From NCBI RefSeq assembly GCF_016097555.1, contig NC_054703.1:7820461-7884460 (forward strand): DNA of 64,000 bases. Direction: 5' to 3'. This document shows, in pieces, positions 1 through 64,000 of this stretch. Made by a program: the position numbers and the translations under genes. The DNA is from Gigantopelta aegis. Its lineage: Eukaryota > Mollusca > Gastropoda > Neomphalida > Peltospiridae. The notes under the pieces were generated by a model, which saw only the letters and a list, made by a program, of their open reading frames with translations, did not search any database and was not told the DNA's origin. Numbering within the stretch: the first letter of the stretch is position 1; each line of letters starts with the position of its first letter.

Positions 1-180
1 AAACGACCTACTTGCCCACCTGCGGTGTATAACTGTGTACGTCAAATCTGTATGTGTAAATCGCTGGCACAAACTGCTGTATATTATGTAATCAGTTTTG
101 TGTGTGATGTTTATATATGGTCTATGGATTTCTGATCTGAAATAAACATCTATTATTATTATTATTATTACTAGTCATAC
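1..180. other. Possible 3' end of an unidentified retroelement
   Basis: No open frame is visible. An AATAAA signal at 141-146 is followed directly by (ATT)n at about 151-170, the arrangement of the 3' end of a transcribed retroelement with a trinucleotide tail. The rest of the element would lie left of the window. Low confidence. Confidence 0.3.
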
Positions 181-503
181 ACATTTTTCCAAATAACAAT
201 GCATTACAAACTATTCAAAATAACCCACAATTATCACCTCACAACTGGCTTTCATTTTCAACAGAATCTATTATGAACGCAGGAAAAAACACTTTTAGAA
301 GCATCACACCAAACTGACACCTTTAGACAGCACCGGTTCACATTTCTGCACATGTTAATTACTAAAGTTTCTTCAGAACAATACATGCACAATGGGATCT
401 GTAGCGATTCTTTTAACAGTTCATCCAACGATGTAACGGAAAATCGTACCCCACAGGCAGTTAAATGTCAAATTGCATATGTTACCGATGGTATATTAAA
501 ATA
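181..503. other. AT-rich spacer, nothing recognised
   Basis: No open frame, repeat unit or RNA structure could be supported here. It ends at the TA dinucleotide (502-503) that flanks the Tigger element. Confidence 0.4.
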
Positions 504-527
504 CAGTAAAGTACGCTTATAACGAAC
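504..527. repeat. Left terminal inverted repeat of the Tigger element
   Basis: Starts CAGTAAAGTACGCTTATAAC immediately after TA. It pairs with 3854-3877 with three mismatches in 24 bases. Confidence 0.88.
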
Positions 528-1757
528 TGCAAGGGACCACCTTCATTGGTTCGTTATAACAGTAGTTCGTTGTACACATTTGCAGAAGTTGGTAATTTTT
601 ATTCCGAAAGTCGGCCATTTTGAATTTTGTACTCCATATAATAGTAAAAAAAATAAAAAATGCCTTGGTGATTATAAGACATTTATAAAAAATATATCAT
701 TTATTACAATCAATAAATACAACAAAACATTACTGAAAGATCACATCAAAAGAGTTTAGTGAATTACATGTGTGACCTTCCCGATCCACAATAACCACTA
801 ACTGGATTAAAAACTTTAACAGACCGCAGAAGTCACGTGTACCAAGATTGATAAATCCGAATTATCCAATCATGGTACTAAACAATTGCCATGTGTACAA
901 GTTATCACATGCAATTAAATACAATTATTAGATATAGACTGTGTGATATTTAATATCACATTATTCAATGCAATAAACTAATTGCCCGATTAATAAATTG
1001 ACTAAATAGCTAAAACATTGAGCACACACTTTCTTGACAAAATTACATAACAAGTAGCAAGTGTTTAAATGTTTTTATATAAAAAATATATGTTTAAATA
1101 AATAAAGTTTTCCCACAGAATTCTGGCATTTAAGTTATTAATTAATAGTCACCAAACGAAAATCAGTCCATCACGAAAAGTTTCAATGCACGACTGCCAA
1201 GGGTGCTAAACAAGATGACCGGTCGCCGCTCCTTCATGCCTTGTTGACGTGGTAACTTCTGACGGTGCTGGACAGGAGATACTCTAACTTCGAGTTCTGA
1301 AGATTGTGCGTTGATTCCCAGTTTATATAGGCATCTGAAGACGTGTGCAACAGAATGCACTCCACAAGAACATCGTGCAGAACTCATAACTTACGATGTA
1401 AATTAATTCGCAGACCAATCAAATCATTCCAAAAACGAAAAGCCACCAGACAGGTGCTCCACGGATCACGGTCTGGCTATACAAACAGACAAAAACAAAA
1501 TGTCAGCCACCTTGCCGAACACATGTCTGCTCTCCAGGTAAGTCATTATTTTATTATTTCAGCACGCCGTCGTTGTTTAAACACATGATAGGACATAATG
1601 AGATATGTCCGCCACAGTTATATTTTATTCTCTCCAGCCAGCGAAACACATAGTCTTCCATATTTTTACTTGAATTTTCACCCGACGATAAAAACGTCCA
1701 TATTACATAACCCAAAGCCAGATTTAACTTAAAACCAGATTATCATAACACATGTAC

Positions 1758-3323
1758 CTAATCACGTTTCGTCACGTAATCACTAATCGTGGTTTGTTTA
1801 CTTAGCGTTGGACGCATAACTTCTAATGCCGAGTCAATGTCCGCAATGCTGTCAAATACTGGCAATCGAATATCTCCTTTGCTCTGAAAAAACAGTCTGA
1901 CTGTCTCGAGTGCCTTGTGCGTTTCAACTGCTGTGGGCATTGGCTGTTCGGGTGGCTCCTGTGTATCGTCCTCTGGTTCAGAATCACTGTGGCCGTCTCG
2001 TTTTCCGATAATCTCTGAAACGATGTCGTCATCTGTCAGCTGTTCGGTGATTACAAATCGCTCGTCTGCAGTGAGATAATCTTCCAGAGTGACACCATCT
2101 GGCACTGGCATGGCTCTCACGAGTTCATTCCACACTGTCTGTAGATTTGCTAACGGGGTGCTGTCGTCTTCGTCGTCAGAACTCTCAGAACACGCAGCAC
2201 TTTTGAACCCACCCTTTGCAAAACAGTTCACGATACACGATGAGGTCACGTGACGCCAAGCACGATGGGCTGTGTTGATTGCCGTCAAGATGGAAACTGA
2301 GTGCTCCTGTTGACTGTCGAATGCCTTGATGATGTCACTCATCATCTCTCGTCGATAGTTCACTTTTACGTTTGCGATTATTCCCTGGTCCATCGGCTGG
2401 ATTTTCGAGGTAGTGTTCGGGGGCAAAAAAGCCAGTGTTATACTGGTTAATCCGGAAACTTTCGGATGCGCTGGACAGTTGTCGACTAGTAAAAGGATTT
2501 TTCTTTTTTGCCTTTTCATGCTCTTGTCTAGATCTTTCACCCATTCTGTAAACAATGCTCCCGTCATCCACGCTTTCTTGTTTGATCTGTAGTCCACTGG
2601 TAAACTTCGCACATTCTTGAAGCACCTGGGTTTTGCCGATTTCCCTATCACCAATAACTTTAACTTTTCGGTACTGGTCATGTTGGCAGTGACAAGCAGT
2701 GTTATTCGATCTTTTGATTTCTTGCCGCCGTGACACTGTTCTCCTTTCAGTTGAAGCGTTCTTTGAGGAACAAGTTTGTAGAACAGTCCTGTTTCGTCTG
2801 CGTTGAAAATATCTTTTGGATGAAACACGGCAAGGTAATTTGGAAGTTGTGAAGTCAGCAAGTTATCAACAACCAAATGGTCTACTGCGGCACTTTCACC
2901 ATGCATAGCTTTGGAAATAATTCCCCGTCTTTGTTTAAAACGTTCTACCCATGCATTGTTTGCCTTAAAATTCACATGGCCAAGTTTGGCTGCCAGTTCG
3001 TCCGCTTTTTGCATAAGTAGTGGTCCACTCAAGGCGATGTTTTTATTGCGTGCTGACTTGAACCACAAAAAGAGAGCATCATCGACATCTTGAAATTCGA
3101 ACGAGCGAATTCGTTTTCTAGCTGTGTTGAATTCTGAAGATTGACATTTTGATAAAATCGTTTCCCTCTGTTTCAAGATGGTACTGAGAGTGGATTTGGG
3201 AATCCCGAACTCAGCTGCTATGTCTTTCTTTGATTTTTGTCCGAGATCAACAGCTGCAACGATTTGAAATTTCACATCTAGATCGAGCGCTTTTTTTTTG
3301 CGTGATGTTTTCGTGTCCGTCAT
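1758..3323 (-). CDS. Tigger/pogo-family transposase with C-terminal PIP-box-like motif
   Basis: The 521-residue protein is a DNA cut-and-paste transposase acting on the TIRs of its own element. An N-terminal psq/CENP-B-like helix-turn-helix (about 10-55, with the IPKSTLSTIL helix) is followed by a CENP-B DNA-binding HTH (about 70-140) and a DDE_1 catalytic domain. The acidic triad is visible as D176 (NADETGLF), D281 (LLVDNCPAH) and D312 (QPMDQG), spacing as in pogo/Tigger enzymes. An acidic linker and a C-terminal Q510-x-x-I-x-x-Y-V end follow, close to the PCNA-binding PIP box known in Drosophila pogo transposase. An upstream in-frame ATG at 3380 would add 19 hydrophobic residues; 3323 is preferred because the conserved HTH begins just after it. 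No stop or frameshift is present, so the gene may still be functional. Confidence 0.92.
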   Translation of the reverse strand: MTDTKTSRKKKALDLDVKFQIVAAVDLGQKSKKDIAAEFGIPKSTLSTILKQRETILSKCQSSEFNTARKRIRSFEFQDVDDALFLWFKSARNKNIALSGPLLMQKADELAAKLGHVNFKANNAWVERFKQRRGIISKAMHGESAAVDHLVVDNLLTSQLPNYLAVFHPKDIFNADETGLFYKLVPQRTLQLKGEQCHGGKKSKDRITLLVTANMTSTEKLKLLVIGKSAKPRCFKNVRSLPVDYRSNKKAWMTGALFTEWVKDLDKSMKRQKRKILLLVDNCPAHPKVSGLTSITLAFLPPNTTSKIQPMDQGIIANVKVNYRREMMSDIIKAFDSQQEHSVSILTAINTAHRAWRHVTSSCIVNCFAKGGFKSAACSESSDDEDDSTPLANLQTVWNELVRAMPVPDGVTLEDYLTADERFVITEQLTDDDIVSEIIGKRDGHSDSEPEDDTQEPPEQPMPTAVETHKALETVRLFFQSKGDIRLPVFDSIADIDSALEVMRPTLSKQTTISDYVTKRD

Positions 3324-3853
3324 GATTGCATACTGAACGAAAAACTGACACGGATTTATAACAAACAAAGAGAATCCCATTAATTACCGCTGATTAATAT
3401 CATTGTATATATATATTGAGTTGAACGTGTCAGACTGTTTTTGGAGTATGGTTGATCTCACGGCTCAGCTGTCCGTTAACACTGATTGGTTTGATACGTA
3501 ACGGTTCCGGTATAATTAGTGACTTAATCCCTTAATTGATACCTGTTCCCAAGTCCAGACAAACAAAAGTTATTTAGGCTGTTGTTTTAGTGCGGTCGTG
3601 CGGTCGATCCCACGGCTTTGCAGCGTTTTACACTGATTGGTTTGATACGTAATGCTTCCGGTATTCACGGTTCGTTATGTAAACACTTATTTACACTGGA
3701 ATTAACTATTTGGGACCACAAAATTGGTTCGTTTTAACAGTTAATTCGCTATACATAGTTCGTTCTATACATTAAAATGTATTACTAATATATAGGGGAG
3801 AAAATCGGGACTTTACAATCAGTTCGTTCTAACCGGTAGTTTGTTATAAGCGT

Positions 3854-3877
3854 GTTCGTTCTAAACGTACTTTACTA
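3854..3877. repeat. Right terminal inverted repeat of the Tigger element
   Basis: Reads as the reverse complement of 504-527 apart from three substitutions, one of them at the terminal base, and is followed by TA. Confidence 0.88.
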
Positions 3878-4096
3878 TACATTAAAGTCTCAAAATCAAG
3901 CAATAAATATGACATCGTTGATAAACATGAGCGTAACGCACCAACAGTTGTTATAGGTAACCCTATAATGTGCAACCCTTGTTCCTATTAATCAATGCAC
4001 AAAGTAATTGGTGATATTCAAGACTGTGTGCAAACAGTTAGATAGGAAATGGTTAATAATTGGTTGCGGCGGTTTGCCATATAACCTTGCTTCTAG

Positions 4097-4859
4097 GGTC
4101 ATCCAAAACAGTTTGTGTGTTCACACTGTAATGAAATTCTTGACAGTGAACTTAATATAGAATCACTATCTGAACTTGGCCACTACCGAAAATTCAACAA
4201 TGTTTTGATTGTATCTGGACCAAGACATGTTCAAATTAATATGGCTAAAGCCACATTTAAACTTATGGTAGGTCATTCTCAAGGATTTGGCCTTAATGCT
4301 CGGATTTAGATCGCCCAATGCATTAACAACATGTGAAAAGACAACGGATCATCACAAATCTATGCAAATCATCGAAATTCCTTTGTTTGGAACCCTTGAA
4401 AAATTCTCATTCTATACATTCGAGGATGTGCATCTACACAGACAACTCCAGATGTTAATGGCTTCCACTCCTGGTTGACAAAAGTCACCAATCCAAATAT
4501 CAAGTATTTGGTGGATACTTTGCTGACATATGTCTTGTGTTTGTATCTGTTTCGCGCAGGGCTGAGAAGAGGTCACAGGCAACTGGTCACTGAATATAAA
4601 GCCAGATTTTCTGATATTTTTTTCAGCCTCAACATGACACAATACCAGGAAATAATGTTTAGAGAAATTCACATGTATTCCCAGTGTCCAGCTCCTGTCA
4701 CGGAATTCTTAAACAACACAGAGTTTCACGTGCACCGGCAGTGACAGCAAAGGTGAAGGCGGGCATTTCATATTGGAAGCCAAAAACAAACAAATGTGGA
4801 TGCCTCCAGGACTGCCAACACAGGAACGATGGGAGAGAATTTGTCGCAATTTGGAACAG
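4097..4859 (+). pseudogene. Degraded exon of an uncharacterised transposon-like (DUF6589-type) invertebrate protein
   Basis: A coding-like stretch starts after a good acceptor (TTCTAG, 4091-4096) and ends before a donor (CAG|GTATGT at 4859/4860). Three frames must be joined: the first carries CSHCNEILDSE and a 'SGPRHVQINMAKATF' block; the second 'LMLGFRSPNALTTCEK' with DHHKSMQI; the third DVNGFHSWLTKVTNPNIKYL, then a long open run to about 4735; a last shift gives SKGEGGHFILEAKNK and MWMPPGLPTQERWERICRNL. These blocks match, from memory, a large uncharacterised family abundant in molluscs and cnidarians related to DUF6589 proteins. Frameshifts near 4275, 4425 and 4735 argue for a dead copy. 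Family assignment is recall, not a search. Confidence 0.55.
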
Positions 4860-5066
4860 GTATGTTAATTTTTGTATACACAACACATGGCATATTGTTC
4901 TCTACATGAGTTTGAATATTCATTTCCGGTGCTACTAAAGACTGGTCTCAACACACTGTTATGTTATAGTAATGACTGCATTGTAAATATATCATAATGT
5001 TTATATATATATATATAATGTAAAAAAAAAACCAACACATATATTTTTATTATTCATTTTATTATT

Positions 5067-5330
5067 TTAGGTGGGGTTTTCTAAATGGTTCGGACAATAA
5101 AATGTGATATTTTTCATGTGTGTTTTGAATTGAAATCCGGCGCAAGAAGCATGAATCCAGTAATCACATTCATTGTCATCTTCAAATTCATGTCTCCAAA
5201 ATTGCTTTTGGTTCCACACAATCGACATGCATCGGCATCACATTCCAAACTGCTACTATTTGATTCTGTGTGTGGACTGGGAACGGAACGTAGTAACATC
5301 TTCTGCTTGTATCACTGCATTCTCTGCATT
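5067..5330 (-). pseudogene. C-terminal exon fragment with PHD-finger-like cysteines
   Basis: Read on the minus strand, an acceptor-like TTTCAG precedes 5330 and a stop lies at 5067-5069. The frame encodes CRLCGTKSNF, then after one frameshift (about 5180) continues NECDYWIHASCAGF and FYCPNHLENPT before the stop. The C-x2-C, W-x-H-x2-C and final C-P-x-H pattern resembles the later half of a PHD zinc finger. The need for a frameshift suggests decay. It could be the end of the same transposon-like family as the plus-strand fragment at 4097, but the strands are opposite. Confidence 0.35.
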
Positions 5331-5681
5331 CTGAAATTATGTTTAATGATTCATAACAATTATAAATTATGTTTCATTATTTATATATAATAATGTAAAA
5401 CACAAAAGATTATAATTATTAAAATTATTATTATAAAATGTTTTAAAAGACTGCATTACTTGCTTAAATGGAGTTGTCTTTCTTATATAGTTACTGAACA
5501 AAGTCACAACAGACTGACTTAAATATATATTAACTTGACATGCTGTAAGGTATATTATTTGTAACGTTATTGGTATAAATAATTTTATAATATTTTAAAA
5601 CAACATACGAACTTGTAAGGTTCCGTATTTACATGGCACAATATCCTTGTCTCCATAAGTGAAAGTTGTTCCAGAACTTTA
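5331..5681. other. AT-rich spacer, nothing recognised
   Basis: Very AT-rich with short ATTATT runs. No open frame or repeat family was recognised. Confidence 0.4.
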
Positions 5682-5750
5682 CCTGCGCGTGCTGTAACCT
5701 CACCGTGGTGCAGGGGTGTAACATTCTCTTTCAGAATGGCCATACAGCAC
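5682..5750 (+). ncRNA. HDV-like self-cleaving ribozyme (slightly 5'-truncated)
   Basis: P1 CCTGC/GCAGG, P2 GTGCTGTA with ATACAGCAC, P3 ACC/GGT, P4 CATTCTC-type hairpin with one mismatch (tTCtttCaGAATG). J4/2 reads GGCCA, one A shorter than in the other copies. The two leading C residues of P1 are absent. Confidence 0.6.
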
Positions 5751-5949
5751 AAATTGAAATTTTGAGTAAAAGTCAGTATCTATTGCTGATATTTGTATTT
5801 TTGCACAGTTCTTTACACTGTGTTTTTACTTAAATCTTGAATTTTTATATTAATGTTGATCATTACTTTATTTGTTTGCATTACCATAGTTTGACACCCA
5901 ATAGCCGATGTATTTTTCGTGTTGGGGTGTCGTTAAAACATTCATTCAT
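5682..5949 (+). mobile_element. Short non-autonomous LINE derivative (ribozyme head plus LINE 3' tail), copy A
   Basis: The first ~69 bases are the 5' head of the window's RNase H-bearing LINE. A ~28-base inverted piece of the end of LINE ORF2 follows, then the LINE 3' UTR from the GTGATATTTG block to the GACACCC/GGGTGTC stem and a short ATTC tail. No coding capacity remains. The 5' end lacks the first two C residues of the head. No convincing target duplication was found. Confidence 0.75.
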
Positions 5950-6040
5950 GCGTATAGTTAAAACATTGATGACGAATTAAGTCATACACAAAATTAAATA
6001 ATAATGTTTATATATTTAATGTGTTAATATAGGTTTATAA
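5950..6040. other. Spacer ending in the TAA target duplication
   Basis: A short AT-rich spacer. TAA at 6038-6040 is repeated at 7506-7508 on the far side of the next element. Confidence 0.4.
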
Positions 6041-6092
6041 GGGGCCATTCACAATTATCAACATTATCATAAGTGTACAAAGAGTACACTTT
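6041..6092. repeat. Left TIR with internal hairpin
   Basis: Contains AAGTGTAC-n5-GTACACTT. The opposite TIR has the same hairpin with C/G in place of T/A. Confidence 0.8.
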
Positions 6093-6199
6093 TTCATGAC
6101 CCTCCCCCCCTCCATAAGTGTACAAAATAAAAAGTTGATTTTTTTTGTCCATCTTTTATTGGCAGTTATATTAGAATGTCACTAGCCACTGGAGTGGGC

Positions 6200-7237
6200 C
6201 TATCGTAATCTAGAAGCCATGTTCAAGTGATTTTCTTGGGTCTTCCTTTCTTTTGCTTGTGATTGTCCTGGTTTTGATGTTTCAGGAGGCTGGTATCTTG
6301 TGGGATACTTCTCATTACAAATCGGGCACTTGTGGATCTTTTCATGAGCTTCGGTTGCCTTCTCTGTCCTGTCTATCATGTTCAATGCCCGAACTCCGCC
6401 ATGAATTATTTTGATGTGTCTGTCTTCATCAGCCTTGCTGGTAAAAACATACCTGAAAGTACAATGCCATAATTATATTTATTTTATTAAACATATGAAG
6501 AATAGTGTTTCAGTTATATATGATATTCTTCTATTTATTATTTTATTATTTTATGTTTGATGAATTAAAATCATTGTTACCCATTTTTCAATAAATAACT
6601 GCTGCGTCCAGTTACTTCTTAAGTTGTGGTTGTGACAGACAGCTACATGTACATGTAGGTGTAAAAGTGTACAAAATATACCCCAGAGACAGGATAGTAC
6701 ATACCATGGCCTGTAAAATAAAAATGATTATGCCACTTTAAAATATTTAAACATTGTATAGAATGTCTTTTGAGAGAATATATAGCATTTGAGTTTCATT
6801 TAAATAAATTAATTCCCCATTTACGTTTGACTTTTGGAAATTTTTGTGTACCACGCTTTTCGATTGTACACGCAATAATATCAGACCAGCTATTAAATAA
6901 CGATAGCCATTAATATTAGGCCAATATTTACCTTTGGTTGAACTGCGAAGAATGACTTTATAGTTCTCTTCTTGTTTCGAACTTGCTCCATTTTAATGAT
7001 GGCGTTTTTTAGTGTAATGTCGACTTCGCCTCCGCCATGTTCACGATCACGCCACGCTTTCTGTCCTTTTGTCACGGCATCGGCACGTTTCAGGTTGTCA
7101 TTGAGGAACACAAAGGCATTGATAAACTGCATGTATTCATTGTTAGGAGTTTTATGAATAGCATCCCCTCTATTCAAAAGAAACTTTAACAAAGCTTTCA
7201 TGTTTTCCCCAGGGCGATGGTAAACATTGTCCGCCAT
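6200..7237 (-). CDS. Uncharacterised transposon-borne protein, exons 7237-6932 and 6452-6200
   Basis: Exon 1 (102 codons) begins with ATG at 7237 and ends at a donor, AAAG|GTAAAT (6932). It is rich in charged residues (AWRDREHGGGEVDITLKNAI) and ends KSFFAVQPK. A second open segment starts after an acceptor (TTTCAG, exon from 6452), reads YVFTSKADEDRHIKIIHGG, carries an H-K-C-P-I-C-N-E-K-Y zinc-finger-like stretch, and stops at 6200. Direct splicing of the two puts exon 2 out of phase and hits a stop, so an intervening exon or a different junction is needed. No known transposase domain is recognised. It lies wholly inside the TIR element. Function unknown. Confidence 0.5.
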
Positions 7238-7453
7238 TCTACTTCTTTTTTGTTATGTAGTTTACCGCATTTTTTTTCGAGAGACCCGCTGTGAGGCGTA
7301 GTTATCTGTGAGGTATCGGTGTTTAAAATGGGTGCTGAATAGGTGCTGTTTATAATAACGACGATTTGGGGGGAAATAGATTTCTCGGAAAGTTATAAAT
7401 CGACATTTATTTGTATTTCTAAAAAGCGTACAGCGGCTGTTGACCCCCTCCCC

Positions 7454-7505
7454 CCAGCGTACGGTTTGTACGCTTATGTTAATGTTGACAATTGTGAATG
7501 ACCCC
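7454..7505. repeat. Right TIR with internal hairpin
   Basis: Contains AGCGTAC-n5-GTACGCT. Reverse-complement match to 6041-6092, ending at GACCCC before TAA. Confidence 0.8.
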
Positions 7506-7587
7506 TAAGTTAAATCAATTTGTGCACAAAGGCACAATGGCAGGGGACTTTACTTGGTTTTAATTGTATGCATTAATAAATGTACTA

Positions 7588-7659
7588 CCCCTGCGTGTGC
7601 TGTAACCTCACCGTGGTGCAGGGGTGTAACATTCTCTTTGAGAATGGCCAATACAGCAC
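7588..7659 (+). ncRNA. HDV-like self-cleaving ribozyme
   Basis: Full 72-nt fold: P1 CCCCTGC/GCAGGGG, P2 GTGCTGTA/TACAGCAC, P3 ACC/GGT closing a 7-nt loop, P4 CATTCTC-TTT-GAGAATG, J4/2 GCCAA with a candidate catalytic C. The inserted element begins at the first base of P1. Confidence 0.8.
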
Positions 7660-8008
7660 AAAATTGAAGTTTTGAGTAAAATTCAGTATCCGTAAAATTC
7701 TGTGATATTTGTGTTTTTGCACAGTTCTTAGCACTGTTTTTGTTGAAGTCTTGAATTTTTGTATTGATGTTGATCATCACTTTATTTATTTGCATTGCCA
7801 TGGTTTGGCACCCGTTGGCCGGTGTATTTTTTGTGCTGGGGTGTCGTTGAGCGTTCATTCATTCATTCATTCATTCATTCGTTTATTTAACTGTTGAATT
7901 TTTATACTAATGTTGATCATCACATTGGGTTTGCATTTACCATAGTTTGACACCCAATAGCCGATGTATTTTTCGTGCTGGTGTGTTGTTAAACATTCAT
8001 TCATTCGA
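7588..8008 (+). mobile_element. Non-autonomous LINE derivative with two consecutive tails, copy B
   Basis: A 14-bp target duplication TAATAAATGTACTA lies at 7574-7587 and 8009-8022. Between them are the ribozyme head, the inverted ORF2-end piece, a LINE 3' tail ending in (ATTC)n at about 7880, then a second 3' tail module that starts at TTTATTTAACTG and ends at 8008. Because one duplication flanks both tails, they were inserted together or the second tail was added without its own duplication. Confidence 0.85.
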
Positions 8009-8022
8009 TAATAAATGTACTA

Positions 8023-8248
8023 GTTATGTGATGCTGTTTTTGATAGGATAATGTTAATATATATATCACCATCGATTTCGTTTGCAAATAAAAAACATTG
8101 TACACACTTGTATTAATAATATTTTTCAGTATAAAACATTAATGTTTTAAATTAAAGGTAACATAAATTTGAAAACGTATTTAATAATATTATATTTTTT
8201 AAAATTAAAGATGAAAATGTATAATTTTATTATAAATATATTTAATAA
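8023..8248. other. AT-rich spacer
   Basis: Contains a short (TA)n and poly-T/A runs. Nothing else was seen. Confidence 0.4.
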
Positions 8249-8260
8249 CACTGGAGCTGT

Positions 8261-8328
8261 GAAGTTTGACACCCAATAGCCGATGTATTTTTCGTGCTGG
8301 GGTGTCGTTAAACATTCATTCATTCATT
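8261..8328 (+). mobile_element. 68-bp tail-only LINE insertion
   Basis: Only the terminal stem-loop region (from TTTGACACCC) and the ATTC tail are present, flanked by a 12-bp duplication CACTGGAGCTGT at 8249-8260 and 8329-8340. Confidence 0.85.
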
Positions 8329-8340
8329 CACTGGAGCTGT

Positions 8341-8559
8341 AGATATCGCGGATTCACTAATGAACGCGTACAAAGCTGAAGTTAAAAACGAAATAAAGGA
8401 TGTTTTAATATCGTTTTTCAAAGATGCGTCACAAGTGTACGACAACATCATGGATGTCTTTCAGTGTAGCACACCAGGCAAGCTAGACTTTGTACAATAC
8501 AATATGGTGTTGGTAAAGTGTAAAAAACCCCTCACAGATTTAAAAAGACTTGGTTTTCT
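8341..8559 (+). other. Possible coding fragment, unknown protein
   Basis: An open frame with non-repeat codon character runs through an ATG at 8360 (NAYKAEVKNEIKDVLISFF, then CSTPGKLDFVQYNMVLVK). If the 68-bp tail insertion is removed, the frame extends upstream into AATAACACTGGAGCT. A GT at about 8517 could be a donor. It runs into the 67-bp satellite. No family is recognised; it may be a host exon or a transposon remnant. Confidence 0.25.
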
Positions 8560-9321
8560 TTTTGTTTGTGTTTTGTGTCTTTTTGTGGCATCATGCTGAT
8601 AGGTGATTTCAATGCTTCCCTGGTGGTGTTGTTTGTGTTTTGTGTCTTTTCGTGGCATCATGCTGATAGGTGATTTCAATGGTTCACTGGTGGTGGTGTT
8701 TGTGTTTTATGTCTTTTCGTGGCATCATGCAGATAGGTGATTTCAATGGTTCACTGGTGGTGGTGTTTGTGTTTTATGTCTTTTCGTGGCCTCATGCTGA
8801 TAGGTGATTTCAATGGTTCACTGGTGGTGGTGTTTGTGTTTTATGTCTTTTCGTGGCCTCATGCTGATAGGTGATTTCAATGGTTCACTGGTGGTGGTGT
8901 TTGTGTTTTATGTCTTTTCGTGGCATCATGCAGATAGGTGATTTCAATGGTTCACTGGTGGTGGTGTTTGTGTTTTATGTCTTTTCGTGGCATCATGCTG
9001 ATAGGTGATTTCAATGGTTACCTGGTGGTGGTGTTCGTGTTTTATGTGTGGCGTTTGATATGTCTTTTCGTGGCATCATGCTGATAGGTGATTTCAATGG
9101 TTCCCTGGTGGTGGTGTTTGTGTTTTATGTCTTTTCGTGGCGTCATGCTGATAGGTGATTTCAATGGTTCCCTGTTGGTGTTGTTTGTGTTTTATGTCTT
9201 TTCGTGGCATCATGCTGATAGGTGATTTCAATGGTTCCCTGGTGGTGTTGTTTGTGTTTTATGTCTTTTAGTGGTATCATGCTGATAGGTGATTTCAATG
9301 CTTCCCTGGTGGTGTTGTTTG
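8546..9321 (+). repeat. 67-bp tandem repeat, about 11 copies
   Basis: The unit contains TTTGTGTTTTATGTCTTTTC, GGCATCATGCTGATAGGTGA and TTTCAATGGTTC. Copies differ by a few bases; one near 9040-9060 carries a short insertion. In one frame each unit reads G-I-M-L-I-G-D-F-N, like the core GDFN motif of an APE endonuclease. Confidence 0.9.
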
Positions 9322-9388
9322 GATGACCATTTTGGGCTTTCCGGTTTCTACCTGGATTGTTTTAAGACGTATTTGTGCTATCAAAAAC

Positions 9389-9778
9389 CGGCCTCGGTGG
9401 CGTCGTGGTTAGGCAATCGGTCAACAGGCTGGTAGGTACTGGGTTCGGATCCCAGTCGAGGCATGGGATTTTTAATCACGATACCGACTCCACACCCTGA
9501 GTGAGTGCTCCGCAAGGCTCAATGGGTAGGTGGAAACCACTTGCACCGACCAGTGATCCATATCTGGTTCAACAAAGGCCATGGTTTGTGCTATCCTGCC
9601 TGTGGGAAGCGCAAATAAAATATCCTTTGCTGCTAATCGGAAAGAGTAGCCCATGAAGTGGCAGCAGCGGGTTTCCTCTCAAAATCAATGTGGTCCTTAA
9701 CCATATGCCTGACGCCATATAACCGTAAATAAAATGTGTTGAGTGCGTCGTTAAATAAAACATTTCTTTCTTTCTTTG
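9389..9778 (+). mobile_element. tRNA-derived SINE, type 1
   Basis: The head has an A-box-like GGCGTCGTGGTTAGGC and a B box GGTTCGGATCC. The body shares the TGTGCTATCCTGCCTGTGGGA and GAGTAGCCCATGAAGTGG blocks with the other SINEs here. The 3' end is GCGTCGTTAAATAAAAC followed by (CTTT)n. Another copy lies at 49688. Confidence 0.9.
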
Positions 9779-10589
9779 TCCTATCATGATTATCAAAAGG
9801 AATAAAGTAAACAAATTAGTATAAAAAATGTAAACAATTATATACAGGTAAAGTTTTTTTTTTATATTACTGGCGTGGAAGTTGAAATGTCAAGTTATGC
9901 GCAGTTCGCTGACGATAGAGATGAATGTTGTGATGATGCTGATGTTATTTTTTACATTAAAACACACCATGTAAATATGACAATTATTAAAAAGAACATT
10001 AATGGCTTAGTAATATAATCTTGGATTTATTTATAAGGATTGAAGTGGGTAGATTGTTATTGACACTATTTGAAATATTCATATTTGCATAAATAGTAAA
10101 TATAAATAATTACAATAAATAGGTTTTTGAATGCGTATGAAATAAGAAGGGACATTTCAAAATTAGACAACAGTACAACTTAATCAAGCCTACGTGGGTC
10201 CATACAACAATTAATAAATCATTTTGTTTTAATGTTCAATAACACATCCCTTGTGTAATGTTTTAACGGTGGAACCATTTACCCGTATGGCATTAATTTC
10301 GTTTGTGTGATCATACATACTAGATATAACAGCAGATGTTACGGACATAAATATGCTTGACGTTTATGAATAGGAAATTATACATTACTTTAAAAATGGG
10401 TATGAAGTATTAAAAAAACATATTTGACATTTTTGAACGTATGTGATGATACCCCATAACACGTTACCTAATTGATGGCAGGCAGCCTCCGTCACTGATA
10501 GGACTTAATTGTTTAAATGTAATATATTATTTACAGATAAAAATTAATATTATAGTAAATTGTAGTTATACATACTGTCTTTTTGTCAG
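9779..10589. other. Spacer with one short open stretch
   Basis: Mostly AT-rich with no recognisable family. An open segment at about 9870-9960 (plus strand) reads SSYAQFADDRDECCDDADVIF; its acidic character resembles the exon-like piece at 10590, but no splice pair was proved. Confidence 0.3.
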
Positions 10590-10744
10590 GAGTGATTTGT
10601 AATGGTGGCATCTGTGTACATGTTGATGAAGAAGTTGATGCTGCTGATGATGATGTTGCGACTACAGATGTTGTTGATGTTAATACCGTTGCTGTTTCTG
10701 ATGATGATGAACAGGAAGAAGAAGATAGAACGATTGGTTGCTGA
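10590..10744 (+). other. Possible acidic terminal exon
   Basis: Follows an acceptor-like TTTTTGTCAG and runs open for 50 codons to TGA at 10742. It reads VICNGGICVHVDEEVDAADD and, near the end, SDDDEQEEEDRTIGC. The strong GATGATGAT bias could also be simple-sequence DNA. Unknown product. Confidence 0.3.
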
Positions 10745-11235
10745 CAACACCGTTTCATTATACACAACACTGATAAGACTTCAACATGGAATTTTTATGT
10801 ACAACTTATTGTGAAAAAAATCACCTTTATATGGTAGAAAGTTGTTGTGATATATCAGATGATAACCATACCTTGCATGTGTTTTGTATATTAACACCAA
10901 TGAAAATAAGTGATAAAGAAGTTGCAATGATAGTTTCCATATGAACGAGTTGCAATGTAATATATATATATATATATATATAAACCCACAAACACTATTT
11001 ATTAATACTTTTTAATACATGGACGAACTTTCTGATGATGGTACCAACGGCCTTCCGTATTCCGATCCATTTGTAAATAAATTCAGATTATATATAAACT
11101 GACGTGACATCCGGGTCATGTACTAGATGTAATGGCGGCATGGAGGTTTGGTGAATTTGTGGAACACGTTATTATCATAGTATTGTTATATTTTCGTATT
11201 TACAAGTGATTTAAGTGCTGTACATCGTTGTAGTA
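10745..11235. other. Spacer with (TA)n microsatellite
   Basis: (TA)n lies at about 10960-10982. No gene was recognised. The LINE ribozyme head begins right after. Confidence 0.4.
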
Positions 11236-11307
11236 CCCCTGCGTGCGCATTAAACTCACCGTGGTGCAGGGGTGAACATTATTTTAAAGAATGGCCAATA
11301 AATGCAC
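11236..11307 (+). ncRNA. HDV-like ribozyme, variant P2
   Basis: P1 CCCCTGC/GCAGGGG is intact. P2 is GCATT/AATGC, different in sequence from the GTGCTGTA/TACAGCAC copies but still paired. P4 is weaker (CATTaTTTTAAaGAATG). J4/2 GGCCAA is kept. Confidence 0.65.
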
Positions 11308-11739
11308 AACTCCTCGTATGAGGCACCTTGTTTGCCGTGAGGTGCGACCCGTGAAAATGGATGATGGGATCCTGGTGATTGAGTTGGGGCATACCTGCGG
11401 GTTTGACTTCTGGCAATACATCACTTTGGCCCGGAGTTCATATAGACGGGTGGTCAGGGAGGCCCGACCTGATCAATCGGCTGGTCATGCCAAGCTCTAG
11501 AGCAAACGACCTTTGTTTTGTTTATATAGCCAAGAACAAACATTGTTTTAATTACCTTTTGTATTTGTTGCTCTTAGGGCGGTGGCTAGGGTCAATCGGG
11601 TGATTTATTTTTTATTGCCTGAGTATATCAATCATGTATCCCTGGCATGAATGTCTGCTGGTTATCCGCAGCGTCATGTCCCCTTGTTGGACTCCGTGGT
11701 GGGTGGGGACATGGTTGATGAACATTTGCGCTTATAATT

Positions 11740-13121
11740 ATGGCTACAAACAGCTTTATACCTTCTGATGGGGCTCTTAAACGGGTCCATACCGAGGTTT
11801 CGGACTCTTCGTCATCAGATGAAGAGTAGTTTGACACCCAATAGCCGATGTATTTTTCGTGCTGGTGTGTCGTTAAACAATCATTCATTCATTCATTCAT
11901 TCAGATGAAGAGTCCATGACTTTGTACGTAAAAAAAATCAAAGGTAATTTCTGGCAAAACATGGCCAAGGTTCCTTATCATCGGATGATGGGGCCTTGCG
12001 GAAATTATCACCCTTTGCAATTGAATAGGGTCTGCAAGGGCTAGCTGGAGAGCTTAAGAATATCAAGAAACTGCGGAATGGCTCTTTGTTGGTGGAGTGC
12101 GCTACTGAGAGTCATTCGAAAAAACTTCTTATGTCGAAAGTCTTATGCAATGTGCCAATTGAGGTTACACCACATTCCTCCCTTAACTCTTCAAAGGGAG
12201 TGATCCGTTCTAGAGACTTGGAGGGAGTAAGTGAGGATGAGATTTGCACAAATCTCACCTCACAGGGTGTTGTCTTGGTCAAACGGATAAATGTTCGTCG
12301 GAATAATGTACTTGTTCCGACGAATACTCTGATCTTGACTTTTAATGTACCAACTCTACCAAACTCTATAAAGGCAGGGTATTTAAACATCCCTGTTGTA
12401 CCTTTCATACCCAATCCCTTGAGATGCTTTAAGTGTCAGAAGTTTGGTCATGGGCAGAATACGTGTCGTAACAGTTGACGTGTGCTCGCTGTGGTCAGTA
12501 TGATCATGACAGCAAGGCATGTCAAGATGATATGGCATGTACCAACTGCGAAGGCCAACATTTTGCTTATTCTCGCGAGTGTCCAAGGTGATAAGTCGAA
12601 AAGCAGATACAGCAGGTGAAAGTGGAAAAACACCTGTCTTTTTATGAGGCAAGAAAACTTGTAGAGACCTCTACGACTGTGGTGGCAGGAAGATCTTATG
12701 CTGCTGCAGTTAAGGTTTCTACAACCAGTGTTGCTATTCAGACGGATTTAACATGGTCTAATGGTGACAATCGATTTAAGAAGATTTCTGATATGGATAA
12801 AGCTCAAAAGCAAGCTAAGAAAGCTATAAATGTTGTTCAACAGAAAGTTGTTAAATCTACGCAGGTGTCTTTGGATTCTAGAAAGCCACCAAAAGGTTTC
12901 ACTGCGGAGCCAGATCCCAGTAAGCCTAAGTCAGGAAAAGACACTAAGACTTCAAATAAGGATTGTTCTTCAGGTCGACTGAAGAAGTATGAAAAACAAC
13001 TGATTCATTTAGACAATCCTTTTGAATCTTTGGATGATCAGATGGATATTTCATCACAAGATCGTCCCCAGTCTAGAAAATCGCCAAAGAAAAAGATAGT
13101 ACCCGTACTTCCCCCGAATGG
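11740..13121 (+). pseudogene. LINE ORF1 (gag-like, RRM plus CCHC), broken
   Basis: Starts MATNSF and matches the ORF1 of copies 1 and 2 (SDGALKRVHTEVSDSSSSDE, LRCFKCQKFGHGQNTC). It is broken by a 73-bp tail insertion at 11828-11900, by stop codons (for example after TCRNS at 12476 and near 12590) and by frameshifts. The product would be the nucleic-acid-binding chaperone of the retrotransposon particle. Confidence 0.8.
11828..11900 (+). mobile_element. 73-bp tail-only LINE insertion inside ORF1
   Basis: Flanked by a 13-bp duplication TCAGATGAAGAGT (11815-11827 and 11901-11913). It contains only the terminal stem-loop and ATTC repeats. Confidence 0.9.
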
Positions 13122-13193
13122 CCCCTGCGTTTGCATTAACCTCACCGTGGTGCAGGGGTGAACATTCTTTTATAGAATGGCCAATAAATGCAC
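13122..13193 (+). ncRNA. HDV-like ribozyme, variant P2
   Basis: P1 CCCCTGC/GCAGGGG; P2 TGCATT/AATGCA; P3 ACC/GGT; P4 CATTCT/AGAATG; J4/2 GGCCAA. The P2 sequence differs from copy 2 on both strands of the stem, i.e. covariation. Confidence 0.78.
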
Positions 13194-13631
13194 AACTCCT
13201 CGTATGAGGCACCTTGTTTGCCGTGAGGTGCGACCCGTGAAAATGGATGATGGGATCCTGGTGATTGAGTCGGGGCATACCTGCGGGTATGACTTCTGAC
13301 AATACATCACTTTGGCCTGGAGTTCAAATAGACGGGCGGTCAGGGAGGCCCGACCTGATCAATCGGCTGGTCATGCCAATCTCGAGAGCAAAAAACCTTT
13401 GTTTTGTTTATTTTAGCCAAGAACAAACATTGTTTTATTTACCTTTTGTATTTGTTGCTCTTGGGGCGGTGGCTTGGGTCAATTGGGTGATTTATTTTTG
13501 TTTATTGCCCAAGTATATTAACCATGTATCCCTGGCATGGATGTCTGCTGGTTATCCGCAGCACCATGTCCCCTTGTTGGACTCGGTGGTGGGTGGGGAG
13601 CATGGTTGATGAATTAACACTCCATACTAAC

Positions 13632-14948
13632 ATGGATATTAACAAATCTCCAACATTTGATGGGACTCTGAAGAGAGTCCGCACCGAGGTTTCGGATTCC
13701 TCCTCCTCTGATGAGGAATCCATGTTGTCTAGTTTGACTGTGAAGAAATCAAGGGTTATTTCTTTGGATATTTGGCCAAGGTTCCTCGTTATCGAATCTT
13801 CAAACGATGGAGCTTTGCAAAAATTATCACCTTTTGCAGTTGAGAAGGGACTCCAAGGCTTGGCTGGTGAGCCAAAGAGTGTTAAAAAGTTAAAGAATGG
13901 TTCTCTGTTGGTAGAATGCTCCACTGAGAGTCATTCCAAATGTCTTCTCAAATCCAAAATGCTATGCAATATATCCATCAAAGTCAGTGTGCACAAGTCC
14001 CTTAATTCATCAAAGGGTGTGATTCGATCACGAGATTTGGAAGGAGTGAGTGAAGATGAGATATGTGAAAATCTCTCTTCACAAGGTGTTTCGTTTGTTA
14101 AACGGATACGTGTTCGTCGGAACAATGAATTGGTTCCGAGGAACACATTTATCATAACTTTTGATAAACCTCTCCTTCCTGAATCCATCAAGGCTGGGTA
14201 TCTAAACATACCAGTTGTACCATTCATTCCAAATCCCTTGCGGTGTTTTAAATGCCAAAAATATCGACATGGTCAAAACACCTGCCGTGGCAAAATTACA
14301 TGTGCACGATGTGGGCAGTTTGACCACGAGAGCAAGACATGTCATATTGATATATCATGTACTAACTACAAGGGAAACCATTTTGCTTACTCTCGAGAGT
14401 GCCCAAGATGGCAATTGGAAAAACGGATACAACAGGTTCGGGTTGGAAAACGTGTGTCGTTTCCTGAAGCCAGAAAGTTGGTGGAGACTAAGTCAGCTGT
14501 TGCTGTGGAGAAATCCTATGCTGCAGCAGTTAAGGTCTCTACTACAAGTACTTCAGTTCAGACGGATTTAACCTGGCCTGATGGTGTTGATCGATATCAG
14601 AAATTATCGGATGTAGAGAAGGCTCAAAAGCGGGCAGCAAAGGCTGTTCAGATGCAAACTGCTGTGTCCCAAATGTCCTTAGATTCTCAGAATGCTCCAG
14701 TGGTTTCACCAGTTGGAAAACCAGGTTGTAGCAAACCTGTCACCAAAAAGGAAACCAAAAAACAACATAAAGATAACTTGTCAGGTAGACTAAAGAAATA
14801 TGAACAGCGAACAGTTTCAACTGCTAATTCATTTGAGGCTTTGGATGATCTGGAACATGAGATGGACATCTCTCAAGATTATCCACGAACAAAAAGACCA
14901 CCACCAAAGCCTACGATAACTCCCATACTTCCACCTAATGGCAAATAA
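13632..14948 (+). CDS. LINE copy 1 ORF1 protein (RRM-like plus CCHC knuckles)
   Basis: A 438-residue gag-like protein that would bind element RNA in a cytoplasmic RNP. It starts MDINKSPTFDG; an upstream in-frame ATG at 13524 belongs to the 5' UTR that is conserved as DNA in all copies. A Ser/Asp-rich start is followed by an RRM-like region (about 46-195, WPRFLVI and EDEICENLSSQGV) and three knuckles: CFKCQKYRHGQNTC, CARCGQFDHESKTC, and a third in which the second Cys is Tyr (CTNYKGNHFAYSREC). A basic Ser/Pro-rich tail follows. It overlaps ORF2 by 11 bases. Residue identity with copy 2 ORF1 is only about 70 percent by eye although the ORF2s are nearly identical. Confidence 0.88.
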   Translation: MDINKSPTFDGTLKRVRTEVSDSSSSDEESMLSSLTVKKSRVISLDIWPRFLVIESSNDGALQKLSPFAVEKGLQGLAGEPKSVKKLKNGSLLVECSTESHSKCLLKSKMLCNISIKVSVHKSLNSSKGVIRSRDLEGVSEDEICENLSSQGVSFVKRIRVRRNNELVPRNTFIITFDKPLLPESIKAGYLNIPVVPFIPNPLRCFKCQKYRHGQNTCRGKITCARCGQFDHESKTCHIDISCTNYKGNHFAYSRECPRWQLEKRIQQVRVGKRVSFPEARKLVETKSAVAVEKSYAAAVKVSTTSTSVQTDLTWPDGVDRYQKLSDVEKAQKRAAKAVQMQTAVSQMSLDSQNAPVVSPVGKPGCSKPVTKKETKKQHKDNLSGRLKKYEQRTVSTANSFEALDDLEHEMDISQDYPRTKRPPPKPTITPILPPNGK

Positions 14949-17900
14949 ATTCCTACAGTGGAACTGCAGTGGGCTTAGGTCCAATTTTGATGAATTAAGT
15001 ATTTTAATTATAAAACACAATCCTCTTGCAGTGTGTCTTCAGGAAACTTTCTTGAAGGACACTGATCATATTACCATGAGAGGATTTAACCTCTATCATA
15101 AGTTTCATGAAACTGAAACTAGAGCATCTGGGGGTGTTTCCATTCTTGTTAATGAAAACATTCCTCGGAGTATAGTAGCTTTAACTACAAATTTACAAGC
15201 TGTGGCTGTAAAGGTCACGGCTCATAAAACTATAACTCTGTGTTCAGTTTATTTACCTCCTCGAAACCATTTTAATTTTAATTCTAGAGATCTTCAAGAC
15301 CTCATTAACCAGCTTCCTACTCCCTTTATTATTATGGGAGATTTTAATGGTCAACACACTTTGTGGGGATGCGAGGATATCAATATTAGAGGTAAACAAT
15401 TGGAAGACTTAATTCTCAAAAACGACTTACTTTTATTTAATGATAAAAGTCGTACATATCTTCATTCTGCAAGTGGATCTTTCACTTCCATAGATTTAAC
15501 TCTTTGTAGTCCATCACTTTTTGTTGATTTCTCCTGGAAAGTTGGTTCAGACCTTTGTGGTAGTGACCACTTTCCCATTATTTTGGAGAATGATGGACCA
15601 CCATCACTTGAAAGGATTCAAAGGTGGAAGTTGGCGAAGGCAAATTGGGGTCAGTTTCAGCATCTGTGCAGCACTCGCCTGCAACAATTTGCCATAACTG
15701 ATGCTGATGATCCCATGTCTTTGTTCACTTCCATCTTGAAGGACATTGCAGATGAAACTATTCCTAAGACTTCGGCAGTGCCAAAGCGTTTCAGTAAACC
15801 ATGGTTTAATGATACGTGCAAAGATGCATTCAAAGAGCGAAACAGGTTGCTTGAGCGTTTCAAACGAGAACCTACAGCAGACAACCTGGATGCATTTCGT
15901 ATTGCTAGGGCTAAGGCTCGCAGAGAGATTAGACAGAGTAAGAAAACATCTTGGAGAACTTTTGTCTTCAAGTTGAATTCACAAACATCAGTAAAATCTG
16001 TCTGGAATAGGATCCGTAAAATCAAAGGTAAAGAATCCAGTAATACAGTTCATCATTTGTCTGTCAATGATACGGATGTCACGTCTCATCGTGACATTGC
16101 CAATGCATTGGCAGACAACTTTTCTCATAACTCATCTTCTGCTTTCAGTACAGCAGCTGAAAAGCAGTCCATTAATTTTTCATCTGAAAATGCTGAAGTG
16201 TACAACAGGCGTTTCTCTATGGAGGAATTGCAGGATGCTCTTCGTAGAGCCCATGATACTTCAGTAGGTCCAGATGAAATTCATTATCAGTTATTAAAGC
16301 ATTTACCTGAATCATCTTTGATGGTTCTTTTGAATGTTTTTAATAACATCTGGATTTCTGGTGACTTTCCTTCTGATTGGAGGAAAGCTATTATCATTCC
16401 TATTCCCAAGCCTGGTAAGGATCCAACCAATCCCACTAGTTATCGCCCTATCGCTTTGACAAGTTGCATTTGTAAAACCATGGAACGAATGATCAATCGT
16501 AGACTTGTCTGGTATCTTGAATCTCACAAATTGCTCACTAACGTGCATTGTGGGTTCAGATCTAGACGTAGTATGGTTGATCACCTTGTTAGATTTGAAA
16601 CGTTTTGTAGGGAAGCTTTCATCCATAATCAGCACTTGGTTTCAGTGTTTTTTGATTTGGAGAAAGCTTACGATACCACGTGGAAGTATGGGATTTTAAA
16701 CGACCTCCATGGCATGGGCCTAAGAGGTCGACTTCCAGTTTTTATATCTCAGTTTTTAAGAGATAGATCTTTTAAAGTCCGGGTGGAGTCGACTTTGTCC
16801 GACATTCACCCATAGGAGATGGGTGTGCCTCAAGGTAGTATCCTGTCTGTAACTCTATTTTCTGTGAAAATTAATAGCATCACCCAGTGTTTAACACCTG
16901 ATGTCGATTGCTCGTTATATGTCGATGATTTTCAGATTTGCTATAGATCGTCCAATATGAGTATCATTGAACGTAAGTTGCAGCTTTGTTTGAATAAACT
17001 TCATCAATGGGCAACTGACAATAGCTTTAGATTCTCAAAGGCAAAAACGGTTTGTATGCATATCTGCCAGAAAAGAGGTCTTCACTTAGATCCACAGTTG
17101 TTTTTGGACAAAAATCCAATTCCAGTTGTGGAGGAGACTAAATGTCTGGGGGTTATATTTGACAGGAAGCTATCTTTTGTGCCCCATCTTAAATATGTTA
17201 AAAAGAAGGGCTTAAAAGCTCTCAATATTTTAAAAGTTATTGGTAATACGGAATGGGGAGCAGACCGCAAGGTTATGCTCCGTCTGTATAGATCTCTTGT
17301 GAGGTCTAAACTTGATTATGGATGCATTGTGTATGGGTCGGCACGCAAGTCTTACTTGCAAATGCTAGATCCTATACACAATCAGGGACTTAGGCTTTGT
17401 CTTGGTGCGTTTAGAACATCACCTGTAGAGAGCTTGTACGTTGATGCACACGAACCTTGTTTGGGTGCTAGACGTGCAAAGCTTTCTCTGCAGTATGCTG
17501 CCAAGATTAAATCTTTACCAACACATCCAGCTCATGATGCTGTGTTTGACAACAAATATATGAAGTTGTTTGATGCAAGGCTAAATGCTATTCGTACATT
17601 TGGTCTTCGCATTAAGCGTTTGATTTAACTGACACTTTGGAAACTCCATCATATTTTATTTTACCACCATGGTGTAATACAGCACCTAAAATTGTATTTG
17701 ATCTGGCGCATCTGAAGAAAGATCGCACAGATGCTGTTGTGTTTAAACAGTTTTTCATGGAATTTCCGGACAAGTACCGTGATTACATTCCTGTGTATAC
17801 AGATTGATCACGGGATGGAAATTCTGTGGCTTGTGCTACAGTTTTTCCATCAGACACTATCATTTCCATGAGACTGCTTGACTCAGCATCGATTTTAAGT

Positions 17901-18340
17901 GCTGAAGTTTGGGCAGTCATTAAAGTCTTGGAACAAATTAAAGATTCCGTAGCATCCAGATTTATTATTTTTACAGACTCACTTTCGTGTCTTCAAGCTT
18001 TACGAAATATGAAGGTGGACCATCCCTTAATTGGGATTGTTATACGAAAGTGTGTCTTTTTATCTATTGCCAAAAAAGATGTTGTATTTTGTTGGGTGCC
18101 CAGCCATGTTGACATCAGGGGTAATGAAAAGGCAGATTCAGCTGCCAAGTCTGCTTTGCATTTGCCTCATGCCAGGGTTGGTGTACCTTATACTGATTTT
18201 AAAAATAATATCAACAAATTTATCTTTTTGATTGGCAACGTGATTGGGACGGTGAGGTTGCGAGTGGCAGTCCTCCTATAGACAGTGCAGGAAGGATGAA
18301 ATAGTATTGTATTGTATCATGCCCGCATCGGTCACACTTA
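14938..18340 (+). pseudogene. LINE copy 1 ORF2 (endonuclease, RT, RNase H), inactivated
   Basis: The APE-type endonuclease is readable (WNC, QET, GDFNGQHT, GSDHFP) and the RT domain carries FFDLEKAYD and YVDDF. Lesions seen: a TAG for CAG at about 16813 (after DIHP), a ~22-base deletion near 17625 that ends the frame, a TGA in the RNase H YTDGS motif (about 17806), and a ~36-base deletion near 18265. The C-terminal part continues after copy 2 at 24032. Copy 2 carries a seven-base deletion relative to this copy near 22735, so each copy is broken in different places. Confidence 0.9.
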
Positions 18341-18412
18341 CCCCTGCGTGTGCTGTAACCTCACCGTGGTGCAGGGGTGTAACATTCTCTTTGAGAATGG
18401 CCAATACAGCAC
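18341..18412 (+). ncRNA. HDV-like self-cleaving ribozyme at LINE 5' end
   Basis: All helices are perfect: P1 CCCCTGC/GCAGGGG, P2 GTGCTGTA/TACAGCAC, P3 ACC/GGT with loop TCACCGT, P4 CATTCTC/GAGAATG with a TTT loop, J4/2 GCCAA. The inserted element starts at the first P1 base, the position where such ribozymes cleave. The likely role is to release the element RNA from upstream transcript and possibly help translation start, as known for R2 and related elements. Confidence 0.85.
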
Positions 18413-18844
18413 AAATCCCCTTTTGGGGCACCTTGTTGGCCGTGAGGTGCATCCCGTAATGCTGGATGATGGGATCCTGGTGGTTGAGTTGGGGGCATAT
18501 CTGCGGGTATGTTGTCTGGCAACACACCACTTTGGCCTGGAGTTCAGCCAGACGGGTGGTCAGGAAGGCCCGACCTGATTAATCGGCTGGTCATGCCAAG
18601 CTCTAGAGCAAACAACCTTTGTTTTGTTTATATAGCCAAGAAAAAACATTGTTTTAATTACCTTTTGTATTTGTTGCTCTTAGTGCGGTGGCTAGGGTCA
18701 ATCAGGTGATTAATTTTTTCTTGCCTGAGTATATCAACCATGTATCCCTGGCATGAGTGCCTGCTGGTTATCCGCAGCATCATGTCCCCTTGTTGGACTT
18801 CGTGGTGGGTGGGGGCATGGTTGATGAACCATTTGATTTCTAAT

Positions 18845-20146
18845 ATGGATATTAACCAATCTCAATCTTTTGATGGGACCCTGAAAAGGGTCCACACCGA
18901 AGTTTCAGATTCTTCATCATCTGATGAAGAATCTAAGTCTTTGAATGTTAAGAAATCCAAAGTGATTTCTTTGAAAACCTGGCCAAGGTTTCTCGTCATC
19001 GGTTCTTCCGATGAAGGGGCCTTGAAAAAACTGTCGCCCTTAGCAATTCAGAAAGGGCTCGAAGGCTTGGCCGGAGAGCCCAAAACTGTCAAGAAATTGA
19101 GGAATGGCTCATTGTTGGTTGAATGTTCAAGAGAGAGTCATTCCAAAAATCTTCTTAAATCTAAAATGATATGCAACATTTCTATCATTGTGAGTCCTCA
19201 CGCTACTCTAAATTCATCTAAAGGAGTAGTTCGATCTCGGGATTTGGAAGGAGTTAGTGAGGATGAGATTTGCGAAAATCTCTCTTCACAAGGGGTTACA
19301 TCAGTCAAGCGGATTAAGGTTCGTCGGAATAATGAACTTGTGCCGACAAACACCTTGATCCTGTCATTCAATGTGCCTACACTTCCATCTTCAGTTAAAG
19401 CAGGTTACCTGAATATACCAGTTGTACCTTACATCCCCAACCCTTTACGGTGTTTCAAATGTCAAAAGTTTGGACACGGACAGAATACATGTCGCAACAG
19501 ATTGACATGTGCTCGTTGTGGTCAGTTTGACCATGATAGCAAGACATGTCAGAATGATATGATATGTACCAATTGTAAAGGGAAACACTTTGCGTACTCG
19601 CGAGAGTGCCCAAAGTGGAAAGTGGAAAAACAGGTGCAGCAGGTCAAGGTAGAAAAGCGCCTGACTTTCATTGATGCTAGAAAACTTGTAGAGTCTTCGA
19701 CAAATGTGGTATTAGGTAAATCATATGCCACGGCTGTCAAGGTTTCTACAACGAGTATAGCTACTCAAACTGATTTAACTTGGCCCAACAGTGAGGATAC
19801 ATTTAAGAAGATTTCTCATCCAAAAGATGTCAAAAAACAGACTGTTCATAAACAAGTTTCAACATCTACTCAAGTGTCTTTGGATTCTAGGAATCCATCA
19901 AGAGGCTCATCGCCTGGGGAGCCAGGTCCCAGTAAGCCTCCGTCAAGAAAAGACACCAAAAAGCAGCATAAGGATTCTTCTTCAGGACGACTGAAGAAAG
20001 CTGAAAAAAAGTTGGTTTCGACCAACAATCCATTTGAAGCTTTGGCTGATGTGGATGATCAAATGGATATAGTGCCAGATGACCGTCCACACCCACAGAG
20101 ATCTCATAAGCCAAAGATAACTCCTGTACTTCCCCCTAATGACTAA
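18845..20146 (+). CDS. LINE copy 2 ORF1 protein, intact
   Basis: A 433-residue gag-like RNA-binding protein. It has an N-terminal Ser/Asp/Glu-rich stretch (21-30), an RRM-like region about 46-195 (WPRFLVIGSSDEG, SEDEICENLSSQGV, KRIKVRRNNEL), and three zinc knuckles at C203-C216 (CX2CX4HX4C), C222-C235 (same spacing) and C241-C255 (CX2CX3HX6C). A basic, Ser/Pro-rich tail with GRLKKAEKKL and PVLPPND at the end follows. The start at 18845 is favoured because the longer frame from 18740 covers 5' UTR shared as DNA by every copy. Its stop overlaps the ORF2 start in ATGACTAA, suggesting coupled termination and reinitiation. Confidence 0.92.
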   Translation: MDINQSQSFDGTLKRVHTEVSDSSSSDEESKSLNVKKSKVISLKTWPRFLVIGSSDEGALKKLSPLAIQKGLEGLAGEPKTVKKLRNGSLLVECSRESHSKNLLKSKMICNISIIVSPHATLNSSKGVVRSRDLEGVSEDEICENLSSQGVTSVKRIKVRRNNELVPTNTLILSFNVPTLPSSVKAGYLNIPVVPYIPNPLRCFKCQKFGHGQNTCRNRLTCARCGQFDHDSKTCQNDMICTNCKGKHFAYSRECPKWKVEKQVQQVKVEKRLTFIDARKLVESSTNVVLGKSYATAVKVSTTSIATQTDLTWPNSEDTFKKISHPKDVKKQTVHKQVSTSTQVSLDSRNPSRGSSPGEPGPSKPPSRKDTKKQHKDSSSGRLKKAEKKLVSTNNPFEALADVDDQMDIVPDDRPHPQRSHKPKITPVLPPND

Positions 20147-23100
20147 TTCAGTCATTCAGTGGAACTGCCGTGGGCTTAGGCCCAATTTTGATGAATTAAG
20201 TCTTTTAATTCAAAAACATAATCCTCTTGCAGTGTGTCTTCAGGAAACGTTCTTGAAGGACACTGATCATATTACCATGAGAGGATTTAACCTCTATCAT
20301 AAGTTTCATGAAACTGAAAATAGAGCATCTGGGGGTGTTTCCATTCTTGTTAATGAAAACATTCCTCAGAGTATAGTAGCTTTAACTACAAATTTACAAG
20401 CTGTGGCTGTAAAGGTCACGGCTCATAAAACTATAACTCTGTGTTCAGTTTATTTACCTCCTCGAAACCATTTTAATTTTAATTCTAGAGATCTTCAAGA
20501 TCTCATTAACCAGCTTCCTACTCCCTTTATTATTATGGGAGATTTTAATGGTCACCACACTTTGTGGGGATGCGAGGATATCAATATTAGAGGTAAACAA
20601 TTGGAAGACTTAATTCTCAAAAACGACTTACTTTTATTTAATGATAAAAGTCGTACATATTTTCATTCTGCAAGTGGATCTTTCACTTCCATAGATTTAA
20701 CTCTTTGTAGTCCATCACTTTTTCTTGATTTCTCCTGGAAAGTTGGTTCAGACCTTTGTGGTAGTGACCACTTTCCCATTATTTTGGAGAATGATGGACC
20801 ACCATCACTTGAAAGGGTTCAAAGGTGGAAGTTGGCGAAGGCAAATTGGGGTCAGTTTCAGCATCTGTGCAGCACTCGTCTGCAACAATTTGCCATTACT
20901 GATGCTGATGATCCCATGTCTTTGTTCACTTCCATCTTGAAGGACATTGCAGATGAAACTATTCCTAAGACTTCGGCAGTACCAAAGCGTTTCAGTAAAC
21001 CATGGTTTAATGATACGTGCAAAAATGCATTCAAAGAGCGAAACAGGTTGCTTGAGCGGTTCAAACGTGAACCTACAGCAGACAACCTGGATGCATTTCG
21101 TATTGCTAGGGCTAAGGCTCGCAGAGAGATTAGACAGAGTAAGAAAACATCTTGGAGAACTTTTGTCTCCAAGTTAAATTCACAAACATCAGTAAAATCT
21201 GTCTGGAATAGGATCCGTAAAATCAAAGGTAAAGAATCCAGTAATACAGTTCATCATTTGTCTGTCAATGATACGGATGTCACGTCTCATCGTGACATTG
21301 CTAATGCATTGGCAGACAACTTTTCTCATAACTCATCTTCTGCTTTCAGTACAGATGCTTTTACATCTGTCAGAACTAAAGCTGAAAAGCAGTCCATTAA
21401 TTTTTCATCTGAAAATGCTGAAGTGTACAACATGCGTTTCTCTATGGAGGAATTGCAGGATGCTCTTCGTAGAGCCCATGATACTTCAGTAGGTCCAGAT
21501 GAAATTCATTATCAGTTATTAAAACATTTACCTGAATCATCTTTGATGGTTCTTTTGAATATTTTTAATAACATCTGGATTTCTGGTGACTTTCCTTCTG
21601 ATTGGAGGAAAGCTATTATCATTCCTATTCCCAAGCCTGGTAAGGATCCAACCAATCCTACTAGTTATCGCCCTATCGCTTTGACAAGTTGCATTTGTAA
21701 AACCATGGAACGCATGATCAATCGTAGACTTGTCTGGTATCTTGAATCTCACAAATTGCTCACTAACGTGCAATGTGGGTTCAGATCTAGACGTAGCACG
21801 GTTGATCATCTTCTTAGATTTGAAACGTTTTGTAGGGAAGCTTTCATCCATAATCAGCACTTGGTTTCAGTGTTTTTTTTTGATTTGGAGAAAGCTTACG
21901 ATACCACGTGGAAGTATGGGATTTTAAACGACCTCCATGGCATGGGCCTAAGAGGTCGACTTCCAGTTTTTATATCTCAGTTTTTAAGAGATAGATCTTT
22001 TAAAGTCCGGGTGGGGTCGACTTTGTCCGACATTCACCCACAGGAGATGGGTGTGCCTCAAGGTAGTATCCTGTCTGTAACTCTATTTTCTGTGAAAATT
22101 AACAGCATCACCCAGTGTTTAACACCTGGTGTCGATTGCTCGTTATATGTCGATGATTTTCAGATTTGCTATAGATCGTCCAATATGAGTATCATTGAAC
22201 GTAAGTTGCAGCTTTGTTTGAATAAACTTCATCAATGGGCAACTGACAATGGCTTTAGATTCTCAAAGGCAAAAACGGTTTGTATGCATATCTGCCAGAA
22301 AAGAGGTCTTCACTTAGATCCACAGTTGTTTTTGGACAAAAATCCAATTCCAGTTGTGGAGGAGACTAAATGTCTGGGGGTTATATTTGACAGGAAGCTA
22401 TCTTTTGTGCCCCATCTTAAATATGTTAAAAAGAAGGGCTTAAAAGCTCTCAATATTTTAAAAGTTATTGGTAATACGGAATGGGGAGCAGACCGCAAGG
22501 TTATGCTCCGTCTGTATAGATCTCTTGTGAGGTCTAAACTTGATTATGGATGCATTGTGTATGGGTCGGCACGCAAGTCTTACTTGCAGATGCTAGATCC
22601 TATACACAATCAGGGACTTAGGCTTTGTCTTGGTGCGTTTAGAACATCACCTGTAGAGAGCTTGTACGTTGATGCACACGAACCCTGTTTGGGTGCTAGA
22701 CGTGCAAAGCTTTCTCTGCAGTATGCTGCCAAGATTAACCAACACATCCAGCTCATGATGCTGTGTTTGACAACAAATATATGAAGTTGTTTGATGCAAG
22801 GCTAAATGCTATTCGTACATTTGGTCTTCGCATTAAGCGTTTTTTGTCGCTTTCCAACATTGATTTAACTGACACTTTGGAAACTCCTTCATATTTTGTT
22901 TTACCACCATGGTGTATTACACCACCTAAAATTGTGTTTCATCTGGCGCATCTGAAGAAAGATCGTACAGATGCTGTAGTTTATAAACAATTGTTCATGG
23001 AAATTCAGGACAAGTACCGTGATTACATTCCTGTGTATACAGATGGATCACGGGATGGGAATTCTGTGGCTTGTGCTACAGTTTTTCCATCAGACACAAT

Positions 23101-23827
23101 ACTTTCCATGCGACTACCTGACTCAGCATCGATCTTTAGTGCTGAAGTTTGGGCAGTCATTAAAGCCTTAGAAGAAATAAAGGATTCTAGTGCATCCAAA
23201 TTTATTATTTTTACTGACTCACTTTCTTGTCTCCAAGCTTTACGTAATATGAAGCTGGACCATCCCTTAATTAGGATGGTGATACGAAAGTGTGTCTTTT
23301 TATCTATTGGTAATAAAGACATTGTATTTTGTTGGGTACCCAGCCATGTTGGCATCAGGGGTAATGAAAAGGCAGATTTAGCTGCCAAGTCTGCTTTGGA
23401 TTTGCCTCATGCCAGGGTTGGTGTACCGTATACTGATTTTAAATATGGTATTAACAAATTTATCTTTTCGATTTGGCAACGTGATTGGGACGGTGAGGTT
23501 GCGAACAAGCTTCATGCTATCAAGCCAGTCTTGGGAGAGTGGCAGTCCTCCTATAGACGGTGCAGGAAGGATGAAATAGTCTTGTGTCGTGCCCGCATCG
23601 GTCACACTTACTTAACCCATTCATTTATCTTGAAGAAAGATCCTCCACCTCAGTGTGAGCACTGCCAGTGTCTTCTGACTGTGCGACACATTTTGGTGGA
23701 GTGTAAGCAGTTGTCAGAAACTCGAAAAGATATATTTGGACAAAGAAATGTGATGGAATCATTTCGATTCCATCCAGAACTTTTATTGCAGTTTTTACGA
23801 GATACTGAATTTTATTCTAAATTTTAA
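20139..23827 (+). pseudogene. LINE copy 2 ORF2: APE endonuclease, reverse transcriptase, RNase H, Zn knuckle (one frameshift)
   Basis: This would carry out target-primed reverse transcription in the nucleus. Endonuclease residues: N9, E36, D135 and N137 (GDFNGHH), and S209-D210-H211. The RT runs about 490-750 with D582 (FFFDLEKAYD) and Y670-V-D-D673. The frame breaks near 22735 because seven bases present in copy 1 are missing. It continues from 22763 with RNase H acids D94 (YTDGS), E128, D152 (TDSLSCL) and D205 (GNEKAD), numbered in that frame, then a C-terminal C-x2-C...H-x4-C knuckle (CEHCQC, RHILVEC). A one-codon expansion in a T run gives an extra Phe before D582. RNase H plus APE places it in the I superfamily, I/Ingi-like. 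Confidence 0.93.
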
Positions 23828-24019
23828 TTATATCTATCTGTGATATTTGTACTTTTACACAGTCCTTTACACTGTGTTTTTATTTAATTGTTGAATTTTT
23901 ATATTGATGATGATCATCACACTTTTCTTGCATTTTACCATAGTTTGACACCCAATAGCCGATGTATTTTTCGTGCTGGGGTGTCGTTAAACATTCATTC
24001 ATTCATTCATTCATTCATT

Positions 24020-24390
24020 CGGTCACACTTACTTAACCCATTTATTTATCTTGAAGAAAGACCCCCACCTCAGTGTGAGCACTGCCAGTGTCTTCTAACT
24101 GTGCGACACATTTTGGTGGAGTGTAAACAGTTGTCAGGAACTCGAAAATATATATTTGGACAAAGAAACGAAATGGAATCACCCAGAACTTTTATTGCAG
24201 TTTTTACGATATCTGTGATATTTGCATTTTTACACAGTCCTTTACACTGTGTTTTTATTTAACTGTTTATATTTTTATATTGATGATGATCATCACACTG
24301 TTGTTTCATTTTACCATAGTTTGACACCCAATAGCCGATGTATTTTTCATGCTGGGGTGTCGTTAAACATTAATTAATTAATTCATTCAT
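24020..24390 (+). mobile_element. 3' remainder of LINE copy 1
   Basis: Starts with the duplicated CGGTCACACTTA, then continues the ORF2 C-terminus (DPPPQCEHCQC-type knuckle) with a deletion near 24185, then the 3' UTR and terminal stem-loop, ending in ATTA/ATTC repeats. Confidence 0.88.
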
Positions 24391-24395
24391 TTAAT

Positions 24396-24590
24396 TCATT
24401 TAATTATATCTATCTGTGATATTTGTATTTTTACACAGTCCTTTACACTGTGTTTTTATTTAACTGTTGAATTTTTATATTGATGATGATCATCACACTT
24501 TTCTTGCATTTTACCATAGTTTGACACCCAATAGCCGATGTATTTTTCATGCTGTGGTGTCGTTAAACATTCATTCATTCATTCAGATAG
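24396..24590 (+). mobile_element. Additional LINE 3' UTR without coding part
   Basis: A third 3' UTR from TTTAATTATATCTATCTG to (ATTC)n follows directly. It may be the only remaining 3' part of copy 0 after loss of its ORF2, or an added tail of copy 1. Confidence 0.7.
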
Positions 24591-24593
24591 AAT

Positions 24594-25385
24594 ATTCAGT
24601 TTCAGATATCAGATGGACTATTCAGTTTTATATATCAGATGGACTATTCAGTTCTATATATCACATGATCTATTCAGTTCTAGATATCAGATGGAGTGTT
24701 TCACAATACTCAGTTCTATATATGAGATGGACTATTCATTTTTAAATATGAGATGGATTATTCAATTTTAGATATGAGATGGATTAACTCACAGTACTCG
24801 TCTGGATATCAGATGGACTAGTCTGGATATCAGATGGACTAGCTGGCAATACCCAGTTCTAGATATCAGATGGACTAGCTGACAATACACAGTTCTAGCT
24901 ATGAAATGGACTAGGTGACAGTACTCAGTTCTAGATGTCAGATGGACTAGCTGACAATACTCAGTTCAAGCTATCAGATGGACTAGCTGACAATACTCAG
25001 TTCTAGATATCAGTTGGACTAGCTGACAATACTCAGTTCTAGCTATCAGACGGACTAGTTGACAATACTCAGTTCTAGATATCAGACGGACTAGCTGACA
25101 ATACTCAGTTCAAGCTATCAGATGGACTAGCTGACAATACTCAGTTCTAGATATCAGATGGACTAGCTGACAATACTCAGTTCTAGACATCAGATGGACT
25201 AGCTGACAATACTCAGTTCTAGCTATCAGACGGACTAGCTGACAATACTCAGTTCTAGATATGAGACGGACTAGCTGACAATACTCAGTTCTAGATATCA
25301 GACGGACTAGCTGACAATACTCAGTTCAAGCTATCAGATGGACTAGCTGACAATACTCAGTTCTAGATATCAGATGGACTAGCTG
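24594..25385. repeat. 36-bp satellite
   Basis: The unit is about ATCAGATGGACTAGCTGACA plus ATACTCAGTTCTAGAT. The left third is more diverged (TTCAGTTCTATATATC variants), the rest is homogeneous, with GACGGAC variants. It extends about 20 bases into the coding end of the adjacent GPCR. Confidence 0.92.
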
Positions 25386-26475
25386 GCAATATATAGTTCA
25401 TCGTCGTGTTTCTTCTCTCTTTATTCTGTTTGAACCTGCAGCAAACTAGGCTTCTCTTGATGATGTTCCGATAGTTTGATGAACTTCCGATCAGGATGTA
25501 AAAGTTCTGACCGAAATTCAACAAGTAAACGATAAGAAATAGAGGCCATATTTTCAGACTTAATATGAGAGCATTTTCATCAATGTCCAGTACTATTAAC
25601 GCATTAATATATGCATCTAATACCGCCGTTGGCATCAGTGTAGCAAAAGCCATTATACAAATCAACACTAGGGGACGTGTGGCGTTAGTTTGCGGGTGAC
25701 TGCCTGCATCATTCCCTGACCTTGTAAAGGTCTTTCGGAAAGCATGGCTTCGTTTCAGCTGAATAATTATAAGGATGTTTAGGACGAGAATGAACAAGCA
25801 CGGCAGGCCAGACATCAGCAAGAGTCGAATGAAGATGAAGTAGTAATAGACTTCCTGGGTTGGGATACAGTGTCCTTCCACTAGATGTAATTCAGTATAA
25901 ATGGGGATCATGAACACGGTCGACATACCAAGCATTACGGAGCAGACAATTCTTGCCTTCATCCTGGTACAAAGTACGTCTCTCTTCAGTGGCCAACAGA
26001 CGCATACGTATCTGTCAAGAGCGAGTCCAGCCACCAGCCACGGCGAAAGTATCATCACAAATATTCTGAAGGTGGTTAGTATTTTACAGAGGGCCTCGTT
26101 AATTACCGTAACTGACCGAAGGGAAAACACTCTCTCTGTTTCGATGATAAACCTCGTGCCTAACAACAAACTGTCGGAGACAGCCAACCATTTTAAGAAA
26201 ACGGAATAAGATAAGAAGTTCAATTTAGCGTCACTCATCATAATACACAGGAGGATGTTTCCAGCGATTCCTAGTACAACTATGGACAATATAACTGCCC
26301 AGTAGCTGGGTACATAAATGTCGAAATACGGCCACCCATCGACGGGCGGTTCATCGTCTCCGTTATCAGAATAGTTTCCGTAAGTAAATTCGTCAAGGCC
26401 GATAGTAGTGTCTATAAAGCTGGATGTTTCGTTCAGCGTAAGCGGCTGCTGTGTTGAGTTTCGCATCATTTTCAT
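25363..26475 (-). CDS. Class A (rhodopsin-like) GPCR, peptide-receptor type
   Basis: A 370-residue seven-helix receptor at the plasma membrane, probably coupling a neuropeptide or similar ligand to G proteins. The N-terminus has N-x-S/T sites (N6, N15, N34). TM1 about 58-80 with N73; TM2 with D101 (LAVSD); C130 and C203 as the expected disulphide pair; D154-R-Y at the end of TM3; TM5 about 212-239 with P225; TM6 with P282; TM7 about 306-330, where NPxxY is replaced by FGQNFY. The coding part is one exon; an acceptor (TTTTGCAG) lies eight bases upstream of the ATG, so a 5' UTR exon is expected. The last ~8 codons and the stop fall in the 36-bp satellite. The ligand cannot be told; FMRFamide-receptor-like is a guess. 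Confidence 0.85.
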   Translation of the reverse strand: MKMMRNSTQQPLTLNETSSFIDTTIGLDEFTYGNYSDNGDDEPPVDGWPYFDIYVPSYWAVILSIVVLGIAGNILLCIMMSDAKLNFLSYSVFLKWLAVSDSLLLGTRFIIETERVFSLRSVTVINEALCKILTTFRIFVMILSPWLVAGLALDRYVCVCWPLKRDVLCTRMKARIVCSVMLGMSTVFMIPIYTELHLVEGHCIPTQEVYYYFIFIRLLLMSGLPCLFILVLNILIIIQLKRSHAFRKTFTRSGNDAGSHPQTNATRPLVLICIMAFATLMPTAVLDAYINALIVLDIDENALILSLKIWPLFLIVYLLNFGQNFYILIGSSSNYRNIIKRSLVCCRFKQNKERRNTTMNYILPASPSDI

Positions 26476-26577
26476 TGGTTGTCTGCAAAATAAATTATCA
26501 TAATTATCATCATCGTCACATTGTTACATTGTTTGATTATTATTAAAATTGAAGCACAGTATGCATTTTTGATTAGT

Positions 26578-26949
26578 TTCCATCAGACATATGTTCCATG
26601 AGACTGCCTGACTTGATATCAATCTTTAACCTTCCCTTACCATAGTTTGACACCCGATGTATGTTTCGTGCTGGGGTGTCGTTAAACATTCATTCATTTA
26701 TTCCTTTAACCTTAGACGAAATCAAAGATTCGATTGCATCCAAATGTATTATTTTTACAGTAAAAGTCAGTATCGACCTGTGATATTTGTGTTTTTGCAC
26801 ACAGTTCTTTACACTGTGTTTTTGTTTAAATCTTGAATTTTTATATTGATGTTGATATCACTTTATTTGTTTGCATTACCACAGTTTGACACCCAATAGC
26901 CGATGTATTTTTCATGCTGGGATATCGTGAAACATTCATTCATTCATTG
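26578..26949 (+). mobile_element. 5'-truncated LINE piece (RNase H part) joined to a 3' tail
   Basis: 26578-26762 matches the RNase H segment of LINE ORF2 (MRLPD, LEEIKDS-like) with deletions. It is followed by the inverted ORF2-end motif TAAAAGTCAGTATC and a LINE 3' UTR ending in ATTC repeats at about 26949. Confidence 0.7.
26634..26703 (+). mobile_element. 70-bp tail-only LINE insertion
   Basis: Flanked by CTTTAACCTT at 26624-26633 and 26704-26713. It lies within the RNase H fragment. The stem arms GACACCC/GGGTGTC are kept although part of the loop is deleted. Confidence 0.85.
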
Positions 26950-28033
26950 ATAAGAAAATGGAGTACATTTTTAATTCCACTGATATATACGATGGTGCTA
27001 ATTTATAAATGACATTTAGAAGCGTAATTGGTAGCCAAAAAAGATTTTGGTTTATTACCTTTTGGTAACCAGGTTATTACATCAAGTTTCTGGGTAATGG
27101 ATAATTCACCATTTATAAAGGCATGTATTTTTTTGTTGCTTATTTTTTGTATTCTTTAGTACACTCGATTACTCTTATTCTCCTGCGCGTGCTGTAACCT
27201 CACCGTGGTGCAGGGGTGTAACATTCTCTTTGAGATGATGCTGGATGATGGGAACCTGAGTTGGGGACATATCTGCGGATATGTTTTCTGGCAACACACT
27301 ACTTTGGCCTGGAGTTCAGCCAGACGGCGGGTGGTCAGGGAGGCCCGACCTGATTAACCGCCTGGTCACCCCAAGCTCGAGAGCATGCAACCCTTTGATT
27401 TGTTTATATAGTAAAGAACAAACATTGTTTGATGTACTTTTTGTATGTGTTGCTCTTGGGGCGGTGGCTAGGGTCAGTTGGGTGACTTATTGTTTCTTTA
27501 TTGCCCAAGTATATCAACCATGTATCCTTATTGCCCAAGTATATCAACCATGTATCCCTGGCATGGCTGCCTGCTGATTATCCGCAGCACCAAATCCCCT
27601 CGTTGGACTCGGTGGTGGGTGGGGGCATGGTTGATGAAATTATAGATTCATGGATCCAAATAAAGATATACCTTTTGATGGGACCCTGAAAAGGGTCCAC
27701 ACCGAAGTTGCGGATTCTTCGTCATCTGAATGTTACAATTAAGAGGTCCAGAGTAGGGTCTTCTGAATCCTGGATTCAAATGAAGGAGCCTTGGGCAAAC
27801 TTTCACCGTTTGCTATTCAGAAAGGTCTGGTTGGTTTGGCTAGTGAGCCAAAAAATGTAAAACAATTGAGGAATAGTTCATTGTTAGTAGAATGTTCCAA
27901 AGAGAGTCATTCAAAGTGTCTCCTGAAGTCAACATTCCTCTGCAAAGTACCTATTACAGTGACAGCTCATAGTACCCTAAATTCATCTAAAGGTGTCATC
28001 AGATGTCGAGATTTGGCAGGAGTTGGTGAAGAA

Positions 28034-28329
28034 TGAATGAATGAATGAATGAATTAATGTTTAACGACACCCCAGCACGACAAATACATCGGCTATTGGC
28101 TGTCAAACTATGGTAATGCAAATAAATAAAGTGATGATCAACATCAATATAAAAATTCAAGGTTTAAACAAAAACAGTGTAAAGAACTGTGCAAAAATAC
28201 AAATACAAATATCACAGAATTTTACGGACACCGAATTTTACTCTAAACTTCAATTTGTGCTGTATTGGCAATTCTCAAAGAGAATGTTACATCCCTGCAC
28301 CACGGTGAGGTTACAGCACGCGCAGGGGA
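28034..28329 (-). mobile_element. Non-autonomous LINE derivative, copy C (reverse orientation)
   Basis: Flanked by GAGTTGGTGAAGAA at 28020-28033 and 28330-28343. On the minus strand it reads ribozyme head, inverted ORF2-end piece, 3' UTR, stem-loop, ATTC repeats. One extra T precedes P1. Confidence 0.92.
28257..28328 (-). ncRNA. HDV-like ribozyme
   Basis: P1 CCCCTGC with GCAGGGA (one mismatch), P2 GTGCTGTA/TACAGCAC, P4 CATTCTC hairpin with one flanking change, J4/2 GCCAA. Confidence 0.7.
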
Positions 28330-29277
28330 GAGTTGGTGAAGAAGAAATTCTTGAAAATTTGTCAGCACAAGGCGTGACATTTGTTAAATGAATTAAGGTC
28401 CGTCGAAACAATGAGTTGTTTTCGACAAATACCTTAATTTTAACTTTCAATACACCGACACTTCCAAGCTCGATTAAGGCTGGGTATCTCAGCGTACCTG
28501 TTGAGCCTTACATCCAAAACCCTCTACGTTGCTTTAAATGTCAGAAATTTGGGCATGGTCAGAATACATGCCGCAATAAAACTACATGTGTCGATGTGGT
28601 CAGTTTGACCATGACAGCAAGAACTGTAACAACGACATTAAATGTATCAACTGTAATGGGAATCACTTTGCATATTTGCGAGAATGTGCAAAGTGGAAGT
28701 TTGAAAAGAAGGTTCAGCAGGTCACGGTTGACAGGCACGTATCATTTCAGGAAGCTAGGAAAGTGGTGGAAACATCAACATCTCCAGCTACTGCAGATAA
28801 ATCGTATGCTGCAGTAGTCACGGTTTCCATGATTACTGTTGCTGTCGATACTGATCTTACTTGGCCATCTGGTGACAATAAGTATAAAAAGTTGTCTGAT
28901 GTTGAAAAACCTGAACGGCAAGTGGCTAAAGCTGTCAGAAAAAAAGATGAAGGAAGCAGTTATACAACAAGTATTGGCTTCTACCTCAAAACTGTCTGAT
29001 TTGTCTTTGGGTTCTGTGAACCCATCAAGAAGGTTGAGTACTGGTCAGCGAGGACCCTGTCTTTATCAGTCAGGAAAAGGCAAACAGACAAAAAATTCAA
29101 AATCTGAACGAATAAAGAAGAGTGAGTTGCATTCCATCTCAGTCAGCAATCAATATGATCATTTGGTTTTTATGCTTGATGGGATGGATGATTCATCATC
29201 ACAAGGTTTTTCGCACTCACAAAAAGTATTAACAAAATCTAAGGGAAAGTCTAAATTAACCCCCATACTTACCCCCA

Positions 29278-31105
29278 ATGACTAATCCAGTCACTCAGTG
29301 GAACTGCCGTGGGCTTAGGCCCAATTTTGATGAATTAAGTCTTTTAATTCAAAAACATAATCCTCTTCCAGTGTGTCCTCAGGAAACTTTCTTGAAGGAC
29401 ACTGATCATATTACCATGAAAGGATTTAACCTCTATCATACGTTTCATGAAACTGAAAATAGAGCATCTGGGGGTGTTTCTATTCTTGTTAATGAAAACA
29501 TTCCTCAGAATATAGTAGCATTAACTACACATTTACAAGCTGTGGGTGTAAAGGTCACGGCTCATAAAACTATAACTCTGTGTTAAGTTTATTTACCTCC
29601 TCGAAAGCATTTTAATTTTAATTCAAGAGATCTTCAAGATCTCATTAATCAGCTCCCTACTCCCTTTATTATTATGGGAGATTTTAATGGTCACCACACT
29701 TTGTGGGGATGCGAGGATATCAATATTAGAGGTAAACAATTAGAAGACTTAATTCTCAAAAATGACTTACTTTTATTTAATGATAAAAGTCGTACATATT
29801 TTCATTCTGCAAGTGGATCTTTCTTTTCCATAGATTTAACTCTTTGTATTCCATCACTTTTTGTTGATTTCTCCTGGAAAGTTGGTTCAGACCTTTGTGG
29901 TAGTGACCACTTTCCCATTATTTTGGAGAATGATGGACCACCATCACTTGAAAGGGTTCAAAGATGGAAGTTAGCGAAGGCAAATTGGGGTCAGTTTCGG
30001 CATCTGTGCAGCACTCGTCTGCAACAATTTGCCTTACTGATGCTAATGATCCCATGTCTTTGTTCACTTCCATCTTGAAGGACATTGTAGATGAAACTAT
30101 TCCTAAGATTTCGGCAGTACCAAAGCGTTTCAATAAACCATGGTTTAATGATACGTGCAAAGATGCATTCAAAGAGCGAAACTTGTGTTACCACCTTGGT
30201 GTATTAAACCACCTAAAATTGTGTTTGATCTTGCGCATCTGAAGAAAGATCGTACAGATCGTAGAGATCCTGTGGTATATAAACAGTTGTTCAAGACAGG
30301 TACAGTGATTACGTTCCTGTGTATACAGACTGATCACTGGGTGTGAATTCCGTGGCTTGTACTACAGTTTTTCCATCAGACACAATACTTTCCATGAGAT
30401 TGCCTGACTCAGCATCAATTTTTAGTGCTGAAGTTTGGGGCAGTCATTAAAGCCTTGCAAGAAATTAAAGATTCCATAGCATCCAGATTTATTATGTTTA
30501 CAGACTCACTTTCGTGTCTTCAAGCTTTACGAAATATGAAGCTGGACCATCCCTTAATTGGGATGGTGATACGAAAGTGTGTCTTTTTATCTATTGCCAA
30601 AAAAGATGTTGTATTTTGTTGGGTACCCAGCCATGTTGGACTCAGGGGTAATGAAAAGGCAGATGTAGCTATCAAGTCTGCTTTGGATTTGCCTCATGCC
30701 AGGGTTGGTGTACCTTATACTGATTTTAAATATTGTATCAACCATTTTATCTTTTCGACTTGGCAACGTGATTGGGACGGTGCGATTCCGAACAAGCTTC
30801 ATACCATCAAGCCAGTCTTGGGAGAGTGGCAGTCCTCCTGTAGACAGTGCAGGAAGGATGAAATTGTCTTGTGTCGTGCCCGCATCGGTCATACTTACTT
30901 GACCCATTCATGTATTTGAAAGAAAGATCCTCCACCTCAGTGTGAGTGTCAGTGTACTCTGACCGTGCGCCACATTTTGGTCGAGTGTAAGCATTTGTCA
31001 GTAATTCGAAAAGATTTATTTGGTCAAACAAATGTGATGGAATCATTTCGATTCCATTCAGAAATTGTTTTACAATTTATGATACTGAATTTTATTCCAA
31101 ATTTT
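29278..31105 (+). pseudogene. LINE copy 3 ORF2, RT deleted
   Basis: The endonuclease half is readable (WNCRGL, GDFNGHH, GSDHFP) with a TAA at 29583 and a frameshift near 30033. After AFKERN (30181) the sequence jumps to the LPPWCIKPPKIVF block before RNase H. RNase H motifs (FTDSLSCL, GNEKAD) follow with further stops and a deletion in the C-terminal knuckle. Confidence 0.88.
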
Positions 31106-31288
31106 AATTATATCTATCTGTGATATTTGTATATTTGCACAGTCCTTTACACTGTGTTTTTATTTAACTGTTGAATGTTTATATTGATGTCGATCATCAC
31201 TTTGTGTTTCCCATTACCATAGTTTGATACCCATTAGCCGATGCATTTTTCGTGCTGGGGTGTACCTAAACATTCATTCATTCATTCA

Positions 31289-31690
31289 TTTACCCATTCA
31301 TTTATCTTAAAGAAAGATCCTCCACCTCAGTGTGAACACTGTCAGTGTACTCTGACTGTGCGTCACATTTTGGTGGAGTGTCAGTTTTTGAAAGAAATTC
31401 GAAAAGATATATTTGGTCAGAGAAATGTGATGGAATCCTTTCGATTCCATCCAGAACTTTTATTACAATTTCTTCGAGATACTGACTTTTATTGTAAATT
31501 TTAATTTGATTCATCTGTGATATTTGTATTTTTGCACAGTTCTTTACACTGTGTTTTAATTTAACTGTTGAATTTTTATATTGAAGTTGATTATCGAATT
31601 TGTTTCGCTTTTACCATAGTTTGACACCCAATAGCCGATGTATTTTTCGTGCTGGGGTGTCGTTAAACATTCATTCATTCATTCATTGAT
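31289..31690 (+). mobile_element. 5'-truncated LINE 3' end (copy 4)
   Basis: Begins in the ORF2 C-terminus (HSFILKKDPPPQCEHCQC), stops at 31504, then 3' UTR, stem-loop and (ATTC)n to about 31690. It follows copy 3 directly. Confidence 0.85.
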
Positions 31691-32280
31691 TCATTCATTA
31701 ATACTACCGTCTTCTTTCTCAATTTGGGTAATGGATTTGCTAATAAAGTTCCGATTTTCCAACTTACAAAAACAGTTACTTATCTTCTCGCCTTCCTCGA
31801 TACATTTAGCCCTTGATCTTTTACAGACACCTTTTGACGCAAAGTTTGTAAAGATTTTCATTTTAATTTTATTGTTTACAAATTTATGTGTTCAATATTT
31901 TCTAATGTCTTCATTTCTTTAGTTCATCGTTCTTCCTGTTTATTGTTTTCTTTTGTAAATTTTTTGCATTTACCATAGTTTGACACCCAATAGCCGATGT
32001 ATTTTTCGTGCTGGGGTGTCGTTAAACATTCATTCATTCATTCATTCATTCTTTTGTAAATATGATGAGTAGGATATGCTCTTTCCTCTTATTCCCATTA
32101 GTAATACCTCTAAAACTAATTGATCGTTAATTTGAAATACAATTTCATTCAGTGGAATATCATCGATTTTGTTAAAATTTTAAACTGTAACCACATATTG
32201 CTTTTTTTACATTGGACATACAGTTTTGAATTGTCGCTATATAAGCTTTGTTTTTTAAAAGTGAATGATTAAATTCCCAG
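31691..32280 (-). pseudogene. Fragment of an L1-like LINE ORF2 (linker between endonuclease and RT)
   Basis: On the minus strand, pieces such as WEFNHSLLKNKAYIATIQN, LEVLLMGIRGKSISYSSYL and AKCIEEGEKISNCFCKLENR are readable across frameshifts, typical of the EN-RT linker in L1-like elements (from memory). It belongs with the endonuclease part at 32931-34940, split by a plus-strand fragment. Confidence 0.65.
31961..32048 (+). mobile_element. 88-bp tail-only LINE insertion
   Basis: Flanked by TTCTTTTGTAAAT at 31948-31960 and 32049-32061. It sits inside the minus-strand L1-like fragment. Confidence 0.88.
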
Positions 32281-32930
32281 TAGGTTCTGTGACTTCCATT
32301 AACACTGAGTTTAAGATTAAAGCTTATTATAGAATGGTCGGTTCTGTGACTTCCATTAACACTGAGTTTAAGATTAAAGCTTATTATAGAATGGTCGGTT
32401 CTTTACCCACAGTGGAGAATCCACTTACATCACATGTTGGGTTCCTGACAGATTGCAAATCCCTCACTCAGAGCATACAGACAGTCACCTGAAGTAAACC
32501 AAGTAATAGCAGTTCAACAGGGACTGGCTGACCTTTCTCTACACAGGCAAGTTGTAGTCCAGTGGGTTTCAGCACATTGTGGTATTGCAGGGAATGAACA
32601 TGCTGACAAGCTGGCAAAGAAGGGAAGCACAATGGAACAGCCAAATCATCCAATCTCCTTCAGAGAAACAAAAACCATAATTAAGAGACAATTCCGATGC
32701 ACCCAAGGATCCAGTCCATCATCTGGAGAGATACCAAGAAACAACCATTTTCAGGCTAAGAACCGGTCACTGCCATCTCAGATCCTGTATGTACCGCCTG
32801 AAATTGGCAGACACTGATGAATGTCCATGTCAAACAGGACCACAGTCCCCACAGCACATCCTGCAATTCTTCCCCCTCTACAATGAAGCCAGGATAAAGC
32901 ACTGGCCGAATGGAGCAAAGAAGACTTGAC
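32281..32930 (+). pseudogene. RNase H and C-terminal fragment of a different LINE
   Basis: Readable blocks are LTDCKSLTQSIQT, VVQWVSAHCGIAGNEHADKL and a Cys/His stretch CPCQTGPQSPQHIL, in several frames. This is the RNase H plus zinc knuckle of a Jockey/I/R1-group element distinct from copies 0-4. The left part (32281-32397) is two copies of a 57-bp direct repeat. It separates the two halves of the L1-like element. Confidence 0.6.
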
Positions 32931-33439
32931 AGAGACGTCGTTTTTTATCACCACAACCGGACTCCAAATCTAGAGCATGATCAACTATAGCTTGCACGCA
33001 GAAGAAAAAGAAGAAGTACCCACAGTGTACATTGGTGTTTACTACAGAAGAATACAATGATTCTGAAATCAGGAACAAATCTAGTCGGGCTTGTTTTAAA
33101 GGTATTTCTCTTCTCCATGTGAATTGTTTCAATGCGGGATTATGATCTCACCAAATGTCGACTAAGTCTAGTTCACCTATCATTTCTATGACTGTATCGC
33201 GAGCTTTCGGATTATTAATAATAATACAATCATTTCTATGACTGTATCGCGAGCGTTCGGATTAATAATATTACTATAATTATCTGTATCCATGTGTGGG
33301 TCTAAAACAAAATTCCAATCGCCAACAAGAACGATGTAATTATTATGAAATAACTTTACGTGTTCTAATATTTTAATTTATACAGAAGTTTGGGTTATCT
33401 GCATTCGGAACATATACACTGACTAATGTCTAATATCTA

Positions 33440-33695
33440 CTATTAGCAAATTTCCATAATCTCCTCGAAATACTGCATGTATTTTATAATCAAAGTTATT
33501 ATTAAACATTATAGCAACGCCACGAGATTGACTATTATTAGCACATTTCCATTATCTCCTCGAAATACTGCATGTATTTTATAATCAAAGTTATTATTAA
33601 ACATTATAGCAACGCCACGAGATTGAGTATTATTAGCACATTTCCATTATCTCCTCGAAATACTGCACGTATTGTATAATCAAAGTTATTATTAA
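33440..33695. repeat. Local triplication of ~110-120 bp in the L1-like fragment
   Basis: The block from TCCTCGAAATACTGCATGT to AACGCCACGAGATTGA recurs with few changes. The third copy is cut by the MITE, and its continuation reappears at 34775. Confidence 0.8.
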
Positions 33696-33862
33696 GGGGA
33701 CATTCCTGAGTTTTCTGCATTGTAAGATGTTTCCGACTAATAAAATATTTCTACATATTAAATATAATTTCTTGTTTAGAATATCAGTGTCTGTATATTC
33801 AATATGTTTCTGGTCGTCTTATTATTTGTAAGAAGCCCAAACTGGACTTTGTAAATAATTTT

Positions 33863-34215
33863 CCCCTCACCGTGGTGCAGGGGAGTACCATTCTCTTTGA
33901 GAATGGCTAATGTAGCACAAATAAATTTTGAGTAAAAGTCAGTATCTATCTGTGATATTTGTGTTTTTGCACGGTTCTTTACACTGTGTTTTGTTTAAAT
34001 CTTGAATTTTTATATTGATGTTGATCATCACTTTATTTGTTTGCATTATCATAGTTTGACACCCAATAGCCGATATATTTTTCGTGCTGGGGTGTCGTTA
34101 AACATTCATTCATTCATTCATTCATTCATTATTTGTTTTCATTATGATAGTTTGACACCCAATAGCCGATGTATTGTTCGTGCTGGGGTGTCGTTAAACA
34201 TTCATTCATTCATTC
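33863..34215 (+). mobile_element. Non-autonomous LINE derivative with two tails, copy D
   Basis: Flanked by AAATAATTTT at 33853-33862 and 34216-34225. It starts CCCCT but lacks the P1/P2 interior (deleted from CCCCT to CTCACC), so the ribozyme is dead. P4 is kept. Two consecutive 3' stem-loop tails end near 34130 and 34215. Confidence 0.88.
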
Positions 34216-34376
34216 AAATAATTTTGTACTACGAAAACATTTTTTAGGAAATAAAATGAAATTTAACCAAGTACAAATATTAGAACGATCAGAAAGACGT
34301 TTAATATACAGCCACTAATATGTTATGTAGAAAAATATATTTGATATGTAATTACAATTGTTAAAATGGGGCGAGA

Positions 34377-34707
34377 CGTAGCCCAGTGGTAAAGCGTTCG
34401 CTGGATGCACGGTCGGTTTAGGATCGATCCCCGTCAGTGGACCCATTAGGCTATTTCTTGCTCCAGCCAGTGCACCACGACTGGTACATCAAAGGCCGTG
34501 GTATGTGTTATCCTGTCTATGGGATGGTGCATATAAAAGATCCCTTGCTTCTAATCGAAAAGAGTAGTCCATGAAATAGTCCATGAAATGGCGACAGCGG
34601 GTTTCCCCCCTCAATATCTGTTTGATCCTTAACCATATGTCCGACGCCATATAACCGAAAATAAAATGTGTTGAATGCTTCGTTAAATAAACCATTTCCT
34701 TCCTTCT
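34377..34707 (+). mobile_element. tRNA-derived SINE, type 2
   Basis: A box in GTAGCCCAGTGGTAAAGCG, B box region GGATCGATCCCCG, conserved body with CCAGTGCACCACGACTGGTA, 3' end GCTTCGTTAAATAAACC and a CTT-rich tail. Flanked by ACAATTGTTAAAA / ACAATCGTTAAAA (34364-34376, 34708-34720). Confidence 0.92.
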
Positions 34708-34940
34708 ACAATCGTTAAAAAGACTCTGTTAGTCGATAACACCTTACACACTGCAGCAAACTCAGGAATGTCCCTATAAACATTATAGCAACGCCACGAG
34801 ATTGACTATTACTGGAATTAAAACCACACTCACATCCCCATTCTGCCCTAATATATGACTGCTTATATTTTTCAAAATGTGTATCTTACAGACAGCAGAT
34901 TGCATAATATGCATTTGTGATTAGTTTTCTTTAGCTTGAT

Positions 34941-35227
34941 AGTTGTAATGTCTTGTACTACATAAATATTACAGAACTTATTTGTCGTTGCTCTTTACAG
35001 TAGGCCTGCAATCCAAAAAAAACGTATGTGTGTAGGCGGAATTGGAACAAATTATGGCTTCTTTCTTTCTCTTTGATAAATTTCTTTTTGAAATACAACT
35101 GTCGACATATAAATCTACTATTAATGTTAATGCATACATACATACATTGCATGCACATAAGCGAGATCGACCGCGTAGATTGTAGGCCCCATGCATATGG
35201 TTGAGTTAAAGAACTTCCTTTTTATGG
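34941..35227. other. Spacer, nothing recognised
   Basis: AT-rich, with a short CATACATA run. No gene or repeat family was identified. Confidence 0.35.
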
Positions 35228-35455
35228 AAGCTTCGATAGCTCAGAGCGTATCGTGGTTAGTCTTGCAATTTGCGGGCGATTCGGTGCCACAGGTTCGAGT
35301 CCCAGCAACGGCATGGGACAATTTGTGAGGCCAGAAAGGATTTAATTATCCCCTGCGCCAGTGCGTTAATATCTATGTATGTAACAGTCAACCTCGACAT
35401 ATATACAATATATAGATATTCATACATCAATACATACACACACATACACAAACAA
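35228..35455 (+). mobile_element. tRNA-derived SINE, type 4
   Basis: Head with A-box-like GATAGCTCAGAGCG and B box GGTTCGAGTCCC, body GCATGGGACAATTTGTGAGG, end rich in ATATATAGATAT and CATACA. A reverse copy is at 59530-59706. Confidence 0.75.
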
Positions 35456-35889
35456 TTATTGGCCCTCTCCTAATTGCAAACGTTAAATTGTAAAAGGGGA
35501 TAACAAACAAACCAACCGCGGGGTAGAGGGTTACATCATTTTAATGGCGACTGCAATTTTCAATAAATCAATCAATCAATCAGTGAAAGGAACCATTTGT
35601 GAAAAACGATTGAATAAACTGAAACGACAGAAAAGAACAAGAAAAGGAACAGAAGAAATCGATGTTTTAACAGTATTCATTATTAACATTTTATCTTCTC
35701 AGACAGCCCAAATGGTAAGTAATAACAATATAATAGTTAAAGTAACAACAAATAAACAAATGATTCCGCACCACGAGATAAAGTCTCCCGAGTCAAATCA
35801 TTGTGTCTGTTTTATGTATTTGTGAACATGCTCAAATATTTGTTTATTGGTATCATCATTAAACGTGTCTCGACCGCTTAAAGCTATGT
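35456..35889. other. Spacer, nothing recognised
   Basis: Short ATCA runs near 35570. Open stretches are short and show no family resemblance. Confidence 0.35.
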
Positions 35890-35901
35890 TTCCATTAATG
35901 C

Positions 35902-35938
35902 GGTGGTGCTGGGATGTCGTTAAACATTCATTCATTCA
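35902..35938 (+). mobile_element. 37-bp LINE tail insertion
   Basis: Only the last part of the LINE 3' end (GGTGGTGCTGGGATGTCGTT, then AAAC and ATTC repeats) lies between two copies of TTCCATTAATGC (35890-35901, 35939-35950). Confidence 0.85.
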
Positions 35939-36229
35939 TTCCATTAATGCAGGTGCGTCCGATTGCGGAGCGGGTGCTTGCGATTGTTGTGTTTCCATTA
36001 ATGCGGCTACTAACTGCGATTACTCCAATAATGACATTCAAGATGCAAACACTGCAACATCACTTATTATTTGAAAAAAGAGCTTATTATGATAGTCGCA
36101 ACGTACAGTTTGATACAGAAAAAAGATTTTAAAAAACAAAACAACAAACAAAAGGTCTATGCATTTTCATATGTTCATATATCAATAATATTTGTAATCA
36201 ACTTCGATAAATATTTTTGTACATAGGAA

Positions 36230-36720
36230 ATGCAAATATTTATTAGATCGACAAACTTTATTGAAAATATATGTAACTTGTATCCGCCCGGTATTAGAAT
36301 ATGCATCGGAAGTATGGGATGGGTGTTCTTTAGTCGAGGAAGACATTATTGAAAAAAGTACAATTAGAAGCCACTAGACTATCACGTGTTTGCCTAAGTT
36401 TGCATCCATAAACTCTCTATACTACACAACTGGATTAGCAACACTTAATTCCAGGCGTAAATTCAAAACGCTGTGCGTAATGTTTAAAATAATGAAAGGT
36501 ATGTTTCCTGATTTTATGATTCACAGTATTCCACAAACAGATGAACAAAGAGTCCCTTACATGCTGAGAAATCGAAATGATATTTCATTACACCTTTCTA
36601 GAACTAATTTACTTCAATCGTTTATCCATTCGACAATAAAACTTTGGAATAACCTATGAGCTGAAATTCGAAATTGTCAAAACATATTTTCATCTAAAAA
36701 GAAATAAAACCCGATGTCCC
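36230..36720 (+). pseudogene. CR1/L2-type LINE RT C-terminal fragment
   Basis: Blocks such as VTCIRPVLEYASEVWDGCS, LEATRLSRVCLSLHP, LNSRRKFKTLCVMFKIMKGM, YMLRNRNDISL and HSTIKLWNNL are the usual C-terminal region of CR1/L2-group reverse transcriptases. A frameshift near 36355 and several stops are present. Confidence 0.75.
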
Positions 36721-36980
36721 ATGCGTTGCACCATAATTATTCATTTGGTAATAGAAGAGAAAATGTATTGCATACCCAGTTAAAACACGAGTGGAGTTAT
36801 TTAAAAGTCGGTCATACATATCTAACCCATTCATTTATCTTAAAGAAAGATCCTCAACCTCAGTGTGAAGACTGTCAGTGTCTTCTGACAGTGCGACACA
36901 TTTTGGTGGAGTGTAAGCATCTGCATGAAACTCGAAAAGATATATTTGGACAAACAAATGTGATGGAATCCTTTCGATTC

Positions 36981-37052
36981 CCCCTGCGTGTGCTGTAACC
37001 TCACCGTGGTGCAGGAGTGTAACATTCTCTTTGAGAATGGCCAATACAGCAC
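36981..37052 (+). ncRNA. HDV-like ribozyme
   Basis: 72 nt with P1 CCCCTGC/GCAGGAG (one mismatch), perfect P2 and P4, J4/2 GCCAA. The target duplication ends directly before P1. Confidence 0.75.
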
Positions 37053-37275
37053 AAAATTGAAGTTTTGAATAAGATTCAGTATCCGTAAAATTCTGTGATA
37101 TTTGTGTTTTTGCACAGTTCTTTACACTGTTTTTGTTTAAGTCTTGAATTTTTATATTGATGTTGATCATTACTTTATTTATTTGCATTACCATAGTTTG
37201 ACACCCAATAGCCGATGTATTTTTCGTGCTGGGGTGTCGTTAAACATTCATTCATTCATTCATTCATTCATTCAT
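36981..37275 (+). mobile_element. Non-autonomous LINE derivative, copy E
   Basis: Flanked by TCCTTTCGATTC at 36969-36980 and 37276-37287. It begins exactly at CCCCTGC. Head, inverted ORF2-end piece, 3' UTR, stem-loop, (ATTC)n. Confidence 0.93.
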
Positions 37276-37527
37276 TCCTTTCGATTCCATCCAGAATTAG
37301 TTTTACAATTTTTTCGTGATACTGAATTTTGTTATAAATTCTAATTATATATATGTGTGATATTTGTATTTTTACACAGTCCTTTATACTGTGTTTTTAT
37401 TTAACTGTTGAATCTTTATATTGATGTTGGTCATCACTTTGTTTTTCCCCATTACCGTAGTTTGACACCCAATAGCCGATGTATTTTTCGTGCTGGGGTG
37501 TCGTAAACATTCATTCATTATCCTATC

Positions 37528-37974
37528 GTGAATCTCTCTACCAGATTTACTGGTTTGCTTATAGTGGGATTTGGCAGTTGGGAGGGGAGTTGAAATTGAG
37601 TCGGCGAAAGTGGGTTTAGTACCGGGGGGGGGGGGGGGGGGGGTCGAAATGGTTACCAGTCGCACCGTTGATGTGTCATCTGAATTGGGCTCTGAGTTGA
37701 ATTCGAACAATGTGTCCAAGTTAACTAATACCTCCTCGTCGCCTTTGATGGAGGTTTCGCCGTTGGTTAGGCGTGTGTGAAATATGACTTCCGTGACATT
37801 GTTTTGAGTTCTCTCCTCCTGTATGACCGCTACAACCTGTTGCCAGTAAATGTATTGGTAGAGAGTGGGATTGGTTTGAGTTCTCTCCTCCTGTATGGCC
37901 ACTACAACATGTTGCCAGTAAATGTATTGGTAGAGAGTGGGATTGGTTTGGTTGAAGAGTACTTTTCTGGGCAC
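37528..37974 (-). CDS. Unknown ORF with a 24-residue direct repeat and a proline run
   Basis: An open frame of about 150 residues of its own sequence, starting MPRKVLFNQ. Two copies of a 24-residue unit (TNPTLYQYIYWQ with VVAVIQEERTQ) come first, then an acidic middle (LFEFNSEPNSDDTSTVRL), a proline run coded by a poly-G/C tract at 37625-37645, and a basic Ser/Thr end. Past 37520 the frame runs into a LINE tail, so its true end is lost. It may be a retroelement ORF1 or a host fragment. Function unknown. Confidence 0.35.
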
Positions 37975-38469
37975 CGTTCCACGAAAACATTGTAGCTAAG
38001 GTCAATTGTAGTGATTTAAGGTGCGTTTTACAACTGGCACCGTAAACTTTACAGCCGTTCCACAAAGCAACCGTACGGTAGTCGTAAGTGCCCCTTTAAT
38101 TATTTAAATTTTTGAAACGAAGTGCGAGTTAGTTAAATAATAAATTGGTTACCGACTTTTCGGAACATGTTGGATGTATTCATTGGTATCAGACAACCAT
38201 GAAGTAACTTTGTCAGTTTATTCGGTAAGTGATAATTGCCGAATTCATGAGACATGAGTTATCTCCCTTATTTTCGTGTGTAGGTCGTTAGGCCTGGACT
38301 GTTTTTCATCGATCATCGAGTTTCATAAAAGGTATTTAATATATATTAGTTCCCTTTTTACACAAACAGCATCCTTCTTAGAAAATTATCAAATCATCAT
38401 CTAAACTGCCATTTGACAGCTACGTTAGTGGCTTACAATTGCCTCGTACCAATTGTAAATGTTCACTGT
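37975..38469. other. Spacer, nothing recognised
   Basis: Unique AT-rich sequence. No open frame of note. Confidence 0.35.
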
Positions 38470-38885
38470 AATTTACGACGATAGTAAGCTACGCCGCGTC
38501 GTGGAACGGGCTGACGATCGTAGAAAACAATTAAGGTCTCGATGGTAGGTATTTACGACGATAGTAGGGCTAAGATCGCTTCGTGGAACGGGCGGATGAT
38601 CGTAGAAAACAATTAAGGTCTTGATGGTAGGTATTTACGACGATAGTAGGGCTATAATCGCTTCGTGGAACGGGCTGACGATCGTAGAAAACAATTAAGG
38701 TCTTGATGGTAGGTATTTACGACGATAGTAGGGCTAAGATCGCTTCGTGGAACGGGCTGACGATCGTAGAAAACAATTAAGGTCTCGATGGTAGGTATTT
38801 ACGACGATAGTAGGGCTAAGATCGCTTCGTGGAACGGGCTGACGATCGTAGAAAACAATTAAGGTCTCGATGGTAGGTATTTACG
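38470..38885. repeat. 82-bp satellite, left part
   Basis: Five units of about 82 bp containing TTTACGACGATAGTAGGGCT, AAGATCGCTTCGTGGAACGG and ACAATTAAGGTCTCGATGG. It resumes at 40408 after a LINE. Confidence 0.9.
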
Positions 38886-40407
38886 AACTGAACAGAACTT
38901 TATTTACACTCTGGCCGTAATTCAACGGCATATGAGGTACATTGTAAAAATATAATTAAATAAATAAATGACAAGATGGCACATTCGTCATAATAATGTA
39001 CATGAGATAAAACAAGTGTATATCTATGGATTCATACTTGCATTTGAAGACATACATTGCATATACAAATAAAATGAAATTGTAAAAACAGATTTCAGCC
39101 CTGGGACTTAAGAATATGCATAATTTGTTTACTGAAAACTGCTAACTTTCTGGGAACACCAGTTTTTTTACTATCAAATAGCATTCTAAATTTATAAACA
39201 TTTGGTCTAGACTGGCAACACTTTGGCAGAAGTCTTGTTCTTTCATCTTTAAAAAAAGGACAACACATTATATAATGAAATTCATCACCAATTTCGTTAT
39301 TTGTACACAGAAAGCATGTTCTATTTGTTAAAGTTATTTTTTTCCATCTGCCTTTTTCAATGGGAAGATAATGATTTGAGACTCGAAAATGTAATAGTGG
39401 TAACCAATATTTTTTCTCTAAATTGGTTAAATATGTCTCGAACACAATATTTGATTTAAACAGTCTGTAACAAGATGCTTTAGATGAATTAAGAATTTCA
39501 TTGTTCCATGTTTGTAAGAACTGATCCTGTAATCTTAAAAGAATTCTTTGTTTTAATAGATTTACATCTGGTAGCTGGCTATACTGTGCAGTCCATACAT
39601 TACTATATCCAACGTCATCCAAAACAGATTTGATAAACTTTAACCATTTATGATCACATATTCCATTTTTATAAGCATTCAGCAATAGTTCATATATCAA
39701 GAATGATAACTTTGTGTGTTTTCCAGTTATTAGTTTAAACCAAAAAGTGATCATTCTTAATTTGACATCAAGGGAGACTGGGTAACGCCCCAGTTCTCCA
39801 TATAACATATTCACAGGCGTTGACTTCTTAACTGACAAAAGAAACTTCATGTATTTATTTTGTAATGTTTCTAAATAAGACAAGTTTTCAAAACCCCAAA
39901 TCTCGCAACCATATAACAAAATAGGTTGTACCATACAATCAAACAATTTCAAAAGGACTTGTACAGAAAGGTCATACCGTCTTCCTTATTTTAAGATAAA
40001 ATACATGGCTTTTTCGGCTTGTGAAAACAAAGCTTTTCTAGTATTAGTAAACTTGTTAGACTTATGACAAATTATCAAAGGTACTTGTAGATCTCTGCAA
40101 GTTCTAAAATTATGTTTCCTAAATTAAATAGTTTTTTATAGTCCTTCTTGCTACCACCAAAAATTAAAACCTTAGTCTTCGTGCAATTGACAGTTAATTT
40201 CCATGTACTACAATACACATCAAAGACATCTAATAAATGTTGCATATGATTATAATTGTCTGCGAGGAGTGCCATGTCATCGGCATATAATAAAACAAAT
40301 AAAACAGTACACAAATGTAGCATATCGTCAGATATGGTTTTTTCAAAAATAAGTCCACTGCAGCCATGCGCTTTGAACGTAGCTTCAATGTCATTAAGAA
40401 ATAAGAT
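38886..40407 (-). pseudogene. 5'-truncated LINE (RT palm to C-terminus) inside the satellite
   Basis: On the minus strand: LLYADDMALLADN (RT motif), WKLTVNCTKTKVLIFGG, then after a frameshift/deletion near 39960-40080 a 285-residue open frame from 39952 (VQPILLYGCEIWGFENLSYL, NMLYGELGRYPVSLDVKLRM, Cys/His CFLCTNNEIGDEFHYIMCC) to the stop at 39095. The 3' end near 38890 carries the complement of AATAAAGTTCTGTTCAG. Reverse transcriptase of a non-LTR element, probably CR1/L2-related; truncated at the 5' end as in typical LINE insertions. Confidence 0.85.
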
Positions 40408-40519
40408 AGTAGGGCTAAGATCGCTTCGTGGAAGGGGCTAACGATCGTAGAAAACAATTAAGGTTTCGATGGTAGGTATTTACGACGATAGTAGGGCTAA
40501 GATCGCTTCGTGGAACGGG
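40408..40519. repeat. 82-bp satellite, right part
   Basis: Continues the same unit (GATAGTAGGGCTAAGATCGC) for about 1.4 copies before giving way to the 78-bp repeat. Confidence 0.85.
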
Positions 40520-41470
40520 GCCCTGACCCCTATGATTTGATTGGGGACTCGCTCGTTTTACGGCCCTAGCCTGACAAGGTTTTTTGGTTAATATCTCTGG
40601 CTGTACTACCTCTTGGTAGATCTCCTCGCTCGTTTTACGGCCCTAGCCTGACAAGGCTTTTTTGGTTAATATCTCTGGGTGTACTACCTCTTGGTAGATC
40701 TCCTCGCTCGTTTTACGGCCCTAGCCTGACAAGGCTTTTTTGGTTAATATCTCTGGGTGTACTACCTCTTGGTAGATCTCCTCGCTCGTTTTACGGCCCT
40801 AGTCTGACAAAGTTGTTTTGGTTAATATCTCTGGCTGTACTACCTCTTGGTAGATCTCCTCGCTCGTTTTACGGCCCTAGTCTGACAAGGTTGTTTTGGT
40901 TAATATCTCTGGGTGTACTACCTCTTGGTAGATCTCCTCGCTCGTTTTACGGCCCTAGTCTGACAAAGTTGTTTTGGTTAATATCTCTGGGTGTACTACC
41001 TCTTGGTAGATCTCCTCGATCGTTTTACGGCCCTAGTCTGACAAGGTTGTTTTGGTTAATATCTCTGGGTGTACTACCTCTTGGTAGATCTCCTCGCTCG
41101 TTTTACGGCCCTAGTCTGACAAGGTTGTTTTGGTTAATATCTCTGGGTGTACTACCTCTTGGTAGATCTCCTCGCTCGTTTTACGGCCCTAGTCTGACAA
41201 GGTTGTTTTGGTTAATATCTCTGGGTGTACTACCTCTTGGTAGATCTCCTCGCTCGTTTTACGGCCCTTGTCTGACAAGGTTGTTTTGGTTAATATCTCT
41301 GGCTGTACTACCTCTTGGTAGATCTCCTCGCTCGTTTTACGGCCCTAGTCTGACACGGTTGTTTTGGTTAATATCTCTGGGTGTACTACCTCTTGGTAGA
41401 TCTCCGCGCTCGTTTTACGGCCCTAGCCTGACAAGGCTTTTTGGTTAATATCTCTGGGTGTACTACCTCG
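40520..41470 (+). repeat. 78-bp tandem repeat, about 12 copies, with an open frame
   Basis: The unit holds CTCGCTCGTTTTACGGCCCT, AGTCTGACAAGGTTGTTTTG, GTTAATATCTCTGGGTGTAC and TACCTCTTGGTAGAT. Since 78 is a multiple of three, eight units keep one frame open from 40813 to 41448, giving a 26-residue repeat (FWLISLGVLPLGRSPRSFYG and PSLTRL). Early units differ in length and break the frame. Confidence 0.92.
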
Positions 41471-41516
41471 GTCCCTACGTCAATATCACTCGCTTCATCT
41501 GAACTAATTTCCACTC

Positions 41517-41897
41517 TTAGGTCAGGGGATCCCTTCCGTTTGGAGGAGCTCCGAGGGTGTGGGTATCCTCTTTCCTAACAGAGGAGTTGAGTGCTAGTTT
41601 AATAGCTAAGTCATTGGTACGGAGTTTTGGGCTGGTTGGAACGAATTCCACGTTCTCGTCTATTACGTACTTGGTTGTATCCGTTCCGATGGAGCGGGCC
41701 TCCAAGTCGGCCGCCCGTGGTCCGGTGGTCGTGGTCCTAGTCGTTGGGCAGGGTGGGGGTGTGGGGGACCTAGGAGAGTCCGTCATTACTTCACTAGTTG
41801 TCACTATTTTGTTTTTAATCTCGCTCAGTCTCTCGGGTTTTAGCGGGCTAGGCCCTTCTACCTGGCTAACGTTGGGGTGGGTAGCAATGGCTTCCAT
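41517..41897 (-). CDS. Unknown Pro/Thr/Ser-rich ORF
   Basis: A 126-residue open frame from ATG at 41897: MEAIATHPNVSQVEGPSPLK, a Pro/Thr-rich middle (SPRSPTPPPCPTTRTTTTGP), then ARSIGTDTTKYVIDENVEF and LAIKLALNSSVRKEDT. The SIGTDTT stretch resembles the short Thr/Asp motif in retrotransposon gag-like proteins but this is weak. No domain is recognised. It follows the 78-bp repeat. Confidence 0.35.
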   Translation of the reverse strand: MEAIATHPNVSQVEGPSPLKPERLSEIKNKIVTTSEVMTDSPRSPTPPPCPTTRTTTTGPRAADLEARSIGTDTTKYVIDENVEFVPTSPKLRTNDLAIKLALNSSVRKEDTHTLGAPPNGRDPLT

Positions 41898-43029
41898 TTT
41901 GATTAGGGTGTTAAATCGAGAGCGTTACGTGGTTTGGATGGGTATGCTACTTAATACTAGAAAGCGTAAACACTAAAATATATGTACTCGCTAAATACAG
42001 TAAACTACAGTAAATAATATAATGTCTAGACTGAAAGTAACATGCACACAGAGTACAACAAAAGGCCTACCGTAATCCTAAGTCCGAGAACTGCTCCTAC
42101 TTCTATGTTCCACCGTGTCCCAAGTCGAGAGTGATGATCAGGTCATGGTCATAGGGTTTTACGTGCACATTCAGAACAAGCTGTTGTAGCGCACGCCTCT
42201 CCTCCGTCCATGACAGGAAAGGTGGGGGGAGGGGAGGGGAGAGGAGGGACCGCCTGCACTGGCAGGTGCAAGGGAGCACCAGCAGCCCAATCAAATCGGT
42301 AGGAGGCGGGTGGGGGTGGTGGTGGTGCTATGGAATTTGAATGGAGACGTTAATTTTAGACCTCTACGATGCTGTGGTGATTTCCAATTACTTATATAGT
42401 AAACGATGAACCAATCAGATTGCAGTTGATGCGCATGTTATTGTAGTTTATTTTATATAGTAGACAATGAAACAATCATATTGCATTTGATGCGCATGTT
42501 ATTGTAGCTAAAAACCCAGTTACAATGACAAACATGATTCATTTAAAGTCGAACAACGCATTAGTCTCAAGTAGTTCGTTAGTAATGTCCGTGTCCTTTT
42601 CATAAGAAAATCTTAATTTTTTCACTTGTCAACATGTTAAATAAAACTAAATATAGGTTATTCAATATTTTCTGTAATAGAATGAGAATTAGTTGAAGTA
42701 ATGGAGTCATTTATTTTGTTAACCAGATATAGTTCTACATAATGCTTATTATTGAACTTAATGAGCGAATTTAATGAAATGTCGAGGGTCTGGTGTACGA
42801 GCGTCAGTGCGTCAATGCGTCATTGCGTAACTAATTTCTGATAAACACGCGATAATAATTTTTAAATTAGATTTTTAAAAGGTTCGTCGCAAGCTTCTTT
42901 TCAGCGTAGCACAAGAAAATTAAACTAATAAACAACGCCGTGCGGCGTGTTAACGACAAAAAGAAGACCTATATTGTACATAAAAAGTTAAAGTTTAGAG
43001 CCAATTTATTTATAAATCATCGGCTAATG
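41898..43029. other. Intergenic, short duplications only
   Basis: A ~57-bp block (GTAAACGATGAACCAATCAG onward, with GATGCGCATGTTATTGTAG) occurs twice at about 42398-42448 and 42460-42508. A G-rich strand stretch (42218-42325) is simple-sequence. No gene was seen. Confidence 0.4.
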
Positions 43030-43226
43030 AATGTCAAACTTTTGGCAATTTTGACACATAACTACATTTGCCCATTAGTAGCGAAGGATGTTTTATATGC
43101 ATCATCCCAAAGACAGGATATCACTTACCATGATATTTGGTATACCAGTCGTGATGCACTGGTCGGAACGAGAAATAGTTTAATGGGCTCACCGACGGGA
43201 ATCGACCCTAGGTCGACCGCGCATTA
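43030..43226 (-). mobile_element. SINE type 2 fragment
   Basis: Complement of the body (ACCAGTCGTGATGCACTGG) and B-box/head region (GGGAATCGACCCTAGGTCGA) of the type 2 SINE. Confidence 0.75.
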
Positions 43227-43264
43227 ATTGAAGAAAAAGACAGTATGCACATTAGAAAAGAAAC

Positions 43265-43475
43265 ACTTTGTAATTCTGAGACATAGTGTTTAGAATAAAA
43301 CCGTCTACATTTCCCATTAATAGCATGTGATGCTATATATGGTCTTTGCCACAGGCAGGGCAGCACATTCCGTGTAAGAGGTTCGACCCCAGAGCGGTAA
43401 TTCTGAGACATAGTGTTAAGAATAAAACCCTCTACATTTCCCATTAGTAGCATGTGGTGCTATATATGGTCTTTC
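43265..43475. repeat. ~80-bp duplicated block with tRNA-like B box
   Basis: GTAATTCTGAGACATAGTGT to ATATATGGTCTTT occurs at about 43271-43351 and 43399-43473. Between and after lie two copies of CAGGCAGGGCAGCACATTCC followed by AGAGGTTCGACCCC / AGAGGTTCGATCCC, a B-box-like sequence. Confidence 0.8.
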
Positions 43476-43785
43476 CCTCAGCTCAGTGGTACAGCGCTCG
43501 CTCGATGCGCAGTCGGTCTGGGATCGATCCCCGTCGGTGGGCCAATTGGGCTATTTCTCGTCACAGCCAGTGCACCACGACTGGTATATCAAAGACCATG
43601 GTATGTGCTATCCTGTATGTGGGATAGTTCATATAAAAGATCGGAAAGAGTAGCCCATGAAGTGGCGACTGCGTGTTTCCTCTCTCAGTATCTGTGTGGT
43701 CCGTAACCATATGTCTGACGCCATATAACCGTAGTTAAAATGTGTTGAGTGCGTCGTTAAATAAAACATTTCTTTCTTTCTTTTT
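43476..43785 (+). mobile_element. SINE type 2
   Basis: Inserted in the second copy of the duplicated block. A box CAGCTCAGTGGTACAGCG, B box region GGATCGATCCCCG, tail GCGTCGTTAAATAAAAC plus CTTT repeats. Confidence 0.88.
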
Positions 43786-43885
43786 CTCACAGGCAGGGCA
43801 GCACATTCCGTCTGAGAGGTTCGATCCCATGACGCAAGCACCTCAAGCGAACATTCTACCGATTGAAATCCCGTCGTTCGTTCGG

Positions 43886-44164
43886 GTTAAAAGGTGAACG
43901 CCCGATGAGCAGTCGGTCTAGGATCGATTCCGGTCGGTGGACCAATTTGGCTATTTCTCCTTCCAGCCAGTGCATCAGTACTGCATCATGGTATGTGCTA
44001 TTTTGTCTGTGGTATAGAGAATATAAAAGATTCTTTGCTACTAATAAAAATGATGTAACGGGTTTCCTCTCTGAGACTAAAACAAATTGTACGAACACAA
44101 GATCCCTTGCTACTAATGGGGAAATGTAGCGGCTTTCCTCTCTAAGAATATATGTTGAAATTAC
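43886..44164 (+). mobile_element. SINE fragment leading into the SINE-tail satellite
   Basis: Head-derived GCAGTCGGTCTAGGATCGAT and body CCAGCCAGTGCATCAGTACT, with an internal partial duplication of the CCTTGCTACTAAT block. It runs straight into the first satellite unit. Confidence 0.75.
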
Positions 44165-45565
44165 CAAATGTTTGATATCCAATAGCCGATGATTAATAAA
44201 TCATGGTGGCGTCGTTAAACAAAATACATTTTTAAATATGTCAGAGTTACCAAATGTTTGACATCCAATAGCCGATAATTAATAATGTGCTCTAGTGGTG
44301 TCGTTAAACAAAACAAACTTTTAACTATGTCAGAGTTACCAAATGTTTGATATCCAATAGCCGATAATTAATAATGTGCTCTAGTGGTGTCGTTAAACAA
44401 AATAAACTTTTAACTATGTCAGAGTTACCAAATGTTTGACATCCAATAGCCGATAATTAATAATGTGCTCTAGTGGTGTCGTTAAACAAAACAAACTTTT
44501 AACTATGTCAGAGTTACCAAATGTTTGATATCCAATAGCCGATAATTCATAATGTGCTCTAGTGGTGTCGTTAAACAAAACAAACTTTTAACTATGTCAG
44601 AGTTACCAAATGTTTGACATCCAATAGCCGATAATTAATAATGTGCTCTAGTGGTATCGTTAAACAAAACAGACTTTTAACTATGTCAGAGTTACCAAAT
44701 GTTTGATATCCAATAGCCGATAATTAATAATGTGCTCTAGTGGTGTCGTTAAACAAAATACATTTTTAACTATGTCAAGAGTTACCAAATGTTTGACATC
44801 CAATAGCCGATAATTAATAATGTGCTCTAGTGGTGTCGTTAAACAAAACAAACTTTTAACTATGTCAGTTACCAAATGTTTGATATCCAATAGCCGATAA
44901 TTCATAATGTGCTCTAGTGGTGTCGTTAAACAAAACAAACTTTTAACTATGTCAGAGTTACCAAATGTTTGACATCCAATAGCCGATAATTAATAATGTG
45001 CTCTAGTGGTGTCGTTAAACAAAACAAATTTTTAACTATGTCAGAGTTACCAAATGTTTGATATCCAATAGCCGATAATTCATAATGTGCTCTAGTGGTA
45101 TCGTTAAACAAAACAGACTTTTAACTATGTCAGAGTTACCAAATGATTGACATCCAATAGCCGATAATTAATAATGTGCTCTAGTGGTATCGTTAAACAA
45201 AACAGACTTTTAACTATGTCAGTTACCAAATGTTTGATATCCAATAGCCGATAATTAATAATGTGCTCTAGTGGTGTCGTTAAACAAAATAAACTTTTAA
45301 CTATGTCAGAGTTACCAAATGTTTGACATCCAATAGCCGATAATTAATAATGTGCTCTAGTGGTGTCGTTAAACAAAATACACTTTTAACTATGTCAGAG
45401 TTACCAAATGTTTGATATCCAATAGCCGATAATTAATAATGTGCTCTAGTGGTGTCGTTAAACAAAATAAACTTTTAACTATGTCAGAGTTACCAAATGT
45501 TTGACATCCAATAGCCGATAATTAATCATATGCTCTAGTGGTGTCGTTAAACAAAACAGACTTTA
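44165..45565 (+). repeat. 89-bp SINE-tail satellite with strict two-unit alternation
   Basis: Sixteen units, each CAATAGCCGATAATTAATAA, GTGCTCTAGTGGTGTCGTTA, AACAAAAC, then ACTATGTCAGAGTTACC. Units alternate TTTGATATCC and TTTGACATCC without exception, so the true period is about 178 bp. The unit is the 3' end of a SINE. Confidence 0.93.
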
Positions 45566-45577
45566 TTTTCTTGCTTA

Positions 45578-45808
45578 TATCCAATTAAGGTTGAAGCACG
45601 CTTTCCGGGACACACACATGGGCTATCTTGGCTGTCTGTCGAGAATAATGGGTTAGTGGTTAGTGAGCGAGACGAGGATGTAGTGGTCTTACACCTATCC
45701 ATTGATCCCTTAAGAACTCGCTCTGGGTTTGTAGCCGGTACCGGGTTGCGAACCCAGTACCTACCAGCCTATAGTCCGATGGCTTAACCACGACACCACC
45801 GAGGCCGT
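45578..45808 (-). mobile_element. SINE type 3
   Basis: On the minus strand a head GGCCTCGGTGGTGTCGTGGT with B box GGTTCGCAACCC, then a body ending in the complement of TTAAGGTTGAAGCACG. It shares the tRNA-like head with type 1 but has another body. Confidence 0.88.
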
Positions 45809-45839
45809 TAGCAAGAAATATATCAGACATCTGATTATT

Positions 45840-46258
45840 TTCATTTCATTTCATCTTATTTTCGTACTTATATCAAATTAAGGTCCAAGCACGCTGTCCT
45901 GGACACACACACAAACACACATTGTTGTTGTTTTACCATAGTTTGACACCCAATAACCGATGTATTTTTCGTGCTGGAGTGTCGTTAAACATTCATTCTT
46001 TCATTCATTGTTGCTCTTAGGGCGGTGGCTAGGGTCAATCAGGTGATTTATTTTGTATTGCCTGAGTATTTGGCTGCCTGTCCAGGACAGTGGGTTAATT
46101 GTTAGTGGTTATTGAGAGAGAAGAGGGTGTAGTGGTCTTACACCTACCCATTGACTCCTTAAGAACTCGCTCTGGGTTGGAGCCGGTACCGGGCTGCGAA
46201 CCCAGTACCTTCCAGCGTATACTCCGATAGTTTAACCACGACACAACCGATGCCGTTA
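45840..46258 (-). mobile_element. SINE type 3, interrupted
   Basis: Same type as 45578 (AACCCAGTACCT, TTAACCACGACACAACCGA). It is interrupted between 45920 and 46075 by a LINE tail (45928-46005, with CATTGTTG on both sides) and by a 65-bp piece of LINE 5' UTR (46008-46072, GCTCTTAGGGCGGTGGCTAG). Confidence 0.85.
45928..46005 (+). mobile_element. 78-bp tail-only LINE insertion
   Basis: Flanked by CATTGTTG at 45920-45927 and 46006-46013. The GACACCC arm faces AGTGTC on the 3' side with one change. Confidence 0.75.
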
Positions 46259-46639
46259 GAAAGAAAGCTATCAGACATTTGATCAACGATGGGTAAACAG
46301 TGAAGGTGCTACTCTGTTGGCGTGTCTCTAATGGTTTCCACTGTCTGGCGACAGCTGCTGCACACGTGTTACTGGTTGCCACTAGATGATTGTGAACTTA
46401 ACGCAACACTGTGGTCCGTAGTTTATTACTATTATTCTAACCAAACCGACGGTAAGCACACGATATAAAAACTGTTCCGTACTTTATGTTATTTTATGTT
46501 ACTGTTCAGTGTGTTATGTACCATGTTGTCAACTAACAGAACTTTTTTGTCGACTAGGATTACCTATACATGTTCATTATACATATTATGTTTTTGTTTA
46601 TAATATCGGCGTCTGTATATTCAGTGTAGTTCTGTTCGA

Positions 46640-46775
46640 CCTAAGGTTTGTTGTAGCTAAGAGGATGTATGTATGTATGTGTGTGTATGTGTGTGTGTGT
46701 GTGTGTATGTGTGTGTATGAATATCTATATAATGCATGTATGTATGAATATCTATATATTGTATGTATGTATGAA

Positions 46776-46864
<89 letters not shown>

Positions 46865-46989
46865 CGTGTGTGCGTGTGTGCGTGCGTGCGTGTGTATATA
46901 TGTTTATACCCCAGTTCCGGTCTCGTGGTTTCTTTCGGCAAACGACTCGTAGATCAAATAATTTTTCACCTTGAGAAAACGTGAATGTA

Positions 46990-47063
<74 letters not shown>

Positions 47064-47100
47064 CCCCCCCCCCCCCTCTCTCTCTCTCCGTCTCTCTCTC
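46640..47100. repeat. Microsatellite block
   Basis: (GTAT)n and (GT)n at 46660-46720, (CTAT)n at 46773-46805, (TA)n at 46806-46860, (GC/GT)n to 46900, then (CT)n with a C run at 46996-47102. Long open frames across it are artefacts of the simple sequence. Confidence 0.95.
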
Positions 47101-47479
47101 TCCTACTCGGTGGCATGGCATGATCGTCATCTTCACTGGATATAGTTGGCTTGTTTCTGTCATTATTAATTTTACAATTGTGGCAATTAACAGGACGTGA
47201 AAAGCTTTTTTTATAACTTACAACGCATGGATTTTTCTACTGTCCTTCATTGAACTTTGTATGTGAGGAATGTGTGCAAATCATATAATCATTAGGCTTA
47301 CAGTCACGCTTTGATCAGTAACTGCACGTGTGTTTACATTCAATACCTGGGTGGTATACAACAATCCGAAAGGGATCCACAATTATTACAATTTCGTTAC
47401 TTACGGAAAGTAGGTTGTACAGAAAATTACGATTATATATATAATTTTTCGTAAAACCATTTTGTTTGTAGTTTTTACG

Positions 47480-50400
47480 ATGAAGATCGTTCTGTGGTTT
47501 GTGATGGCTGCTTTGTACTGCTGTCCAGCGTTTGGTGGAAACTGCGACGGATTCTGGGGCAGGATTGACAAAACGTTATCGACCTATCCAGGTATATAAT
47601 ATACTCAACACAATTAATTAAGGTCGAGTAGACTTTTCATCATCTTTGGTTAGACGAAGTGCAGGCTCATATGAACGATATCCGGACAGACAGACAGACA
47701 GGCAGACAGACAGACAAACATATATCTTTATTTACGTGTTACCTCACGTACGACATAAATACATTTAAAATAAACATATAAAAGTGCATAAGCAATTCCA
47801 TAGGGGGCGGGACGTAGCCAAGTGGTAAAGCGCTCGCACGATGCGCGGTCGGTCTAGGATCGATCCCCGTCGGTGGGCCCATTGGGATATTTCTCGTTTC
47901 AGCCAGTGCACCACGACTGGTATTTCAAAGGTTTTGTTATGTACTACCCTGTCTGTGGGATGGTGTATATAAAAGATCCCTTGTTGCTAATCGAAAACAG
48001 TAGCCCATGAAGTGGCGACAACGTGTTTCCTTTCTCAATATCTGTGTGGCCCTTAACCATATGTCCGACGCCATATGACCGTAAATAATGTGTTGAGTGC
48101 GTCGTTAAATAAAACATTTCTTTCTTTCTTTCTTTCTTTCTTTCCATTCCATAGGGTATTATGAGAGACGATATATACAATAAACAAATATTCACATTCA
48201 TGCTAAATTTAAAAACCAAAGATTTTAATACTAATACATGTACATATGGGTACGTCATCGTAATATTAAAATAAGCTTTTGACAATAAACGAAACATACA
48301 AATTAACCAAAAATATAAAAAAGTCTCTACTTATCTGTAGAGTTAAAAAGTTGGTTTTGGCTGTTACAAAAGCAAGTTTTGGTTCAGACAGTAAAACACA
48401 CATCTTATTAAAATCAGATGAAAGACATAAAATCTTTAAAGGCAACTTGTGCGTGTTGATACAGAATAAAACGGAGGTCTTCGTAAAGGGGGCAGTATGT
48501 AAACACATGCAATTCATCCTCCACACAATGGTTAGGACAAACAGGACATACACGTTCGTGAGCAGGTAAATTTTCATATCTGCCCGTCTCTAATCGAATT
48601 GGTACTACACCACATCGAAACTTCTTTCTTTTTTTTTTTCTTCTTTTTTTTAATCCCACTGCCCCCTTTCCTTTCTCTCCTTTGAATTCCATCTCATTTC
48701 TTCCCGATCTAGCAACAACTCCTATCGTTCAACTTCTTTCACTGTCCCCCTCCACATCCCAGTCCTTATTTCCCCAACCGCGACAGGTGCTTGTCTCTTG
48801 TGGCTATCTGTGCCACACACCTGCCATTCCCCATCAACTTTTAGCTGTGGGCTTAGTCTGACCACTTCGGGGAGTGTCACATCGAAACTTGGCTAGAGAG
48901 CTTCTGTGGTGGCCGGGCATTAACATTTCAACGTATCTTTCAACGCTAAACCAGTTCCTTAAATACGCGATAAGACCTCAGTTTTCCAGTATTGTGGGGG
49001 TGGTGGTGGTGGATGGGGGTGGGTAGGGCACAAACCATCTTTATATATACAGAGTCTGACAAGCCCCCCCCCCCCCCCCCAACCCAGTTCCTACGAGCGT
49101 GTAGTGTCGTATTAGTTTGGCAAGTTTTGTTTTAGTAAAATGTGACCCATGAAATACGCAACAATCTGGATCGTTCGTGCAACTTTAACTTTTCAAGTCA
49201 ATACTATGCGGAGATAACCTTTTATGATCACTGAAGTCAAACATTACTTATATTTTATTGTTTCGAGTATCCATTTCCGTACAACCGAAGTGTTTCTGGT
49301 CATTCTGGTGTTTTTAATACCACAAAATGCATTTTTTTGATATTTTTAAAAACGTACGTGCGTCTTGGAAGTAACGGTTGTGGAGTCGAGTTTAGTCGAT
49401 TTTTAAAGGTATTTCACCGTTTCAATGTAACAGACTTTGTTGTAATGTTATCCAAATGTTTTACAGGTTTGTAAATTAATTTTAATGAACAAAACCGTGT
49501 GTAATATTTTACGGTTTGAAACTAGTGTCTGCGACTTTAAAACAATTTGTTTCAAGACTAATGGTATATAACGACCACTCGTGTAGTATTTTCAAGACAT
49601 TTCGTTTTACCTTTTAGTACCCTACATCTGGTATACAGATCCGGGAAAACTGTGTACAAAAAACAAGATGCATTTCAATAGATTGACCGGCCTCGGTGGC
49701 GTCGTGGTTAGGCCATCGGTCTACAGGCTGGTAGGTACTGGGTTCGGATCCCAGTCGAGGCATGGGATTTTTAATCCAGATACCGACACCAAACCCTGAG
49801 TGAGTGCTCCGCAAGGCTCAATGGGTAGGTGTAAACCACTTGCACCGACCAGTTATCCATAACTGGTTCAACAAAGGCCATGGTTTGTGCTATCCTACCT
49901 GTGGGAAGCGCAAATAAAAGATCCCTTGCTGCTAATCGGAAAGAGTAGCCCATGTAGTGGCGACAGCGGGATTCCTCTCAAAATCTGTGTGGTCCTTAAC
50001 CATATGTCTGACGCCATATAACCGTAAATAAAATGTGTTGAGTGCGTCGTTAAATAAAACATTTCTTTCTTTCTTTGAATAGATTGAGAATGGGCGCGGT
50101 GGTAAAGCATTCGCTTGATGCGCAGTCGGTCTAGGATCGATCCCCGTCGGTGGACCCATTGGGCTATTTTTTGTTCCAGCCAGTGTTCCACAACTTGTGT
50201 AACAAAGGCTGTGATATGTACTATCCTGATGGTGCATATAAAAGATCCACTATGCTAACTGAAAAGAGTAGCCCATGAAGTGGCGACAGCGGGTTTCCTC
50301 TCTCAGTATCTGTGTGGCCCTTAACCATGTATCTGACGCCATATACCCGTAAATACAATGTGTGGAGTGCGTCATTAAATAAAACATATCCTCCCTTGAT

Positions 50401-51141
50401 TACTGCCATATACCCGTAAATACGATGTGTGGAGTGCGTCGTTAAATAAAACATAGCCTCCCTTGAGTACTGCCATATAGCCGTAAATACGATGTGTGGA
50501 GTGCGTCGTTAACTAAAACATAGCCTCCCTTGATTACTGCCATATAGCCGTAAATACAATGTGTTGAGTGCGTCGTTAAATAAAACATAGCCTCCCTTGA
50601 TTACTGCTATAGGCAGGATTAGGTTTTTCTATTTTTAGACATTAAGTTTTAGTAGCCCATGAAGCGGCGACAGCGGGTTTCCTCTCTCAATATCTGTGTG
50701 GTCCTTAACCATATATGACGGGACGTAGCCCAGTGGTAAAGCGCTCGCTCGATGCGTGGTCGGTCATTGTACCCATTGGGCTATTTCTCGCTCCAGCCAG
50801 AGCACCACGACTGGTATGTGCTATCCTGTCTATGGGATGGTGCATATAAAAGATCCCTTGCTGCTAATTGAAAAGAGTAGCCCATGAAGTGGTGACAGCG
50901 GGTTTCGTCTCTCAGTATCTGTGTGGTCCTTAACCTTATGTCTGACGCCATATAACTGTAAATGAAATGTGTTGAGTGCGTCGTTAAATAAAACACTTCC
51001 TTCCTTTTTTTTTTTTTTTTTCAGCAATATCAGAAATGGATTTAGACTGCGATGGGGTATTAGAACCGCACGAAGTACAGACTCAGATGGATGAAATAGC
51101 GGCGGACAAATACATAAAGACTTTTGACAGAAATGGTATGG

Positions 51142-51180
<39 letters not shown>

Positions 51181-53659
51181 TATATATATATATATATATA
51201 TATCGGTGGATCCATTCAGATGATCTAGTTTTTTTCATTCCAACCGGTGCACCACAACTAGACAAAGGCCGTGGTATGTGCTTTCCTGTTTGTGGAAAAG
51301 TGCATATAAAAGATCCCTTGCAACATTAGCTACTCTCGGCCTACTAAATTCCAAAACTATACGTAGCTGCCTATCTTTTCCTTTTTGACCGACCGTTCAA
51401 CAATTGCGCCTAAAATTCCTTCATCAAAAATTCACAACAATTCTCTTTGGCTTAATCCTACGGGACATTCCAAATTCCATAGCATCATACCGTACAGGCA
51501 TCGAAATAAGTCGAGAACGGTCGTTCAGGTCACCGGGAGGTTACCACATGTAAGAAAAATCGAGAACGGTGTTTCGTTCTCGACAAAAATGTCAACGAAC
51601 TGTAGTTTCGTTCCCGAAAGTAAACCTGGCAATGCATTCCGGACTTCAGCGTTTCATTTTCTCGTAAGGAATTGCATCGATGTTCGCAAGCAATTATAGT
51701 CGTTCCGCATTTAAGCAGCGTCCACTAGATAAATTTACTTCCGAATTTCGTTTTCTCGTACAAAATTGCACCGATGTTCGTGCGCACTTGTGCAATTGCA
51801 AAGCAATTTCGGCAATACGCGTTTTCATTTACTTCCGGATTTCGTTTCTCGTACCGATGTTCGCGCGCACCCATGGGCGGATCCAGGAAATATTTTTAGG
51901 GGGGGGACCAAAAAAGAAGGGCACATTGACTCGTCAAAAGGGCACCTTACTACAAGTTTTGATATTTACAATTAATATGAATTCCTACAGTTCTACGTCA
52001 TAATATACTAGCAATAATGAAGTAAATTGGCGTCACTCGCGTTAGAACCTCAATGGGGCCCCATTGAGACTCAATAACACAGACACATATCTGCAAGCTT
52101 GCGCATGTACACGGAAATCTTGATTTCATTTATCTACAATATAATTATTGTTTACTTAAAAAAAAAAAAAATCTACAAACAAAAAGGGCACTTGGACATT
52201 TTGAGGGCACTTGAACAATTTTGGGGGGGGGGGACGCGTCACCCTGGTCATTTACCCCCCCCTTCGTTTCCGCCCATGGCACCGATACCATTTCAGAACG
52301 TCCACGTTAAAAGTAGTAGTGACAGGAATTCAATTCTAACTTTCATATAGTTGTGGTAACCTACAGGTTACCAGGCTATATTTTGTGGTAACCTGTAAAT
52401 GGGTTACCAGACACAATGCTTATTTCGATGCAAAGAAAGAAAGGTTTTATTTAACGACGCACTCAACACATTTTATTTACGGTTATATAGCGTCGGACAT
52501 ATGGTTAAGGACCACACAGATTTTGAGAGGAAACCCGCTGTCGCCACTTCATGGGCTACTTTTTCCGATTAGCAGCAAGGGATCATTTATTTGCCGGTGC
52601 GGTTGCGAACAAGCTACATGCTATCAAGCCGGTCTTGGGAGAGTGGCAGTCCTCCTATAGACAGTGCAGGAAGGATGAGGTTGTCTTGTGTCGTGCCCGC
52701 ATCGGTCATACCTATTTGACCCATTCATTTATTTTGAAGAAGGATCCTCCACCTCAGTGTGAGCACTGTCAGTGTAATCTGACTGTACGCCACATTTTGG
52801 TGGAGTGTACCCATCTGAAAGAAATTCGAAAAGATATATTTGGACTACGAACTGTGATTGAATCCTTTCGATTCCATCCAGAACTTATTTTACAATTTTT
52901 ACGTGATACTGAATTTTATTCTAAATTTTAATTATATATATCTGTGATATTTGCATTTTTACACAGTCCTTTACACTGTTTTTATTTAACTGTTGAATTT
53001 TTATATTGATGTTGATCATAAACAATTAGTTTTGCATTTACCATAGTTTGACACCCAATAGCCGATGTATTTTTCGTGCTGGGGTGTCGTTAAACATTCA
53101 TTCATTCATTCAATCATTGAGCTGTCGTCTTCAGGTTTAGGTTTAATAAACCGGCGTTGGGAGTAGTAGTGGGTATCGTACTGACGAGTGGCAGTCCTTC
53201 CGAAGACACCCAAAACATTCCTTTGCCTCTGCCTTGTGCAGTGATACTATTTTAATGCGATAACAGCTTGTCGTGCAGACTTAATAAAAGTAAAGCCACC
53301 TTATGTTGTTTGAGTGTTTTTTAATCACAGCCAGTGCACCACGACTGGTATAGACCGTAGCATGTGCTATGCTGTCTGTGGGATGGTGCATATAAATGAT
53401 TCCTTGCAACTAATGCAACAATGTAGCGGGTTTTCTCTCTAAGACTATATGTTATATTACCAAATGTTTGACATTCAATAGCCGATGATTGATAAATCAA
53501 TGTTCTCTAGTGATGTCGTTGAACAAAACAAATTTTGTTTCTTTAAACATTTTTATGACGGTTGGGAGTATGTGTGATTATTGCAATATTATTATTGTAT
53601 TATAACCTGCGATTATTGATTATGATATGTGATTATTGTGATCATTTTAACTTGGTTAA

Positions 53660-53711
<52 letters not shown>

Positions 53712-56700
53712 CGAGTGACTTTTCTTTTCATATTTGTGACGTGTTTTAAATGAAGGAACAATGCGGATTGTAGTTTGTTATTTCTCCAACATATAACAAT
53801 AAGTTGTGATTATGAAACCAGAGGACTTCAAGGCGTGTGAACAGAACCTGTTCTCCCCGAGTCTATCTTCCAGTAGAGTTTGTGTTTGTCAGAGAACTTC
53901 AAGGTGTGTGAACAGAACCTGTTCTCCCCGAGACTATCTTCCAGCAGAGTTTGTGCTTTGTCAGAGGACTTCAAGGCGTGTGAACAGAACCTGTTCTCCC
54001 CGAGTCTTTCTTCCGGTAGAGTTTGTGTTTTGTCAGAGGACTTCAAGGCGTGTGGACAGAACCTGTTCTCCCCGAGTCTATCTTCCAGTAGAGTTTGTGT
54101 TTGTCAGAGAACTTCAAGGTGTGTGAACAGAGGATCCCCGAGCTATCTTCCAGCAGAGTTTGTGCTTTGTCAGAGGACTTCAAGGCGTGTGAACAGAACC
54201 TGTTCTCCCCGAGTCTTTCTTCCGGTAGAGTTTGTGTTTTGTCAGAGGACTTCAAGGCGTGTGGACAGAACCTGTTCTCCCCGAGTCTATCTTCCAGTAG
54301 AGTTTGTGTTTTGTCAGAGGACTTCAAGGCGTGTGAACAGAACCTGTTCTCCCCGAGTCTATCTTCCGGTAGAGTTTGTGTTTGTCAGAGGACTTCAAGG
54401 CGTGTGAACAGAACCTGTTCTCCCCGATCTATCTCCCAGCAGAGTTTGTGTTTTGTCAGAGGACTTCAAGGCGTGTGAAAAGAATCTGTTCTCCCCGAGT
54501 CTATCTTCCAGTAGAGTTTGTGTTTGTCAGAGGACTTCAAGGCGTGTATCCCGAGTCAGGCCACCGATCTTATTGGAGGTCGGACTCGGGATGGGCGTGT
54601 TCGAAACCCTAATGGTATATGGGCACGTTAAACTAGTTATCATCATCATCATCAAGGCGTGTGAAAAGAATCTGTTCTCCTCGAGTCTATCTTCCAGTAG
54701 AGTTTTTGTCTGTCAGAGAACTTCAAGGCGTGTGAACAGAATCTGTTCTCCACGAGTCTGACATCCATGGGTAAACGATCATTATTTGTAAGACACATAC
54801 TAAACACGTAGCCAGGTAGTGATATTTAGTTGTCTTGGAATATCCGTTAAGAATTCCTGCGTTTCATTTCAACTTATTTTCGTGCTTATATACAATTAAG
54901 TTTCAAGCACGCTGTCCTGAAAACACACCTCAGCAATCTGTGCTGACTGTCCAGGACAGTGGGTTGGTTGTTAGTTGGTTGGTGGTTAGTGAGAGAGAAG
55001 AGAAGTAGTTGCCTTACACCTACCCATTGAGCCCTTAAGAACTCGCTCTGGGTTGTAGCCGGTACCGGGCTGCGAACCCTGTACCTACCAGCCTATAGTC
55101 CGAAGGCTTAGCCACGACACCATCGACGGCGATGAATTCCTGACATACCCGATGCAATAATTAAATTGATCGTAAACTCGTTTTTTAAAAATTTATAACA
55201 CTAATTGGTCTGATTGGCAGGTCGTCGTCCGAGTAGAGACCATGTTAGTAAATGTATGACAGATGTTAGATTACCACCGGCCTCGGTGGTGTCGTGGTTA
55301 AGCCATCGGACGTAAGGGTGGTAGGTACTGGGTTCGCATCGCGGTACCAGCTCCTACCCAGAGCAAGTTTTAAAAACTCAATGGGCAGGTAGGGGTAAGA
55401 CCACTACACCCTCTTCTCTCTCACTAACCAAACACAACTAAACCTCTGTCCTGGACAGACAGCCCAGATAGCTGAGATGTGTTCCCAGGACAGTGTGCTT
55501 GGACCTTAATTAGATATAAGCACGAAAATAAGTAAACGAAAGAAAGAAAGAAATATGACCAATTTACCAATTCTTATTGTACATAAAATTGTAGCACTGC
55601 AACATTATTAAAATATTAATTATTGTTACGATAATAATATGCATTTATTGTTTTTATAAAATGCGATTTTTATTGAGAAATTATTTTTATGACACGATCA
55701 TGTTGTTTTTGCAGACGATGATATGATCGAATTTGAAGAAATCATTTGGTATATCAACCGAAATATTAAGGAATTGTGTGAGTAACTAAATAATACAAAT
55801 AAAAGGATTAGGCTTGCATCGGGGGAGGGCGGGGATATGGGAAGGGGATGGTATGGGTTGCTCAAGTGCATTTCTTAATAACCACTAAGGGGGGGGGGGG
55901 GGGATTTAGCTCAGTCGGTTGAGTGGTCACTTGAGGTGCTCGGTGGATCCATTCAACTGATTGTTTTTTTTTCTTGTTCCAAACAGTGCACCACAACTGG
56001 TCAAATGACGTGGTATGTGTTTCCTGTTTGTGGAAAAGTGCATATAAGAGATCCCTTGCTGCATTATGAAAAATGTAGCGGGTTTCCTCTGATGAGTAGG
56101 AGTCAAAATGACCAAATGTTTGACATCCAATATCCGGTGATTAATTAATTGATGTGCTCTAGTGGTGTCGTTAAACAAAACAAACCTTTTTAGTAACAAC
56201 TATAAAAGTGCAATTTTTAGAATGTATTATTCCAAGAAACCCCGAATAGGCTAGGCGCGTGAGGTTCCGTACTACATTTGATGCCTGTGGTTGGAATGAG
56301 ATATAGTCCAATGGGCCTACCTAGTCCGCGCACCAGGTAAACGCTTTACCACTGGACTACGTCCCGCCCCCTCGGCTATTGGATGTCAAACATTTGATGC
56401 CTGTGGTTGGAATGAGAAATAGTCCAATGGGCCCACCTAGATCGACCGCGCACCAGGTAAACGCTTTACCACTGGACTACGTCCCGCCCCCTCGGCTATT
56501 GGATGTCAAACATTTGATGCCTGTGGTTGGAATGAGAAAGGTAAACGTTTACCATGAACTACGTCCCGCCCCACCTAGATAGTCGACCGCCTAGCACCAG
56601 GTAAACGCTTTACCACTGGACTACGTCCCGCCCCCTCGGCTATTGGATGTCAAACATTTGATGCCTGTGGTTGGAATGAGAAATAGTCCAATGGGCCCAC

Positions 56701-59117
56701 CTAGATCGACCGCGCACCAGGTAAACGCTTTACCACTGGACTACGTCCCGCCCCCTCGGCTATTGGATGTCAAACATTTGATGCCTGTGGTTGGAATGAG
56801 AAATAGTCCAATGGGCCCACCTAGTTCGACCGCGCACCAGGTAAACGCTTTACCACTGGACTACGTCCCGCCCCCTCGGCTATTGGATGTCAAACATTTG
56901 ATGCCTGTGGTTGGAATGAGAAATAGTCCAATGGGCCCACCTAGATCGACCGCGCACCAGGTAAACACTTTACCACTGGACTACGTCCCGCCCCCTCGGC
57001 TATTGGATGTCAAACATTTGATAATTCTGACATATAGTCTTTTTATTATCCACATAGTTCAAGATATTCAGGGAAATATCACCATTATGACACACATGTG
57101 TCATAATGGTTTCACGTGAAATGACGTAATTTTAAGAAAAAACGTCATAACTTAATGTGGCTTCCACAGTCTTAGACCTATGTAAACGTTCATTAAAATG
57201 ACGTCGTTTCGTCGTCTCATTGTAGTTACGTTTGAAACGTTTTGACATGGTCCCAGCTTGTTATTCATACAAATAATATTGTGGACAATGTGGATAATAA
57301 AGAAATGATTACACTCGCGTGCGAATTGTACTGATTTTTACGAAACTCGGGTCAGGATTCCTGTATTACCCTCGCTCTCGCTCGAGTAATACAATTATCC
57401 TGACACTCGTTTCGTAAAATCAGTACGACACACTAGCTCGTATAATAATCTCTATATGTGCATTCCCCCAAGAAGGACAGCAAATATCTAAACAAAACCA
57501 CCCAACTTTGATATACCAGTCGTGGTGCACTGGCTGCAATGGGAAATAGCCCATTGGGCCCACAGATGGAGATCAATGCTAGATCGACCGCGCATCAAAC
57601 GAACACTTTGCCATTGCGCTACGTCCCGCCTCAAATATATATTTTAGTAGGCGTGGAACTATTGGAAGTAAAACCAGTGTAGTCGACTACACATATTATG
57701 ACAACAACAAAGACTCGTGTATACAGACACTGATGTTGTAAACACGAACATTGATTTAAAATGTAACTTTAGTCACCACAAAGGCTCTGCTCTTCCATTA
57801 AAGAGACAGATTCTCGTGTTTAACTACTACAGCATATTTTTCACTATTAGAGACGTTTATGTTCACATAAATCAAACACTATTTATATTGTATTGTTCAT
57901 ATTATCCATTTCCGTAGAACCGAAGTGTTTCTCGTCATCCTGGTGTTTTTAATACCACAAAATGCATGTTCCTATTTTTAAAAACACGTGCGTCTGAGAA
58001 GTAATGGTTATGATTTGGATTCTAGTCTAATTTTAAGGATATTTTCCAGTTTTAACGTCACAAACTCTTCTTTCACTCGGTTGTAACTTTATCCACGTGT
58101 GTTACAGGTTTGTAGATAAACTAAACTTAGTGTTAATTTTTATGAATTAAAACCAGGGTATGTGCCTTTAACCACGGCCCGTGCTTATACAATTTTAGAG
58201 TCCAGTCTCAATCTCCAATGACGTCACACACACACAATTTGTATGGCGTTGTCATGAAATTAGTGTCTCAGACTATATTAGAGTCTCCAGTCTAGACTCT
58301 AAAAGTTTTATAAGCAGCAGGGCCCATATTTTCGAAATCTACGAAATCGTAAAACTATCGTGAGCTATGTAGCGCTAGGATAGCTTCGAAAATCTCTAGC
58401 CAGGCTGAACCATTATGTGTTACGGTAGATACTTGGTTTGTAACATGTATCATATATAATTATATGCTTCTGTACCTGAAAATACTGTCACCTGCACCAG
58501 GGGCCACAGTTGTTTAAACAATGGCTAAGCTTACCAAGGGCTTGCATAAATATATATTATTGGATATTATAAGAAATGCAATATGCCATAATAAATGTTT
58601 TTGTTTTGTTTCCATAACAGCTGGCTAATCGTTTGCACAACTGATCCCAAAATGTCAATATATGAACTCTTGTATATATGGACTTAACGTCTTACGTACA
58701 ATAACATAACTGAATTGAATCGAATGTAAACATCTTACAAAGGAAGCAAACTCAAGAGAGTCCCTTCAAGACGGGCGGGACGTAGCCCAGTGGTAAAACG
58801 CTCACTTGATGCGTGGTCGGTTTAGGATCGATCCCCGTCGGTGGCCCCATTGGACTATTTCTCGTTCCAGCCAGTGCTCCACAACTGGTGTAACAAAGGT
58901 CGTGGTATGTACTGTCCTGTCTGTGGGATGGTGAATATAAAAGATGCCTTGCTGCTAATCGAAAAGCGTAGCCCATGAGGAGGCGACAGCGGGTTTCCTC
59001 TCTCTATCTGTGTGGTCCTTAACCATATGTCTGACGCCATATAACCGTAAATAAAATGTGTTGAGCGCATCGTTATATAAAACATTAAGACGTTTTTTTC
59101 TTATTTTCATTTCAGAA
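47480..59117 (+). CDS. Small secreted protein with two EF-hands, exons 47480-47591, 51025-51135, 55715-55777, 59116-59117
   Basis: Spliced CDS of 95 residues. Exon 1 encodes a signal peptide (MKIVLWFVMAALYCCPAFGG) and the start of the mature chain, ending at a CAG|GTATAT donor. Exon 2 follows a polypyrimidine tract and TTTCAG and holds EF loop 1, D43-L-D-C-D-G-V-L-E-P-H-E54. Exon 3 follows TTTTTGCAG; joining exon 2 (AATG) to exon 3 (AC...) creates EF loop 2, D72-R-N-D-D-D-M-I-E-F-E-E83, split by the intron. Donor TTGT|GTGAGT joins exon 4 (TTTCAG|AAATAC), giving a stop across the junction. All phases agree. An AATAAA lies at 59234. The product probably binds calcium outside the cell; a role in shell or mucus matrix is only a guess. 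Introns are crowded with SINEs and satellites. Confidence 0.8.
47804..48145 (+). mobile_element. SINE type 2, complete
   Basis: Flanked by ATTCCATAG (47795-47803, 48146-48154). Head GGGGCGGGACGTAGCCAAGT, B box GGATCGATCCCCG, body, tail GCGTCGTTAAATAAAAC and (CTTT)n. It lies in intron 1 of the EF-hand gene. Confidence 0.93.
48279..48650 (-). pseudogene. C-terminal fragment of a non-LTR reverse transcriptase
   Basis: FRCGVVPIRLETGRYENLPA, then CPVCPNHCVEDELHVFTYCP-type Cys/His motif and LYEDLRFILY, then in another frame FNKMCVLLSEPKLAF. This is the C-terminal zinc-knuckle region of a mollusc LINE family. 5'-truncated and frameshifted near 48418. Confidence 0.7.
48651..49253. other. Spacer, nothing recognised
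   Basis: Contains a pyrimidine-rich stretch and G-rich and C-rich runs (48985-49020, 49064-49080). No gene or repeat family was identified. Confidence 0.35.
49254..49545. repeat. Dispersed repeat, copy 1 of 2
   Basis: ATCCATTTCCGTACAACCGA, TGGTGTTTTTAATACCACAA, TTTACAGGTTTGTAAATTAA and neighbours recur at 57885-58172 with about 75-80 percent identity by eye. No coding frame or family was recognised. Confidence 0.75.
49688..50080 (+). mobile_element. SINE type 1, complete
   Basis: Nearly identical to 9389-9778 (head GGCCTCGGTGGCGTCGTGGT, B box GGTTCGGATCC, tail plus (CTTT)n). The flanking GAATAGATTGA / CAATAGATTGA is a likely target duplication. Confidence 0.92.
50088..50395 (+). mobile_element. 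SINE type 2
   Basis: Head GGGCGCGGTGGTAAAGCATT, B box region GGATCGATCCCCG, body and tail with small deletions. Confidence 0.88.
50396..50605 (+). repeat. ~67-bp tandem array of a SINE tail
   Basis: Three further copies of the SINE end (CATATAGCCGTAAATACGAT, GTGTGGAGTGCGTCGTTAAA) separated by CCTCCCTTGATTACTGC. Confidence 0.88.
50640..51003 (+). mobile_element. SINE type 2, with a partial SINE piece in front
   Basis: A body fragment (50650-50715) is followed by a full-length copy from GACGGGACGTAGCCCAGTGG to GCGTCGTTAAATAAAAC. It ends 20 bases before exon 2 of the EF-hand gene, so its T-rich tail may supply the polypyrimidine tract. Confidence 0.88.
51137..51330. repeat. (TA)n microsatellite and a SINE body fragment
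   Basis: (AT)n runs at 51143-51203 start right after the exon 2 donor, followed by ACCGGTGCACCACAACTAGA and CATATAAAAGATCCCTTGC from a SINE body. Confidence 0.85.
51331..51871. other. Degenerate internal repeats
   Basis: A block with TTTCGTTTTCTCGTACAAAA and GCACCGATGTTCG occurs about three times (51655-51700, 51740-51790, 51830-51865). No gene is recognised. Confidence 0.4.
51872..52278. mobile_element. MITE-like element with short TIRs
   Basis: Ends are CCATGGGCGGA and its complement TCCGCCCATGG. Inside the ends are G-run (51897-51907) and C-run (52252-52261) tracts in mirror positions. The interior is AT-rich and non-coding. A related GTGGCGGATCTAGGGGG end occurs at 62205. Confidence 0.65.
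52434..52592 (-). mobile_element. SINE, 3' half, cut by a LINE
   Basis: Complement of the SINE tail (TTTATTTAACGACGCACTCA) and of GAAACCCGCTGTCGCCACTT. It stops where the LINE piece begins. Confidence 0.85.
52593..53118 (+). mobile_element. 5'-truncated LINE 3' end
   Basis: The ORF2 C-terminus from VANKLHAIKPVLGEWQSSYR to FYSKF (stop at 52929-52931), with the CEHCQC...RHILVEC knuckle intact, then the 3' UTR, stem-loop and ATTC repeats. No lesion is seen in this part. Confidence 0.9.
53310..53545 (+). mobile_element. SINE fragment with LINE-like tail
   Basis: Body CCAGTGCACCACGACTGGTA onward, then TTTGACATTCAATAGCCGAT and GATGTCGTTGAACAAAAC as the 3' end. Confidence 0.8.
53546..53815. repeat. 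(TTA)n microsatellite and flanks
   Basis: (ATT)n at 53663-53712 in otherwise AT-rich sequence. Confidence 0.9.
53816..54770 (+). repeat. 72-bp satellite with higher-order structure
   Basis: The unit holds CAGAGGACTTCAAGGCGTGT, GAACAGAACCTGTTCTCCCC and GAGTCTATCTTCCAGTAGAG. A block of three units (about 53880-54094) is repeated at 54095-54306, with shared variants (GAGAACTTCAAGGTGTG first unit) and one 13-base deletion. The array is interrupted by a short mobile insertion. Confidence 0.92.
54548..54651 (+). mobile_element. ~104-bp SINE-like insertion with (ATC)n tail
   Basis: Flanked by TCAAGGCGTGT (54537-54547, 54652-54662). It contains inverted CCCGAGTC/GACTCGGG, a B-box-like GTTCGAAACCC and ends in (ATC)n. 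Confidence 0.75.
54862..55132 (-). mobile_element. SINE type 3
   Basis: Complement of the type 3 head and body, including CTTAGCCACGACACCATCGA (head) and TTTCAAGCACGCTGTCCTG (3' part). Confidence 0.88.
55276..55552 (+). mobile_element. SINE type 3
   Basis: Plus-strand copy: GGCCTCGGTGGTGTCGTGGT, GGGTTCGCATCGCGGTACC, body with CACCCTCTTCTCTCTCACTA, end TTAATTAGATATAAGCACG then GAAAGAAAG tail. It lies in intron 2 of the EF-hand gene. Confidence 0.9.
55893..56190 (+). mobile_element. SINE type 5
   Basis: A different tRNA-like head (GATTTAGCTCAGTCGGTTGA), SINE body, and a 3' end TTTGACATCCAATATCCGGT with GGTGTCGTTAAACAAAAC. A reverse copy is at 60750. Confidence 0.85.
56260..57025 (-). repeat. 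120-bp satellite made from a fused SINE head and tail
   Basis: Units of 120 bp (about six) contain, as complements, a SINE head (TACGTCCCGCCCCCTCGG), body GACTATTTCTCATTCCAACC and 3' end TTTGACATCCAATAGCCG. The period is a multiple of three, which leaves a meaningless 158-codon open frame. The second-to-third unit junction is rearranged near 56540-56600. Confidence 0.92.
57082..57109. repeat. Perfect 12-bp inverted repeat with 4-nt loop
   Basis: CCATTATGACAC, ACAT, GTGTCATAATGG. It could extrude as a hairpin; it may be the tip of a palindromic MITE. Confidence 0.85.
57307..57446. mobile_element. Fold-back (palindromic) element
   Basis: Two ~42-bp arms (GTACTGATTTTTACGAAACT on the left; complement GTACTGATTTTACGAAACG on the right) flank a CTCGCTCTCGCTCGA centre. 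Outer parts also show partial symmetry. Non-coding. Confidence 0.7.
57514..57632 (-). mobile_element. SINE type 2 fragment
   Basis: Complement of the head (CTACGTCCCGCC), of the tRNA-like part and of the ACCAGTCGTGGTGCACTGG block. Confidence 0.85.
57885..58172. repeat. Dispersed repeat, copy 2 of 2
   Basis: Partner of 49254-49545 in the same orientation (CCATTTCCGTAGAACCGAAG, TTACAGGTTTGTAGATAAAC). Confidence 0.75.
58176..58325. mobile_element. Short palindromic MITE
   Basis: GGCCCGTGCTTATACAATTT, then TAGAGTC at the left and the complement of GACTCTAAAAGTTTTATAAG with CAGGGCC at the right form TIRs of about 30 bp around a ~90-bp centre. Confidence 0.7.
58326..58775. other. Intron sequence, nothing recognised
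   Basis: AT-rich; lies in intron 3 of the EF-hand gene. Confidence 0.4.
58776..59088 (+). mobile_element. SINE type 2
   Basis: Head GGCGGGACGTAGCCCAGTGG, B box region GGATCGATCCCCG, complete body, tail GCATCGTTATATAAAAC. It ends 27 bases before exon 4. Confidence 0.92.
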
Positions 59118-59369
59118 ATACAGACAGACTATTTCCCATCTGATGTTGGATGGTATTTTTTTTATTCTCGTATATTATACGTCGTCTTAGGGTAATACCT
59201 AAGTGCTATGTTCACATTTAAAGCTGAATTTAGAATAAATCATCAACTTCTGTTTCGTTCCTGTCAGGAACCATTTTTCTTCAACTCCCTGTACACCGTC
59301 TTTCTATTATGACGTCATATAAGAAATGGATTAGGTATTTCTGTTTTTTTATTGTATGTGTCTTTCTAT

Positions 59370-59405
59370 GTGTGCGTGTGTGTGTGTGTGTGTGCGTGCA
59401 TGCAT

Positions 59406-59449
<44 letters not shown>

Positions 59450-59455
59450 AATGAA
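59370..59455. repeat. (GT)n microsatellite
   Basis: GT repeats with GTGC and GCAT interruptions. Confidence 0.95.
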
Positions 59456-59529
59456 ACGCCTGTAAACAGGAATTCCCGAAAAACCGGACATATAACTTCT
59501 ATCTATGTACGTATGTATGTATGTATATA

Positions 59530-59706
59530 TGTTGTGATGTATAAATATCTATATATTGTATGTATGTTGAGTTTGACTATTAAATACATAAATATTAACA
59601 CAGGGGATAATTAAATCCTCTCTGGCATCACAAATTGTCTCATGCCGTTTCTGGGACTCGAACCTGTGGCACTGAATCGATACGTTCTGAGCTATCGTGT
59701 CATTTA
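59530..59706 (-). mobile_element. SINE type 4
   Basis: Complement of the type 4 head (GGGACTCGAACCTGTGGCAC) and body (GCATCACAAATTGTCTCATG), with the TATATATTGTATGTATG end. Confidence 0.78.
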
Positions 59707-59743
59707 TGTATGTATGTATGCATGTATGTATGTGTGCATCTAA

Positions 59744-59779
<36 letters not shown>

Positions 59780-59790
59780 ATCTAATATAT
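59707..59790. repeat. (GTAT)n and (CTAT)n microsatellites
   Basis: Simple repeats directly beside the SINE. Confidence 0.95.
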
Positions 59791-60439
59791 ATGTCTATAT
59801 ATAGCTACACATATGTACATGAGTGTATAAATACCGTAATAAAGTTGAACTATTTACTGCAGCTTTGTTGGAAGAAACGTGTGTTCTAAGGTTTGCCCAA
59901 ATACAGTTGTATAACATGACGGTTTTCGTATTTGTTGTTTGTTCTAAATATACACATAATCGAAGTAGGCGTTTAAAATTAATATACTTATCAATAAGCC
60001 ATTGGACTTGAGGCTGGTAAGTACCGAGTTCATGTCCCACCTGACGCACTGGCGGATTTGTTTTATTCCAGTGGCAGCTCCAGCTCAAATGAGAGCACCG
60101 CTAGACTCAACTGGGAGGTGTAAAGCGACACACACCAAGTTTCACCCACTTCACTGCGCTTTAACCTTGTGCTATATCCCCCTTGTGCTATATCCCCCCT
60201 TGTACATGTCCAATGTTATCATGAATTTAAATGTTCTGATAATCCAATGATCGATTATAATCGAACATTGGTCAGTTGGGTCTACCGATTAGAAAAAAAC
60301 CCATAATTGATTACCTGGAGTTTAAATGATGAATTTAATGCATAAAAGTGTTTAGGTTTAGTTTCATGTCTTCGAGAACTTAACAAATACTGAATAGGTA
60401 TTGAAAGTAAAATTGACGATTTGTATGGTTTGTCATGGA
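59791..60439. other. Spacer with a SINE-like remnant
   Basis: 59995-60180 has GAGTTCATGTCCCACCTGAC (B-box-like) and CAGCTCCAGCTCAAATGAGA, perhaps an old tRNA-derived SINE. The rest shows nothing. Confidence 0.35.
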
Positions 60440-60668
60440 CTTGTACTTGTGCCAGTAACCTGTCACCGATAGGCCTATGGAGGCGTGATAACAGCAACGC
60501 ATGAGGGCTTGCGCATATATCTTCCCGTGTATATTTCGTCCTCGGAATATTCGTCCCATGTACATTTCGTCCTCGGATGATTCTTTACCAATACATTTCT
60601 TGGATGATTCGTCGCCTGTGCATTTCGTCGATGGGTGATTCGAACCCCAAAATATTCGTCCACTAATT
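60440..60668. repeat. ~230-bp direct repeat, copy 1
   Basis: ACTTGTGCCAGTAACCTGTC to AAATATTCGTCCACTAA, more than 90 percent identical to 61497-61728. Internally it repeats TTCGTCCTCGGA-type 12-mers. It is followed by a long C run (60671-60691). Confidence 0.9.
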
Positions 60669-60749
60669 CGTCCCCCCCCCCCCCCCCCCCCGACAATTGG
60701 CCATGATCCTTTTAATTCCAGTCCTCTCGTTAGTATAATTTTAACATAA

Positions 60750-60955
60750 TGACGCGGCTAATGGGTATCAAACATTTGGTAATTCTGACATGTCGTCGTC
60801 AAATGAAACCTGTTTCTAATGCAAACAAGGGATCTTTCATAGGCACTTTCCCCACAGACCAGTTGTGGTGCACTGGTTGAAATGAGAAAAACCCCAATCA
60901 AGCGAGAACTCAACCGACTGAGCTAAATCTCGCCCCCTTTCCCACGGACAGGACA
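60750..60955 (-). mobile_element. SINE type 5
   Basis: Complement of the head (CAACCGACTGAGCTAAATCT), of the body (ACCAGTTGTGGTGCACTGG) and of a tail fragment (GGCTAATGGGTATCAAACAT). Confidence 0.85.
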
Positions 60956-61496
60956 ACACATACCATACCTTTTATATACTGGTGATGGGACATTTGTTGG
61001 GAGTTTTATCCTACGACCCAAGCCAAACAGAAATGATCAAAATATATCCAGTCCTAACGAAAACAAACTATTTTAATTAATTCATTTCGCAAAATAAGTA
61101 ATTGCAAAAACAAAACAGTTTTCTTACTTCCGAAACAGATTCCTGTTTTGTTTTGTTTTATTTTGTTGTTCTTTGTCAGTTGGTTTTTGTTTTGTTTTTT
61201 CTTGTCGTTTGTGTTATTTGTTTGTTTGTTTTGCTTTTTATTAATTTTTTTGTTTATTTACGTGAATGCTAAATGACGCTCGAGAGAAAACAAATGGGCG
61301 CTTCAGCTGGGACGGATTCATCATGGAGCGAGACATCTTGGGCCGAAGCTAAGCTTGAACAAACTCGTCAGAGTTACGCCCCCTGAATAGATGTTGATAT
61401 CATTATAAAAAGTTTTTTGACGGATTCCAGTCAGATATTAACGTTTATTTTTACTTATTTATTATTGTGTTGAAAGAGTATTATTGTTTATGTCTG
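60956..61496. other. Spacer, nothing recognised
   Basis: T/G-rich stretch with TTGTTTTGTTTT runs at 61140-61260. A 37-codon open frame at 61273-61386 has no recognisable features. Confidence 0.35.
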
Positions 61497-61728
61497 TACT
61501 TGTGCCAGTAACCTATCACCGATAGGCCTATGGAGGCGTGATAACAGCAACGCTAGAGGGCTTGCGCATATATCTTCCCCTGTATATTTCGTCCTCGGAA
61601 TATTCGTCCCATGTACATTTCGTCCTCGGATGATTCGTTACCAATACATTTTCTTGGATGATTCGTCCCCTGTGCATTTCGTCGATGGGTGATTCGAACC
61701 CCAAAATATTCGTCCACTAATGAACTCC
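61497..61728. repeat. ~230-bp direct repeat, copy 2
   Basis: Second copy of 60440-60668, same orientation, about 1.06 kb downstream, without the C run. Confidence 0.9.
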
Positions 61729-61784
61729 GACAATTCATCGACAGCCAAAAGTATGTTGTCCACTGAGTAAATTTACGTATGTTC

Positions 61785-62058
61785 ATTTTCATTTCAACTT
61801 ATGTTAGTGCTTACATCCAGTTGAGGTTCAAAGACGGTGTCCTGGTCACACATCTCAGCTATCTCCGTTGTCTGTACAGGACAGTGGGTTAGTGGTTATT
61901 GATTAGTGAGAGAGAAGAGGGTGTAGTCGTCTTACACTTATCCATTGAATCATTAAAATCGCTATGGGTGGCAGCCGGTACCGGGCTGTGAACACAGTAC
62001 CTACCAGCCTTATATCGGATGGCTAAATTAACTACGACACCGTCGAGGCTGTTGCGTT
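61785..62058 (-). mobile_element. SINE type 3
   Basis: Complement of the head (ACTACGACACCGTCGAGGC), B-box region (GTGAACACAGTACCTACCAG) and 3' part (CAGTTGAGGTTCAAAGACG). Confidence 0.85.
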
Positions 62059-62404
62059 TCGTTCATGTTCTAAATAAACGTTAAGTTGTGTTACATAATT
62101 TGTGCTTGGGGTTCGTGTGCACGTTTGAAAAGCCAAACACTCGCAATCCCAATTAAATATTCGAGGAGCGGATGAAGATTATGTGCCATTAAATATAAAA
62201 GGTAGTGGCGGATCTAGGGGGGGGGGGGAGGGGGCCAGCCGCCCCCTCTGAATTTTGCGACAGTTATAATTATATATTCATGCTTTGTGACCACAAGTTG
62301 CATTAGTAACATTCTTTGTCACGTTCTTATTATTGGACTTTAAAACTATTGTATGGATTCTCATCACTCAGAATTTTTTTTTGTTGGTATCTGATCGTCG
62401 TCAG
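62059..62404. other. Spacer with a G-run and MITE-like end
   Basis: GTGGCGGATCTAGGGGGG at 62205-62230 resembles the end of the MITE at 51872. Nothing else was seen. Confidence 0.4.
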
Positions 62405-62830
62405 TGTCATGCCACGCCTCCCAGAAAATGGACTCCTTCGAACGATGGGTATGATTGAGGTTAGAATGACACAAACGCTGTTGCTAGTAATTTTGGTATT
62501 CATTGATGTTCATCAGAACACTATGCATTATCTGCGGAGATGTTTTCGACAGTTTAGGGGTACTAGGGATCTTCCATGTTTAGGGAGTTGACACGTGACA
62601 CCACGTCAGCAAATCGTCAGTATTAAGCGGGTACACATATGGAATCATTTGGAAATTATATTTAACATCCTAATGCATCTCTGAGTTAAGGCCAATCAGT
62701 GGAATAACTGAACGCAACCGATTAGGTGATAACAAAGTACGACCATGGCCGTACATCAGTACGTTGTTCTGTTACATCGTCACCGACGGCGCACCAAACA
62801 TTGTGTAAACAGTACTTCAGGTTCAGAAGG
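62405..62830 (+). pseudogene. Old Tc1-like transposase N-terminal fragment
   Basis: MPRLPENGLLRTMGMIEVRM and YLRRCFRQFRGTRDLPCLGS match the paired-type HTH of the younger copy at 63498 (MPRLSEPQRNKHAIGRLDAG, STRDLPRSGRPRVTT). Downstream pieces (ITERNRLGDNKVRPWPYIS, LLHRHRRRTKHCV) continue the family in other frames with stops. No TIR was found. Dead copy. Confidence 0.75.
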
Positions 62831-62921
62831 CAGGAGAGGATCACCGTACTTTTAACAGATAAATAGTACATCTATGTAAATTACTGAAATTTTAATGATG
62901 CACAGGAACTTTTTTCCGTGA

Positions 62922-63004
62922 GTATATGTATGTATGTATGTATGTATGTAAGTATGTATGTATGTATGTATGTATGTATATGTAAGTATGTATGTATGTA
63001 TATG

Positions 63005-63098
<94 letters not shown>
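62922..63098. repeat. (GTAT)n, (TA)n and (GA)n microsatellites
   Basis: (GTAT)n at 62925-63000, (TA)n at 63006-63024, (GA)n at 63025-63098. The open frames across them are low-complexity artefacts. Confidence 0.95.
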
Positions 63099-63102
<4 letters not shown>

Positions 63103-63182
63103 TACCAGAGTGTTTTTCGGTATCGTCAATATCAATTAGGAATAAAAAGTGTATTATGCGAGCCTCTGTCGAGCATAATATA

Positions 63183-64000
63183 CTCTTCAAAAAAAGAAAC
63201 GCAAAAGGGTACAAATGGGTTATAACTCCGATTTTATGTTTCCTACCGGTTCATGCTTTGTGAATATAAGGTCATTGCATGTCCCAAACACATTCCCACG
63301 GTTACATTCGATAAAACGCAGCTACTGTAAAATAAAGTTTCAAAATGTGAATATTCGCAAAAACGCAGCCACGTGCAAACCATGTCACCACTGCACGTGC
63401 GTTGTCTGCACGTGCAACATGAACACCGACAGTATAAAAGTGCAGGGTGTTCGCTTGCCTGGCCTCTGTATCTGGCCGACAGTTGACAATCCAGGACATG
63501 CCACGTCTCAGTGAACCGCAGAGAAACAAACATGCCATCGGCCGACTAGACGCAGGCGAATCCAGAACGGCCGTTGCCAGGGCATTCCATGTGTCCCCAA
63601 GCACCATCTCCAGACTGTGGGACCGTTACCAGCAACATGGATCAACACGTGACCTCCCTAGATCCGGTCGACCACGGGTCACTACCCCGGGCAGGACCGC
63701 TACATCCGGGTACGCCACCTTCGGGAACGATTGACTACTGCCACCTCCACAGCCGCAGCAATACCAGGTTTGCGCAGGATATCCGACCAGACCGTACGGA
63801 ACCGCCTACGTGAGGTAGGAATTCGTGCCAGACGTCCAGTTCGAGGTGTCATCTTAACACCACAACACCGTCGACTCCGACTGCAGTGGTGCCAGATTCA
63901 TCGACAATGGCCTCAACTGCGATGGAGACAGGTGTGGTTCAGTGACGAGTCCCGATTTCTGCTCCGACGTCATGATGGAAGATGTCGCGTGTATAGGCGT
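63183..64000 (+). mobile_element. Tc1/mariner element, left part (cut by window end)
   Basis: After TA (63181-63182) the sequence CTCTTCAAAAAAAGAAACGC looks like a Tc1-family TIR. A ~300-bp leader and a transposase gene follow. The right end is outside the window. Confidence 0.8.
63498..64000 (+). pseudogene. Tc1-like transposase, N-terminal part with one frameshift, incomplete
   Basis: ATG at 63498 (MPRLSEPQRNKHAIGRLDAG) starts a paired-type HTH (ARAFHVSPSTISRLWDRYQQ) and GRPRV AT-hook-like motif. A one-base loss near 63690 shifts the frame; the next frame reads DRYIRVRHLRERLTTA, a second HTH (RRISDQTVRNRLREVGIRAR) and VWFSDESRF with the first catalytic Asp of the DDE/DxE triad. The remaining catalytic residues lie beyond the window. 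It cuts and pastes its own element when intact. Confidence 0.85.

What the first reader, a model, noticed from the sequence alone, without database searches (positions are those of the whole stretch)
18341..18412. HDV-like self-cleaving ribozyme forms the 5' end of the LINE and its short derivatives
Seen directly: in order, P1 CCCCTGC, P2 GTGCTGTA, P3 ACC, a 7-nt loop, GGT, P1' GCAGGGG, a hairpin CATTCTC/GAGAATG, a GCCAA joint and P2' TACAGCAC. This nested double pseudoknot order, the direct P3'-P1' contact and a C before CAA at J4/2 are the HDV-like hallmarks known from R2, L1Tc and similar elements. P2 covaries: copies 0 and 1 have GCATT/AATGC and TGCATT/AATGCA instead. Seven clear copies lie in this window. 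The P1.1 contact is not the usual G-C pair pair (AC/GU is the best candidate), which is the weak point.
Basis: partly seen in the sequence, partly recalled or inferred. Interest (0 to 1): 0.92.

Follow-up and report, generated by a model that had tools for sequence, protein, structure and literature searches.

The report
Self-cutting RNA heads snail retrotransposon
A jumping gene in what is very probably a deep-sea vent snail, and its short derivatives, begin exactly with what looks like a self-cutting RNA of the hepatitis-delta type that would trim the element free from longer transcripts; this is a new host and element for a trick already known from other jumping genes.

Summary
At 18341-18412 (+) all five helices of the HDV-like double pseudoknot pair fully: P1 7/7, P2 8/8, P3 3/3, P1.1 2/2, P4 7/7. 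Rfam's HDV-F-prausnitzii model, which encodes no P2, matches over its full length at 29.5 bits, below its 44-bit cut-off. The 5' end is supported independently: four insertions (one LINE, three short elements) have 12-14 bp target-site duplications that put the boundary at P1 base 1 within 1 nt, three of them nested in other LINE copies. The short elements are ribozyme, an inverted piece of ORF2 of about 36 nt, and LINE 3' UTR. Host probably the snail Gigantopelta aegis. Closest kinds: L1Tc/ingi Pr77 ribozymes with NARTc/RIME, and R2 with its SIDEs. Cleavage was not tested, covariation is thin, the one testable relative lacks the ribozyme, and the genome search did not complete. Verdict: real fold, new member of a known kind.

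The parts
18341..18412 (+). HDV-like ribozyme, whole; predicted cleavage just 5' of 18341
   Evidence: Rfam RF02682 full length, 29.5 bits; R1 108.3 bits, but this copy is in the model; pairs counted
18341..18347 (+). P1 5' strand CCCCTGC
   Evidence: 7/7 pairs with 18371-18377
18350..18357 (+). P2 5' strand GTGCTGTA
   Evidence: 8/8 pairs with 18405-18412
18358..18360 (+). P3 5' strand ACC
   Evidence: 3/3 pairs with 18368-18370
18361..18367 (+). L3 TCACCGT; nt 2-3 (CA, 18362-18363) form P1.1 with 18378-18379 (TG)
   Evidence: 8 of 9 copies keep both P1.1 pairs; L3 identical in 9 of 9
18368..18370 (+). P3' GGT, directly followed by P1'
18371..18377 (+). P1' GCAGGGG
18378..18382 (+). P1.1 3' strand TG and rest of J1/4
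18383..18399 (+). P4 hairpin CATTCTC-TTT-GAGAATG
   Evidence: 7/7 pairs
18400..18404 (+). J4/2 GCCAA with candidate catalytic C at 18401
   Evidence: sequence; role assigned by analogy with HDV-like ribozymes (established knowledge, not tested)
18405..18412 (+). P2' TACAGCAC
18328..18340 (+). 5' copy of target-site duplication TCGGTCACACTTA, inside the RNase H region of the older LINE 13122
   Evidence: 13 nt up to P1, 14 nt with one shared base; second copy from 24019
18341..24018 (+). LINE insertion, ribozyme to (CATT)n tail
   Evidence: TSD and empty-site comparison
18740..20146 (+). LINE ORF1, 468 aa; no Pfam family at 1e-3; three CCHC-like motifs by eye
20139..22784 (+). LINE ORF2 first part: endonuclease and reverse transcriptase
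   Evidence: PF14529, PF03372, PF00078
22763..23827 (+). LINE ORF2 second part, in another frame in this copy: RNase H
   Evidence: PF00075; frames
11236..11310 (+). ribozyme copy of a LINE, type B; P3 AAC/GGT has one mismatch, P4 one mismatch
13122..13196 (+). ribozyme copy of a LINE, type B; P1, P3, P1.1 intact, P2 with one bulged A and one mismatch
27180..27250 (+). ribozyme copy of a LINE, deleted in P4 and beyond
7588..8008 (+). short element, ribozyme identical to the LINE's (72 of 72), with a second 3' UTR end fused behind the first, flanked by TSD TAATAAATGTACTA
36981..37275 (+). short element with ribozyme (one P1 mismatch), nested in a LINE 3' fragment
   Evidence: TSD TCCTTTCGATTC and empty site
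28034..28328 (-). short element with ribozyme (one P1 mismatch), nested antisense in LINE 27180
   Evidence: TSD TTCTTCACCAACTC, one extra base before P1, and empty site
5680..5754 (+). ribozyme copy of an older short element (P1, P4 and J4/2 damaged); no TSD found
33846..33922 (+). degenerate, 5'-damaged ribozyme copy of a short element
7662..7698 (+). linker of the short element: inverted copy of the LINE ORF2 3' end (about 23793-23828)
   Evidence: local alignment score 26 antisense, 9 sense; blastn 86% over 36

Best explanation
The first 72 nt of this LINE and of its short internally deleted derivatives encode an HDV-like self-cleaving ribozyme. When the element is transcribed as part of a longer host RNA, the ribozyme cuts just before its own first base, so the element RNA starts exactly at P1 base 1 whatever lies upstream. 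The element's endonuclease and reverse transcriptase then copy this RNA by target-primed reverse transcription, producing insertions whose 5' boundary is that base. The short elements keep only the ribozyme, a linker and the 3' UTR, and can travel with the LINE machinery because those two ends suffice. Shown: the pairing, its conservation, the 5' junction at P1 base 1 in four insertions, the target-site duplications, and the ends shared between LINE and short elements. Inferred: cleavage chemistry, co-transcript processing in vivo, and mobilisation in trans.
For: Rfam RF02682 matches 18341-18414 over model positions 1-74 of 74, 29.5 bits, E 5.5e-4 for 201 nt. P1.1 CA/UG in 8 of 9 copies, L3 identical in 9 of 9. 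P2 helix length of copy 18341 reached by 13 of 20000 shuffles of its two strands. Strict descriptor: 2 window hits, 0 in 100 shuffles. 90.5% of cells pair, against 29-51% in six slid controls and 4 of 500 shuffles as high; covariation score reached by 9 of 500. Between copies 18341 and 13122, 1 of 37 core columns but 8 of 35 P2/P4/L4/J1/2 columns differ with the bulge register, p 0.013; without it 11 of 35, p 0.0012. Four insertions have TSDs placing the 5' end at P1 base 1 within 1 nt; three have the empty site in other LINE copies. SIDE 7588 is 72/72 identical to LINE 18341 in the ribozyme but 139/172 in the 3' UTR. No tRNA was found in the short elements: the only ARAGORN hit is at 49690-49762.
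Against: No cleavage assay. The Rfam score is below the family's cut-off and the whole window at cut-off gives 0 matches; over 64 kb rather than 201 nt the E-value would be roughly 0.2 (inference). Two-sided changes are few: 3 pairs on the unedited alignment, reached by 29 of 500 shuffles, further pair types by 255 of 500, and one of the three is a register effect. P2 alone is not unusual in the type B copies (1694 and 1966 of 20000 shuffles). Pseudoknot-free folding of 75 nt of copy 18341 prefers a P2-closed alternative (P1 probability 0.06), which such folding cannot settle. The one relative with a full 5' UTR (Solemya, L002) shows no such ribozyme. Four of seven whole-order copies have a mismatch in P1 or P3. 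In four of eight insertions tested no clear TSD was found. Loose descriptors also match shuffled DNA.
Confidence: 0.86

Rival explanations
1. [quoted passage not shown] The fold may be inactive or secondary.
For: CGTG lies at +25 to +28, the place of the downstream promoter element reported for L1Tc Pr77 (PMC4748587 section 5); it is kept in 9 of 9 copies (L3 CGT plus P3' G). The short elements have no tRNA-like head.
Against: The same letters belong to L3/P3' of the fold: they occur in the bacterial RF02682 consensus and in the conserved R2 ribozyme stretch CCUCCUCGUGG quoted in PMC5035012. A promoter does not require the five-helix pseudoknot or P2 pairing in both LINE types. The two functions are not exclusive: both are reported for Pr77.
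Confidence: 0.08
2. The block is a structural RNA element with the HDV topology but without catalysis, for example a 5' signal bound by the element's proteins or used in translation.
For: For R2 the 5' pseudoknot region is reported to be bound by the R2 protein and a role as IRES is suggested (PMC8256844 passages).
Against: The core (L3, P3, P1.1, P1, J4/2) is better conserved than P2 and P4, as expected for an active site, and the block begins exactly at the insertion boundary.
Confidence: 0.04
3. The order of helices is a chance arrangement in a repeated sequence, inherited by all copies.
For: All copies descend from one sequence, so nine copies are not nine tests; covariation is weak.
Against: Rfam's independent model hits over its full length; 0 of 100 shuffled windows hold the strict arrangement; coincidence with the insertion boundary.
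Confidence: 0.02

Closest known systems
L1Tc/ingi-clade Pr77 ribozymes of trypanosomatids (L1TcRz, with NARTc, RIME, SIDER)
   Same: HDV-like ribozyme within the first 77 nt of an endonuclease-RT-RNase H LINE and of its truncated or internally deleted relatives (PMC4035085 sections 3 and 9; PMC4748587). P1 begins with C on the 5' side: the paper's 5' primer begins CCCTGGC, ours CCCCTGC. CGTG at +25 to +28 in both.
   Different: Animal host; a separate ORF1; P1.1 of CA/UG (that of L1Tc was not seen in letters); an (ATTC)n tail; promoter activity unknown. Whether the LINE belongs to the Ingi clade was not tested by a tree.
R2 ribozyme and R2 SIDEs of Drosophila
   Same: 5' HDV-like ribozyme that frees the element from a co-transcript, and short elements made of ribozyme plus 3' end (PMC3414825 passages; PMC3774820 passages and section 16). 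The R2 stretch CCUCCUCGUGG (PMC5035012 passage) and ours CCUCACCGUGG agree in 9 of 11 letters.
   Different: R2 sits in 28S rDNA; here insertions lie in unrelated sequence with 12-14 bp duplications, and the endonuclease is of the Exo_endo_phos type. R2 and HDV ribozymes are reported to differ from the trypanosomatid ones in the orientation of P1 G-C pairs and in P1.1 (PMC4035085 section 9).
HDV-F-prausnitzii ribozyme (Rfam RF02682)
   Same: Best-scoring Rfam model; spans the block with the same P1-P3-L3-P3'-P1'-P4-J4/2 order.
   Different: From a bacterium; our score is below the family cut-off.
drz-agam-1 ribozyme (Rfam RF01787)
   Same: HDV-like by recall; also listed for the block.
   Different: Only 11.8 bits, E 7.6 for 201 nt: not significant.

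Membership tests
HDV-like self-cleaving ribozymes | Nested double pseudoknot order P1-P2-P3-L3-P3'-P1'-P4-J4/2-P2' | tested here: met
   All pairs in copy 18341; 7 of 9 copies keep the order
HDV-like self-cleaving ribozymes | P1' directly after P3', 3-bp P3, about 7-bp P1 | tested here: met
HDV-like self-cleaving ribozymes | P1.1 between L3 and the bases after P1' | tested here: met
   CA/UG in 8 of 9 copies; no covariation in it
HDV-like self-cleaving ribozymes | Catalytic C followed by N-A-A in J4/2 (motif recalled) | tested here: met
   GCCAA in 6 of the 7 whole-order copies; 5680 has lost one A; 33846 has GCTAA; 27180 lacks the region
HDV-like self-cleaving ribozymes | Reaches the curated Rfam cut-off of a known HDV family | tested here: not met
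   29.5 bits against 44; 0 at gathering. Not a defining feature of the fold: HDV-like ribozymes show little primary-sequence conservation (PMC3774820 section 16)
HDV-like self-cleaving ribozymes | Compensatory changes in the helices | tested here: inconclusive
   Two two-sided changes in P2 (bulged register) and one in P4; on the unedited alignment 29 of 500 shuffles reach the count of 3
HDV-like self-cleaving ribozymes | Mg2+-dependent self-cleavage 5' of P1 | not testable with these tools
   needs in vitro transcription
Ribozyme-headed non-LTR retrotransposons | Ribozyme at the exact 5' end of the inserted element | tested here: met
   4 of 8 insertions tested have clear TSDs at P1 base 1 within 1 nt; SIDE 5680 and LINE 13122 gave no repeat, LINE 11236 only 7-nt repeats, LINE 27180 a 9-nt candidate; 33846 not tested
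SIDE-type elements | 5' ribozyme plus 3' end of an autonomous element, no pol III head | tested here: met
   no tRNA in them (other pol III promoters not scanned)
Ingi clade LINE | RT phylogeny within Ingi | not tested
   no reference Ingi protein at hand; PMC11203168 Table 1 counts 59 Ingi and 3 Nimbus sequences in G. aegis
Ingi clade LINE | Endonuclease, RT and RNase H domains | tested here: met
   RNase H in another frame in this copy; not specific to Ingi (Nimbus and others, recalled)

The most novel reading that the evidence does not exclude
The ribozyme is an inherited hallmark of the Ingi clade: a vent snail LINE and trypanosome L1Tc/ingi share a 5' promoter-ribozyme block with C-first P1, CGTG at +25 to +28 and ribozyme-plus-3'-end short partners, so this catalytic 5' end would go back to a common ancestor of the elements in animals and trypanosomes and would have been replaced in some molluscan lineages such as Solemya's.
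Probability: 0.15. Interest if true: 0.72.

Novelty: new member of a known kind. Interest (0 to 1): 0.5.

Why it matters
HDV-like ribozymes at LINE 5' ends are known, but in the listings of six searches of the held library (titles and starts of abstracts, plus passages of the papers opened) I saw none described for a mollusc; subscription papers are mostly not held. Here nested insertions fix the 5' end without any assay and agree with the predicted cut site. It gives a testable case for whether such ribozymes are inherited with a LINE clade or regained, and it shows how a minimal mobile RNA, ribozyme plus 3' UTR, can arise, here with an inverted piece that points to template switching or inversion.

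Tried and rejected
Rejected as chance: the 15.2-bit minus-strand R1 match at 7557-7624, the two snoRNA matches and the COG3943 match, and the non-ribozyme hits of the loose descriptor. In one search the two rows with a 6-nt P1 plus P1.1 read P1.1 one base early for a 7-bp P1, so they say nothing about this ribozyme (2 and 0 window hits; any hit in 57 and 22 of 100 shuffles). (pseudoknot-free folding) was uninformative. No relative was found in viral contigs. The S. velum LINE gave no exact TSD of 8 nt or more in the stretch searched, so its 5' end is unknown; that region gave only four overlapping GT-rich matches at 7702 with a relaxed descriptor. L004 begins inside the 5' UTR and L001 and L003 lack it, so only one of four relatives could be tested. 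Rfam on L002 and L004 5' regions gave no ribozyme. Clade assignment by tree was not possible. Whether LINE 11236 was split by insertion of LINE 13122 or joined to it in another way stayed open: no TSD. A call on PMC8190864 found none of the letter strings asked for.

Full report
Where it is. Four LINE 5' ends carry the ribozyme, of two types by its sequence: A (18341, 27180) and B (13122, 11236). Copies 18341 and 13122 are 87.5% identical over 5.3 kb. ORF2 of copy 18341 holds an Exo_endo_phos-type endonuclease and a reverse transcriptase, and RNase H in another frame. ORF1 has no Pfam family at 1e-3; at E up to 1 only weak matches below their cut-offs. 996 relatives were found in public proteins among the 8000 candidates scored; of the 120 listed, one is named from the limpet Patella caerulea.

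The fold. From 18341 the sequence reads P1 CCCCTGC, GT, P2 GTGCTGTA, P3 ACC, L3 TCACCGT, P3' GGT, P1' GCAGGGG, TGTAA, P4 CATTCTC-TTT-GAGAATG, J4/2 GCCAA, P2' TACAGCAC. Every pair of the five helices forms in this copy. Rfam gives RF02682 at 18341-18414 over its full length with 29.5 bits, E 5.5e-4 for the 201 bases given, under the family's cut-off of 44; at cut-off the whole window gives none. That model carries no P2 pairs, so the 8-bp P2 is separate support; 13 of 20000 shuffles of its two strands reach the same helix length. The Rfam match alone would not be striking across 64 kb. The strict descriptor occurs twice in the window and in 0 of 100 shuffled windows, but its thresholds were set after seeing the sequence; looser forms also match shuffled DNA.

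P1.1. In the usual register the second and third bases of L3 pair with the first two bases after P1'. Here these are CA and TG, two Watson-Crick pairs, kept in 8 of 9 copies; the exception is the degenerate copy 33846.

Copies and conservation. Model R1, trained on these nine copies, finds the 9 in the window and none in four related loci, plus one weak match judged chance. Between copies 18341 and 13122, P1, P3, L3, P1.1, J1/4 and J4/2 differ in 1 of 37 columns, while P2, P4, its loop and J1/2 differ in 11 of 35 on the plain alignment (p 0.0012) or 8 of 35 when the bulged A is taken out (p 0.013); sites are treated as independent. P2 pairs in both types: in each of the two B copies 7 of 8 pairs form with one bulged A, with T-A to A-T and G-C to T-A changes; P4 has one C-G to T-A change in copy 11236. 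On the unedited alignment 90.5% of cells pair (4 of 500 shuffles as high; 29-51% when slid), the covariation score is reached by 9 of 500 shuffles, three pairs change on both sides (29 of 500 shuffles reach that, and one of the three is a register effect), and the number of further pair types is ordinary (255 of 500). Covariation therefore leans towards the fold but does not prove it. Decay is visible: 36981, 28328 and 5680 have one P1 mismatch each and 11236 one P3 mismatch; 28328, 5680, 13122 and 11236 each have one P4 mismatch. Copies 18341, 7588 and 13122 are intact in P1, P3 and P1.1.

The 5' end. Eight insertions were tested for target-site duplications. Four have one of 12-14 bp: 18341, 7588, 36981 and 28328 (minus). 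In 7588 the duplication ends exactly before P1 base 1; in 18341 and 36981 one shared C leaves 1 nt of doubt; in 28328 one extra base lies between. SIDE 5680 and LINE 13122 gave none, LINE 11236 only 7-nt repeats and LINE 27180 a 9-nt candidate. LINE 18341 sits in the RNase H region of LINE 13122, whose sequence resumes at about 24020; 36981 sits in a LINE 3' fragment; 28328 sits antisense in LINE 27180. Joining the flanks without the duplicate gives matches to other LINE copies across the joint: for 36981 240 of 240 bases without a gap; for 28328 gap-free matches of 236 and 228 bases and a third with 2 gap positions; for 18341 a 200-base match from base 42 with 6 gap positions. The predicted cut site and the insertion boundary thus coincide, an agreement that does not depend on the fold.

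Short elements. They consist of the ribozyme, a linker and about 170 nt of the LINE 3' UTR with an (ATTC)n tail; 7588 has a second 3' UTR end fused behind the first. The linker is an inverted copy of the last 36 or so nt of ORF2 (alignment score 26 antisense against 9 sense). No tRNA lies in them; the only ARAGORN hit of the window is at 49690-49762. They are therefore short internally deleted elements that probably arose with a template switch or inversion (inference). Identity to LINE 18341 in the ribozyme is 72/72, 71/72, 69/72 and 67/72 in SIDEs 7588, 36981, 28328 and 5680, against 139/172, 153/171, 144/171 and 147/172 in the 3' UTR, as expected if the ribozyme is under stronger constraint, although a mosaic origin could give the same.

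Relatives. Contigs in bacterial records, probably host-derived, gave four related LINEs. Only L002, in a Solemya velum symbiont record, has a full 5' UTR. Its 5' UTR aligns with the window's from 18425 on, just after the ribozyme, but no HDV-like ribozyme was found before it by Rfam, by R1 or by descriptors (the relaxed form gave four overlapping GT-rich matches taken as chance). Within this wider LINE group the ribozyme is thus not universal, or has changed beyond recognition.

What is known. I read sections 3 and 9 and passages of PMC4035085, section 5 and passages of PMC4748587, section 16 and passages of PMC3774820, passages of PMC3414825, PMC8256844, PMC5035012, PMC7895826 and PMC10294476, and passages and the table section of PMC11203168. 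HDV-like ribozymes that free non-LTR elements from co-transcripts are reported for R2 and L1Tc, and short elements keeping the ribozyme and the 3' end for both. The L1Tc block also acts as an internal promoter with CGTG at +25 to +28; ours has CGTG at the same place, but R2 ribozymes (CCUCCUCGUGG) and RF02682 carry it too, so it is no proof of a promoter or of descent from L1Tc. In the listings and in the passages opened I saw no such ribozyme reported in a mollusc; R2 itself is reported from an oyster, with no word on its ribozyme in the passages seen. Ruminski 2011 and Webb 2009 were not held, so this is not a claim that none is in print.

Verdict. Cleavage is the untested step.

Noticed in passing
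L002 8357-13642: A complete LINE of this group lies in a 537-kb scaffold recorded as the Solemya velum gill symbiont: host contamination or a misjoin is likely; a LINE in a bacterial chromosome would be remarkable.
   Followed up: no
L002 7940-8030: The Solemya LINE 5' UTR carries a different block (GTGTCGTAAGAGGCGACTAAAAGGG) where the snail LINE has its ribozyme; by eye it can form a GTCG/CGAC hairpin with a 7-nt loop and may be another conserved 5' signal.
   Followed up: partly
window 1758-3380: 540-aa transposase ORF with CENP-B_N, HTH_Tnp_Tc5 and DDE_1 domains, a pogo/Tigger-like element by recall.
   Followed up: no
window 44161-45553: Sixteen tandem matches, spaced about 86-90 nt, each to part of the LINE 3' UTR at 75-78%: a satellite perhaps derived from this LINE tail.
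   Followed up: no
window 18413-18430: Directly after the ribozyme LINE 18341, but not the short elements, has a CCCCTTTTGGGG hairpin that could compete with P1; for L1Tc a downstream attenuator absent from NARTc is reported (PMC4035085 section 3). LINE 13122 has CTCCTCGTATGAGG there instead.
   Followed up: partly
window 40813-41448, 53880-54407 and 56643-57119: Long ORFs made of tandem repeats, probably satellites rather than genes.
   Followed up: no
window 49690-49762: A tRNA-like hit of unclear identity.
   Followed up: no
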